A stretch of DNA of 64,000 bases from Onthophagus taurus (taxonomy: Eukaryota > Arthropoda > Insecta > Coleoptera > Scarabaeidae): positions 9,798,501 to 9,862,500 of the forward strand of contig NC_091975.1 of NCBI RefSeq assembly GCF_036711975.1. Direction: 5' to 3'. Positions 1 through 64,000 of the stretch are shown in pieces (position 1 is the stretch's first letter; every line of letters starts with the position of its first letter). A program made the translations under genes and the position numbers. The notes under the pieces are model-generated. The model did not search any database. It had not been told where the DNA came from and saw only the letters and a list, made by a program, of their open reading frames with translations.

Positions 1-50
1 CTAAAAATGAAATTTATTTGTGTTGTGGTTAAAACGAGGTTTAAATTTAC

Positions 51-464
51 CTTAAAAGCAAACGGCCAATGAATTAGATATAAATCTAAATAATCCAATC
101 CTAAATTTTTTAATGTTACTTTTAAAGCCGGCTCAACGGCTTCCGGGTTATGATAAGTATTCCATAATTTGCTCGTAATAAAAAGATCTTCTCTTTTTAC
201 GACTCCCTCCGATATTTTCGCAGCAATCCCAGCTCCTACTTCCGGTTCATTTTCGTAAACGTGAGCGCAATCAAGATGTCGATAACCGGCATCGATGGCA
301 TCTTTCACAGCTTGAGTAACTTTTCCTGGTTCGGACTAAAATTAATTAATTAATTAATATTAATAAAAATCGATTTAAATTCGTTCACTTACTTTCCATG
401 TTCCTAACCCGAACATTGGAAATTTATTTCCATTATTAAAAGTAATCGTTGGAACGTTAGCCAT
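51..464 (-). CDS. aldo-keto reductase (AKR1/AKR2-like), 5' part only
   Basis: NADPH-dependent cytosolic reductase of aldehydes and ketones. Two coding exons are visible on the minus strand: 393-464 (ATG at 464, ending TGGAAA|gtaagt) and 51-335 (acceptor ttttag). They join in phase 0 and give 119 residues. The next intron is 1-50, and its acceptor TAG falls exactly at bases 3-1, so the following exon starts just outside the window. The residues seen include the opening strand FGLGTWK and the full catalytic tetrad: D46 (DAGYRHLD), Y51 (HVYENE), K80 (TSKLW) and H113 (LIHWP). A complete family member is about 310-330 residues, so roughly a third is present. It looks intact. The substrate cannot be assigned: insect AKRs of this type range from generic aldehyde reductases to 3-dehydroecdysone reductase-like enzymes. 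Confidence 0.93.
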
Positions 465-1435
465 GATTTTCTAAAATATGAAGCACGAACTTTAAAAGTG
501 GATTGACCGTGAACGTTTCGCGTTGACGCGTTTTATATTTTAAGGTCGGTGACGTAACGAAATCGATTTCAAGTGGGGATGATATCAAAATGTTTCACTA
601 TTTTAGCATTTCCATGGTGAATAATATCAAAATGATTTCGGGTATTGCTCGATTTGAAAATAACTTTGCTTTAAAAGAATTCATATAACGTGATAATTGT
701 TAAAAAAAATTCTTTATCAATTTTTGCACTTTGAGTAATTTAAATTATTGAGATAAGGAAAGATGGATTCAAGTGAATTACAATCTCAAAACGATCATGT
801 TTTAATGTGGATTTATCTAAAATAAATCAATAACTTTGTTATATATAATTTCATAAAATTATGTAACGGAAAATTTTTCATTTCATTTAATAAAAGACCC
901 CCAATTTTAATTCCTAATTCTTTTCGGGTTAAATCTAAATTAATAAGGATGCCGAAGGAGTACTTTTCCATTCGTTTGAACGCCCACAACACAAATTATT
1001 TTGGGCTGGGGATTGAATTATTTAATGTTGAATAAGCTTAAATCAATAACATTTTTATTATTGTATTAATTGAGTTATTTTTTAGGTTTCAAGTTAGAAT
1101 TGATTATTTTACCAAGAAAACCTTGTTATTTCCTATAAAAAGTCTATTTTCTAAGGAAAAACATATTTTTTTAATTATATCTTATCGAATTAGAAAAAGA
1201 AAAACATGTAACAAAATTATAAATAAACCGAAAAAAATTGATAAAGAATATCGCGAATAATCAATATCTGAATGTTGTTATAAGTTATAACAATTAAAAG
1301 ACTGTCTTAAAATTTTCATGGGATTGAAAATGATTAAAAACCTTTTTTGAATGTATTGAGGGGAATAAGTTATGAATGATTCGATTCAATTCGTATCGAT
1401 TCAAACTTTTAAATATATCCGCGACCCAAAGAAAC
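465..1435. other. intergenic region upstream of the aldo-keto reductase
   Basis: AT-rich non-coding DNA. The stretch next to the reductase start is relatively GC-rich and contains TGACGTAA at about 550-557, a CREB/ATF-like half site, so the promoter is probably at about 470-580. From 600 to 1435 I see no convincing ORF, RNA gene or inverted repeat. Confidence 0.5.
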
Positions 1436-1707
1436 TGTAGTATTTGTTTGACTATCTACAGAAGGATATGTTGGCGACTAGATATTGCTAGCAGAAAGCT
1501 AGGTACAGCTTGCAGAAGGCTACTTAATGTTTGAAGAGGACCAGATACTACTTGCAGAAGACTACGTACTCCTGCTATAGATTAGATACTACTGGCAGAG
1601 GTCTATATATCGTTGGCAATTAAATACTGCCGTTAGAAGACTGGCTACTGCTTGTAAAAGACAATCCACTTGTTACAGACGATTAGCTACTACTTACATA
1701 ACACCAG
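1436..1707 (+). repeat. degenerate ~21 bp minisatellite, block 1a
   Basis: Diverged copies of a unit close to AGACTAGATACTGCTTGCAG, spaced about 20-22 bp. The same unit recurs in many places in this window, in either orientation. This block continues beyond the transposon at 1708-4331 as block 1b, so that transposon landed inside the minisatellite. Confidence 0.75.
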
Positions 1708-4331
1708 ATATCGTCGGTATACAAGAGAATGTGACCAAGTCCAAAATTTTAGATTTTTAGGTTTCAATGCTCATGTACCGGAAATTCAATATTATTTTTC
1801 TGGAAAAAATGAACAAGTCCAAAAATGCCATAATAATGCTTATAATTTCAAATTCCATTTTATAAAAACCTGTACAGGAGAAAATGACTAAGTGGACTTA
1901 GTCATGTTTTCTTGTCAATATTTTTATCTCTAGGATTTGACTTAAATTAAGATAGCCATGCATTATGCTTAACGAAAAAAAAACAAGAGAAAAGATACAG
2001 AAATATGATGTGACAGACAGGGAAAAGAGAGTGACGTTTGAAGTTTAAACAGTTTATCATAACAATTATTACTTAAATCAAAATAAAATTGTGTTCTATG
2101 TTATTAGACTTAATCTTTGGTAACTATCTACACGTATTACAATAATTTTGTTTTTCGGATATTTAGTTTTAAAAAATAATAAGCTAATGCAATAATACCT
2201 TATTTTAGTGGCAAAATGAGTTGTTCGAAAAATTATTATAACAACGCAGAAGAAATTATTAATGATCTTAGGGATGTTCCGGTAGAATTTGCTACTAATT
2301 CTAGTAATACAAGCCCTACGACTTTAATAATAAATGAACCACTAGTAAATCCTACGCAAGTTATAGAAAAACGCAGATGGGTAATAAAAAATCCTCAAGG
2401 AACAAAACGTGAGAAAAACAAGTTATTAAAAAAATCGTGTTTAGCGTGTATTAATACTAAAGGCAAACAAATGCCTGCAAAGTCCCCTAGAAATGTAAAT
2501 TGTGACAATTGCCGCTACAAATGTACAGAAGTATTTCCTGCAGATCGTCGACAAGATATCTGTAAACAGTATCACAGTCTATCCTATGACAGACAAAAGG
2601 ACTTTATAATTAATACCGTTGCAACTTCTGAATGCCGAAGAAAACGAACGAGGGACTCTAGTAGACCTGCAAAAAATGTCTCTACAATTTATACATTTGT
2701 TAAAAACGGAGAAAAGAAAAGAGTTTGTAAAAATTTTTACTTAAAAACCTTGTCGATAAGTCATAGACCAATTCAAGATCGACGAGGAAAAAGTTTCCCA
2801 GGAAATAAGACTAAACCTGTCATTTTGAATGAGGTGAAGAGACATATAGAATCATTTCCTGTGATGGAATCACACTATTGTAGACGTGGAACTACACGGA
2901 AGTATCTTGACTCTACCTTATCCATTCTTAAAATGTATGAATTGTACAAAGATTTACAGATCAGCAATCAAAAGGATTTTGTTTCTCCAATAACATATAG
3001 GAGGGTGTTTTGTACGCAGTATAACTTATGTTTCTTCAAACCAAAGAAAGATCAATGTTTGCTGTGTATTGAAAAATTAGAAGAATTTCTTTCTCACATA
3101 AAGCGAAGGGATGATGCTAATAGAGCAAAAGATTTAGATAAACAAAGAGCAATTAATGACAAAACTTTTGTATCAGTAAGTTTTGACTTACAGAGTGTCC
3201 TGCAAATTCCATGCTCCGATGTATCACCTCTTTACTACAATCGAAAGCTATGTGCATACAATTTAGCAATTTATGAAGCAGCTCCACCAAATAAGGGATA
3301 TTGTTATCTTTGGTCCGAAGTTGATGGCCAACGAGGAAGTTGTGAAATAGGTACAGCTTTATTGAAGTGGTTTAAAACTTTATCTGATACTGTCAAAGAA
3401 ATGTCACTCTTTAGCGACACATGTGGCGGCCAAAACCGAAATAAATACATTGCGGCTCTTTTGTTGTTTGTAGTCAACCAGTTACTTATAGAGATTATTA
3501 CTCACAACTTTTTAGAAAAAGGTCACTCGCACATGGAGGCCGATTCGATGCATTGAAAGTGCAAAAAAATACATTCCTGTATTTTGTCTTAATGATTGGA
3601 AGACAATTATGACATTAGCAAGATCCAAGAGAGGCAAAAATAAAACTTCTGGTGCCTACATTGTAGAGCAAATGACTTACCGTGACATTATTGACTTGAA
3701 AGCACTCAATACATCTATACTACAAAATACAATTCGGGATGAAGGGGGAGAAAAAATAGAATAGTTAAAGATCAAACAATTAAGGTACGAAAAAGAGAAA
3801 AAAAAGTTTATAATGTTCCGATACAACTATGATGAAGAGTATAAAATGTTTAACATTAAAGGCAAAGCAAAAGGTAGGCCCAGTAATAATATTCCAAAAG
3901 AAACTGAGTTAAAGAAATGTTATACTGAACCCTTGCCTATATCGATCAAGAAGGAAAACGATTTAATTCAACTTTGCCGTAAGGGAGTAATTCCGATCGA
4001 ATACCATGAAAGACAAGTGTCCAGAACCCTCACACAATGAATATAGTGATGAAGACATATGAAGTTGAAACTAGTTACTACTACTTGTTTAATTATAGTC
4101 TTTTTTAAGTTTAAATACATATTCTAGAATCTGCATTGTTCACAGAAACCATTACAAACCTGCTTAAATTAATTATAGACTTTTTTAATTTAAAATACAT
4201 ATTCTAAAAACTATATTATTTATAAAAATCATTATAAACTAATCTCACGTAAAATAATTGATTTTATAATAAGAAGCAAAAATTAGAACTTTATTACTTA
4301 TTAGTCACTTTCTCTTGTATACCGACGATAT
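1708..4331 (+). mobile_element. DNA transposon with 28 bp TIRs carrying a DUF7869-like gene
   Basis: The ends at 1708-1735 and 4304-4331 are inverted copies matching at 27 of 28 positions, starting ATATCGTCGGTATACAAGAG. The outermost ATAT is palindromic, so a short AT-rich target duplication cannot be separated from the TIR. Both flanks are the same minisatellite, which supports this as one insertion. The only cargo is the broken gene at 2216-4040. The inside otherwise is AT-rich with no other ORF. Confidence 0.75.
2216..4040 (+). pseudogene. transposase-like DUF7869-type protein, broken by frameshift and stop
   Basis: The first 446 codons (2216-3556) are open. A Cys cluster (CLACINTKG at about 76, then CDNCRYKC at about 96) is followed by a basic region and a domain with spaced acidic motifs: SFDLQ (D324), SDTCGGQN (D401) and GHSHMEADSMH (E441). 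This arrangement resembles an RNase H-like D-D-E core. I recognise the pattern from insect proteins annotated with DUF7869; a transposase role is inference, helped by the flanking TIRs. The frame shifts around 3551, and the protein resumes at 3552 (IESAKKYIPVFCLNDW). It meets one in-frame TAG at 3762-3764, probably a former TGG Trp codon (context E-stop-LKIKQL). It then continues through FRYNYDEEYKMF to a stop at 4038-4040. With only two lesions, the copy died fairly recently. Confidence 0.8.
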
Positions 4332-4908
4332 TATTGGCAACGAAGGATATACTTCTAATAGAATACTAAATAATGTCTATAGAAACTACATATTGCAGGC
4401 GACGAGATATTGCTACTACAAGATGCAGCTTGCAGCAGACTACTTACTCCTACCAGAGACTAGATATTACTTACAGAGGACTTTATACTGTTGGCGACTA
4501 GATACTGCTGTAAGAACTGGGTACTCTTTGCAAAAGACTCTCCACTGTTTGTAAACGACTAGCTACTGCTCCCACAACACTAGATATTACTGATAAAGGA
4601 GTGATATACTTTTAATAGAATACTAGATATTGCCTACGGAAACTACCTATACCATACGATGAGATATTGCTACCAGAAGGCTAGATACAGCTTGTAGATA
4701 CAGCATAAGTCTAGTTAATGTTAGAAAAGGACTACGTACCCCTGTCGCAAAACGAGATATTACTGGCAGAGGGCTACGAGATATACTGTTGGCGACTTGA
4801 TACAGCGGCTAGAATATTAGATACTGCTTGTAAAGACTACTCACTGGTTGTAGACCACTAACTACTGCTGTCATAATATAATATGTTACTAGCAAATGAG
4901 TGTAATTC
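4332..4908 (+). repeat. degenerate ~21 bp minisatellite, block 1b
   Basis: Continuation of block 1a to the right of the DUF7869-like transposon, in the same orientation, with units such as GACTAGATACTGCTGTAAGA. The short ORF lying in it is a by-product of the repeat. Confidence 0.75.
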
Positions 4909-5069
4909 AGGGTCATCCACGGCGACCGTCCATTAGAACTTTACAGGGTTCTGGCCAATACAAAAATTTGAAAATTCAGATTTAAGTATTATTAATTGCG
5001 TTCTCTTCGACTAAAAGGCTAGGAAGTGCTAGACCGCCTACTTTATTTTTTTAAATGGAACACCCTATA

Positions 5070-6517
5070 CAGTGTGTCCCCGGATTGTGTCCCCGTAAGG
5101 TATAATTGACGATAAATTTTTGAATTCAAATTCCATCTTTTGCAGTTAAAGTCTGGATGTCATAAAACGAAATATAACCAAGTTTTACGTCAAATATCCT
5201 CAAAGTACCAAAGTTAACGCAAGAAGTTTGTTAACCATTGCAGGTATAGTGGTCTTTCTGAGCAATGTACAACAAAAGTTGATTAAAATAAAATGTTTGT
5301 TATGTTAAATTATAGCGATATGCCGAATTTTATTAATTTAGCATATAAAAGAAAAAATTAGTTTTTTCTTGAAAATTTTTTTCTAATATTCCATTTTACA
5401 ATAAAAACAAATGACCTGAGTGAACTAACAATTATCATTTGATAGCTTAGCTTTAGCCTATTGTCAAATATTAATTGATCATGTTTACATTACAACATAA
5501 AATATTTATAGTGCAGTGCTATGGATTGGGGAACATTAGTTACAATGCAGTTTTAAGGCAATTTGAGGAAAAATTTGGATTTTTAGTAGATAAAAAAACA
5601 ATTAAGAGAGTTGTTAAAAAATTTTCGGAAACGGGTAATATGGAAAATAAAAGGAAGGAAAAAAAGCTTTTAGATGAACATGATGCGGGGTCGATTGTTG
5701 CGGTAACGAATGCAATAGATTATGATAAGGTGTCATATTATAAACCAAAATTTAACCACACTATCGAATTAGGTGATGAAGCAAAACGTTTAGATTATTG
5801 TTTGTGGCTTGGGTACAAAATTTTGAAAGACAGAACTTTTTTAAAAAACAAAAACATTGCGGCCCACATTCGACCATTTTAGTTAGAAATTATTTAAATA
5901 CGTTGTTTCGAAAAAACTGGATTGGTAGATATGATCCGCAATCATAGTCGCCAAGAAGTCCGGATTTATTTATTATGGATTTTTATTTTTGATGTTATGT
6001 AAAACAAAAAGTGTACACTGAAAATTTTAATAACAACTTAGACCGTTTAAAACAAAAAAATTGAAACTGTTATTAGAGAAATTCCGTTGGACCATATTAG
6101 AAAAAGTTATAAACAATGTCGGAAAAGGGCTGAATTATGTGTTAGTGTTGGTGGTATCATTGAATAAGCTTTTATGTTAATTTAGTTTAGATCGAAAATG
6201 TTTTGTTAATCTTATGATTTAAAAATCTGCATTTTGCTTTATATCCTACATTAATAAAATTCAGCATATCGCTATAATTTAACATAGCAAACATTTTATC
6301 TTAATCAACTTTTGTTGTACATTGCTCAGAAAGGCCACTTTAGCTGCAACAGTTAACAAACTTCTTGCGTTAACTTTGGTACTTTGAGGACATTTGATGT
6401 AAAACTTGGTTATATTTCGTTTTATGTCATCCAGACTTTAATTGCAAAAGATGGAATTTAAATTCCAAAATTTATCGTCAATTATACCTTACGGGGACAC
6501 AATCCGGGGACACACTG
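5070..6517 (+). mobile_element. mariner-type element with ~270 bp TIRs, TA target site
   Basis: Starts CAGTGTGTCCCCGG and ends in its complement. Inverted repeats of about 270 bp occupy 5070-5345 and 6245-6517, and TA flanks both sides (5068-5069 and 6518-6519). It interrupts the left arm of the foldback element: the uninterrupted right arm has the target as GTATATTTTTACAT, giving a direct empty-site comparison. The cargo is a decayed transposase (5475-6165). Confidence 0.88.
5475..6165 (+). pseudogene. mariner-type transposase, decayed and internally deleted
   Basis: An N-terminal helix-turn-helix region is open at 5475-5882 (FTLQHKIFIVQCYGLGN, then TIKRVVKKFSETGN). This is the DUF4817-like start of a Tc1/mariner transposase group common in arthropods. 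The middle of the DDE domain is missing. Downstream fragments survive in broken frames: VRNYLNTLF and WIGRYD after the first stop, SPRSPDLFIMDF around 5950-5990 (third catalytic Asp region), and VLVVSLNKLL-like tail sequence near 6141-6172. It is non-functional, with several stops and frameshifts. Confidence 0.78.
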
Positions 6518-8237
6518 TATATTTTTACATATTTGGATTTGTCTGTTTTCAAGGTTTATGAATAACTTTACTTTTTGCAATTTCATTCGGCCGTTCTCGA
6601 GTTATTCGAATATTTCTAGAAAAATCTGCTCCAGCAGAAATTTGTTCAAAAAATCAGAGAACACTCGATTTTTGGGGTATCAATTTAGGATTCAGAACAT
6701 GCTTAAGCAACATGATGGAGTATGTTTTGGTGCCGAGTACGGCTGTCTAAATCGTTTGGTCACTTTACTACGGGACGTCAACTTTTCGAAATTTGGAAAT
6801 ACCATAACTTCATTTTTTTAAATGGCACCACCCATATTTTATTACTTAGTCGTCTTCGATGTCTCATTTTACATCTTTTATATCCCATATGTCCTATACC
6901 TAATATTTATAGTTTGCGAGATAATTAGGGTTTTTTGAATAATGCACACATATCATATCGATATTTAACCTAGTGTGCCATGAATACCTAGTGTGACCTA
7001 GTGCATAACCATATGAACTGGCCTTTTGAAAATTTGCAGACTTCTGTGTTTGATGCCAACTTTTTACTAAAATATTTTCAGGTTCCGGGTGCTTGCGGTT
7101 ACACCGGAAGAGGTGACAATTTTCATATTTCAAATGGAACACCCTGTATTTCATTACATTTTTGAAATTTTTGTTCAATTTTAGGCCCCTGTATGTTGCA
7201 GCCGACATTACGAAATTCCATTTCTTGAGAAGAGATCGCTACAAAAAGTAACCTAGTCATCACACCAACAGAAATAAACCATAGCTTTAGCAAATGTCAA
7301 ACTGTTTACTCTTTCCTTACTGATCCTCTGATAATACATAACCACAACAACATTCCCAACACAAAATTTTTTTTCCGGCGGTCAAAGTAGATGATTTATA
7401 AATTATAAAAAGTAACGTTGTAGTTGACATTTTTGATTGAAAAATGTTATAAAATTCAGGGTGTTCCATTTAAAATATGAAAATTGTCACCTCTTCCGGT
7501 GTAACCACAAGTACCCGGAACCTGAATATACTTTAGTTAAAAAGCTGGCATCAAACATCACAAGTCTGCAAACAGACTAGGTAAAAGACTAGGAAAACTA
7601 GGTATTCATGACACACTAGGTTAAATATCGATATTTGTGTGCATTTTTCCATAAACCCTAATTATTTCCCAAACTATAAATGTTAGGTATAGGACATATG
7701 GGATATAAAAGATGTAAAATGAGACACCGAAGACGACTAAGTAATAAAATATGGGGGGTGCCATTTAAAGAAATGAAGTTATGGTACTTCCAAGTTTCGA
7801 AAAGGTAACGTGCCATAGTAAAGTTACCAAACGTTCTAGACAGCCATACTCGGCACCAAAACATACTTCATCATGTTGCTTACGCATGTTCCGAATCCTA
7901 AATTGATATCTCAAAAATCGAGTGTTCTCTGATTTTTTGAACAAATGTCTGCAACAAATTCGAATAACTCGAGAAAGACCGAATCAAATTGCAAAAAGTA
8001 AAGTCATTCATAAACCTTGAAAACAGACAAATCCAAATATGTAAAAATATACAGGGTGTTCCCTTTAAAAAAATAAAGTAGGTAGCGACTTCCAGTATAA
8101 CCGGAAGTGTTAGATATTTGAAAATATTTTAGTCGAAAAGAACGCAATTGATAATACTTAAATTTGAATTTTCAAATTTGTATTTTGGCCAGAACCCTGT
8201 AAAGTTCTAATGGACGGTCGTCGTGGATGACCCTGTA

Positions 8238-9256
8238 CAGTGTGTCCCAGGATAGATGTTACAAGAGATATAATGACTTAAAAATTTTTGAATTTTATCT
8301 TAAGGCTGAGGAATTAAGCCCTGCTTTGTGCGGAGAGAATTTTAAGTAAATTTTTATATTTTGAAAATCAACTCGGCCTTGATAGTGAAGAGAAAACTAT
8401 TTTTAGTTCAGGTAAAGTAACCTTTTTGTTCATGATACTGAAAAATTTTATTAAGAAAAGTTGTTCCAAATGTGAAATTATATTCCTATACAAAATGTCA
8501 GAAAAATCTATCTACTTTGGTTGAACCATCACATTTTAGTTTAAATAACATAAATATTGTATAATTTTATTTTATTTATAGAAAATCGAACGTAAAATTA
8601 ACTGTCGTTTATTCAACATAACATCCACCTTTTGTTGCACACTTTTCTATACGATGCCTAAATTCTCTAAAACTGTTCTGAATTTTTTCGATGCGTATTT
8701 GTCGTATAGCATTTGTTATCCGTTCTTTTAATATTTTTCCATTGTTCGGTGTTGGTTGAGCGAAAACTAGTTGTTTCATGGGGTCCATGAAAGAAATCTA
8801 ATATTGTAAGGTCGGGAGACCTTCGAGGCCACGCAACTGGACCATTTCTAGATATAATCTTTTCTCGAAATATTAAATTTAACCATTCAGCTACACGTGC
8901 TGTGAGCATCCATCGTGTTGGAAGTAAATTGCCTATCTTTGTATCAGCAAAAAAAATTCTTATCTAACATATGGTGGTTTAATCAATGTAGGTAGATCTT
9001 TCTGAAATTTTGCATAGTGCCACAATTTCTCATTCTGAACAACTTTTCTTAATGATATTTTGCCGTATCAGGAACAAAAAGCTTACTTTACCTAAACTAA
9101 AAATAGTTTTCGCTTCACTATCAAGGCCAAGTTGGTTTTCAAAATATGAAAGTATACTTAAAATTCTCTCCACACCAAGCAGGGCTTAATTCCTCAGCCT
9201 TAAAATAAAATTCAATATTTTTTAAGTCATTATAACATCTATCCTGGGACACACTG
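8238..9256 (-). mobile_element. second mariner-type element with ~240 bp TIRs
   Basis: Starts CAGTGTGTCCCAGGATAGAT and ends in its complement. Long TIRs lie at about 8238-8490 and 9010-9256, with TA at 8236-8237 and 9257-9258. The terminal CAGTGTGTCC is shared with the copy at 5070-6517, so they are related subfamilies. It sits directly against the right end of the foldback element. Confidence 0.85.
8640..8950 (-). pseudogene. mariner-type transposase C-terminal relic
   Basis: Minus-strand reading gives IYFQHDGCSQHV (second catalytic Asp region), then a frameshift into VAEWLNLIF, SRNGPVAWPRRSPDLT and ILDFF. This is the conserved third-Asp block of the same transposase group as the copy at 5475. 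The helix-turn-helix part is absent and the C-terminus is out of frame. It is clearly dead. Confidence 0.78.
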
Positions 9257-9312
9257 TATATGTTGTTGTGGTCGATCCGAGATTTCATCCGTTCTTCCTG
9301 TTGGTTGACATC

Positions 9313-9590
9313 TTCAGTGCGTTGTCGGAAAGGTCATTTTGATCAGCTTGTGTTCCTCCACTCTGGCGGCTATTCTTCTATTGGTCTGTTCCACATAGTT
9401 TTTGTTATAAAGCCGCAAGGAATGGAATAAATTCCTAGATTTTTCAGTTTCAGTTTGTCCTTTGGATTCCTGAGAGAAGCTCCTATGGTCTTGATAGGTT
9501 TGTAGGTGGTGGAAATGAAGATAGAAGTCTTCTTATGCGGTCAGTCGTTCCTCTTTTGTCCGCCGGTGGTATGATGATGTTCTATTTTTA
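9313..9590 (-). pseudogene. Penelope-like retroelement, GIY-YIG endonuclease relic
   Basis: Read in several minus-strand frames, this shows the C-terminal order typical of Penelope-like elements: TTDRIRRLLSSF, then a TYKPIKTIGASLRNPKDK segment, GIYSIPCG (the GIY box), and NKNYVEQTNRRIAARVEEHK (YVGQT-type box with Gly changed to Glu), ending in a stop near 9314. At least two frameshifts are needed. The reverse transcriptase part is not recognisable in the neighbouring 9590-9770, where I see nothing I can name. Confidence 0.65.
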
Positions 9591-9773
9591 AAACGTTTTA
9601 GGGGCTAAAGTTTACTTTGAACCAAGTTGTCTAGGGTGGTTTGTCTAAACATATGATCCTGGAGATGTCCATTCTCAGAATTTAGGCTTTTTGCTCGTCC
9701 ATTGTGGTTAAGCTGGATTCCACGTTAGCAATGACAATATTTACAAATTCTAATATGCTCCGTTGACACATGT

Positions 9774-10560
9774 CTAGTATTTTTTCATTAAAAAACTAGA
9801 TTGAAAATGATCTCCTAAATTTTTGAAGTGTTCAAATTTAATTACTTTGAAAGCCTCATTATATGTAGTAATTGTGTTGCTGCTTTTAACAGTAAGATCT
9901 TCTTCTTCTGGTGCAATGTTCAAACTCATCTCTTCTATTGTTGTAATATCGTCGATTAGAACATAATTATCAAGATTTTTTTGTGTTATGTTCATTTCAT
10001 TGGCACACCTTTGCGTTTGAACTATAGTAGATAAATCTTCTAGATCTCCTTCGAATGATGTAGAATCGAATTTTTCTGAAAAGCAGCTTTTTTTGAGCAA
10101 TTTTGTATCGTTGTTGACGAAACTTTATTCTAGGCTGTTTTAATCCAATAAAGTGCTTCTAAAATATTTATGGAAAATGTGCTTAAGTATTAACCCTTGA
10201 GAATAGAATTTAAAATTCGCTTAATACGCTGATGTGATATTGTGAGGCAAAAACTTGGCCGATACCCAAGGAGTAGCACAGGCAACTTGTTGCTAAACTG
10301 ATTTACGTCGTCTTGATGGACATCAGCTGATTATCCGGAAATGCTCTTAAAACTTAATGCGTGGCTCTTACGCCATTTTTGCAACCAACCATTGGATTCA
10401 TTGGCCGAAAGTTGGCAACATTTAATTTTTGTGCTATTTCATGAGCTTTGGTCTTCACTAAACGTCCCGATAATGGAATATTTTGACTTGACGAGAAAGC
10501 CAATTTTCAAACAAACCCCTTTTTTTGACCCTTATTGACTCCCACTGTATCCTCTCGAAT
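9774..10560 (-). pseudogene. Tigger/pogo-type transposase relic, DDE core deleted
   Basis: At about 10270-10560, minus-strand frames give a CENP-B-like helix-turn-helix region: PLSGRLVKTKAHEIAQKLN, then GWLQKW-like and VHQDDVNQF-like pieces in shifted frames. The open stretch 9774-10100 (108 codons, EEEDLTVKSSNTITTYNEAF) looks like the acidic C-terminal tail of such transposases. The catalytic middle is missing between them. Assignment of the N-terminal part is fairly firm; that of the tail is inference from position and composition. Confidence 0.6.
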
Positions 10561-10954
10561 TTCGATGAGGCTCTCCGATGTAACTAAACAGAGATAAAAC
10601 GAAAAGAGCTTTTTTTTGAAAGTATATTTTATTTAAATAGTTTTTTAACAAATGTGCATAAATTAAACCTTAAGTAAAAAACAATAATAGAAAAATATAA
10701 GGTTTTTAACTTATTACATTTAAACACTTTGAAAATAAGAGTATTTTTTATTTATTTCGCAATTTTTTCTAATCAAGGAAAAGAACTTTTCACTTTTTAT
10801 TTATAGCTTCAATAACAAATTCGTATTCTTTTATTAAAATTTAAATTAATTAATATACAGCCAATTTCGTTTCTTTTTCCGACACATTTATCACAGTGTC
10901 TTTTTTCCTTTCCTATTAAAGAAATATTTATTTACATCATCAATTCTTAATTAA
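10561..10954. other. downstream flank / 3' UTR of Aralar
   Basis: Very AT-rich DNA just beyond the Aralar stop codon. It probably holds the 3' UTR and polyadenylation site on the minus strand. No ORF or repeat is evident. Confidence 0.5.
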
Positions 10955-13900
10955 TTAATTTGCGACAACGTTCCTCGTTATCGTTGCGGCAGTAAACTTG
11001 GGCAAGCAAATTCCAAACTTTGTCTCAATACCGGAAAAGATTGGTAACGCAACTTGATATCCACCGATGTGATCTGGGTTTCGCGATTTCACATCTTGCT
11101 CTAATCCAACAACGGGAACTTTAAATTCAGATCCAGTTGGGCGTCTAATTTAATTTAATTTAATAAAAATTACTTAATTAATTAAATTTTTGCGACTTAC
11201 GTTCCACCAAAATCAACATAAAGAGCTCTTTGTAATAACTCATATGTAACTAGTGTAACTCCGAATTGGGGCGAAGATCTAAAAACGCGAGCTGAAAATG
11301 ATTTCATTAAAAAAAATATAATTAAGATGATTTTATTGGCTACCCATAGCTCCTTTCCAAAAAGCTCTGGGTCCTTCTTCTGCCATAATTTTTTTCGCAG
11401 CATCAAAAACGCCCGAGTAAGTTGTTTGACCCGCTCTAGCCACCACCTGCAACCTAGTTTTTATAACATCAGCTGGTGTAACGAGGGATGCAGCCGGGAT
11501 ACCGGCAATCGCTCCAGCAACCAGTAACGAAATAGGGCGATTATAACCGTTTTCATCCGCTAATTTCGCTTTCATGTGGGCATAAGCGGGAAAATAAATC
11601 GCGCTGAATGGGACATCTCGCAATAAACAAGCTTTCGCCCCTTTATAAAGACCGAATAATCCTAAATCTTTCACAACCGACCAAGCACGTACTTTACTTC
11701 CTCCAGCTATCTCCCCAGCAACTTGCAAACGAATTTTAACTATTTCTAAAGGGTTTGTAAAGATTACTTGTGAACCCCCAGCCTATAAACAAACAAAATT
11801 TATTAAAACGTACTGCTGTCTGAAGACGTATGGCTAAACCCGAAACTTTTTAGGTCTAGTGTTAGTTCTAGTTATATTTGTTATTCAGCGCCAGAATGTT
11901 GTATATCTTTATTGATCTGACACATTAGACTTAGAACTAGAAACATTCGGGTTTAGCCGTCTTGAGAGACGAGCGAAGAAGCATTAAAAAGTTTCTGGAC
12001 ATCTTTAAAAATATTTTGGAAATCTTTATAACTGTTTAGAAAGCGTTTAAACACTATTTGATAACTATAGAGACCATTAGAAAGCTTCTGGACACTTTTG
12101 GACATCTTTAAAGTTCCCTAGATCATTACTAGAAGTAGTCGTAGAACTAGAAACATTCGGGTTGTGTTGGTTCTAGTTCTAGGTCGAGTGTTAGTTCTAG
12201 TGACAGTGTTAAGTAGTGCTAATAAGCACTAGATGGTGCTAGATTGTATGTTGTTATTGAACTAAAACTAGAACTAACACTAGACCTAGATCTAGAAAGT
12301 TAGTTCTAGTTTTATTTATTATTTATCGCCAGATTGTTGTATATCTTTATTGATCTGACACACTAGACTTAGAACTAGAAACATTCGGGTTTAGCCGTCT
12401 TGAGAGACGAGCGAAGAAGCATTAAAAAGTTTCTGGACATCTTTAAAAATCTTTAGGAAATCTTTATAACTTTCTAGAAAGCGTTTAAACACTGTTTGAT
12501 AACTATAGAGACTATTAGAAAGCTTCTGGACACTTTTGGACATCTTTAAAATCCCCTAGTTCATTACTAGAAGTAGAACTAACACAGATTCTAATTCTAG
12601 GTCGAGTGTTAGTTCTAGTGACAGTGTTAAGTAGTGCTAATAAGCACTAGATGGTGCTAGATTGTATGTTGTTATTGAACTAAAACTAGAACTAACACTA
12701 AACCTAGATCTAGAAAGTTAGTTCTAGTTTTATTTATTATTTATCGCCAGATTGTTGTATATCTTTATTGATCTGACACACTAGACTTAGAACTAGAAAC
12801 ATTTGGGTTTAGCCGTCTTGAGAGACGAGCAAAGAAGCATTAAAAAGTTTCTGGACATCTTTAAAAATATTTTGGAAATCTTTATAAGTGTCTAGAAAGC
12901 GTTTAAACACTATTTGATAACTATAGAGACCATTAGAAAGCTTCTGGACACTTTTGGACATCTTTAAAGTTCCCTAGATCATTACTAGAAGTAGTCGTAG
13001 AACTAGAAACATTCGGGTTGTGTTGGTTCTAGTTCTAGGTCGAGTGTTAGTTCTAGTGACAGTGTTAAGTAGTGCTAATAAGCACTAGATGGTGCTAGAT
13101 TGTATGTTGTTATTGAACTAAAACTAGAACTAACACTAGACCTAGATCTAGAAAGTTAGTTCTAGTTTTATTTATTATTTATCGCCAGATTGTTGTATAT
13201 CTTTATTGATCTGACACACTAGACTTAGAACTAGAAACATTCGGGTTTAGCCGTCTTGAGAGACGAGCGAAGAAGCATTAAAAAGTTTCTGGACATCTTT
13301 AAAAATCTTTAGGAAATCTTTATAACTTTCTAGAAAGCGTTTAAACACTGTTTGATAACTATAGAGACTATTAGAAAGCTTCTGGACACTTTTGGACATC
13401 TTTAAAATCCCCTAGTTCATTACTAGAAGTAGAACTAACACAGATTCTAATTCTAGGTCGAGTGTTAGTTCTAGTGACAGTGTTAAGTAGTGCTAATAAG
13501 CACTAGATGGTGCTAGATTGTATGTTGTTATTGAACTAAAACTAGAACTAACACTAAACCTAGATCTAGAAAGTTAGTTCTAGTTTTATTTATTATTTAT
13601 CGCCAGATTGTTGTATATCTTTATTGATCTGACACACTAGACTTAGAACTAGAAACATTTGGGTTTAGCCGTCTTGAGAGACGAGCAAAGAAGCATTAAA
13701 AAGTTTCTGGACATCTTTAAAAATATTTTGGAAATCTTTATAAGTGTCTAGAAAGCGTTTAAACACTATTTGATAACTATAGAGACCATTAGAAAGCTTC
13801 TGGACACTTTTGGACATCTTTAAAGTTCCCTAGATCATTACTAGAAGTAGTCGTAGAACTAGAAACATTCGGGTTGTGTTGGTTCTAGTTCTAGGTCGAG

Positions 13901-16900
13901 TGTTAGTTCTAGTGACAGTGTTAAGTAGTGCTAATAAGCACTAGATGGTGCTAGATTGTATGTTGTTATTGAACTAAAACTAGAACTAACACTAGACCTA
14001 GATCTAGAAAGTTAGTTCTAGTTTTATTTATTATTTATCGCCAGATTGTTGTATATCTTTATTGATCTGACACACTAGACTTAGAACTAGAAACATTCGG
14101 GTTTAGCCGTCTTGAGAGACGAGCGAAGAAGCATTAAAAAGTTTCTGGACATCTTTAAAAATCTTTAGGAAATCTTTATAACTTTCTAGAAAGCGTTTAA
14201 ACACTGTTTGATAACTATAGAGACTATTAGAAAGCTTCTGGACACTTTTGGACATCTTTAAAATCCCCTAGTTCATTACTAGAAGTAGAACTAACACAGA
14301 TTCTAATTCTAGGTCGAGTGTTAGTTCTAGTGACAGTGTTAAGTAGTGCTAATAAGCACTAGATGGTGCTAGATTGTATGTTGTTATTGAACTAAAACTA
14401 GAACTAACACTAGACCTAGATCTAGAAAGTTAGTTCTAGTTTTATTTATTATTTATCGCCAGATTGTTGTATATCTTTATTGATCTGACACACTAGACTT
14501 AGAACTAGAAACATTCGGGTTTAACCGTCTTGAGAGACGAGCGAAAAATCATTAAAAAGTTTCTGGACATCTTTAAAAATCTTTAGGAAATCTTTATAAC
14601 TTTCTAGAAAGCGTTTAAACACTATTTGATAACTATAGAGACTATTAGAAAGCTTCTGGACACTTTTGGACATCTTTAAAATCCCCTAGTTCATTACTAG
14701 AAGTAGAACTAACACAGATTCTAGTTCTAGGTCGAGTGTTAGTTCTAGTGACACTGTTAAGTAGTGCTAATAAGCACTAGATGGTGCTAGATTGTATGTT
14801 GTTATTGAACTAAAACTAGAACTAACACTAGACCTAGATCTAGAAAGTTAGTTCTAGTTTTATTTATTATTTATCGCCAGATTGTTGTATATCTTTATTG
14901 ATCTGACACACTAGACTTAGAACTAGAAACATTCGGGTTTAGCCGTCTTGAGAGACGAGCGAAGAAGCATTAAAAAGTTTCTGGACATCTTTAAAAATAT
15001 TTTGGAAATCTTTATAACTGTCTAGAAAGCGTTTAAACACTATTTGATAACTATAGAGACCATTAGAAAGCTTCTGGACACTTTTGGACATCTTTAAAAT
15101 CCCCTAGTTCATTACTAGAAGTAGAACTAACACAGATTCTAGTTCTAGGTCGAGTGTTAGTTCTAGTGACACTGTTAAGTAGTGCTAATAAGCACTAGAT
15201 GGTGCTAGATTGTATGTTGTTATTGAACTAAAACTAGAACTAACACTAAACCTAGATCTAGAAAGTTAGTTCTAGTTTTATTTATTATTTATCGCCAGAT
15301 TGTTGTATATCTTTATTGATCTGACACACTAAACTTAGAACTAGAAACATTCGGGTTTAGCCGTCTTGAGAGACGAGCGAAGAAGCATTAAAAAGTTTCT
15401 GGACATCTTTAAAAATATTTTGGAAATCTTTATAACTGTCTAGAAAGCGTTTAAACACTATTTGATAACTATAGAGACTATTAGAAAGCTTCTGGACACT
15501 TTTGGACATCTTTAAAATCCCCTAGTTCATAACTAGAAGTAGAACTAACACAGATTCTAGTTCTAGGTCGAGTGTTAGTTCTAGTGACAGTGTTAAGTAG
15601 TGCTAATAAGCACTAGATGGTGCTAGATTGTATGTTGTTATTGAACTAAAACTAGAACTAACACTAGACCTAGATCTAGAAAGTTAGTTCTAGTTTTATT
15701 TATTATTTATCGCCAGATTGTTGTATATCTTTATTGATCTGACACACTAGACTTAGAACTAGAAACATTCGGGTTTAGCCGTCTTGAGAGACGAGCGAAG
15801 AAGCATTAAAAAGTTTCTGGACATCATTAAAAATATTTTAGAAATCTTTATAACTGTCTAGAAAGCGTTTAAACACTATTTGATAACTATAGAGACTATT
15901 AGAGAGCTTCTGGACACTTTTGGACATCTTTAAAGTTCCCTAGATCATTACTAGAAGTAGTCGTAGAACTAGAAACATTCGGGTTGTGTTGGTTCTAGTT
16001 CTAGGTCGAGTGTTAGTTCTAGTGACAGTGTTAAGTAGTGCTAATAAGCACTAGATGGTGCTAGATTGTATGTTGTTATTGAACTAAAACTAGAACTAAC
16101 ACTAGACCTAGATCTAGAAAGTTAGTTCTAGTTTTATTTATTATTTATCGCCAGATTGTTGTATATCTTTATTGATCTGACACACTAGACTTAGAACTAG
16201 AAACATTCGGGTTTAGCTGTCTTGAGAAACGAGCGAAGAAGCATTAAAGAGTTTCTGGACATCTGTAAAAATCTTTTGGAAATCTTTATAACTGTCTAGA
16301 AAGCGTTTAAACACTATTTGATAACTATAGAGACCATTAGAAAGCTTCTGGACACTTTTGGACATCTTTAAAATCCCCTAGTTCATTACTAGAAGTAGAA
16401 CTAACACAGATTCTAGTTCTAGGTCGAGTGTTAGTTTTAGTGACAGTGTTAAGTAGTGCTAATAAGCACTAGATGGTGCTAGATTGTATGTTGTTATTGA
16501 ACTAAAACTAGAACTAATACTAAACCTAGATCTAGAAAGTTAGTTCTAGTTTTATTTATTATTTATCGCCAGATTGTTGTATATCTTTATTGATCTGACA
16601 CACTAGACTTTGAACTAGAAACATTCGGGTTTAGCCGTCTTGAGAGACGAGCGAAGAAGCATTAAAACGTTTCTGGACATCTTTAAAAATCTTTAGGAAA
16701 TCTTTATAACTGTCTAGAAAGCGTTTAAACACTATTTGATAACTATAGAGACTATTAGAAAGCTTCTGGACACTTTTGGACATCTTTAAAATCCCCTAGT
16801 TCATTACTAGAAGTAGAACTAACACAGATTCTAGTTCTAGGTCGAGTGTTAGTTCTAGTGACAGTGTTAAGTAGTGCTAGTAAGCACTAGATGGTGCTAG

Positions 16901-19900
16901 ATTGTATGTTGTTATTGAACTAAAACTAGAACTAACACTAGATCTAGAAAGTTAGTTCTAGTTTTATTTATTATTTATCGCCAGATTGTTGTATATCTTT
17001 ATTGAACTCGTAATTTACGATACTTTAGCTTTCTAGGATTAATAAGAATTAAATTTATAAATCAACTTACACAAGCCCCCGCTAATATTTCCCCCCAAAT
17101 TGGAATATTTCCATTTTTATCATACAATTTATCACGAACGAAATCATTAACGGTTAATTTGATAGCTTTTTCCGGCGCAACTCCCATTAATTGAGGCACT
17201 AACCCTCGGTAAAGCCCAAAAACGCCTTCGTGTCTCACCACTTTCTTAAAACAATCAAAACTATTTCGATACATTAATTCGCCGATGAAAGATCCAGCTC
17301 TTTGATTTTGCATCCGCGTTTTCACCAGATCAATTGGGTAAACCGCCGTGGCCCCAACGGCTAAAATCATTAAAAATTAGAGCTAAATTAAATTAATAAA
17401 TTAAAATACCTCCGGCGATGGAACCCAATGTAAAGCGATAAGTGCTTTCTAATATTTGGATTAAAATTCCTCTGTCTTCGGGACTCTTAATAAAAATAAT
17501 TTTAATTGATTTTAATTGAATTAGAGATTTATTTTTAGACTTACGGAGACTGCTTTAATTTCTGCTAACCTATTTGTGATTTGTTTAAAATATTGCTCTG
17601 GTGCTATTGCGTTTAGATCGTTGTAGACGATGCGGCTATGAAAAGAAGAAAACGATATTGCAGTAAAATTTAGATATAACGGACCTTAATATAACGGATA
17701 TTAATGTTATCTATTTCATTTCAATCTTCATAAAAAATTCAGGGTATTCCCCGAGTTGTCCGTAGGATGTAATAATCAAGGACGATAGTTCTAGTTTTAA
17801 TTGTTATTTTTCTCGGTTTTTACGCGAATCATTAACCGTGAATCAACGACACATATTAAAACTTGTTGGAAAGAATTTTTGTTTTTACTTGTCTTGTGCT
17901 CGTTTTCCGTAAAGCTCTAGTGATGGTCAAGTCATTGACCAAGTCATTGATTGTCGAAAGTCAGTTAACAGATAGACTTGAATTACCAATATTGCCTAAG
18001 TCAGTACAAAGTAATATTGAAAATGCCCTGATGATGATTATGAATGACGAAATCATTCTGTGCAAAATGTCAAAAGTCTCTGTGATGAGCACAAAATAGA
18101 ACTTTTTCCGTCTTGCATATACTGTAACTAGATTCTTATGAGAATGTGTTTACTTTAAATTAATACATTACAAGATAAAAATATATTTAAACGCTTATAG
18201 CTACTTTAAGTTACTTTTTTCTTTGTTCAAAAGGTTTGAATGACAACAAATTCATCAAATTTTCATAATTTCGTATTTTTCTCAATATCTATACATTTGA
18301 GAGCAAAAGTACAAGAGAGCAGTATTGCTAAGTATAAAATTTGCTACAACTTTTGTTTTAAATGTTTTTTTGTAACATGCTTCGATATCCAAGTGTTATC
18401 ATTAACTACTTTTCAAACAACAAAATTCATAAAATTTTCATAATTTCGTATTTTTCTCAATATCTATGCATCTGACAGCAAAAGTACAAGAGAGCAATAT
18501 TACTAAGTATAAAATTTGCTACAACTTTTGTTTTAAATGTTTTTTTGTAACATACTTCGATATCCCAGTGTTATCCTTAACTACTTTTCAAACAACAAAA
18601 TTCATAAAATTTTCATAATTTCGTATTTTTCTCAATATCTATGCATCTGAGAGCAGAAGTACAAGAGAGCAATATTGCTAAGTATAAAATTTGCTACAAC
18701 TTTTGTTTTAAATGTTTTTTGTAACATGCTTCAATATCCAGGTGTTATCATTAACTAGTTTTCAAACAACAAAATTCATCAAATTTTCATAATTTCGTAT
18801 TTTTCTCAATATCTATGCATCTGAGAGCAGAAGTACAAGAGAGCAATATTGCTAAGTATAAAATTTGCTACAACTTTTGTTTTAAATGTTTTTTGTAACA
18901 TGCTTCAATATCCAGGTGTTATCATTAACTAGTTTTCAAACAACAAAATTCATCAAATTTTCATAATTTCGTATTTTTCTCAATATCTATGCATCTGAGA
19001 GCAGAAGTACAAGAGAGCAATATTGCTAAGTATAAAATTTGCTACAACTTTTGTTTTAAATGTTTTTTTGTAACATGCTCTGATATCCAAATGTTACCAT
19101 GCAGTACTTTTAAAACGACGAAATTCATAAAATTGTCATAATTTCGTATTTTTCTCAATATCTATGCATCTGAGAGCAAAAGTACAAGAAAGCAATATTG
19201 CTAAGTATAAAATTTGCTACAACTTTTGTTTTAAATGTTTTTTTGTAACATGCTTCGATATCCAAGTGTTATCATTAACTACATTTCAAACAACAAAATT
19301 CATCAAATTTTCATAATTTCGTATTTTTCTCAATATCTATACATTTGAGAGCAAAAGTACAAGAGAGCAATATTGCTAAGTATAAAATTTGCTACAACTT
19401 TTGTTTTAAATGTTTTTTTGTAACATGCTTCGATATCCAAGTGTTATCATTAACTACTTTTCAAACAACAAAATTCATAAAATTTTCATAATTTCGTATT
19501 TTTCTCAATATCTATGCATCTGACAGCAAAAGTACAAGAGAGCAATATTGCTAAGTACAAAATTTGCTACAACTTTTGTTTTAAATGTTTTTTTGTACTA
19601 TGCTTCAATATCCAAGTATTATCATTAACTACTTTTCAAACAACAAAATTCATCAAATTTTCATAATTTCGTATTTTTCTCAATATCTATGCATCTGAGA
19701 GCAAAAGTACAAGAAAGCAATATTGCTAAGTATAAAATTTGCTACAACTTTTGTTTTAAATGTTTTTTTGTAACATACTTCGATATCCCAGTATTATCAT
19801 TAACTACTTTTAAAACAACAAAATTCATAAAATTTTCATAATTTCGTATTTTTCTCAATATCTATACATCTGAGAGCAAAAGTACAAGAGAGCAATATTG

Positions 19901-22900
19901 CTAAGTATAAAATTTGCTACAACTTTTGTATTAAAAGTTTTTTTTGTAAATGCTCTGATAACCAAGTGTTACCATCAAGTACTTTCAAAACGACGAAATT
20001 CATCAAATTTTCATAATTTCGTATTTTTCTCAATGTTTATGCATCTGAGAGCAAAAGTATAAGAAAGCAATATTGCTAAGTATAAAATTTGCCACAACTT
20101 TTGTTTTAAATGTTTTTTTGTAACATGCTTCGATATCCAAGTGTTATCATTAACTACATTTCAAACAACAAAATTCATCAAATTTTCATAATTTCGTATT
20201 TTTCTCAATATCTATACATTTGAGAGCAAAAGTACAAGAGAGCAATATTGCTAAGTATGAAATTTGCTACAACTTTTGTTTTAAATGTTTTTTTGTAACA
20301 TGCTTCGATATCCAAGTGTTATCATTAACTACTCTTCAAACAACAAAATTCATCAAATTTTCATAATTTCGTATTTTGCTCAATATCTACACATCTGACA
20401 GCAAAAGTACAACAGAACAATATTGCTAAGTATAAAATTTGCTACAACTTTTGTTTTAAAAGTTTTTTTGTAACATGCTTCGATATCCAAATATTATCAT
20501 TAACTACTTTTCAAACATCAAAATTCATAAAATTTCATAATTTCGTATTTTGCTCAATATCTACACATCTGACAGCAAAAGTACAACAGAACAATATTGC
20601 TAAGTATAAAATTTGCTACAACTTTTGTTTTAAAAGTTTTTTTGTAACATGCTTCGATATCCAAATATTATCATTAACTACTTTTCAAACATCAAAATTC
20701 ATAAAATTTCATAATTTCGTATTTTTCTCAAAAAATATACATCTGAGAGCAAAAGTACAAGAGAGCAATATTGCTAAGTATAAAATTTGCTACAACTTTT
20801 GTTATAAAAGTCTTTTTGTAACATGCTTCAATATCCAAGTATTATCATTAACTACTTTTCAAACAACAAAATTCATCAAATTTTCATAATTTCGTATTTT
20901 TCTCAATATCTATCTATCTGACAGCAAAAGTACAAGAGAGCAATATTGCTAAGTATAAAATTTGCTACAACTTTTGTTTTAAAAGTTTTTTTGTAACATA
21001 CTTCGATATCCCAGTGTTATCATTAACTACTTTTCAAACAACAAAATTCATCAAGTTTTCAAAATTTCGTATTTTTCTCAATATCTATGCATCTGAGAGC
21101 AAAAGTACAAAAGAGCAATATTGCTAAGTACAAAATTTGCTACAACTTTTGTTTAAAAAATTTTTTTATAACAAACTCCGATTTCCGAGTGTTACCATTA
21201 GCTAGTTGTAAAACAACGAAATTCATAAAATTTTCATAATTTCACATTTTTCTCGATATTTACGCATCTGAGAGCAAAAGTGAAAGAGAGCAATATTATT
21301 AAGAATAAAATTTGCTACAATTTTTGTTCCAAAAGTTTTTTTGTAATATGCGCCGATTCCCTGAAGACGCACTTTAAATTCGAAACTTTCTAGTTCTAGT
21401 GTTGCTTATTACATTAAATGTTATTTAGCGCTGACGTCCCGAGATGTAGCGTCGTCTTAGATTCTACCGTCCTTGATCATATACAGTGTCCGCCAAAAGT
21501 CAACGTCACCCGTTTTTTTTGTTCCATTTCATCTATGTTTCTGAAATTTAATTCATTCCGATTTTTCGATCCAAAGTATTTTCAAGATGGTGGCCCGGAA
21601 GTAGACCACAAAATCGTTATTTTATATCGGTTATTAATCCGTTATATCGAGGTGTTTTTAACTTATTTTTAACAACAAACAACAAAAACTACTAAAAATA
21701 AGGAAAAACGAACTTGAAATTTACGTAGTATTTTTGATAATCATATAAAGAACGAACCCATCCCACAATCCGCAATCTTCTAATCGATAATAGAGACTAT
21801 TCCAAGCAGCAATTAAATTAAATTTTTTTATCGTTTTAACTAATTACTTCTCAGACAAATATAGATAAAAATTTACCCGCTTTGATGTAAAATATCACAC
21901 AATTGGAATAAAATATCAACTTCCAGCGGCGTCATTTGAGACATAGCTTGTGCAGAATGCATAAACTCTTCTTTGGTGACTTCTTGCGCGCGATGACCGC
22001 TCGTAACATTTAAATAAATACGTTTCGCAAGCTCCATATTATTTAAAAGGGAATTAAAAGCGATGAAATAGGGGAAACTAACTCTCCTACCCGTTTGGCT
22101 TCCGCTAGCAGCCTAAAAAATCATTTCTAATTAAAATAATTAAAAAAAAAAATGATTTACCTCAATTAAATGCGATTGAACTTGCTTCGTTAATAAATGA
22201 CTCTTAATGCTGAGCATAATATCGTGAAAATCCAAAACGGAAATGAAACCAGATCCATCTTTATCAGCTCTGCGAAAACCTTCAATCGCGTATTCTTCAT
22301 GAAAATCGTGAATGAATTGACTAAACTCGCTGTAGGTTATTAATCGTTGGCGGTTCTTTCCAAAATACAACTCAACGAATGTCGATTCGATATTAAACGG
22401 GATTCTAAGATGTAGTTCGGTTTTTTTCATCACCTCCACGAATTCGGCTAAAACACAACAACAAAAATTTAATTTACAACAAATTAAAACTAATTTAGTT
22501 AACTTACAAAAACTAACCATTCCATTTCCGTTAACATCGAAAAGTTGAAACGCCGTTTTATAAAGTGCATCGGGGTAACATAAAAGGCCTTCGAACGCTT
22601 GGAATTCGGAGTACGAGATGAACCCATCTTTGCTGGTGTCAACGATGGAAGCCAACATACGCACGGAATCTTGGTTGAAATCGGTCCCGTTGAAAAGGCC
22701 GAGATATTTCCGCACGAAGTCTTCGGCGGTCATAAATTTTTCGCCGTTCTTTTCGACCGACGCGTATTTGTTGAAGATTTCATGGAGTTGATCTGGATTA
22801 GCCCTTTTCAAATAACCTGCACCCTAAAAAATTATTAAAAATAAATTCATTTTAATTCAATTCTTTTTTAAACCTCAGTCATAAAGTAAAATGAAATAAA

Positions 22901-25900
22901 ACGAGCTTGATTCCGAAATATCCCAGGACGATCTAGATTTCGATTTAATTCTAGGTCTATTTAAAAATAGAGTTTCCGCTCTGAATCATATTTCTTATCT
23001 TTGCTTTTCCACTCAAATTATTTTTATTTTAATAGTTTTTATTTTAGCCACATAGCATATACACATTTGAAATAGTGAAATTCACTGAGTATTGTTTTCT
23101 GCTGAATGCTATTTGATTGCATTTGTCGCAATTTATGCAAAAAAAACTTTTTGAGACATATATTTATAATCTGTCTATATCAATGTATAAACTTTGACAA
23201 TCAGAAGTGGATTAAACCTTCGAGAACATTTTACAATCATCAGCGTATTGCACAATAACACTAGTGTGAAAGCATTCATATATATCATTAATATAAGCTA
23301 TAAAGAGTAAAGTTAGATATGAAAATATTAATTTTTACAGCTTGATATGTATCCGAAACAATGATAAACAAGTTAATCATCTATGTGGACATCGAACTGC
23401 ATCAAGCAGTGTAGTCTTCTTCGAGAATTTCGATTTTCAATGAAATAGTCTTCTGTAAGCAGTATTTAAATTTCTGTCAACAGTATTTAACCATATCCAA
23501 ACAATATTTAGTGTTTAATTATCAGTATGTAGTCTTTTATTAGCTGCACCAATTCATCTTCCATTAGAAGTATCTACTACAGCGTCCTGTATTTAGTTTT
23601 GACAACATCTAGTCTTCTATTGGCAGTATTCAATCTTCTACCAGTACTATTTAGTCTTCTTCAAGCAGTATTTATTGTTCTACCATCGGTATCCAGTCAT
23701 CATCCATTACCAGTATCTAGTACATAATGTCCAGTGTACTGCAAACTATCTTTAAGCAGTATAAAATGATCTGCAATGAGAATTTTGATTTTCGATGATG
23801 CAGTCTTTTGCAAAGAGCACTATTTTATCTTTTGACAACATCTAGTCTTCTATTAGCAGTATTTAATCTTCTGCCAGCAGTATTTAGTCTTCTCCAAGCA
23901 ATATTTATTGTTCTACCATTGGCATCGTCGCATATAATAAGTATTCAGTCTTCTTCCATTACTAGTATCTAATACATAATGTCCGATTCCCGAGTGTTAC
24001 CACTAATAACTTGAAAAAACAACAAATTCATAAAATGTTCATAATTTCGTATTTTTTTCAATATCTATGCATCTGACAGCAAAAGTACAAGAGAGCAATA
24101 TTGCTAAGTATAAAATTTGCTACAACTTTTGTTATAAAAGTTTTTTTGTAACATGCTTCGATATCCTAGTGTTACCATCAAGTACTTTCAAAACGACGAA
24201 ATTCATCAAATTTTCATAATTTCGTCTTTTTCTCAATATCTATGCATCTGACAGCAAAACTACAAGAGAGCAATATTGCTAAGTATAAAATTTGCTACAA
24301 CTTTTGTTATAAAAGTTTTTTTGTAACATGATCCGATATCCTAGTGTTACCATTAACTACGTTTAAAACAACAAAATTCATAAAAGTTTCATAATTTCGT
24401 AATTTTCTCAATATCTATGCATCTGACAGCAAAAGTACAAGAGTGCAATATTGCTAAGTATAAAATTTGCTATAACTTTTGTTTTAAATGTTTTTTTGTA
24501 ACATGCTCTGATATCCAAATGTTACCATGCAGTACTTTCAAAACGAAGAAATTCATAAAATTTTCATAATTTCGTATTTTTCTCAATATCTATGCATCTG
24601 ACAGCAAAAGTACAAGGGAGCAATATTGATAAGTATAAAATTTGCTACAACTTTTGTATTAAAAGTCTTTTTGTAACATACTTCGATATACCAATGTTAT
24701 CATTAACTACTTTTCAAACAACAAAATTCATCACATTTGCATAATTTCGTATTTTTCTCAATATCTATGCATCTGACAGCAAAAGTACAAGAAAGCAATA
24801 TTGCTAAGTAAAAAATTTGCTACAACTTTTGTTTTAAATGTTTTTTTGTAACATACTTCGATATCCCAGTGTTAGCATTAACTACTTTTCAAACAACAAA
24901 ATTCACCAAATTTTCATAATTTCGTATTTTTCTCAATATCTATGCATCTGACAGCAAAAGTACAAGAGAGCAATATTGCTAAGTATAAAATTTGCTACAA
25001 CTTTTGTTTTAAAAGTTTTTTTGTAACATACTTCGATATCCCAGTGTTATCATTAACTACTTTTCAAACAACAAGATTCATCAAATTTTCAAAATTTCGT
25101 ATTTTTCTCAATATCTATACATCTGAGAGCAAAAGTACAAGAGAGCAATATTGCTAAGTACAAAATTTGCTACAACTTTTGTTTTAAAAGTTTTTTTGTA
25201 ACATGATCCGATATCCTAGTGTTACCATTAACTACGTTTAATACAACAAAATTCATCAAATTTTCATAATTTCGTAATTTTCTCAATGTCTATGCATCTG
25301 ACAGCAAAAGTACAAGAGAGCAATATTGCTAAGTATAAAATTTGCTACAACTTTTGTTATAAAAGTTTTTTTGTAACATGCTTCGATATCCAAGTGTTAT
25401 CATTAACTACTTTTCAAACAACAAAATTCATCAAATTTTCATAATTTCGTATTTTTCTCAATATCTATGCATCTGACAGCAAAAGTACAAGAGAGCAATA
25501 TTGCTAAGTATAAAATTTGCTACAACTTTTGTTTTAAAAGTTTTTTTGTAACATACTTCGATATCCCAGTGTTATCATTAACTACTTTTCAAACAACAAG
25601 ATTCATCAAATTTTCAAAATTTCGTATTTTTCTCAATATCTATACATCTGAGAGCAAAAGTACAAGAGAGCAATATTGCTAAGTATAAAATTTGCTACAA
25701 CTTTTGTTATAAAAGTTTTTTTGTAACATGCTTCGATATCCCAGTGTTACCATCAAGTACTTTCAAAACGACGAAATTCATAAAATTTTCATAATTTCGT
25801 ATTTTTCTCAATATCTATGCACCTGACAGCAAAAGTACAAGAGAGCAATATTGCTAAGTATAAAATTTGCTACAACTTTTGTTATAAAAGTTTTTTTGTA

Positions 25901-28900
25901 ACATGATCCGATATCCTAGTGTTACCATTAACTACGTTTAAAACAACAAAATTCATCAAATTTTCATAATTTCGTAATTTTCTCAATGTCTATACATCTG
26001 ACAGCAAAAGTACAAGAGAGCAATATTGCTAAGTATAAAATTTGCTACAACTTTTGTTATAAAAGTTTTTTTGTAACATGCTTCGATATCCTAGTGTTAC
26101 CATCAAGTACTTTCAAAACGACGAAATTCATAAAATTTTCATAATTTCGTATTTTTCTCAATATCTATGCATCTGACAGCAAAACTACATGAGAGCAATA
26201 TTGCTAAGTATAAAATTTGCTACAATTTTTGTTATAAAAGTTTTTTTGTAACATGCTTCGATATCCAAGTGTTATCATTAACTACTTTTAAAACAACAAA
26301 ATTCATAAAATTTTTATAATTTCGTAATTTTCTCAATGTCTATACATCTGACAGCAAAAGTACAAGAGAGCAATATTGCTAAGTATAAAATTTGCTACAA
26401 CTTTTGTTATAAAAGTTTTTTTGTAACATGCTTCGATATCCAAGTGTTATCATTAACTACTTTTCAAACAACAAAATTCATCAAATTTTCATAATTTCGT
26501 ATTTTTCTCAATATCTATACATCTGAGAGCAAAAGTACAAGAGAGCAATATTGCTAAGTATAAAATTTGCTGCAACTTTTGTTATAAAAGTTTTTTTGTA
26601 ACATGCTTCGATATCCTAGTGTTACCATCAAGTACTTTCAAAACGACGAAATTCATAAAATGTTCATAATTTCGTATTTTTCTCAATATCTATGCATCTG
26701 ACAGCAAAAGTACAAGAGAGCAATATTGCTAAGTATAAAATTTGCTACAACTTTTGTTTTAAAAGTTTTTTTGTAACATACTTCAATATCCCAGTGTTAT
26801 CATTAACTACTTTTCAAACAACAAAATTCATCAAATTTTCAAAATTTCGTATTTTTCTCAATATCTATACATCTGAGAGCAAAAGTACAAGAGAGCAATA
26901 TTGCTAAGTATAAAATTTGCTACAACTTTTGTTTTAAAAGTTTTTTTGTAACATACTTCGATATCCCAGTGTTATCATTAACTACTTTTCAAACAACAAA
27001 ATTCATCAAATTTTCATAATTTCGTATTTTTCTCAATATCTATGCATCTGACAGCAAAAGTACAAGAGAGCAATACTGCTAAGTATCGGTATCCAGTCTT
27101 CATCCATTGCCAATATCTAGTACATAATGTCCAGTGTACTGCAAGCAGAATCAAGTAGTTTACAAGCAATATTCAGTCTTCTGGAAACTATCTTTAAGCA
27201 GTATAAAATGATCTGCAATGAGAATTTTGATTTTCGATGATGCAGTCTTTTGCAAACAACGCTATTTTATCTTTTGACAAGATCTAGTCTTCTATTAGCA
27301 GTATTTAGTCTTCTCCAAGCAGTATGTATTGTTCTACCATTGGTATCTAGTCTCATATAAAAACTATCCAGTCTTCTTCCATTACTAGTATTTAGTACAT
27401 AATATCGAGCGAATATTCAGTTTTCTGCAAGCAATCTTTAAGCAATATAAAATGATCTGCAATGATATTTACGCATCTGAGAGCAAAAGTGAAGGATTCA
27501 TCAAATGTTAATACTTTCGTACTTTTCTCGATATTTAAGCATCTAGGACTAAAAGTAAAGGAGAGCAATATTGTTGAGAATAAAATTTCCTACAACTATT
27601 GTTCTAAAATTTTTTTTGTATAGTGCTCCAAATTCATAAAATTTTCATATTTTTGTGATTTTCTCAATATTGACGCATCTGAGAGCAATATCATTAAGAA
27701 TATAATTTGCTACAACTTTGCTTGCAAAAAACAATGATTTCAGCAAATTTTCATGTTTTTCTTGATAGATTTACGGAAAATTTAATTTTCTGCCAACAAT
27801 ATTTAGTCCTCTCCAAGCAGTATTTAGTTGTTCTATTATAGGTATGTAGTCTTTTATTACCAGCATCCAGTCATCTTCTATTAGAAGTGTCTAGTACTCG
27901 ATGAGTATAGTTTAGCCTTCAATGCAAACAGTTCCTATTCTTCTGCAAGTATTAAGAAATCATCTGCAAGCAACATCTACTCTTTTGCAAACATTTAGTA
28001 GTCTTCCACAAGAAAAATTTACTCTTGTTCATTTAGTCTTCTGTCTACAACATCAATAGCTTGCAGCAGAACATTTTCTGTCTCTAATATCCAGTATCTA
28101 TCATACAATCAAACAGAGCGCAGGTTTCATTAAGATATCTAATTTTCTGGAAATGATATAAAATTGGAAGGATGGAGTTTAACGCAAATTATTAACAAAA
28201 CAGACGCTTTTTATGCGTTAAAGAATAGATAACAAGAAAATATGATATCAACAGTTGTGTAACTATCTTATAAGTGTTGATGTAATTAGATCTTTTTATT
28301 AAAAGATCTTGTTTTATTAGTATGTTTTTATTGTAATAATTAAAAAAATTTGACAAGTTCATAAAGCGCCATCTTTTGGGTAATAGCAGAACCGATTTTT
28401 TAAAAATTAAATTTTGAAAAAAGCTAAAATATTAATTAACTCAACAAAAATTGATTTGTTCTAATAAAATTCGTTTTAAATAAATTTGTTTATGTTAAAA
28501 TATAAAAATATTTTAGGATTTGCATTTTCGAATAAAATCATGCAATGTTTTTGAAGTTTTGAAATCGAAATTTCAACAGTTTCTCGAAAGATAACGTTTC
28601 TAAGTTAAAAACAACTCGTTTTCGTCCAATTCATTAAGTTTAAAAATGAGATTAGACGTCGATCTATGTTGTAAATTTAATAAACTAACGTCATCGCGTA
28701 CACAATTATTTATTCCATCAAAAAGATCTATTAACACGAACGATAACGATGATGCATTGTTTAAAAAAATTTTTTTAATTGTTATTGAAATAACAACAAA
28801 TTTAAAAATATCATATTTTCGCTCCCTAAGGATATAATTGAGGTTATTAAATCGAATTATTGCTTCTAATTACGATTTGAAAGCGAAAAAATGGGGATAT

Positions 28901-29163
28901 CCTTTTACAACCGACATAAACAGAAATTTAAGTTTGCTTTTTTTAATATTTTGCCGCAGCTCGTCGCGTTGTAGAATCGATAATTCTACTGCAGATGCGG
29001 AAAAGTAACATTTTTAGTTTTACGAATTAAAAATAAATTTGTTTATTTATTTTTAGATAAAGATTAACATGCGGAAATGAATAAAACCGAAAGAAAACTT
29101 ACCCACCTCTTGACAACTAGCTCTCGATACCCCAAAATTGAATCCCACCACGTGCATTCCCAT
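10955..29163 (-). CDS. aralar1: mitochondrial aspartate/glutamate carrier (Aralar/citrin), complete
   Basis: Calcium-regulated inner-membrane exchanger of mitochondrial aspartate for cytosolic glutamate plus a proton, part of the malate-aspartate shuttle. Ten coding exons, in order: 29163-29103, 22816-22508, 22447-22161, 22112-21877, 17635-17545, 17485-17410, 17360-17071, 11782-11344, 11291-11201, 11144-10955. They total 2070 nt (689 aa), in frame throughout, with GT-AG junctions. The N-terminal half has EF-hand loops at 80-91 ([12 protein letters not shown]), 114-125 ([12 protein letters not shown]) and 185-196 ([12 protein letters not shown]). The carrier half has the three signatures PIDLVK (362), PLEIVK (461) and PADVIK (553). 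Length fits the family (about 675-695). The first exon ([11 protein letters not shown]) is the least certain: it rests on phase and splice-site fit, and another 5' exon could be used. Introns of 5.3, 4.2 and 6.3 kb carry satellite arrays; the exons look intact. Confidence 0.93.
11835..17005. repeat. satellite A: 418/438 bp tandem array, 12 copies, Aralar intron
   Basis: The landmark GTTTCTGGACAT occurs 12 times, at 11991, 12429, 12847, 13285, 13703, 14141, 14559, 14977, 15395, 15813, 16251 and 16669. Spacings are therefore 438 or 418 bp. The long form carries 20 extra bp including a second ACTAGAAACATTCGGG. In order the copies read L S L S L S S S S L S S, so the left half is built of 856 bp dimers. 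Each monomer is rich in CTAG and has an inverted pair AAAACTAGAACTAAC / GTTAGTTCTAGTTTT about 20 bp apart, plus a small CGTCT-TGAG-AGACG hairpin. It lies wholly in one intron (11783-17070). Confidence 0.95.
17640..18239. other. intronic unique/decayed transposon sequence left of satellite B1
   Basis: Contains AT-rich DNA with GATATAACGGA at about 17675, which recurs inverted near 21640 on the far side of the satellite. It also contains CAGGGTATTCCCCGAG near 17742, which looks like a transposon end. An open stretch of 78 codons at 17863-18099 (plus) matches nothing I recognise and has no context as a gene. Confidence 0.4.
18240..21360. repeat. satellite B, block 1: ~175 bp monomer, about 18 copies
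   Basis: The landmark TCGTATTTTTCTCAAT recurs every 174-175 bp (18271, 18446, 18621, 18795, 18969 and so on). The monomer is AT-rich and includes GAGAGCAATATTGCTAAGTA and TTTGCTACAACTTTTGTT. The last one or two copies near 21180-21350 are the most diverged, as expected at an array edge. It lies in the Aralar intron between the exons at 17635 and 21877. Confidence 0.95.
21361..21876. other. intronic flank of satellite B1 with a satellite A-like fragment
   Basis: The stretch from CTGAAGACGCACTTT at 21362 to about 21450 resembles the left edge of satellite A (11817 onwards, CTGAAGACG...CGAAACTTT...TCTAGTGTT). ATATACAGTGTCCGCC near 21479 looks like a transposon terminus. The 84-codon ORF over it has no recognisable product. 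Confidence 0.45.
22817..23394. other. intron 1 of Aralar, 3' portion
   Basis: AT-rich intronic DNA immediately upstream (in gene sense) of the exon at 22816. Nothing repetitive or coding is recognised. Confidence 0.45.
23395..23985 (-). repeat. ~21 bp minisatellite, block 2 (reverse orientation)
   Basis: Units such as AGTCTTCTATTAGCAGTATT and TCTTCTACCAGTACTATTTA, the reverse complement of the 1436-1707 type. This block and the following one (27087-28115) flank satellite B block 2. Both contain near-identical phrases (CAGTCTTC...AGTATCTAGTACATAATGTCC), so the satellite sits within one minisatellite tract. Confidence 0.75.
23986..27086. repeat. satellite B, block 2: ~175 bp monomer, about 17-18 copies
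   Basis: Same monomer and orientation as 18240-21360, in the largest Aralar intron (22817-29102). Some copies are tied in a higher-order pattern: the stretches starting 24942 and 25467 (525 bp, three monomers apart) encode identical chance 71-codon ORFs. A near-identical one starts at 26692 (1225 bp, seven monomers further). The last copy breaks off inside AATACTGCTAAGTATC and passes straight into minisatellite. Confidence 0.95.
27087..28115 (-). repeat. ~21 bp minisatellite with decayed satellite B pieces
   Basis: Reverse-orientation minisatellite at 27087-27470 and 27781-28115. Between them, 27470-27780 is a very diverged set of satellite B-like fragments (GAGAGCAAAAGTGAAGG, TTTCGTACTTTTCTCGATAT), probably old array edge. 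Confidence 0.65.
28116..29102. other. Aralar intron 1, 5' portion
   Basis: AT-rich, apparently unique DNA between the minisatellite and the first Aralar coding exon. A 63-codon ORF at 28646 is unsupported. No other structure seen. Confidence 0.45.
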
Positions 29164-29480
29164 TTAATAACAATATAAATTTAAAAAATAATAAAATTAT
29201 TAAAAAAGAAAAACTAATTAATGTAAAACCCACACAGCCGTTTGCAACAAAACTAAATAAATCGTCTAAATAGTATTATAACGGTGTAAAATGTAAAACG
29301 CGGGACCTTTTTAATCGAAAAACACAACAGAAATTAGGTTATGTTAACTAACAAAGCAGGACTCTATGAACGCCGTTGATCATAGTTGGTAGTGAAAAAG
29401 TTGACTACGAAAAACGTTAACAAATAACTGTCAGTTTGACAACTAACAGCGACATCTTTAGAGAAAAAGATGATTTTTTT
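29164..29480. promoter_or_regulatory. 5' flank of Aralar
   Basis: About 300 bp of non-repetitive DNA upstream of the Aralar ATG. It must hold the minus-strand promoter and 5' UTR unless these extend into the 173 bp array. No clear TATA or initiator can be singled out in this AT-rich context. Confidence 0.4.
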
Positions 29481-32400
29481 AAATTAAATTAAAATTACAT
29501 CACATTAGAATTAAAAACAATTAAATTAATTTAATTAATAAATTTATTAATAATCTTTTTAAGTCACCATCTCTTTTTTAACAATTCCAACTAGTAATTT
29601 CATAAACGTCATTTTTAGCTGTCATAATGATAAATGTTAACGATATCTTCAAAGAAAAGGATTTTAAAACAACAATTAAATTAATTTAATTAATAAATTT
29701 ATTATTAATAATAATCTTTTTAAGTCGCCATCTCTTTTTTAACATTCCAACTAGTATATTGATTCGATAATTTCATAAACGTCATTTTTAGCTGTCATAA
29801 TGATAAATGTTAACGATATCTTCAAAGAAAAGGATTTTAAAACATCAATTAAATTAATTTAATTAATAAATTTATTATTAATAATAATCAGTTTAAGTCG
29901 CCATCTCTTTTTTAACATCCCAACTAGTGTATTGATTCGATAATTTCATAAACGTCATTTTTAGCTGTCATAATGATAAATGTTAAGGATATCTTCAAAG
30001 AAAAGGATTTTAAAACGTGAATTAAATTAATTTAATTAATAAATTTATTATTAATAATAATCTGTTTAAGTCGCCATCTCTTTTTTAACATCCCAACTAG
30101 TGTATTGATTCGGTAATTTCATAAACGTCATTTTTAGCTGTCATAATGATAGCTGTTAGCGATATCTTCAAAGAAAAGGATTTTAAAACGTCAATTAAAT
30201 TAATTTAATTAATAAATTTATTATTAATAATAACCTTTTTAAGTCGCCATCTCTTTTTTAACATTCCAACTAGTGTATTGATTCGGTAATTTCATAAACG
30301 TCATTTTTAGCTGTCATAATGATAGCTGTTAGCGATATCTTCAAAGAAAAGGATTTTAAAACACCAATTAAATTAATTTAATTAATAAATTTATTATTAA
30401 TAATAATCTGTTTAAGTCGCCATCTCTTTTTTAACATCTCAACTAGTGTATTGATTCGATAATTACACAAACGTCATTTTTAGCTGTCATAATGATAGCT
30501 GTTAACGATATCTTCAAAGAAAAGGATTTTAAAACATCAATTAAATTAATTTAATTAATAAATTTATTATTAATAATAATCTGTTTAAGTCGCCATCTCT
30601 TTTTTAACATTCCAACTAGTGTATTGATTCGATAATTTCACAAACGTCATTTTTAGCTGTCATAATGATAGCTGTTAACGATATCTTCAAAGAAAAGGAT
30701 TTTAAAACATCAATTAAATTAATTTAATTAATAAATTTATTGTTAATAACAATCTTTTTAAGTCGCCATCTCTTTTTTAACATTCCAACTAGTGTATTGA
30801 TTCGGTAATTTCATAAACGTCATTTTTAGCTGTCATAATGATAGCTGTTAACGATATCTTCAAAGAAAAGGATTTTAAAACATCAATTAAATTAATTTAA
30901 TTAATAAATTTATTATTAATAATAATCTGTTTAAGTCGCCATCTCTTTTTTAACATCCTAACTAGTGTATTGATTCGGTAATTTCATAAACGTCATTTTT
31001 AGCTGTCATAATGATAGCTGTTAACAATATCTTCAAAGAAAAGGATTTTAAAACATCAATTAAATTAATAAATTTATTATTAATAATAATCTGTTTAAGT
31101 CGCCATCTCTTTTTTAACATTCCAACTAGTGTATTGATTCGGTAATTTCATAAACGTCATTTTTAGCTGTCATAATGATAGCTGTCAACGATATCTTCAA
31201 AGAAAAGGATTTTAAAACGTCAATTAAATTAATTTAATTAATAAATTTATTATTAATAATAATCTTTTTAAGTCGCCATCTCTTTTTTAACATCCCAACT
31301 AGTGTATTGATTCGGTAATTTCATAAACGTCATTTTTAGCTGTCATAATGATAGCTGTTAACGATATCTTCAAAGAAAAGGATTTTAAAACACCAATTAA
31401 ATTAATTTAATTAATAAATTTATTATTAATAATAACCTTTTTAAGTCGCCATCTCTTTTTTAACATCCCAACTAGTGTATTGATTCGATAATTTCACAAA
31501 CGTCATTTTTAGCTGTCATAATGATAGCTGTTAACGATATCTTCAAAGAAAAGGATTTTAAAACATCAATTAAATTAATTTAATTAATAAATTTATTATT
31601 AATAATAATCTGTTTAAGTCGCCATCTCTTTTTTAACATTCCAACTAGTGTATTGATTCGATAATTTCACAAACGTCATTTTTAGCTGTTATAATGATAG
31701 CTGTTAACGATATCTTCAAAGAAAAGGATTTTAAAACACCAATTAAATTAATTTAATTAATAAATTTATTATTAATAATAATCTGTTTAAGTCGCCATCT
31801 CTTTTTTAACATCCTAACTAGTGTATTGATTCGGTAATTTCATAAACGTCATTTTTAGCTGTCATAATGATAGCTGTTAACGATATCTTCAAAGAAAAGG
31901 ATTTTAAAACGGCAATTAAATTAATTTAATTAATAAATTTATTATTAATAATAATCTGTTTAAGTCGCCATCTCTTTTTTAACATTCCAACTAGTGTATT
32001 GATTCGGTAATTTCATAAACATCATATTTAGCTGTCATAATGATAGCTGTTAACGATATCTTCAAAGAAAAGGATTTTAAAACGTCAATTAAATTAATTT
32101 AATTAATAAATTTATTATTTATAAAATCTTTTTAAGTCTCCATCTCTTTTTTAACATCCCAATTAGTGTATTGATTCGGTAATTTCATAAACGTCATTTT
32201 TAGCTGTCATAATGATAAATGTTAACGATATCTTCAAAGAAAAGGATTTTAAAACACCAATTAAATTAATTTAATTAATAAATTTATTATTAATAATAAT
32301 CTTTTTAAGTCGCCATCTCTTTTTTAACATTCCAACTAGTGTATTGATTCGGTAATTTCATAAACGTCATTTTTAGCTGTCATAATGATAAATGTTAACG

Positions 32401-33105
32401 ATATCTTCAAAGAAAAGGATTTTAAAACACCAATTAAATTAATTTAATTAATAAATTTATTATTAATAATAATCTTTTTAAGTCGCCATCTCTTTTTTAA
32501 CATCCCAACTAGTGTATTGATTCGATAATTTCATAAACGTCATTTTTAGCTGTCATAATGATAAATGTTAACGATATCTTCAAAGAAAAGGATTTTAAAA
32601 CGTCAATTAAATTAATTTAATTAATAAATTTATTATTAATAATAATCTTTTTAAGTCGCCATCTCTTTTTTAACATTCCAACTAGTGTATTGATTCGGTA
32701 ATTTCATAAACGTCATTTTTAGCTGTCATAATGATAGCTGTTAGCGATATCTTCAAAGAAAAGGATTTTAAAACACCAATTAAATTAATTTAATTAATAA
32801 ATTTATTATTAATAATAATCTGTTTAAGTCGCCATCTCTTTTTAAACATTCCAACTAGTGTATTGATTCGGTAATTTCGTAAACGTCATTTTTAGCTGTC
32901 ATAATGATAAATGTTAGCGATATCTTCAAAGAAAAGGATTTTAAAACACCAATTAATAATAAATATATTAATTTAATTAATATATTTATTATTAACAATA
33001 ATCTGTTTAAGTCGCCATCTCTTTTTTAACATTCCAACTAGTGTATTGATTCGGTAATTTCATAAACGTCATTTTTAGCTGTCATAATGACAGCTGTTAA
33101 GATTT
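29481..33105. repeat. satellite C: ~173 bp tandem array, about 20 copies, between two promoters
   Basis: The landmark GGATTTTAAAAC recurs about every 173 bp from 29659 to 32937, with one copy near 31043-31208 shortened by 8 bp. Each unit has a TAAT-rich near-palindrome (TTAATTTAATTAATAAATTT), the phrase TAAGTCGCCATCTCTTTTTT and GTCATTTTTAGCTGTCATAA. The array fills nearly all of the 4 kb between the divergent Aralar (ATG 29163) and SNX4 (ATG 33178) genes, and stops about 70 bp before the SNX4 start codon. The monomer is unrelated in sequence to satellites B and D. Confidence 0.95.
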
Positions 33106-33177
33106 AAAAAGATTGTTTCGTTTAATTGATAAGAATTGTTAATTAAATGTTCTTAGTTAAAAGATTGATATTGAAAA

Positions 33178-36100
33178 ATGGGTGAAAATTCATCGAAAAC
33201 TAAAAAATTGTATTTGCTGGGTGGAGACCAAAAAGAGGTTAATATTTTTGAGGATTTAACCTCGATTTTAATTAATTTAATTCTTTTCAGGATACTTTGT
33301 TAAATCACGTGGAAATATCCGTTGTTGAATCGGAGAAACGTACAAATGGATCGTTGCATTTCAGGGAGTTCTACACAACCTATCTTATTGAAACTAAGTA
33401 AGTTATGTTAATAATTTAAGAATTATAAAGTAATTTTAATGTTATTAGATGCACAGATTTGGAGTTTCACGTTAAATTGTCGAAAATTTCGACGGTTTGG
33501 AGGCGTTATTCCGAATTTGAGACAGTACACGATTATCTCGAACACACATATCCTTACATTGTGGTCCCTCCACTTCCTGAGAAGCGGGTTCTTTTTAGTT
33601 GGCAAAAAGTTTCAACTGACACTTTTGATCCTGATTTTGTCGACCGGCGTAGAGCTGCTTTAGAAACTTTTTTATTAAGAGTCGCATCACACCCCGTTTT
33701 AGGGTGGAATAAAATTTTTATTGAGTTTTTGCAACACGATACATGGAAAGGTTCTTTGGAGAGTAACGGTTATTGGAAAATAGCCGAGAATAAATTAAAA
33801 TCGTTAAGCGTTTCCACCCATCGGCTTAAAAATCCCAACTCGCATTTCGAAACGTTAAAATCACGACGAAATTCGATGCATACTTGCATTTACAACATGC
33901 TAAAAGCCCGCTCGAGGGTGGCGGAAAAACAATACAACGTTTACAAGCTACATCAAAATTACGGAAGGGTTTTTAGCGAATGGAGCGCCATCGAAAAAGA
34001 AATGGGGGATGCGCTACAAAAAACCGGGCATTATTTAGATTCGCTCTCATCCAGCGTCGATGGGTTATTAGAAGACGAAGAATTACTCGTCGATCAATTT
34101 AAGGAGTACTTATTTTTCGCTGTAGCTTTGCAACAAATTTGTAGGAACCACGAGACTTTACTGGTGAAATTAGAGAATGCAGAGGAAAATGTGAGTGCGA
34201 AAAACGCGGAAAAAACGCGAGCTATTCAGGGAAAAATTGGGATTATGTCGAGACTTTTTGGTACGATTGATACCGAGGAAGTCCGAGAGATGAAAGTTAA
34301 CGATTTAGATCAGCAAATTCACGAAGCAACCGAAGCTGTTAATCAATCTAAAAGTGATTTAACGTAAGTATTAAAAAAATTTCATTTTTAATAATAGTAT
34401 ATTATTAACCTGAGTGAGTAATAGCTCATTATATGTGAATTGATTTGTCCATGACTCCTATTGAGATTGATTCCATAAATTTATTTCTTTAAATAAATTT
34501 TTGAATAAAGTTTAAACGTCAATGTGACACAAATTCAATGTTACCAACTGTAACCAACGTCACAACAATTCGTCAAAATGAAACGAAAATTTATTAATTT
34601 TATCTTGGAATAATAACCTGTTTATTTCTTCTACTTGTTTTCTACAACATTTAATAATTAACTCTCTTATCAATAATATTCGTCGCGCTATTTATTTATA
34701 TTATAAAATTTCAAAAAACGTCAATTTAATTTAATTTTTTAGGAATTTCTAATTGTTTGACATTAAAACAAATTCCTTTTTTCGTATGATTTAAGCATAA
34801 ATTAATTAATTTTCGTAAAGAAAACGACGTTTTATAAAATTGACATTTCATTTTGACAAATTGTTGTGAAGTTGGTTACAGTTAGTAACATTGAATTTGT
34901 GTCACATTAATTTTATTCAAAAATTTATTTAAAAAATAAATTTGTCCACAACTACCTTATAATATATATCTTATAAATGAGTTTTCTAAAATAAAAGGTT
35001 AGTCAGTTTTCACGAAGTGAAAAATAATTATTTGAAACGTTAAAATTTCAAAAAACGTCAATTTAATTCAATTTTTTAGGAATTTCTAAATGTTTGACAT
35101 TAAAACAAATTCCTTTTTTCGTATGATTTAAGCATAAATTAATTAATTTTCGTAAAGAAAACGACGTTTTATAAAATTGACATTTAATTTTGACAAATTG
35201 TTGTGAAGTTGGCTACAGTTAGTAACATTGAATTTGTGTCACATTAATTTTATTCAAAAATTTATTTAAAAAATAAAATTGTCCACAACTACCTTATAAT
35301 ATATACCTTATGAATGAGTTTTCTGAAATAAAAGGTTAGTCATTTTTCACGAAGTGAATTATAATTATTTGAAACGTTAAAATTTCAAAAAACGTCAATT
35401 TAATTTAATTTTTTAGGAGTTTCTAAATGTTTGACATTAAAAAAACTTAAACAAATTCCTTTTTTCGTATGATTTAAGCATAAATTAATTAATTTTCGTA
35501 AAGAAAACGACGTTTTATAAAATTGACATTTAATTTTGACAAATTGTTGTGAAGTTGGTTACAGTTAGTAACATTGAATTTGTGTCACATTAACTTTACT
35601 CAAAAATTTATTTAAAAAATAAATTTTTAGAATCAATTTCATTGTATTCTACTCCCATATTATGAGCTATTATTCACTCAGGTTAATTATGCCACTCATT
35701 GTATGCTCATACAATAATATACTATATTTTGATCTTATCTGTACTTATCTTACATACACAAGTAATAAATAATAAACGTTTCCTACCTATATATCTGGAT
35801 AAATCCGAAAATAAATAAAGATCATTATTTGTATGCGTGATTTTCACTCAAGGTTCACATTTTAATGCTTAAATAGATTAGTAGTTTCTGAATGACTTGC
35901 TGATTTCATTAATAAACTTGTTTAAAAAAATTAACTCACCCACAGCTTTGGCATTGTGTCGAAAATATTTGATTATTTCTGTTTACCCAATTCAACAAAC
36001 ACAAGATAGTAGTAATTTCAGGTTGATACGCGGAAAGATTTCTTAGCACTATGAGAGACCCCATTAAAACCGAGCTTATCATTTCATTTATCGCCTCTCC

Positions 36101-36423
36101 GTAAAATGATATCTTTTCCTTTTTTTTCTGCCGCTCTTACTACCTACTTGAGAATGACGAAGTAAAAATCTAATATGATAAAAATTAATTAATTTTGTTT
36201 AGGGAGTTTAGTTCGAAAGCTTTAACGGACGTCGATCGTTTCCAAGTGCAAAAAGCCGCCGATTTAAAGGAAACCCTCGTCGCTTTTGCACTCCTCCAAT
36301 TAAAAGCTGCTAAAAAGGTTCGTTATAAAATTTTTTATTCATTAATAATAACTAATTCATCTTTTTTAGGGTTTACAAACGTGGACTCAAATACGTAATT
36401 GTTTACAAAACATTCCATCGTAG
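33178..36423 (+). CDS. SNX4: sorting nexin 4, complete
   Basis: PX-BAR protein that binds phosphatidylinositol 3-phosphate on early endosomes and promotes tubular recycling of cargo; also linked to autophagy in the family. Exons 33178-33237, 33291-33397, 33449-34363, 36203-36317 and 36370-36423 give 1251 nt (416 aa) in frame, GT-AG throughout. The PX domain spans about 24-150: VEISVVESEKRT, WRRYSEF (73-79, lipid-binding Arg), the proline loop VPPLPEKR and FVDRRRAALETFLLRVASHP. The BAR part follows with NYGRVFSEWSAIEKEMGDAL and YLFFAVALQQICRNHE, ending GLQTWTQIRNCLQNIPS. The human protein is 450 residues; the shorter length here is mostly a reduced N-terminus. Its start is about 70 bp from satellite C. 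Intron 4 (1839 bp) contains a foldback element. All key motifs are intact. Confidence 0.94.
34405..35686. mobile_element. TTAA-flanked foldback element in SNX4 intron 4
   Basis: The two ends are inverted copies: TTAACCTGAGTGAGTAATAG at 34405 and its counterpart ending CACTCAGGTTAA at 35686. The pairing continues inward through CAATGTGACACAAATTCAAT and GTTACCAACTGTAACCAAC. TTAA at each edge suggests a piggyBac-type target site, which is inference from the flank only. There is no coding capacity. Another partial copy lies at 42290-42650. Confidence 0.72.
34705..35640. repeat. 337 bp direct repeats inside the foldback element
   Basis: AAAATTTCAAAAAACGTCAA occurs at about 34705, 35042 and 35379, a period of 337 bp, giving about 2.7 copies. 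Each contains ACAAATTGTTGTGAAGTTGG and GTAACATTGAATTTGTGTCA, which are the element's own subterminal sequence. One arm of the foldback has therefore been tandemly multiplied. Confidence 0.8.
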
Positions 36424-36860
36424 ATAATTATTTAAGATAATGATGTCATATCAATACGTATTTAGACTTATTTATTACTGCCTTATTTACCTCATTTTTG
36501 GTTACCACATTATAAGAAAATAATAACTCATAACTATTTAATCAGTTTTTATTACCTAATTAATTTTGGTCTTTTATTACTAGCATCTAGTCCTCCTTCA
36601 TTACTAGTATCTAATACATAGGGTCGAGTGTTTTGCAAGCAGTATCTACTTGTCTGCCAGTAATTAAGCAGTACAAAATGAACTGCAATGAGAATTCCGA
36701 TTTTTAATGAAGCAGACTTCTATTTAATTTTTTGCCAGCAATATTTAGTACTAAATTGATAGGGAATTATTAAAAATAATAAATAAATTATTCATAACTT
36801 AAAAATCAATTTATTTAATATCTAACAAAAAAAAGGTATCATCGCCGTAAAGGAAAATAA
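36424..36860 (+). other. SNX4 3' UTR and downstream, containing minisatellite
   Basis: Directly follows the SNX4 stop. Includes a few reverse-orientation minisatellite units at 36576-36765 (CTAGCATCTAGTCCTCCTTC, AAGCAGTATCTACTTGTCTG). The stretch from the last SNX4 codons to about 36845 is duplicated at 42652-42962. Confidence 0.6.
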
Positions 36861-36864
36861 AAAA

Positions 36865-37740
36865 TATAAGGATTTATCAAGGTAAGAAATAAACACCCAT
36901 TTTTAATTAAATAATTAGTAAATCGGTAAAAATTAAAATCGAAAATTTTGAGGTTATCTTTTCAGTTTTAGTGATTTTTTATTTTAAATTAAATTTAAGT
37001 TGGTTGCATTGACAAATGAAGCATTGTCATGTATGAAATCAGCTGGTATTAATTTATTCTTTAATAATTTTTAAATTTACTTGATTTTGTTGAATAGAAA
37101 AGGCGTGTATTGAAGAGATTTGAATGGAAATTAATCTGAAGATTCCGTGGATGATGAAAAATCAATTAAAACCAACGTTTGTTAAGATCTTTTTTTAACC
37201 CCGATAACCATTAATCAGAAGAAAAGCATTTTTGTTTCGGAATAATACGGAAAATACGAAATAAAGGGATTTATCAAGGTAAGAAATAAACACTCGTTTT
37301 TAATAAAATAATTGGTAAAAATTAAAATCAATAATTTTTAGGTTGTCTTTTTAGTTTTAGTGATTTTTGATTTTTAATTAAATTTAAGCTGGTTGCATTG
37401 ACATCTGAAGTTCAATGTCATTTAATGTCATCATTGCTTTATTAATTCTTAAATTTATTTGATTTTGTTGAATAGAAAAGGCGCTTATTGATGAGATTTG
37501 AATGGAAATTAACCTAAGGATGCTGAAAAGTCAATTAAAACCAAGATTCATCAAGATTTTTTTTAACTCCAATAACAATTAATCAGAAGAAAATGGTTTT
37601 TGTTTATATCTAATTAGGAATAAAAGGATATATCAAGGTAAGAAATAAACATACATTCACAATTAATTAAAGTGCTATTTAGTTTTATTAAATTGTTGTA
37701 TTTATTAAATTAAAGTTATGGCGGTGTACTTCAATATAAC
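36865..37740. repeat. tandem repeat, ~360-400 bp units, about 2.3 copies
   Basis: TTATCAAGGTAAGAAATAAAC recurs with the landmark start at about 36872, 37269 and 37628. The units share TTTGATTTTGTTGAATAGAA and AACCATTAATCAGAAGAAAA-like segments. Non-coding. Confidence 0.7.
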
Positions 37741-37929
37741 TAGATTAATAGACAACATTTCTATTTTTAGGGTTTTTATTGGGATTGGAAATTAAAATAT
37801 TTTAAAGAAAATCTTTACATACATTATTTGTTGAGCTTGGTAGTAATTAGGAGCTCATTTTTAAGGACAATAAATTTTATTTGAAATATAAACTGTTTCT
37901 CTTATTTACATATCGTTCAATCCAACATC

Positions 37930-38960
37930 TTTTTCACAATTCTAGTTAATTAATCCCGATTAGTTCATGAATTGAACAAAAGGTGGGTACTTCATTTGAA
38001 TTCCGGGCGGTTTGAAACTCGACTAAGTAAAAATATAATTCCGATTAGTTCGGTAATTGAACGATAGATGGCGCTTTTCATTTAAATTACTGATGGTTCG
38101 AAACTCGGCTAAGAAAAAAGTATACCGGGTGATTCAAAAATAAATACATTTCGAGAAAATTTTAATCCAAATTACAATTTTTATTGGATCACCTGGTATA
38201 GTTTTTTCCTTAGTCGAGTTTCAAACCAACCTCAATTTCAAAATTATTCCGATTAGTTCGGTAATTGAACGATAGATGGCGATTTTATTTAAATTACTGA
38301 TGGTTTGAAACTCTGCTAAGAAAAAAGTATACCGGGTGATTCAAAAATAAATTAATCTCGAGAAATTTTCAATCCGAATTACAATTTTTATTTGAATCAC
38401 CCGGTATAGTTTTTTCGTTAGCCAAGTTTCAAACCAACCTCAATTTCAAAATTATTCCGATTAGTTCGGTAATTGAACGATAGATGGCGCTCTTTATTTA
38501 AATTACTGATGGTTTGAAACTCGGCTAATAAAAAAGTATACCGGGTGATTCAAAAATATATTAATCTCGAGAAATTTTTAATTCAAATTACAATTTTTAT
38601 TTGGACCACCCGGTATAGTTTTTTCCTTAGCCGAGTTTCAAACCAACTAAAATTTCAAAATTATTCCGATTAGTTCGGTTATTGAACGATAGATGGCGCT
38701 TTTAATTAAATTATCGATGGTTCGAGACTCGGCTAAGAAAAAATTATACCGGGTGATTCAAAAATAAATACATTTCGAGAAAATTTCAATCTGAATAAAA
38801 ATTTTTATTTGGATCACCCGGTATAGTTTTTTTCCTTAGCCGAGTTTCGAACCAACTAAAATTTCATAATAACCAAATTAGTTCGAAAATTGAAATATAG
38901 ATGGCGATATTAATTAAATTTGTTGGTTTGAATCTTCACTAAGTGAAATTTTGTATAGGA
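37930..38960. repeat. 208 bp tandem repeat, each unit an imperfect hairpin
   Basis: GATTAGTTCGGTAATTGAAC starts at 38043, 38251, 38459 and 38667, with diverged edge copies on both sides. In each unit GAAACTCGGCTAAGAAAAAA plus GTATACCGGGTGATTCAAAA is followed about 40 bp later by its complement (TTGGATCACCCGGTATAG, TTCCTTAGCCGAGTTTC). Each monomer is therefore a small foldback element that has become a tandem array. Confidence 0.85.
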
Positions 38961-39689
38961 CGATTCAAAAATTTTAATTATTTTAAATAAAACGCCATAG
39001 TATTTTCTTTTTTTATTTATTTTTTATAGTCAAAATATAATAATTACAGGTTTATTTTTATATAATGATATGCATGCATAAATTTGGACACAAAAACGAA
39101 AAGTGACCCATTTCTTTAGAGGAAATGATCCTGATGATGATATACTCATGAAGAATTATCGACGTCTATATTATTATTAATAATTTCTTTAACCAAACAG
39201 AAAAATTATCTTATTAATTGACTGAAGCTATTTGGGCCTTATCAATAAAAATAGTATTTATATTGATTATGACTTGTGGATGAGTATATTTAAAAAAAAA
39301 TATGTAATTTGAGAAAAAAAATAAATTAATTAATTGAGGTGTAGGCAACCCAAACCACTATTGTCAAGAATATTCAGCAATTTTCTGGAAAGTTACCACC
39401 ATAGATTACTATGCTGACTTATTATTATACTAACACACATCGCGATATTTTTCTTAATAAATAATAACATGCAATAATAAATCTAAAAGACATTTAGACT
39501 CTTAACATTGTTTTTTAAGAATTATTTCATTTGCCTAGATGTAGCATAAGAGCTACAGCTCTTGTTTTGGACATAAGAATAAGCAACCACTTCCAAAGAA
39601 AATGTTACATCTTCCACAGATTCGCTTTCAGATAGGCCTAAGACAAATTAATGGTTATTAGATAAATCAGCATTTTTAAAAATTACAAA
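38961..39689. other. intergenic AT-rich DNA between SNX4 and slimb
   Basis: No ORF, RNA gene or repeat is recognised here. The 3' ends of SNX4 and slimb face each other across this region. Confidence 0.4.
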
Positions 39690-42080
39690 AAAACTTTAAT
39701 TTTAGGTTTTCTCACTTTTTTTAATACAACAAATTAATTTTTATGATTATTCATTTTAATTTGTAATAAAATTAGTTAAAATGAAAATAAATTGTATACT
39801 TTATATAAAAAATACTTACGTTAAGTAGTTTCCAGGATAGTTTTTGGGTATTATTTAGAATTCAATGCACAGCTTCAACGATTCTAGATCAAGCACGTTT
39901 CTTATTACTTTTCGTCTATCAATAATCTTTGACTCCTTCTAATAACCTCACAATTAGTGATGAATCTGGATAGTTGTTCTTGCTTCATACCATTTCCCTG
40001 GTAGAAACCAAATTTTTACTATGAAACTACTAAATAGTGTTAATAATAGCACTTTTAACGATTTTAGTAATGAAGAAATGGATTAAGTCAAATTTTTAAG
40101 GTTATGTTTTTTGTTTGTATTGAAAATTTAAAACAAATGTGTATGCAACCCAAATTACAAATACTTAAAAGTTACAAAAAAACCTAAAATTTTTGTTTTT
40201 CTTACTTCTTTTTAAATATAACAAATTAATTTTTATGTACCCAATAAATCATATATTATTAAAAATTTAAATTTTAAAGGTAATATTAGTTAAAATAAAA
40301 ATAAATTATATACTTTACATAGAAAATACTTACATTAAGAAGGTTCCAAGACAGTTTTTGGGTAATATTTAGAATTCAATATGTACAGATTCAACGATTC
40401 TAGAGCTAGCTCCTCTTCATGACGTTTCCTCTATTAATATCCTTTGGCTTTGGCTCCTCCTAGATAACCTCACAATTAGTGATGAACCTGAATAATTGTC
40501 CATCCTTTGTACTGTTTCCCTAGAAGAAATTAAATTTTTACTATGAAATACGTGTTATCTCTTAAATAGTATTAAAACTAACATTTTAATAATGAAGACA
40601 ACTTTAAACAATTAAGTCAAATTTTTAAGGTTATGTTTTTTGTTTGTATTGAAAATTTAAAACAAATGTGTATGCAACCCAAATTACAAATATTTAAAAA
40701 TTACAAAAATTTAAATTCTGGGCGTTTTCTTACTGTTTTTTAATATAACAAATTAATTTTTATGTACCGAATAAATCATATATTATTAATAATTTAAATT
40801 TTACAAATTAAGTTCATAATGGAAATTAAAATCAATCATTTTTAATGTAACCAACTAAACTTATTTGATTGTATTTTCTTGTTGTCTATATAGACATAAC
40901 TAACACTACATTAATTTTAATTTGTATTAGAATTAGTTAAAATTAAAATAAATTGTATATTTTACATAAAAAATACTTACGTTAAGTAGTTTCCGAGATA
41001 GTTTTTGGGTATTACTCAATGCACAGCTTCAAAGTTTCTAGAAAGAGCTCCTTTTCACCACGTTTCTTGTTGCTTTTCCTCTATTAATATCCTTTGGCTC
41101 CTTCTAGATAACTTCATAGATAATTCTACATCTTTCCTACAGTTTCACTAGAAGAAATCAAATTTTTACTATGAAATATGTGTTATCTCTTAAATAATGT
41201 TATTAGTATTAACACGATTACACTTTAAACGATTTTAATAATAAAAACAACTTTAAACAATTAAGTTAAATTTTTAAGGTTATGTTTTTTGTTTGTATTG
41301 AAAATTTAAAACAAATGTGTATGCAACCCAAATTACAAATATATAAAAATTACAGAAATTTTAATTTTGGGTGATTTCTTACTGTTTTTTAATATAACAA
41401 ATTAATTTTTATGTACCGAATAAATCATATATTATTAATAATTTAAATTTTACAAATTAAGTTTATAATGGAAATTAAAATCAATCATTTTTAATAAAAC
41501 CAACTAAACTTATTTGATTGTATTTTCTTGTTGTCTATATAGACATAACTAACACTACATTAATTTTAATTTGTATTAAAATTAGTTAAAATTAAAATAA
41601 ATATATACATAAAAAATACTTACGTTAAGTAGTTTCCGAGATAGTTTTTGGGTATTATTTAGAATTCAAAGTTGCTAGAGAGAGCTCCTTTTCACCACGT
41701 TTCTTGTTACTTTTCCTCTATTAATATCCTTTGGCTCCTTCTAGATAACCTCATAATTAGTGATAAATCTAGATAATTGTAGATCTTTCCTACAGTTTCA
41801 CTAGAAGAAATCACATTTTACTATGAAATATGTGTTATCTCTTAAATAATGTTATTAGTATTACCACTATTACACGTTAAACGATTTTAATAATAAAAAC
41901 AACTTTAAACAATTAAGTCAAATTTTTAAGGTTATGTTTTTTGTTTGTATTGAAAATTTAAAAGAATTGTGTATGCAACCCAAGTTACAAATATTTAAAA
42001 ATTACAAAAAAACTTTATTTTTGGGTTTTTCTTACTTTTTTAAATATAATAAATTAATTTGTATGTACCGAATAAGCCCG
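39690..42080. repeat. large tandem repeat, 529-652 bp units, about 4 copies
   Basis: AAGGTTATGTTTTTTGTTTG starts at 40098, 40627, 41276 and 41928, with a partial copy to the left. The 529 bp unit lacks the ATTGTATTTTCTTGTTGTCT block found in the 650 bp ones. Every copy holds a moderately GC-richer segment (CTTACGTTAAGTAGTTTCC, then CCTCTATTAATATCCTTTGGC). On the minus strand this contains a GTAAG donor-like sequence, but no conserved reading frame is evident. Confidence 0.8.
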
Positions 42081-42289
42081 TTTTTTAATGAAAATAAATT
42101 ATTATGATATATTTGGTTTTTTGAATACCTTTATTTTTATTGATTTAATTTAAAAAGTACCGGAAGCTATTGCGACGAATTAGATTATTATTTCCACATA
42201 AATAAAACTATTATTCCAAAAATGTACACAGTTTGAAACGTCTAAAATATTCGGATGCTATTACTGAATAATAATCATTATTCACGAGT

Positions 42290-42962
42290 AACCAACTTGA
42301 CAGACTAATAATAATTATTTGAAACGAAAAATTTTAAAAAACGTCAATTTAATTCAATTTTTTAGGAGTTTTTAAATGTTTGATATTAAAAAAACCTAAA
42401 CAAATTCGTTTTTTTGTATGATTTAAGCATAAATTAATTAATTTTCGTAAAGAAACGTTTTATAAAATTGACATTTAATTTTGACAAATTGTTGTGAAGT
42501 TGGTTACAGTTAGTAACATTGAATTTGTGTCACATTGACGTTTAAACTTTATTCAAAAATTAATTTATGGAATCAATTTCAATAATCGTGGACAAAGTAT
42601 AGTATTTTACTCGCATATTATTATCGCAGCTATTATTTACTCAGGTTAATTCCATCGTAGATAATTATTTAAGATAATGATGTCATATCCACATTTTATT
42701 ACCTAATTAATTTTAGTCTTTCATTACTAGTATCTAATACATAACGTCGAGAGTTTTGCAAGCAGTATCTACTTGTCTGCCAGTAATATCTAGTCTTCTG
42801 CAAGCAAAATTTAAGCAGTACAAAATGAACTGTCTTCTATTGGCAGTATTTAACTTTCTGCCAGCAATATTTAGTACTAAATTGATAGGGAATTATTAAA
42901 AATAAATAAATTAATAACTTAAAAATCAATTTATTTAATATCTAACAAAAAAAAGGTATCAT
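42290..42962 (+). repeat. partial duplicate: foldback element end fused to SNX4 3' end
   Basis: 42290-42650 matches the right part of the SNX4 intron element (from about 35350 to 35686), ending ATTTACTCAGGTTAA. It passes immediately into ATTCCATCGTAGATAATTAT at 42652. That is the final SNX4 codons (I-P-S-stop) and 3' UTR (36412 onwards), and it continues to GGTATCATCG at about 42962 (36845). The intervening 35687-36411, with exon 4 and most of exon 5, is missing. The duplicate has no coding value beyond three codons. Confidence 0.85.
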
Positions 42963-44080
42963 CGACGTTTTATCTAAGTTTACAATAAATTGAAAAAAGA
43001 AATACGGCAGCAATAAAAAAAGAATGGTAAATAAGAATTAATCGAGCCCAAAAAATACACGCAGGGACCTAAAACCCATCTCCTTTTCTATTTTATCACA
43101 AGACGTTTCACGATTATGCGTAAATGCTAAGGCAAAAATGTTCTACGATTTTTTTTTTGTTTTTAATTATTTTTGTTTCGTTTGCAAGCAGTTCGATTTT
43201 TTTTTATTTATATTATGAATTTAATAAAGTCTTATGTGTTAATAAAAAAATACAAATTAAAAATTACATTAGGTAAGTTATATTTAAAAAAATAATAATT
43301 AAAGGAAAATTTTATATTAATCAATTTTGATTTTAAAAAATAATTAATTGGTAGTTTTTTTTTAATAGTTAATAACTCATCTCTCTAGCTGCGATTGAAT
43401 AATTTCCCTTTCTTTGCCTAATTACACAGACAATAAATAGTATTTTGTACAAACATACACTAACTTTATAACACATAGATAATATATTGTATACATAATC
43501 TAAAAAACAGACAATAGCATCGATTTTCGATCAATTGGAAATCGATTTTACTCATAATAACTCGCGATTTTTTACGAACTTGTGAACAAATCTCAAAAAC
43601 GACTTTTCTTTATTACAACCATCGACAATCACATAATTTGCAATCGAATTGATTAATGTTTTGGTGGAGGATTAAGTTTTTGGCGGTGAATTTTAATTTG
43701 AAAATTATGCCATCAAAAACTTAACCTAATCTTGCACCCAATTGTCTCTCACCGAATTAAATAATCGTTAATTACAAATTTTGCTCACAAAAAGAAATAA
43801 ACAACCAACAGAAAATCAAAAAGGAGCAAAAAAGTCAAGATAAACGCCAAATGTACATTTTACTCCAATTAATTAATTATTTTTAAACCATAAAAACTAT
43901 ATAAGAGAACATTCTGATTAATAGCGATTCGTTTCTTTTTCTCTTCTCGTTTTTATTCTTATTATTTTTTAAAAATTTCTTGCGATTAATACTTTTTGTT
44001 GTTATCTTGACATGGTCGTGTGCGTAGACATCCATAGGATGTAGCCTTCTTTTTATGACCCGGTTCTTAACATCCTCGTT
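42963..44080. other. downstream flank / 3' UTR of slimb
   Basis: AT-rich non-coding DNA. The right-hand part (about 43400-44080) is locally less repetitive and probably contains the minus-strand slimb 3' UTR. No ORF is supported. Confidence 0.5.
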
Positions 44081-47000
44081 TCATTCAAACGCTAAAATCA
44101 ATTTGTTATTACTTTTAAGCTTCAATTAAAAGAATAACTTACGTGAAGGCGAACGTGTCATTGGCTTTGGGGTACAATTTGCGTTGTCGACCGTCGAATT
44201 CAAAAAATCCCATATCAAAATGGTATCATCATGGGAGCTGCTCACTATTTGAAATTCATCGAATTGCAAACGGAATACTCGACCGGTGTGTTCCTAATTT
44301 TTTATTTTTATTAATTAAATTGTTAACAAAATTAATTACTACTATTTTATTTACACCATAATTAATAATGGAGTTGTAGGACTAAGAAGTGGGAATTCCT
44401 ATATGCAGAGAGGATAAAGAGAGTAAAAAAATTGGAGTTGGAGAAAAAAAGGGCAACTGAGAAATGTTGGAGAATAATAGAACACTATATACTGCTTGGA
44501 GAAGACTAGGTATTGTTTGCAGAAGACTGCTTCATTGAAAATCATTTTGTATTGCTTGCAGAGAACTTAATTCTGTTTATAAGACGCTCGACACTATGTA
44601 TACTGATAATTGAAGAAGACTGGAAGTAATGGCACACTAAATACTGCTTGGGGAAGGTTAAATATTGCTAATAGAAGACTAGATGCTGTTTGCAGAATAC
44701 TGCTTCATCGAAAATTCTCATTGCAGACAACTTGATTCTGCTTGCAGGACGTTCGATTTTATGTATTAGTACTGGTAATGCAAGACTACTGGTTATAAAA
44801 GACTCGATATCGATAGTAGAACACTAAATACTGCTTGGAGAAATGTTGATTCTGCTTGCAAGACGCTCCATACTATGTACTAGATACTGGGTTATAGAAG
44901 AAGACTAGATACTGGTAATAATAGATTACTTACCGATAATAGAACGCTAAATACTGCTTGGAGATGAATAAATATTGCTAATAGAAGACTAGATGCTGTT
45001 TGCAGAACACTGCTTCATCGAAAATCGAAATTCTCATTGCAGCCAACTTGATTCTGCTTGCAGGACGTTCGATATTATGTATTAGTACTAGTAATGCAAG
45101 ACTACTGGTTATAAAAGACGCGATATCGATAGTAGAACACTAAATACTGCTTGGAGAAATGTTGATTCTGCTTGCAAGACGCTCCATAATATGTACTAGA
45201 TACTGGGTTATAGAAGAAGACTAGATACTGGTAATAATAGATTACATACCGATAATAGAACGCTAAATACTGCTTGGAGATGAGTAAATGCTGCTGGCAG
45301 AAGATTAAATACTGTCAAAAGAAGACTAGATGGTCTCAACAAAAGACTAGGTATTGTTTTCCAGAGGGCTGCTTCATCGAAAATCGAAATTTTCATTGTC
45401 CACCATTTTATACTGCTTAAAGATTGGTTCCAGAAGACTAAATAATGCTTGCAGACAACTTAATTCTGCTTGTAATACGCTTGGCATTGTGTACTAGATA
45501 CTGGTAATGGAAGAAGACTCTGGATACTGGTTATAAAAGATTAGATACTGATAGCAGAACACTTAATACTACTAAGAGACGATTAAACACTGTTAATAGA
45601 AGACTAGATGCTGCCAACAGAATAATAGGTGTTGTTTGCAGAAAACTGCTTCATCAAAAATTGAAATTCTCATTGCAGATCATTTTATACTGCTTAAATA
45701 TTGCTTGCAGAAGACTGAATACTGCTTGTAGACAACTTGAATGTAGATGACTGGTTATAAAAGACTAGACATTGATAGTAAAACACTAAATACTGCTTGG
45801 AGAAATGTTGATTTTGCTTGCAAGACGCTCCATACTATGTACTAGATGCTGGGTTATACAGGTGTTTAAAATTAGTAAAAGTCCTCAAATTGCAAAGATA
45901 CAGGCAAATTTTAACACATTTTTCTAAATATCTTAAACATTATTTATGGTAAAGCGTTGAAATTTGGTACAGTGTAAATTAATATTTATTTTAGTGCTAT
46001 TATTGAAATCAGAGTCCAACATTTTTGCATTTAACACGAAAACGGTGATTTTTATCAATATTATCTAAGAGTAATAAAAGTTTCTAAACTAAATTTACTA
46101 ATAGAAACTGTAAAAATAAATGTAGCGTTATGATAGAATAAAAAAGTTCTGAGCAAACAAACTTTAGGAACAGTCTGTATAGCATTGTTCCCGCGAACCG
46201 ATCCAATTCATAAATTGACTAACAATTTTACATCACATTGATTTATACTGTACCAAATTTCAGCGTTTTTATTTTATGAGTTATGATTGAGTTAATTTTC
46301 GAAAATCAACAATTTTGATATTTAATCGATTTAGAGCTTATAAATAAAAAATGGTAATAATTGGGTTCAACCTTGTTATGGATCTAGTCTTTATGGCCCA
46401 TTAATAATGTTTTATGTATAAAAAATATTTCCCCCTCGCTTTTATTTTATGAGTTATGATTGAGTTAATTTTCTAAAATCAACAATTTTGATGTTTAATC
46501 GATTTAGAGCTTATAAATAAAAAATGGTAATAATTGGGTTCAATCTTGTTATGGATCTAGTCTTTATGGTCCATTACTAAGGTTTTGTGTATAAAAAGTT
46601 TTTCTCTACCGCTTTTAGTTTTTGAGTTATGATTGAGTTAATTTTCTAAAATCAACAATTTTGATGTTTAGTCGATTTAGAGCTTATAAATAAAAAATGG
46701 TAATAATTGGGTTCGATCTTGTTATGGATCTAGTCTTTATGGCCCATTACTAAGGTTTTATGTATAAAAAGTTTTTCTCTATCGCTTTTATTTTATGAGT
46801 TATGATTGAGTTAATTTTCGAAAATCAACAATTTTGATGTTTAATCGATTTAGAGCTTATAAATAAAAAATGGTAATAATTGGGTTCAATCTTGTTATGG
46901 ATCTAGTCTTTATGGCCTATTACAAAGGTTTTATGTATAAAAAGTTTTTCTCCATCGCTTTTAGTTTATGAGTTATGATTGAGTTAATTTTCGAAAATCA

Positions 47001-50000
47001 ACAATTTTGATGTTTAATCGATTTAGAGCTTATAAATAAAAAATGGTAATAATTGGGTTTAATTTTGTTATGGGTCTAGTCTTTATGGCCCATTACTAAG
47101 GTTTTATGTATAAAAAGTTTTTCTCTATCACTTTTAGTTTTTGAGTTATGATTGAGTTAATTTTCTAAAATCAACAATTTTGATGTTTAATTCGGTTTAG
47201 AGCTTATAAATAAAAAATGGTAATAATTGGATTCAATCTTGTTATGGATCTAGTCTTTATGATTCATTACTAAGGTTTTATGTATAAAAAATATTTCGCC
47301 ATCGCTTTTATTTTATGAGTTATGATTGAGTTAATTTTCGAAAATCAACAATTTTGATGTTTAATCGATTTAGAGCTTATAAATAAAAAATAGTAATAAT
47401 TGAGTTCAATCTTTTTATGGATCTTGTCTTTATGGTCCATTACTAAGGTTTTATGTATAAAAAATATTTCCCCATCGCTTTTATTTAATGAGTTATGATT
47501 GAGTTAATTTTCGAAAATCAACAAATTTGATGTTTAATCGGTTTAGAGCTTATAAATAAAAAATAGTAATAATTGGGTTCAGTCTTATTATGGATGTAGT
47601 CTTTATGGCCCATTACTAAGGTTTTATGTATAAAAAGTATTTCCCCCTCGCTTTTAGTTTTTGAGTTATAATTGAGTTAATTTTCTAAAATCAACAATTT
47701 TGATGTTTAATCGATTTAGAGCTTATAAATAAAAAATGGTAATAATTGGGTTTAATCTTGTTATGGATTTAGTCTTTATGGCCCATTACTAAGGTTTTAT
47801 GTATAAAAAGTTTTTCTCCATCGCATTTAGTTTTTGAGTTATGATTGAGTGAATTTTCGAAAATCAACAATTTTGATGTTTAATCGGTTTAGAGCTTATT
47901 AATAAAAAAGGGTAATAATTGGGTTCAATCTTTTTATGGATCTAGTCTTTATGGCCCATTACTAAGGTTTTATGTATAAAAAGTATTTCCCCATCGCTTT
48001 TAGTTTTTGAGTTATGATTGAGTGAATTTTCGAAAATCAACAATTTTGATGTTTAATCGGTTTAGAGCTTATTAATAAAAAAGGGTAATAATTGGGTTCA
48101 ATCTTTTTATGGATGTAGTCTTTATGGCCCATTACTAAGGTTTTATGTATAAAAAGTATTTCCCCATCGCTTTTAGTTTTTGAGTTATGATTGAGTGAAT
48201 TTTCGAAAATCAACAATTTTGATGTTTAATCGGTTTAGAGCTTATTAATAAAAAAGGGTAATAATTGGGTTCAATCTTTTTATGGATCTAGTCTTTATGG
48301 CCCATTACTAAGGTTTTATGTATAAAAAGTATTTCCCCATCGCTTTTAGTTTTTGAGTTATGATTGAGTGAATTTTCGAAAATCAACAATTTTGATGTTT
48401 AATCGGTTTAGAGCTTATTAATAAAAAAGGGTAATAATTGGGTTCAATCTTTTTATGGATCTAGTCTTTATGGCCCACTACTAAGGTTTTATGTATAAAA
48501 AGTATTTCTTCATCGCTTTTAGTTTTTGAGTTATGATTGAGTTAATTTTCGAAAATCAACAATTTTGATGTTTAATCGATTTAGAGCTTATAAATAAAAA
48601 ATGGTAATAATTGAGTTCAATCTTTTTATGGATCTAGTCTTTATGGTCCATTACTAAGGTTTTATGTATAAAAAATATTTCCCCATCGCTTTTATTTTAT
48701 GAGTTATGATTGAGTTAATTTTCTAAAATCAACAATTTTGATGTTTAGTCGATTTAGAGCTTATAAATAAAAAATGGTAATAATTGAGTTCAATCTTTTT
48801 ATGGATCTAGTCTTTATGGTCCATTACTAAGGTTTTATGTATAAAAAATATTTCCCCATCGCTTTTATTTTATGAGTTATGATTGAGTTAATTTTCTAAA
48901 ATCAACAATTTTGATGTTTAGTCGATTTAGAGCTTATAAATAAAAAATGGTAATAATTGGGTTCAATCTTTTTATGGATCTAGTCTTTATGGTCCATTAC
49001 TAAGGTTTTATGTATAAAAAATATTTCCCCATCGCTTTTATTTTATGAGTTATGATTGAGTTAATTTTCTAAAATCAACAATTTTGATGTTTAATCGGTT
49101 TAGAGCTTATAAATAAAAAATAGTAATAATTGGGTTCAGTCTTATTATGGATGTAGTCTTTATGGCCCATTACTAAGGTTTTATGTATAAAAAGTATTTC
49201 CCCATCGCTTTTAGTTTTTGAGTTATAATTGAGTTAATTTTCGAAAATCAACAATTTTGATGTTTAATCGATTTAGAGCTTATAAATAAAAAATGGTAAT
49301 AATTGGATTCAATCTTATTATGGATTTAGTCTTTATGGCCCATTACTAAAGTTTTATGTATAAAAAGTTTTTCTCCATCGCTTTTAGTTTTTGAGTTATA
49401 ATTGAGTTAATTTTCGAAAATCAACAATTTTGATGTTTAGTCGATTTAGAGCTTATAAATAAAAAATGGTAATAATTGGGTTCAATCTTGTTATGGATCT
49501 AGTCTTTATGGCCCATTACTAAGGTTTTATGTATAAAAAGTTTTTTTCTATCACTTTTAGTTTTTGAGTTATGATTGAGTTAAACTGCTTTGCGATCGAC
49601 GTTAAATGTGTTAAAATTTCTTAATTTTGATGGATTTTTACATGAATCGTCATTATTTTCGCTCTAGGTTAAATTTGTTATCTGAGTCACCGAAACAACC
49701 TGTAGAAGAAGACTGGATATTGGTAATAATAGATTACATACCGATAATAGAAGACTAAATATTGCTTGGAGATGAGTAAATACTGCTGGCAGAAGATTAA
49801 ATACTGCTAATAGAAGACTAGATGCTGTTAACAGAAGACTAGGTGGTGTTTGCAGAAAACTGCTTCATTGAAAAACAAAATTCTCATTGCAGATCACTTT
49901 ATACTGCTTAAAAATTGTTTCTAGACAACTTGATTGTGCTTGCAGGACGCTTGATGCTATGTATTAGATATTAGTAATGAAACTAGATGCTGTCTACAGA

Positions 50001-53000
50001 ATAGTAGGTGTTGTTTGCAGAAGACTGCTTCATCAAAAATTGAAATTCTCATTGCAGATCATTTTATACTGCTTATAGATTGCTTGCAGAAGACTAGATA
50101 TTACTGGCAGACAAGTAGATGACAAGTGTATTAGATACTGCTAATGGAAGAGGACTGGATGTTGGTAATAAAAGATACTAAATACTACTGGCTAAAGATT
50201 AAATATTGCCTGCAAAAGATTAAATACTACTAATAGAAGACTAGATGCTGTCAACAATACAGGGTAATTCAAATTCGACCCCCACCATTGGCATTTCAGA
50301 AACCATAAGAGATACAGAAATAGTTAAATAGGAGCAAAGTTGCGTATCATCATTTTTCAACAAACTTTTTGAATCTAGCAGTTTTAGTTTTTAAAATATG
50401 GCCGAAAAAGAAAAAAATGACATTTTCGTTTTTTGCCTATAACTCCTTTATTTTTTGTTCGTTCGTGAATCTGAAAAAACATTCTGAAGGCAACTTTTTA
50501 TGAAAAATGTCATGGCACAATTAGAAATTTTCTCCAACGTTTCGTTTTCGTGAAACTATCATCAGGTTTATTTATTTTTTTTTTTTTTGAATAATTCAAT
50601 GTTTTTTTAAATGAAATACATTGTCAGAAAAAAAGCAGCATTGTCAAGCAAAAAGGTCAGAAAAGTACTTATTAAATGTTGAAAACGCGTCGATTTTATG
50701 GATTGAGGATCAAACTCAAAAAAGAGCCACAAAGGGCTGCACTGGTTGGCTTGATAAATTTAAAAATTCTCACAGCGTTCACAATTTGAAGTTTTTTAAT
50801 TATAAGACAGCAAGGGTTTATCCATAATCTTTAAAGTGGATTATTTAAGGTGGTGGTTATGTTCTGCAGCAAGTGTTTAATGCAATTCAAGTATTCCAAA
50901 AATGAAAAAAATTGTTGGCTAAAGACCACCATCTTAGTTTTGCTGGTAGAGAATAGTCCAGGTCATCCATCTAACTCTACTAAGCTTAAATGAAAACATA
51001 TTATACCAGAAGAATATTCGATAAGTTTCCAGATAATTTGGACATAATACCGACCTAACTTTATTGAAAACATCCTCGTTGAATGGTTGGAAAATCTGGA
51101 AAAGTGTGGCTATATCAGAGAAGAAATTGCAAAATGACATCCAGACTGCAGTAAGTTTTAGGGCGGTTGTTACTGGGAGATGGTTTTAATGGTAGATATT
51201 GAAGAGTCACATGATTCCCATGCGAGATTGGCACAAATATTACTGATTATTTAGTTACTAAAACTAAAATATCTCCAAAAATCATCTTACCACCAAAGTC
51301 TTAAGACAAAGCGCGCTTGCGGGTCGTCGTGGATCAAGGGCCGCAACCAAATCCCACACCTTTATTTTCCCATCATAAGCCCCACTAACTATTCGCTTTG
51401 AATCGAAGCGTATACATCTCACAAGTTCTTCGTGACCTTCTAATATACGGAGACAAATTCCTATTTCTATATCCCATAATCTTAAATCACAATTTTTGTT
51501 ATTAAAGACGAACATTCATGTTTTATATCTTATACTTACCTTATAGTATTATCAGAACTTCCACTTACAACGAGCCTATCGCGATATTGCAAGCAAGCTA
51601 TCCCCCTTTTGTGTCCATTTAACGTCCTGACAAATTCGCAAGTTGATGTGTTCCACACTTTAATCGTTCGATCTCCGGAAGCCGACACAATGTATTTTTC
51701 ATCGAAATCGACGACGTTCACCGCCGCTCTATGCCCAACCAAAACCCTACGCAACGTTATTTCCGTTTGCGACGTCATATCCCAAACGGCTATCGAACGA
51801 TCTTTCGAACAAGTAACCATCATCCCATTATTAAACCTTAAATGAAGCACAGCCTCGCAATGATGTATCAGCGTGTTAACCATTTCGCCGGTGTTTACGT
51901 TCCAAACGCGCACCGTCGCGTCGCTTGACCCGCTTATAATCACTTTGTCATCGTATTGAAGACATAAAACGGACCCCGTGTGACCCATTAGTACTTTGGT
52001 CGATTGTAAAGAGTTGCGATCCCATATTTTTATCGTGTTATCCCTTAAACCGGAAACGATTTTTTGGTCATCGTATTGCAAACAATAGACGCCTTTGCTG
52101 TTTTCTGAGCGGCAATTAATTCTTTGGAGAATGTGTCTCCCGTTTCGCCAGTTACTTTCTATACTATCGATGTCTTGAATTATTTGCGGGTAAAGTGTAC
52201 GATAGAATGGGTGAGCTCGTTGATTTTCCGGACGTGGTTTAAATAGATATTGAATCCTATTAAAATAAAAATTTTTTTTATTAAATTATGGAAACTTGGA
52301 TGAATTAATATTTGGACCATCACTTGACTAAGCGACAAATGAACACTTCTCAGAATTTTTATCACTGATTTTTGAGCCATCATAAGCACAGAATCCGCTT
52401 GGTTAGTTGTTTTACGATTATACAGGATATTTCTGTAAGTCGTGGCTTTTTAATTTACAAAATTAAAGTTTAGAAAGTTGTAAAATGAAATTAAGGACGA
52501 AGAAATATTAAGAAACTTAGGAAAAATTCAAGAATCATCATGTGGCTTAAAAATCAACGATTTTTTTTTAATCAATGTGAAAAAACTGCTATTATATGAT
52601 AACTAACTTCAGGTTTAAAATGTCAACCTCAATTTTAACATATTTGTAATCTTCATTAAAAAACCTTTAAAATGAGTACAAACACAACATATTTATCTTC
52701 AATATTAATGAAGTTATGGTCAACTTCCGGTTAAGAATGTCAATGTCAATTTTATGGTCCGTTACTAAGGTTTTATGTATAAAAAATATTTTCCCATCGC
52801 TTTTATTTTATGAGTTATGATTGAGTTAATTTTCGAAAATCAACAATTTTGATGTTTAATCGATTTAGAGCTTATAAATAAAAAATGGTAATAACTGGAT
52901 TCAATCTTATTATGGATTTAGTCTTTATGGCCCATTACTAAGGTTTTATGTATAAAAAGTTTTTCTCCATCGCTTTTAGTTTTTGAGTTATGATTGAGTT

Positions 53001-56000
53001 AATTTTCGAAAATCAACAATTTTGATGTTTAATCGGTTTAGAGCTTATAAATAAAAAATGGTAATAATTGGGTTCAATCTTGTTATGGATTTAGTCTTTA
53101 TGGCCTATTACTAAGGTTTTATGTATAAAAAGTTTTTCTCTATCACTTTTAGTTTTTGAGTTATGATTGAGTTAATTTTCTAAAATCAACAATTTTGATG
53201 TTTAATCGGTTTAGAGCTTATAAATAAAAAAGGGTAATAATTGAGTTCAATCTTTTTATGGGTCTAGTTTTTATGGTCCATTACTAAGGTTTTATGTATA
53301 AAAAGTTTTTCTCCATCGCTTTTAGTTTTTGAGTTATGATTGAGTTAATTTTCGAAAATCAACAATTTTGATGTTTAATCGATTTAGAGCTTAAATAAAA
53401 AATGGTAATAATTGGGTTTAATCTTGTTATGGATCTAGTCTTTATGGCCCATTACTAAGGTTTTATGTATAAAAAGTTTTTCTCTATCACTTTTAGTTTT
53501 TGAGTTATGATTGAGTTAATTTTCTAAAATCAACAATTTTGATGTTTAATCGGTTTAGAGCTTATAAATAAAAAAGGGTAATAATTGAGTTCAATCTTTT
53601 TATGGGTCTAGTCTTTATGGTCCATTACTAAGGTTTTATGTATAAAAAGTTTTTCTCCATCGCTTTTAGTTTTTGAGTTAATTTTCTAAAATCAACAATT
53701 TGGATGTTTAATCGTATTAGAACTTATAAATAAAAAATGGTAATAATTGGGTTCAATCTTGTTATGGATCTAGTCTTTATGGCCCATTACTAAGGTTTTA
53801 TGTATAAAAAGTTTTTCTCTATCACTTTTAGTTTTTGAGTTATGATTGAGTTAATTTTCTAAAATCAACAATTTTGATGTTTAATCGGTTTAGAGCTTAT
53901 AAATAAAAAAGGGTAATAATTGAGTTCAATCTTTTTATGGGTCTAGTCTTTATGGTCCATTACTAAGGTTTTATGTATAAAAAGTTTTTCTCCATCGCTT
54001 TTAGTTTTTGAGTTAATTTTCTAAAATCAACAATTTGGATGTTTAATCGTATTAGAACTTATAAATAAAAAATGGTAATAATTGGGTTCAATCTTGTTAT
54101 GGATCTAGTCTTTATGGCCCATTACTAAGGTTTTATGTATAAAAAGTTTTTCTCCATCGCTTTTAGTTTTTGAGTTAATTTTCGAAAATCAACAATTTTG
54201 ATGTTTAATCGATTTAGAGCTTATAAATAAAAAATGGTAATAATTGGGTTCAATCTTGTTATGGATTTAGTCTTTATGGCCTATTACTAAGGTTTTATGT
54301 ATAAAAAGTATTTCCCCATCGCTTTTAGTTTTTGAGTTATGATTGAGTTAATTTTCGAAAATCAACAATTTTGATGTTTCATCGATTTAGAGCTTATAAA
54401 TAAAAAATGGTAATAATTGGGTTCAATCTTGTTATGGATTTAGTCTTTATGGCCTATTACTAAGGTTTTATGTATAAAAAGTATTTCCCCATGGCTTTTA
54501 GTTTTTGAGTTATAAGTTATAATTGAGTTAATTTTCGAAAATCAACAGTTTTGATGTTTAATCGGTTTAGAGCTTATAAATAAAAAATGGTAATAATTGG
54601 GTTTAATCTTGTTATGGATCTAGTCTTTATGGCCCATTACTAAGGTTTTACGTATAAAAAGTTTTTCTCCATCGCTTTTAGTTTTTGAGTTATGATTGAG
54701 TTAATTTTCGAAAATCAACAATTTTGATGTTTAATCGATTTAGAGCTTATAAATAAAAAATGGTAATAATTGCGTTCAATCTTGTTATGGATTTAGTCTT
54801 TATGGCCTATTACTAAGGTTTTATGTATAAAAAGTTTTTCCCCATCGCTTTTGTTTTTAAGTTATAATTGAGTTAATTTTCGAAAATCAACAATTTTGAT
54901 GTTTAATCGGTTTAGAGCTTATAAATAAAAAATGGTAATAGTTGGGTTTAATCTTGTTATGGATCTAGTCTTTATGGCCCATTACTAAGGTTTTATGTAT
55001 AAAAAGTTTTTCCCCATCGCTTTTATTTGATGAGTTATGATTGAGTTAATTTTTGAAAATCAACAATTTTGATGTTTAATCGGTTTAGAGCTTATAAATA
55101 AAAAATAGTAATAATTGGGTTCAATCTTGTTATGGATCTAGTCTTTATCGTCTATTTCTAAGGTTTTATGTATAAAAAGTTTTTCTCCATCGCTTTTAGT
55201 TTTTGAGTTATAATTGAGTTAATTTTCGAAAATGAACAATTTTGATGTTTAATCGGTTTAGAGCTTATAAATAGAAAATGGTAATAATTGGGTTTAATCT
55301 TGTTATGGATCTAGTCTTTATGCCTCATTACTAAGGTTTCATGTATAAAAAGTTTTTCTCCATCGCTTTTAGTTTTTGAGTTATGATTGAGTTAATTTTC
55401 GAAAATCAACAATTTTGATGTTTAATCGATTTAGAGCTTATAAATAAAAAATGGTAATAATTGGGTTCAATCTTGTTATGGATCTAGTCTTTATGGCCCA
55501 TTACTAAGGTTTTATGTATAAAAAGTATTTCCTCATCGCTTTTAGTTTTTGAGTTATAATTGAGTTAATTTTCGAAAATCAACAATTTTGATGTTTAATT
55601 TTAAGTTGTAAAATGAAATTAAGGACGAAGAAATATTAGAAACTTAGGAAAAATTCAAGAATCATCATGTGGCTTAAAAATCAACGATTTTTTTTTAATC
55701 AATGTGAAATGACTTCAGTTATAAAACTTCTATTGTATGATAACTAACTTCAGGTTTAAAATGTCAACCTCAATTTTAACATATTTGTAATCTTCATTAA
55801 AAAACCTTTAAAATGAGTACAAATACAACATATTTATCTTCAATATTAATGAAGTTATGGTCAACTTCCGGTTAAGAATGTCAATGTCAATTTTGACATA
55901 TTTGTAATCGTCGTGAAAAATCCTTTAAAATAACTCCAAACATGATACGTTTAATTCCAATATTACTCGAGATATAAGCAACTTCCGATTTGAAATGTCA

Positions 56001-59000
56001 ATGTCATTTTGACATATTCTTAGTTTTTATAAACTGTCACAAAAACAAAAATATAATGAAAAAAAATAAAAAATTAAGGTTGGTATTAATATTTAAAAAT
56101 TAAATTTTAACCTCAACTTTGACATATTTGTAATCTTCATTAAAAATCCTTTAAAATGAGTTCAAACACGACATATTTATTTTCAATATTAATGAAGTTA
56201 TCAACTTCCGGTTAAGAATGTCAACGTCAATTTTGACATATTTGTAATGGCCGTGAAAAATCCTTTAAAATGAGTCCAAATATGATACGTTTAATTCCAA
56301 TATTACTCGAGATATAAGCAACTTCTGATTTGAAATGTCAATGTCATTTTGACATATTATTCATTTTTATAAAATGTCTTAATATTTGTCACAAAAACAA
56401 AAATATAATAAAAAAAAATAAAAAATTAAGGTTGGTATTAATATTTAAAAATTAAATTGCCTTCTTCATTGTTGCTAACTTCGGGTTTAATGTTTTTTAT
56501 TCAAACTTCTTTGTTCTTTGAGATAAGTGCGTCATCTTTGGACTCATTTTAATGGTTTTTTAATGAAGATGACAAATATGTCAAAATTAATAGTTAAAAG
56601 ATCGAACTTTTTGGTTTTTTTGAGAGAAATGCGTCATGTTTGGACTCACTTTAAAGGTTATTTTATGAAGATTACGAATATAATAATAAAATTAAAGTTG
56701 ACATTGACAGCTGAAAGTTTTTTTCACGACTAAACCCGAATGTTTCTAGTTTTAGTTCAATAAAAATATGCAACATAATGATATGTTATGCTAACTAGCA
56801 CTACCTACCGCTGTCGTTTGTAAAATAGATAAGATGAGAGATGTTAATCTATTTGTAGAGTCTCGGCCAAGGGCCGAAACTAGTTAAATTTAAATTCTAT
56901 ATAAAATAAAAGACATACACTTTTAATTTTATACTAACATCTAGAAAACGACACTGGTCCGAAATTATAGATTCATCTATTTTTTCTATTGTAGAATTTC
57001 TTGGTGTATCTAAGTGTCATATCTAATTGTAAGTCGGTTCTTAGACGTATGATGCAAATCGGACTTGAAATCGTATAACGTAATTGACGCTTAGCTTTAT
57101 TGTTTAAAACCACGAAGTAGTATAAGAAGATAAAACGAGCGTACAAAAGTGGATTTGCTCCAAAATAGGGCGAACTTAATTCAGAGTTATACCTTGTGGC
57201 TTAAAGTCCCTAGATTTACAAAGTACCGCGGTTCATGAAGCCTGTTTTCGAGCCAAAATGGCGGTTTGACAGCTTGTCACTGCATCTCATCACTTATTTA
57301 CAAAAATATTGCCGTCTTGTTGTCTTTGGAGTTGCAAAAATGGCAGTAAGGATTTTCGACTCTTCAGAGTACCACGAGAAAAAAAGAAAGGAAATTTGAC
57401 GTAATGTTTTGGTTTGTAGTTTTAAATTTCCCGCTTGACTTTCGAGCCAAAATGGCGTCAAACCGCGGTACTTTGTAAATCTAGGGACTTTATTGTGGCT
57501 CTGACGACAGTGCCCCTTGTGTTAAAACTGCAAACTAAAATTAAATATACTTTTTAGGTTATAGTTGACAGATCTTTAGTTCTGACAGATCAGCTGATTT
57601 TAGTTGGACCAATTCTATATTATAGGAGTAATAAAAATTATAATAATATTGATTAATATTCTGGAACACAGTCGCCTATTGCCGTTTTATCTCCTTATAT
57701 TACTTCGTGTTTAAAACAAAAGGTATTTTAGGTCTTTCGGTATTCTGCATTTTTTCTAATTGTAAGATAAGTTACACCTTTACCTATCACACAGCATGAA
57801 AATCTCTAAAAACGATAAAATGTCGCTTAGTCAAGTGATGTATACGAGGTCCATTTGACAGTGACAGTTAAAATTTAACCTATAATTTTTTTTTATTAAG
57901 TTGGTATGGAAACTTTGATGAATTATATTTGACAGTGACAGTTCAAACTTAACCTATAATGATACAGATGATTAAAACACGTAAGTATTTGCAATAAACG
58001 AAATTAAGGAGGTAATTTACTTGTTATAATCATCATATATTATTATTGTATAATGTAACCTATAATTTTTTTTTTTACTAAATTATGGAAACTTGGATGA
58101 ATTAATATTTGGACCATGTTATGCATCACTTGACTAAGCGACAAATGAATCATCTCTCTAAAAATATAAGACTTCTCAGAATTTTTATCTGATTTTTGAC
58201 AGCCATCACAAGCACAGAATCCGCTTGGTTAGTTGTTTTACGATTATACAGGATATTTCTGTAAGTCGTGGCTTTTTAATTTACAAAATTAAAGTTTAAA
58301 AAGTTGTAAAATGAAATTAAGGACGAAGAAATATTAAGAAACTTAGGAAAAATTCAAGAATCATCATGTGGCTTAAAAATCAACGATTTTTTTTTTATCA
58401 ATGTGCAATGACTTCAGTTATAAAACCTCTATTATATGATAACTAACTTCAGGTTTAAAATGTCAACCTCAATTTTGACATATTTGTAATCTTCATGAAA
58501 AATTCTTTAAAATGAGTATAAACACGACATATTTATCTTCAATATTAATTAAGTTATGATCAACTTCCGGTTAAGAATATCAACGTCAACTTTGACATAG
58601 TTGTAATCGTCGTGAAAAATCCTTTAAAATGAGTATAAACACGACATATTTATCTTCAATATTAATTAAGTTATGATCAACTTCCGGTTAAGAATGTCAA
58701 CGTCAACTTTGACATAGTTGTAATCGTCGTGAAAAATCCTTTAAAATGAATCCAAACATGATACGTTTAATTCCAATATTACTCGAGATATAAGCTACTT
58801 CCGGTTAGAAATATCAATGTCATTTTGACATATTCTTAATTTTCATAAAACGTCTTAATATTTGTCACAAAAACAAAAACATAATAAAAAAAAATAAAAA
58901 ATTAAGGTTGGTATTAATGTTTAAAAATTAAATTGCTATCTTGATTGTTGCTAACTTCAAGTTTAATGTTTTTTATTCAAACTTTTTTGTTTTTTGAGAT

Positions 59001-62000
59001 AAGTGCGTCATGTTTGGACTCATTTTAAAGGTTATTTTATAAAGGTTACGAATATAATAATAAAATTAAAGTTGACATTAACTCCTGAAAGTTTTTTTAT
59101 TATCCATGTGTCGAAACTCTTTCAAAAAACACCAAAATTATTTTTAGGCGCACGAATAAACCTCAATATTTCTAGTGCTGGGTCGTCCGTCTATAAAAAA
59201 TCGAGTGCTCTAGCAGCGATTGTTAAATCTGTAATAGAAGAGACACAGAAAGATATCACTCAACAGAAGAATAGTTTCAGTAAATAATCTTCAGCCAGTG
59301 GTATTGTAATCTGCAAGTACTTAGTAGTGTTTTGGTAGCAGTATATAGTCTTCTGGAAGCATTAAATAGTCTTTTCCAACAATATCTAGCTTTCTCTAAG
59401 TGTTTTCAGCAATATTTTAGCATTCTGAAAGTAGTTAATAGTCTTTTGAAAACAGTATCTTGTCTTTCCAAGCAGATAATAGTTTCTCCCAGCAGTCCAA
59501 GTAGCCAGCTTTCCAAGTAGTTATTACTGTTTTCCAGCAGTATCTAACATTCTGGAAGCGGTAGGTAGCTTTTTGGAAAGCATATCTCTTTCCCAAACAA
59601 TTATTAAAGTCTTTGAAAGCAATAAGTTTTCTTGGAAGCAGTATTTCGCCTGTCCAAGTAAGTCAAAATCTTTAACAGCAGTGTTTAGCGTTGTCTTTTC
59701 AAAGTAAGTCGTGGTCTTTTTCTGCAGTATCTAGCATTTTAGAAGCAGTAGGTAACTTTTTGAAATAGTATTTCCTCGTTCCAAGCAGTTTTTAGTCTTT
59801 TAGTACCAGTATTTAATCTTCTGATAGCAATAATTAGTCTTTTGCCAACAGTATCTAGCATTCAGAAACCAATAAATTAAAGAGGGGGGTAGGGCAACAG
59901 GTATTTTTGGTTTATAGATGGTAAACAACGACATTTCAGTTGTTGTGCCTACAACCTTTTGGCAGCCCTTGGAAATGAGCAAGAAATCTTTGAAAACCGT
60001 TAGAAACACTTGGAAATAGTGAAATTCTTTTGGAAATAACTCCAACAGTCTTGTGAATACAGATTACATTCCAAAAACTCTAGGCTATCCTTAGAAATTC
60101 GCCAATTTCTTAGGAGTCTTCGGAAATGTATTGCTAATCTTCGACAAATTCTTGGAAATAGTTTTTGATAATCCAGACTCATCTCAAATATATTCCTAAA
60201 ATTCTTAGGAAGCCACTAAAATCTGTTAAAATCCTTCAAATTTTTTGAAAATTATCCAAAATTCCAAGAAATGCATGTAAATTTCTTCGTGGTAGTAATT
60301 GTTGAAAATACTCTGAAGTCTTAATAAACCATCATCAATAAATTCGTAGTACTCTTTAAAATCTTTTAAGAATATTTGGAAATACTCGGAGTCTTAGTAA
60401 ATCTAGATCCATCAGTTCAGACTCTTTGCAATCTTAGAAAATTCTTTAATTCCTTGGAAAATATATTGATAATCTTCCAAAAGTTCTTGGAAATACCCCG
60501 AGAGTTGTTGCAAATCTAAATCCATCATCAATAAATGCCAGAAACCTTTCTAAATCCATCACCAACCTTGGAAATATTCAAATCCTTGGCATTTCTGGGA
60601 AATTATCAAGAAATTCTTGAAACCAGCAGGAAATGAATGAAATATGTTAAAAACTGATAAATGTGCTAAAAGATGGAACTGTTTGGCCAGATATGCAAAT
60701 CGGACTTGAAATCCTATAACGTGATTGTCGCTTAATTTTATCCTTTAAAACAAATGGTATTTTAAGTCTTTCAGTATTCTGCATTTTTTCTAAGATAAGT
60801 TACCTATCAAACAGCATGAAAAACTCTAAAAACGATTAAATTTCGCTTAGTCAAGTGATGTATAACGAGATCCATTTGACAGTTAAAACTTAACCCATAA
60901 TTTTATTAAGTTGGTATGGAAATTTTGATGAATTATATTAGACAGTGGCAGTTAAAACTTAACCTATAATGATACAGATGATTAAAATAAGTATTTGCAA
61001 TAAACGAAATTAAGGAGGTAATTTATTTGTTATAATCACCTCTATCAAGAAATTCAAAACCTCCACATATTATTATTGTATAATATAATCTATAATTTTT
61101 TTTTATGAAGTTGGTATGGAAACTTTGATGAATTATATTTGACAATGACAGTTAAAATTTAACCTGATGATTAAAGCAAGTATTTGCAATAAACGAAATT
61201 AAGGAGGTAATTTATTTGTTATAATCATCTGTATCAAGAAATTCAAAACCTCCACATATTATTATTGTATAATGTAACCTATAATTTTTTTTTATTAAGT
61301 TGGTTTGGAAACTTTGATGAATTATATTTGACAGTGACAGTTAAAATTTAACCTGATGATTAAAGCAAGTATTTGCAATAAACGAAATTAAGGAGGTAAT
61401 TTATTTGTTATAATCATCTGTATCAAGAAATTCAAAACCTCCATATATTATTATTGTATAATATAACCTATAATTTTTTTTTATGAAGTTGGTATGGAAA
61501 TTTTGATGAATTATATTACAGTGACAGTTAAAACTTAACCTATAATGATACAGATGATAAAAATAAACGAAATTAAGGAGGTAATTTATTTGTTATAATC
61601 ATCTGTATCAAGAAATTCAAAACCTCCACATATTATTATTGTATAATGTAACCTATAATTTTTTGTTATGAAGTTGGTATGGAAACTTTGATGAATTAAT
61701 ATTTGACAGTGACAGTTAAAACTTAACCTATAATGATACAGATGTTTAAAATAAACGAAATTAAGGAGGTAATTTATTTGTTATAATCACCTCTATCAAG
61801 AAATTCAAAACCTCCACATATTATTATTGTATAATACAACCTAAAAATTTTTTTTATGAAGTTGGTATGGAAATTTTGGTGAATTATATTACAGTGACAG
61901 TTAAAACTTAACCTATAATGATACAGATGATTAAAATAAACGAAATTAAGGAGGTAATTTATTTGTTATAATCACCTCTATCAAGAAATTCAAAACCTCC

Positions 62001-62822
62001 ACATATTATTGTTGTATAATCTAACCTACAATTTTTTTTATGAAGTTGGTATGGAAACTGATGAATTAAAATTAGACAGTGACAGTTAAAACTTAACCTA
62101 TAATTTTTTTTTGACATACCAATGTCTCCGTTCTGCTAATCCACTCCATAAAGTATCTGTTCTAACTTTTCGCTCGATTAATTTTTTCCATAACATTCCA
62201 TCAGATATAACTCGAAACCATTCTTTACACACCAATTCGGCTGCGCATAAACTTTCCGCGTCTAAATATGACAAGATGTTTTCTGCTACATGGTCCAAAC
62301 CTTTTTCTGTTTTAATTTTGGATAAAATAAATAAATTAATTAATTAAAAAGTATTTTTTAATCTTACTTGGTAATAAAGATATAAAATCTCTTTGTAGCA
62401 TTGGTTTTAAATACGAATTGATGTGACCGTGTTGATAATGGCACATTCGAGCCAAAAGGTTTTCGACGAATTCCACTTGATCGGTTTCGCTCCATTTTTC
62501 GAAATATTTTATACAGGTGTCTCGTTCGGTGTTGAATGTAGCTGAAGGTTCCTTTTTCCGAGCGGGGTCATACAGTATTGTCATGGGATACTGCATGAGA
62601 ACAAAAAACGCTTATTAAAACATAAAGAAAACACAACCAATATGCTACACAAAAAGAGTCAAGATTAACAACAAAAAATATTGTATAAACTAAGAGGATG
62701 GTTGACATGTGACATTGGTTATTAAAAGGTTTTTTTAAGTAATTATTTTAGCATAAAAATTAATGAACCTGCGAGTTACTGTTTGTATCTCCTATGACTT
62801 TATCCGTTTCCATTTTTATCAT
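44081..62822 (-). CDS. slmb: Slimb / beta-TrCP F-box WD40 protein, complete
   Basis: Substrate receptor of an SCF (Skp1-Cullin1-F-box) ubiquitin ligase. In the family it recognises phosphodegrons on beta-catenin/Armadillo, Cubitus interruptus, IkappaB/Cactus and Period. Coding exons: 62822-62769, 62590-62368, 62306-62120, 52256-51540, 51480-51291, 44293-44143, 44091-44081. They total 1533 nt (510 aa), all in phase with GT-AG junctions. The start [18 protein letters not shown] is chosen for its similarity to insect Slimb N-termini. Dimerisation region about 40-92 (YFEKWSE...[20 protein letters not shown]); F-box about 95-136 ([18 protein letters not shown]). Seven WD40 blades from about 208 to 495 include [24 protein letters not shown] and [12 protein letters not shown]. 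The last exon adds only CG-TTT-GAA-stop, and an alternative 3' end is possible. Introns of 6.8 and 9.9 kb hold satellite D and other repeats. Confidence 0.95.
44440..45858 (+). repeat. ~21 bp minisatellite, block 5, with longer internal duplications
   Basis: Long tract of AGAAGACTAGATACTGCTTG-type units in slimb intron 6. Above the 21 bp level there is a larger repeat: the phrase from AACGCTAAATACTGCTTGGA through TGTACTAGATACTGGGTTATAG recurs about 300 bp apart (around 44880-44960 and 45190-45280). The minus-strand ORF at 45208-45396 (Leu/Val-rich with a 7-residue period) reflects the 21 bp unit and is not a gene. Confidence 0.8.
45859..49702. mobile_element. TA-flanked transposon carrying the satellite D array
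   Basis: Left end TA|CAGGTGTTTAAAATT (TA 45857-45858); right end ...AAACAACCTG|TA (TA 49703-49704), so the termini are inverted CAGG(T)TGTTT. It interrupts a minisatellite phrase. Uninterrupted copies nearby read GGGTTATAGAAGAAGACTAG (for example 44889 and 45207), whereas here GGGTTATA is split from GAAGAAGACTGG by the element. That gives the empty site and a TA duplication. Inside the left end is a further inverted pair around TTGAAATTTGGTACAGTGTA (about 45957) and ACTGTACCAAATTTCAGCG (about 46248). No transposase is seen, so it is non-autonomous. Confidence 0.82.
46276..49582. repeat. satellite D, block 1: ~173 bp monomer, about 19 copies
   Basis: GAGTTATGATTGAGTTAATT recurs every 172-173 bp from about 46279 (46451, 46624, 46797 and so on). 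The monomer contains ATCAACAATTTTGATGTTTA, TTAGAGCTTATAAATAAAAA and GGCCCATTACTAAGGTTTTA. Four adjacent copies around 47836-48480 share the private variants GAGTGAATTTTCG and CTTATTAATAAAAAAGGG, which indicates recent local amplification. Confidence 0.95.
49703..50262 (+). repeat. ~21 bp minisatellite, block 5b
   Basis: Continuation of the 44440-45858 tract on the other side of the satellite-bearing transposon, same orientation (GAAGACTGGATATTGGTAAT, AAGATTAAATACTGCTAATA). It ends at ATACAGGGTAATTCAAATTC near 50266, which looks like the terminus of another transposon. Confidence 0.75.
50590..51240 (+). pseudogene. Tigger/pogo-type transposase relic in slimb intron 5
   Basis: The open segment 50621-50827 has the HTH-CENPB-like order [17 protein letters not shown] and [17 protein letters not shown]. 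Downstream, in broken frames, are [11 protein letters not shown] (normally followed by the first catalytic Asp, here lost) and [12 protein letters not shown] at about 50938, corresponding to the LLLDNAPGHP second-Asp block with Asp replaced. The third catalytic region is not found. It ends about 50 bp before slimb exon 5 (51291). The 330 bp to its left (50263-50590) is non-coding and probably the element's 5' part. Confidence 0.7.
52290..52753. repeat. complex dispersed repeat R, copy 1
   Basis: Starts near TATGGAAACTTGGATGAATT and runs through CAGAATCCGCTTGGTTAGTT, AATTAAGGACGAAGAAATAT and CTTCCGGTTAAGAATGTCAA. It is closely repeated at 58070-58700 and, from TTGTAAAATGAAATTAAGGA on, at 55605. 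It breaks at GTCAATTTT|ATGGTCCGTT where satellite D begins. Confidence 0.8.
52754..55598. repeat. satellite D, block 2: ~173 bp monomer, about 16 copies
   Basis: Same monomer and orientation as 46276-49582, in slimb intron 3. No transposon termini flank it: it begins mid-monomer at ATGGTCCGTTACTAAGG and ends mid-monomer at GATGTTTAAT, both joined to repeat R. Shortened copies lacking TATGATTGAGTT recur about 328 bp apart (around 53680 and 54010), a small two-monomer higher-order pattern. Confidence 0.95.
55599..56734. repeat. complex dispersed repeat R, copy 2
   Basis: Contains AATTAAGGACGAAGAAATAT, then two rounds of the roughly 300 bp phrase running from CTTCCGGTTAAGAATGTCAA through GATACGTTTAATTCCAATAT to ATGTCATTTTGACATATT. 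The ORF at 56527 is chance reading of this repeat, because the same reading appears at 59003. Confidence 0.75.
56735..56830 (-). repeat. diverged satellite A-like monomer fragment
   Basis: The reverse complement reads GGTAGTGCTAG...TTATTGAACTAAAACTAGAAACATTCGGGTTTAG (split here), matching satellite A landmarks (TAGTGCTA, TTATTGAACTAAAACTAG, ACATTCGGGTTTAG) in almost the same order. It is an isolated, dispersed relative of the array at 11835-17005, about 40 kb away. Confidence 0.65.
57111..57709. mobile_element. non-autonomous transposon, 8 bp target duplication, hAT-like
   Basis: Ends CACGAAGTAGTATAAGAAGA and its inverted counterpart (TCTCCTTATATTACTTCGTG) match at about 24 of 27 positions. 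TTTAAAAC is duplicated at 57103-57110 and 57710-57717. The flanking sequence is repeated without the insert at about 60690-60780, giving an empty site there. Removing the nested element at 57202-57492 leaves about 300 bp. The eight-base duplication fits hAT- or P-type elements; the superfamily is not provable from this. Confidence 0.85.
57202..57492. mobile_element. 291 bp MITE nested in the 57111 element, perfect 32 bp TIRs
   Basis: Begins TAAAGTCCCTAGATTTACAA and ends with the exact complement; identity continues through AGTACCGCGGTT. Direct repeats TTGTGGCT flank it at 57194-57201 and 57493-57500. Inside, CGAGCCAAAATGGCG occurs twice in the same orientation next to each end. Perfect TIRs and target duplication imply a recent insertion. 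A short ATG-initiated reading ([19 protein letters not shown]) of 19 codons exists inside but is too short to interpret. Confidence 0.9.
57710..58069. repeat. dispersed repeat S, copy 1
   Basis: GGTATTTTAGGTCTTTCGGT, TCGCTTAGTCAAGTGATGTA and GACAGTGACAGTTAAAATTT also occur in order at about 60750-60900. Its right end contains one copy of the 187 bp unit that is tandemly amplified at 60880-62110. Confidence 0.75.
58070..59284. repeat. complex dispersed repeat R, copy 3
   Basis: The most complete copy of repeat R in slimb intron 3. It includes two tandem rounds of the roughly 120 bp phrase around ACTTTGACATAGTTGTAATC (58590 and 58707). No coding sequence: the 94-codon ORF at 59003 has no recognisable product. 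Confidence 0.75.
59285..59870 (-). repeat. ~21 bp minisatellite, block 6 (reverse orientation)
   Basis: Units such as GCAGTATATAGTCTTCTGGA and AGTATCTAGCATTCAGAAAC. Short ORFs over it (59332 and others) are repeat by-products. Confidence 0.7.
59871..60690. repeat. degenerate short repeat rich in CTTGGAAAT
   Basis: Loose, irregular repetition of CTTGGAAATA / TTCTTGGAAA-type words about 20-40 bp apart. It may be a decayed continuation of the neighbouring minisatellite. No gene is seen. Confidence 0.5.
60880..62110. repeat. ~187 bp tandem repeat abutting slimb exon 3
   Basis: TAAGGAGGTA starts at 61011, 61200, 61389, 61574, 61762 and 61947, periods 185-189 bp, about 6.5 units. Each contains AACCTCCACATATTATTATT (partly complementary to GGAGGTAATTTATT) and GACAGTGACAGTTAAAACTT. 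The last unit ends about 9 bp from the slimb exon 3 splice donor at 62120. Confidence 0.9.
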
Positions 62823-63225
62823 TATTGTATCTTATAAAGAATAGGTAGAAAGTGGATCACACAAATGCTGATTATAACCATAAAAACGTTGCATTTAAAC
62901 GACTCAGAACTTAAACTAAAACATCTCCGGCGTATCGTACGAAGTTAAAAAACGCTAATTGCTTGGAAATCTTGAAAATATAACCGAGTTTCGAGCAGAT
63001 TTAACTTAACTGTCACAATAACCAGTCAGAAGAGTCGGCTATGGATTACTCTTATTACTCATGTCCTCGGCGTGACGTCACTACGAGTTTTCTCTTTTCA
63101 CCGCTCGGTCGGTAATATTGGCGCCAAATTCAAAAATTTTAAAAGTCATTCTAACAAATAAATTTATTTACAACATTTAATCAACTCAAAACTTATTACA
63201 AAATCAGACGTAACGCAGATTAGTG
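62823..63225. promoter_or_regulatory. divergent slimb-FAHD1 promoter region
   Basis: About 400 bp between the slimb ATG (minus) and the FAHD1 ATG (plus), unique and less AT-rich than its surroundings, especially 63030-63130. It contains a full cyclic-AMP response palindrome TGACGTCA (63073-63080) and an E2F-like palindrome TTGGCGCCAA (63118-63127). Short spacing suggests a shared bidirectional promoter; use of the sites is inference. Confidence 0.6.
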
Positions 63226-64000
63226 ATGCACGATAATATGGACGACGTGAACAACATGGCTGGGAGTTTTAAAGAATTTACAAAGAATGGCAAAAAAATT
63301 TTAGGGGCTGCATTTAATTACCAGTAAGTTTAACTAATTAATTTAATTAAAGCGAATAATTTTATATTAGATTTCAATAAAACAAAGTTAGGTTAATCTG
63401 TCACAAACAGTATAATTTTTCATTTTTCAGCCGAGCTCTCCAAGCTGCAAAAGCCCCAAAACCTGAAAACCCCGTAATATTCATGAAATCATCAACATCA
63501 TACATAACAGAAGGAAATAAAATAAAAGTAATAATTAATTATTTCTAATCCAATTCTTAACGAATCCTTACGTTTTAGACCCCACAAGGGGCTGAAATCC
63601 TCGAAGAAGTTGAATTAGGGGTAGTAATCGGAAAGAAATGCAAAGATGTCGAAGAATTAGATGCAATGTTATACGTGGGGGGATATTGTTTAGCTTTAGA
63701 TTTAGGATTAAATAATCTTTTGGTGATAAAACTATCTTTTAAGTTATTTTTATTTCTTATTTCATTTTTTAGCCTGAATATCGCAAAAAAGGTTTTCCAT
63801 GGTGTATAAGTAAATCATTTGACACCTCGTGTCCTGTTAGCAGATTTGTCGACCTGGAAGAGCTAAAAGATCCGCATAACGTCGAATTATGGTGCAAAAT
63901 TAACGGGAAACTACAACAAACGGATAATACAAGCGATTTAGTGTTTAACATACCGCAATTGATATCTTATTGCTCGAAATACATGACTTTGGAACCCGGA
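63226..64000 (+). CDS. FAHD1: FAHD1-type acylpyruvase / oxaloacetate decarboxylase, 5' part
   Basis: Mitochondrial fumarylacetoacetate hydrolase-domain enzyme; the family cleaves acylpyruvates and decarboxylates oxaloacetate. Exons 63226-63323, 63431-63527, 63579-63722 and 63773 to the window edge join in phase and give 189 codons of an expected 220 or so. Seen in order: GKKILGAAFNYH (substrate entrance), NPVIFMKSSTSYI, EEVELGVVIGKK (metal-binding acidic residues), GGYCLALDLGLNN (third metal Asp), KGFPWCISKSFDTSCPVSRF, and IPQLISYCSKYMTLEPG at the edge. Three in-frame ATGs lie close together (63226, 63238, 63256), so the exact start is uncertain. Human FAHD1 lacks so long an N-terminal extension. 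Intact as far as it can be read. Confidence 0.92.

Follow-up and report, generated by a model that had tools for sequence, protein, structure and literature searches.

Dispersal of a satellite in Onthophagus taurus, very probably by a composite hAT transposon

How arrays of satellite DNA come to lie at many sites in euchromatin is unsettled, and circles, recombination and transposition are among the routes proposed. In a stretch of 64,000 nt from Onthophagus taurus (NC_091975.1:9,798,501-9,862,500, forward strand; hereafter the window, whose positions are 1-based), an array of the satellite satD lies wholly inside a transposon. The array occupies 46264-49581 on the plus strand (∼19 monomers of 173 bp; repeat detection gave 46267-49583, period 173, 19.2 copies and 95% matches), while the CAGG/CCTG-ended element that houses it spans 45859-49702 and is flanked by TA on both sides (45857-45858 and 49703-49704). 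The site can be read in its empty state, since the phrase GGGTTATAGAAGAAGACT survives uninterrupted at two positions in the window (44889 and 45205). These data uphold the original prediction, which placed a satD array between CAGG...CCTG ends and a TA duplication, with the unoccupied site still legible, and in which ∼19 monomers would make up ∼85% of the element; the measured share is about 86%.

The host is a deleted member of a ∼1.18-kb palindromic, TA-duplicating family. A first look gave 715 and 370 candidate CAGG-end loci, from which a sample was fetched. Both CAGGGTG... ends were present at 22 of 37 loci (L002-L038), with TA on both sides in 21 of these 22; two loci (L026 and L027) are one copy, giving 20 of 21 distinct two-ended copies with TA on both sides. 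The repetition of the ends at other loci with flanking TA shows that the termini of the window element are not accidental. Its long inverted arms, which start CAGGGTGTTTCGG, and its TA duplication are those of a palindromic MITE, putatively of Tc1/mariner type in view of the duplication. The window copy is rearranged and aligns to the parent (L004) only piecewise. It consists, on the minus strand, of an outer terminal arm at 45859-45985 (CAGGTGTTT, then parent ∼1107-977 reversed, with ∼70 bp of the end deleted), an inner arm at 45985-46263 (parent ∼458-174 reversed, 94% identical; the loop and other inner arm are deleted) and, beyond the array, the other terminal arm with the CCTG end at 49604-49702 (parent ∼144-115 and 77-1 reversed). 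Judged from this alignment, the copy is best read as a minus-strand element from which ∼0.5 kb, comprising an inner arm and the loop, would have been deleted. A further ∼30 bp of the host is gone at the satD entry site.

The presence of satD inside this copy, with its TA duplication and empty site, is what would be expected if the CAGG/CCTG transposon spreads the satellite, or had generated it through a tandem duplication of internal sequence. However, satD was found inside none of the other 36 fetched loci bearing these ends (35 distinct places); among the loci fetched, satD lies within the element at L001, L009 and L039 alone, all of which are the window itself. The parent contains no satD-like segment, the array ends in a 23-bp piece of a right hAT MITE (described below), and monomers are about as similar between arrays (0.929) as within one array (0.936; 293 monomers from 28 arrays). 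We therefore regard an origin or spread through the CAGG/CCTG element as highly improbable, and the original suggestion that a tandem duplication within it expanded is not supported. The original prediction was staked on the ends recurring elsewhere, which they do, and on satD not usually occurring apart from them, whereas satD mostly does so, an outcome that the prediction itself had named as counting against it. Its broader proposal, that transposons can carry or spread satellites, holds, with a pair of hAT MITEs rather than the CAGG/CCTG element as the carrier.

Arrays of satD elsewhere in the genome are often flanked by two hAT MITEs, both joined to the satellite at one position, ATTTAGAG. 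The layout is a left MITE (consensus 166 bp), ATTTAGAG, (173-bp satD)n, ATTTAGAG and a right MITE (consensus 188 bp). Inner junctions in this single register number 77 on the left and 75 on the right, compared with 0 in the reversed control, and the left junctions are exact in 54 of 77 cases. The junctions form 43 left/right pairs enclosing 3-46 monomers (plus one doubtful array of 98), and in 34 of the 43 the length departs from n × 173 + 8 by no more than 0.1 monomer; 34 left and 32 right junctions have no partner. Viewed from the satellite, 13 of the 20 distinct non-window array edges listed bear a MITE and 7 do not. Among the 17 satD clusters formed on C1 by the first 100 exact 25-mer places listed, 15 have a patterned junction, and one of the 2 that lack it carries a truncated MITE. 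At C8:5386 the order is satD, left-type MITE, satD, with ATTTAGAG on both sides of the MITE.

If each MITE-satD-MITE unit moved as one, a single target duplication should lie outside the pair. All 43 pairs were examined, of which 34 were testable; the other nine (C7:24418157, C10:10860332, C3:25547053, C2:26870107, C2:3644218, C1:6154595, C7:5037548, C7:19793021 and C8:6609411) have an outer end truncated on at least one side. Outer ends were scored by script at 27 of 40 loci and by eye at 7 testable loci, initially five (C1:22579278, C8:18425273, C1:8050396, C1:41077531 and C3:4292288, the last failing) and then two more (C3:24442385 and C5:11422306). The outer 8 bp match at 8/8 in 25 of the 34 units, at 7/8 in 5 and at 6/8 in 1, with failure in 3. 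Because one insertion is duplicated (C8:17967338 and C8:18425273), the exact matches amount to 24 independent cases. In a cross-locus control, 8/8 occurred in 3 of 992 pairs (mean 4.5 of 8) and at least 7/8 in 49 of 992, so the 7/8 composites weigh little. The composite with n=46 has ATGTATAG on both sides, and 8/8 was also seen outside the 43 pairs, at C6:18810 and at a unit of ∼2 monomers (L123).

Several loci required individual scoring. The failing units are C11:23761929, where the left 8 bases were read one position outside the script's choice (3/8 instead of 4/8), C3:4292288 and C1:8863288; at the last the 8 bases are identical but lie 3 bp further out. Four loci (C5:11422306, C1:41077531, C1:22579278 and C8:18425273) have a partial deletion of one MITE end, and there the duplication adjoins the remainder. 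On the right side of C3:6328189 (7/8), a truncated MITE and roughly two satD monomers are followed by the right MITE, and the outermost end was scored. Of 32 left duplications, 30 have TA at positions 4-5, as do both of those added later; this fits nnnTAnnn, the duplication consensus of Buster-group hAT elements (PMC3517528, PMC3499496). By their footprints, the whole units thus appear to behave as composite (macro-) transposons, with joint movement and one outer target duplication.

The small elements beside satD are probably non-autonomous hAT elements, as indicated by their 8-bp duplication and short TIRs. Being short, many-copy and TIR-bearing, with a length that leaves no room for a transposase, they would qualify as MITEs, and the nnnTAnnn consensus points to the Buster group. 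With at most 3 mismatches, 231 5′ ends and 202 3′ ends match theirs, solo and composite copies pooled. Seven solo MITEs, picked by eye among the end matches listed, are 122-223 bp long with a duplication of 8/8 in three and 7/8 in four (two of them, L117 and L121, have common flanks and are one insertion); their consensus has 12-bp TIRs, CAGTGGTGTCCA ... TGGACACCACTG. A search for an autonomous hAT partner with the same ends, using the PF05699 dimerisation domain (150 scored of 1076 first-look candidates; two candidates near MITE ends fetched), found none. In the candidate at C1:18052500-18056850, 1,143 bp separate the MITE-like ends, the 8-bp flanks are unmatched and the hAT domain is outside the ends; that at C3:16216420-16220800 has a 3′ end only.

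Fixed markers distinguish left from right MITEs. Among 34 left and 25 right MITEs from 40 loci (a set that excludes pattern-missed MITEs and right stretches of at least 260 bp), a 22-bp segment is missing from all 34 left copies and present in 17 of the 25 right copies. One inner TIR position is T/C in 34/34 left MITEs and A in 25/25 right and 7/7 solo MITEs. Markers are also linked across the array, the combinations in 31 fully scored loci among the 40 being TTA (16), GCG (12) and other (3). Solo MITEs could instead have inserted first, making the 8-bp duplications, with satD copied in later from one composite by gene conversion using MITE homology. Outer duplications are expected in that case as well, and solo MITEs bordered by such repeats exist. 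The MITEs in composites are, however, of composite rather than solo type, mean identity being 0.885 for solo-left and 0.892 for solo-right (with only 7 solos) compared with 0.923 for left-left and 0.944 for right-right, and outer-left markers are linked with inner-right markers across the array; we judge such conversion improbable. More doubtful still is that satD arrays were scattered beforehand and MITEs entered their edges independently at ATTTAGAG as a preferred site. Although ATTTAGAG matches nnnTAnnn, the sequence outside the MITEs is not further satD but different DNA that bears a matching duplication; this largely contradicts the proposal, and the side-specific markers also speak against it.

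Spread of satD by a composite hAT transposon (MITE-satD-MITE), with the steps set out here and the history of the window locus given below, is the explanation in which we place high confidence. A Buster-group hAT MITE would have inserted into a satD monomer, duplicating ATTTAGAG, and exchange within the array would then have duplicated the MITE-bearing monomer to yield two MITEs in one register; the shared register and the arrangement at C8:5386 suggest both steps. The two MITEs may subsequently have diverged, the left one losing 22 bp between GCGATCGAC repeats and having its inner TIR altered. A hAT transposase acting in trans would have paired the outermost left and right ends and moved the whole package, each move creating a fresh 8-bp nnnTAnnn duplication, as the footprints at many loci show. 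Arrays probably lengthened and shortened later, as is shown at the single duplicated insertion (n=3 vs n=6). A common monomer order between arrays or loci gave almost no signal in clustering and next-to-next tests (0.9283 vs 0.9267), so that long arrays may either have moved at full length or have grown after landing. We also favour, with less assurance, the view that satD is effectively a transposon body. A single satellite array would have taken in two copies of the MITE residing in it and so become a self-contained founder. Fixed TIR changes would have weakened its inner ends, leaving transposase to act chiefly on the outer ones, and the array, of up to ∼8 kb, would be what moves. Most dispersed satD would then derive from the founder by transposition, with every landing site a potential origin of a further satellite locus.

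For the window array, decay of a composite is the most likely history. At its right edge, 49582-49604 on the plus strand is an exact relic of a right hAT MITE end (AAACTGCTTTGCGATCGACGTTA, 23/23 bp), at which the solo consensus differs. The composite would have landed in a CAGG element already within the minisatellite, and the left MITE and most of the right MITE would have been lost later. The outer duplication has been lost, so arrival as a composite turns on this one 23-bp relic. That loss, together with the host sequence missing at the entry site, is also consistent with end joining into the CAGG element of a broken array fragment, or of a circle, bearing a right-MITE piece, without transposition of a full composite; satellite circles are reported from the beetle Tenebrio molitor (PMC13192020). 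We consider end joining at this locus unlikely: composite junctions are common at satD arrays, as at the listed C1 clusters, which makes decay of one composite the simpler account. A second satD array in the window (52751-55599, plus strand) has no hAT MITE at its edges and lies between two copies of a ∼280-bp direct repeat (52475-52754 and 55603-55894, both plus strand). For other window arrays, an automated TIR-plus-duplication scan gave one 8-bp match, TTGCAACA round 29594-33100, taken as chance because the right copy is within what was judged by eye to be a protein-coding exon.

Paired hAT MITEs that move a satellite as one package represent one route for the spread of repeated DNA. The satD case is readable at base level through its fixed inner register, its left/right markers and a whole-array 8-bp duplication at most testable loci. 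It offers a simple test for any assembled genome, in which a common junction register is sought on both sides of dispersed arrays, followed by outer duplications. The Xenopus MITE miDNA4 (Scalvenzi and Pollet 2014, via reviews PMC12628747 and PMC9659126) is likewise a non-autonomous DNA transposon with a satellite, as a single monomer or variable-copy array; there the array is within one Tc1/mariner MITE, whereas that of satD lies between two hAT MITEs and keeps a visible 8-bp satellite duplication at both inner junctions. In Tribolium castaneum, a single 9.5-kb transposon, Rehavkus-1_TC, has TCsat23 arrays within its inverted termini (PMC10218199), while satD, with up to 46 monomers, is the middle part between two MITEs. 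TCAST transposon-like elements of the same beetle (PMC3411249) are also scattered units in which a satellite lies within TIRs and a target duplication; there the satellite contributes to the long TIRs of a single element, whose duplication is ACT, and the available text does not describe an array bracketed by two MITEs. Mollusc Helitron/Helentron arrays (PMC7492417, PMC5139131) resemble satD in being short, satellite-like and dispersed genome-wide by mobile elements, but are parts of Helitrons rather than hAT-type units with 8-bp duplications. The Drosophila Buster-group element Mar (PMC3517528) resembles the MITEs beside satD as a hAT MITE with short TIRs (11 bp, beginning CAG) and 8-bp nnnTAnnn duplications; unlike the satD MITEs, it is not linked to satellite cargo or pairing in the passages available. 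In the model of McGurk and Barbash (2018), in which satellites are born by double insertion, one target site likewise holds two copies of a single TE, but the TE itself turns into the tandem repeat, whereas here a foreign satellite is trapped between TE copies and moved. In maize Ac/Ds macrotransposons and alternative transposition (PMC4270019), the ends of two nearby hAT elements similarly cooperate to move the DNA between or beside them; what moves there is chromosomal DNA local to a single gene locus, and the cargo of the satD composites is a satellite array amplified to dozens of loci.

The 173-bp satellite (satD) array in the window (46267-49583, 19.2 copies) is enclosed by a transposon, the CAGG host element, which extends from 45859 to 49702, has CAGG...CCTG ends and is flanked by TA on each side. 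An unbroken minisatellite phrase, present within the window at 44889 and 45205, provides a readable empty site. These data confirm the original prediction of a transposon-enclosed array of about 19 monomers with a TA duplication. The prediction also suggested that transposons can seed or carry satellites, and proposed a genome search with its terminal sequences. Searches of the 290.8-Mb genome (33 contigs; the window is C10:9798501-9862500) with 400 bp from the left end of the element and 119 bp from its right end listed 715 and 370 candidates at first look, with 40 scored from each. In the resulting sample, loci L001-L038, L001 and L009 are the window and the remaining 36 loci represent 35 distinct places, L026 and L027 being opposite ends of a single copy. 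The family ends do recur: among the 37 loci L002-L038, 22 have both, 21 of them with TA on each side (20 of 21 distinct copies), and intact relatives, as seen in L004, are ∼1.18-kb palindromic elements that start CAGGGTGTTTCGG. However, satD was absent from all 36 non-window loci fetched with the CAGG element ends, which argues against this element as the satD spreader. Thus the observation (element, array and empty site) stands, and the interpretation is redirected: the data point to a composite, consisting of a left hAT MITE, a satD array and a right hAT MITE, as the carrier.

Genome-wide, a satD 25-mer displayed 1321 + 1095 matches at ≤2 mismatches (control, 0). Among 20 distinct satD array edges outside the window in fetched loci, 13 have a common flank and 7 do not. 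The left shared flank reads ...GCGATCGACGTTATGG(C/T)CACCACTG before the junction and ATTTAGAG CTTATAAA... after it, and the right ...TTTAATCG ATTTAGAG before and CAGT(G/A)GTGTCCACTAATTTTTGATC... after. These flanks are the termini of a small element whose TIRs are 12 bp long, with ATTTAGAG the probable 8-bp duplication created by its insertion inside a satD monomer. A pattern scan (≤3 mismatches) identified 77 left (54 exact) and 75 right junctions genome-wide, and zero matches to the reversed patterns; a patterned junction occurs at 15 of the 17 clusters formed by the first 100 exact satD 25-mers listed, all on C1. Pairing junctions on the same strand and ≤20 kb apart yielded 43 pairs, with 34 left and 32 right junctions unpaired. 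Pair length is within 0.1 monomer of n × 173 + 8 in 34 of the 43, where n is the number of monomers per array; paired arrays range from n = 3 to n = 46, with a further, doubtful pair at 98.

The outer ends were inspected for all 43 pairs and were complete enough for comparison in 34. The outer 8 bases to the left and right of the composite are identical in 25 of these, while five match at 7/8, one at 6/8 and three fail; in one failure, C1:8863288, the left 8 bases recur 3 bp past the right end. When the left bases of one locus were compared with the right bases of another (32 loci), 3 of 992 comparisons were exact and 49 reached ≥7 (mean 4.5), so that the evidential weight lies with the exact matches and those at 7/8 contribute little. 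Exact duplications occur around arrays as short as 3 monomers and as long as 46; at the longest of these composites, C3:24442385-24450339, ATGTATAG lies on both sides. The composites at C8:17967338 (n = 3) and C8:18425273 (n = 6), 458 kb apart (loci L069 and L086/L114/L087), share identical flanks and duplication and therefore represent one insertion copied together with its surroundings, which reduces the independent exact cases to 24; array length has changed since that copying. Outside the 43 pairs, CTATAACC lies on each side at C6:18810, and TTCTATAC on each side of a composite with about 2 monomers (L123). These footprints give good support to the view that the MITE-satD-MITE unit moves as a whole and that the hAT composite scattered satD to dozens of sites.

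The composites probably trace to one founder. In a comparison of 34 left and 25 right MITEs from 40 loci, together with 7 solo MITEs (standing alone), a 22-bp segment is absent in 34/34 left copies and present in 17/25 right and 5/7 solo copies. An inner TIR position is T or C in 34/34 left copies and A in 25/25 right and 7/7 solo copies, and a second marker is A in 25/25 right copies versus G in 31/34 left and 7/7 solo copies. A left MITE is not equivalent to a right one. Of the 40 loci 31 were fully scored across the array: 16 carry the haplotype outer-left T, inner-left T, inner-right A, 12 carry outer-left G, inner-left C, inner-right G, and three have other combinations. Two cross-array haplotypes are expected if the whole composite was copied as a unit, giving two subfamilies, and not if composites were assembled on the spot at each locus. 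At C8:5386 (L057 884-1048) a left-type MITE interrupts a satD array and is flanked on each side by ATTTAGAG; none of the other 75 listed right-junction matches has its left-type end, CAGTGTTG. This locus looks as a pre-composite state would be expected to, and may be a survivor of it. Two solo MITEs on different contigs, C2:23060089-23060355 and C3:18137190-18137456, have identical flanking sequence and are one insertion copied within a larger repeat.

A comparison of 293 monomers from 28 arrays gave an identity of 0.936 within arrays versus 0.929 between them, an excess that is small but exceeds 1000 label shuffles; monomer pairs reaching 0.985 comprise 52 from the same array and 39 between arrays. 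As the two identities are near-equal, the arrays share almost all of the family's diversity. Movement of arrays as multimers followed by local reshuffling is consistent with this, and exchange between loci could yield the same picture. Monomer order is scarcely common to different arrays, and so array length during movement is not readable from it. A weak three-monomer periodicity is seen in the 28 sampled arrays (lag-3 identity 0.9415 versus 0.936-0.937 at lags 1, 2 and 4), lag 3 exceeding lags 1-2 in 13 of 18 satD arrays.

The window copy aligns piecewise to the parent-like L004, and is best read as a minus-strand CAGG copy that lacks about 0.5 kb of its interior and that received the satD array with the loss of about 30 bp. 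The right edge of the array, AAACTGCTTTGCGATCGACGTTA, matches the right composite MITE consensus at all 23 of its bases, at a place where the solo consensus differs; neither the left MITE nor the remainder of the right MITE survives. This is most simply read as insertion of a composite into the CAGG element, followed by decay; the main alternative, for this locus only, is that a broken fragment was joined in by repair. The window copy is a relic of such nesting, and the opposite arrangement occurs at C2:3643970-3644225 (L144), where a right hAT MITE is interrupted by a ∼100-bp TA-flanked CAGGGTGATTCAAAAAA...CACCCTG element. Another TACAGGG... element lies in the minisatellite at 50259-51250, followed, as read by eye, by apparently decayed transposase-like sequence.

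The region 52475-55894 of the window contains a second satD array, which has no MITE and is bounded on each side by a direct repeat of ∼280 bp (X-satD-X), a layout that homologous integration of an X + satD circle, or tandem duplication, would leave. A 175-bp satellite forms two further arrays, 18243-21351 and 23984-27086, the latter sitting abruptly in the same minisatellite; an automated scan found no convincing TIRs or duplication around either.

TA occupies positions 4-5 in 30 of 32 left duplications, which match nnnTAnnn, given in PMC3517528 and PMC3499496 as the duplication consensus of Buster-group hAT elements. hAT dimerisation domains are numerous in the genome (150 scored of 1076 candidates), some in open frames >600 codons. 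None with these MITE ends was found, and of two candidates inspected near MITE ends neither fits. A 1,143-bp stretch (L164 3149-4291, C1:18052500+) has MITE-like 5′ and 3′ ends with unmatched 8-bp flanks. In the accessible literature, mostly without subscription journals, no description was found of satellite arrays between two MITEs moving as one unit; the papers returned report single MITEs, foldback elements and Helitrons as satellite carriers, and macrotransposons in maize. The hAT composite with satellite cargo adds a variant to these known transposon-carried satellites.
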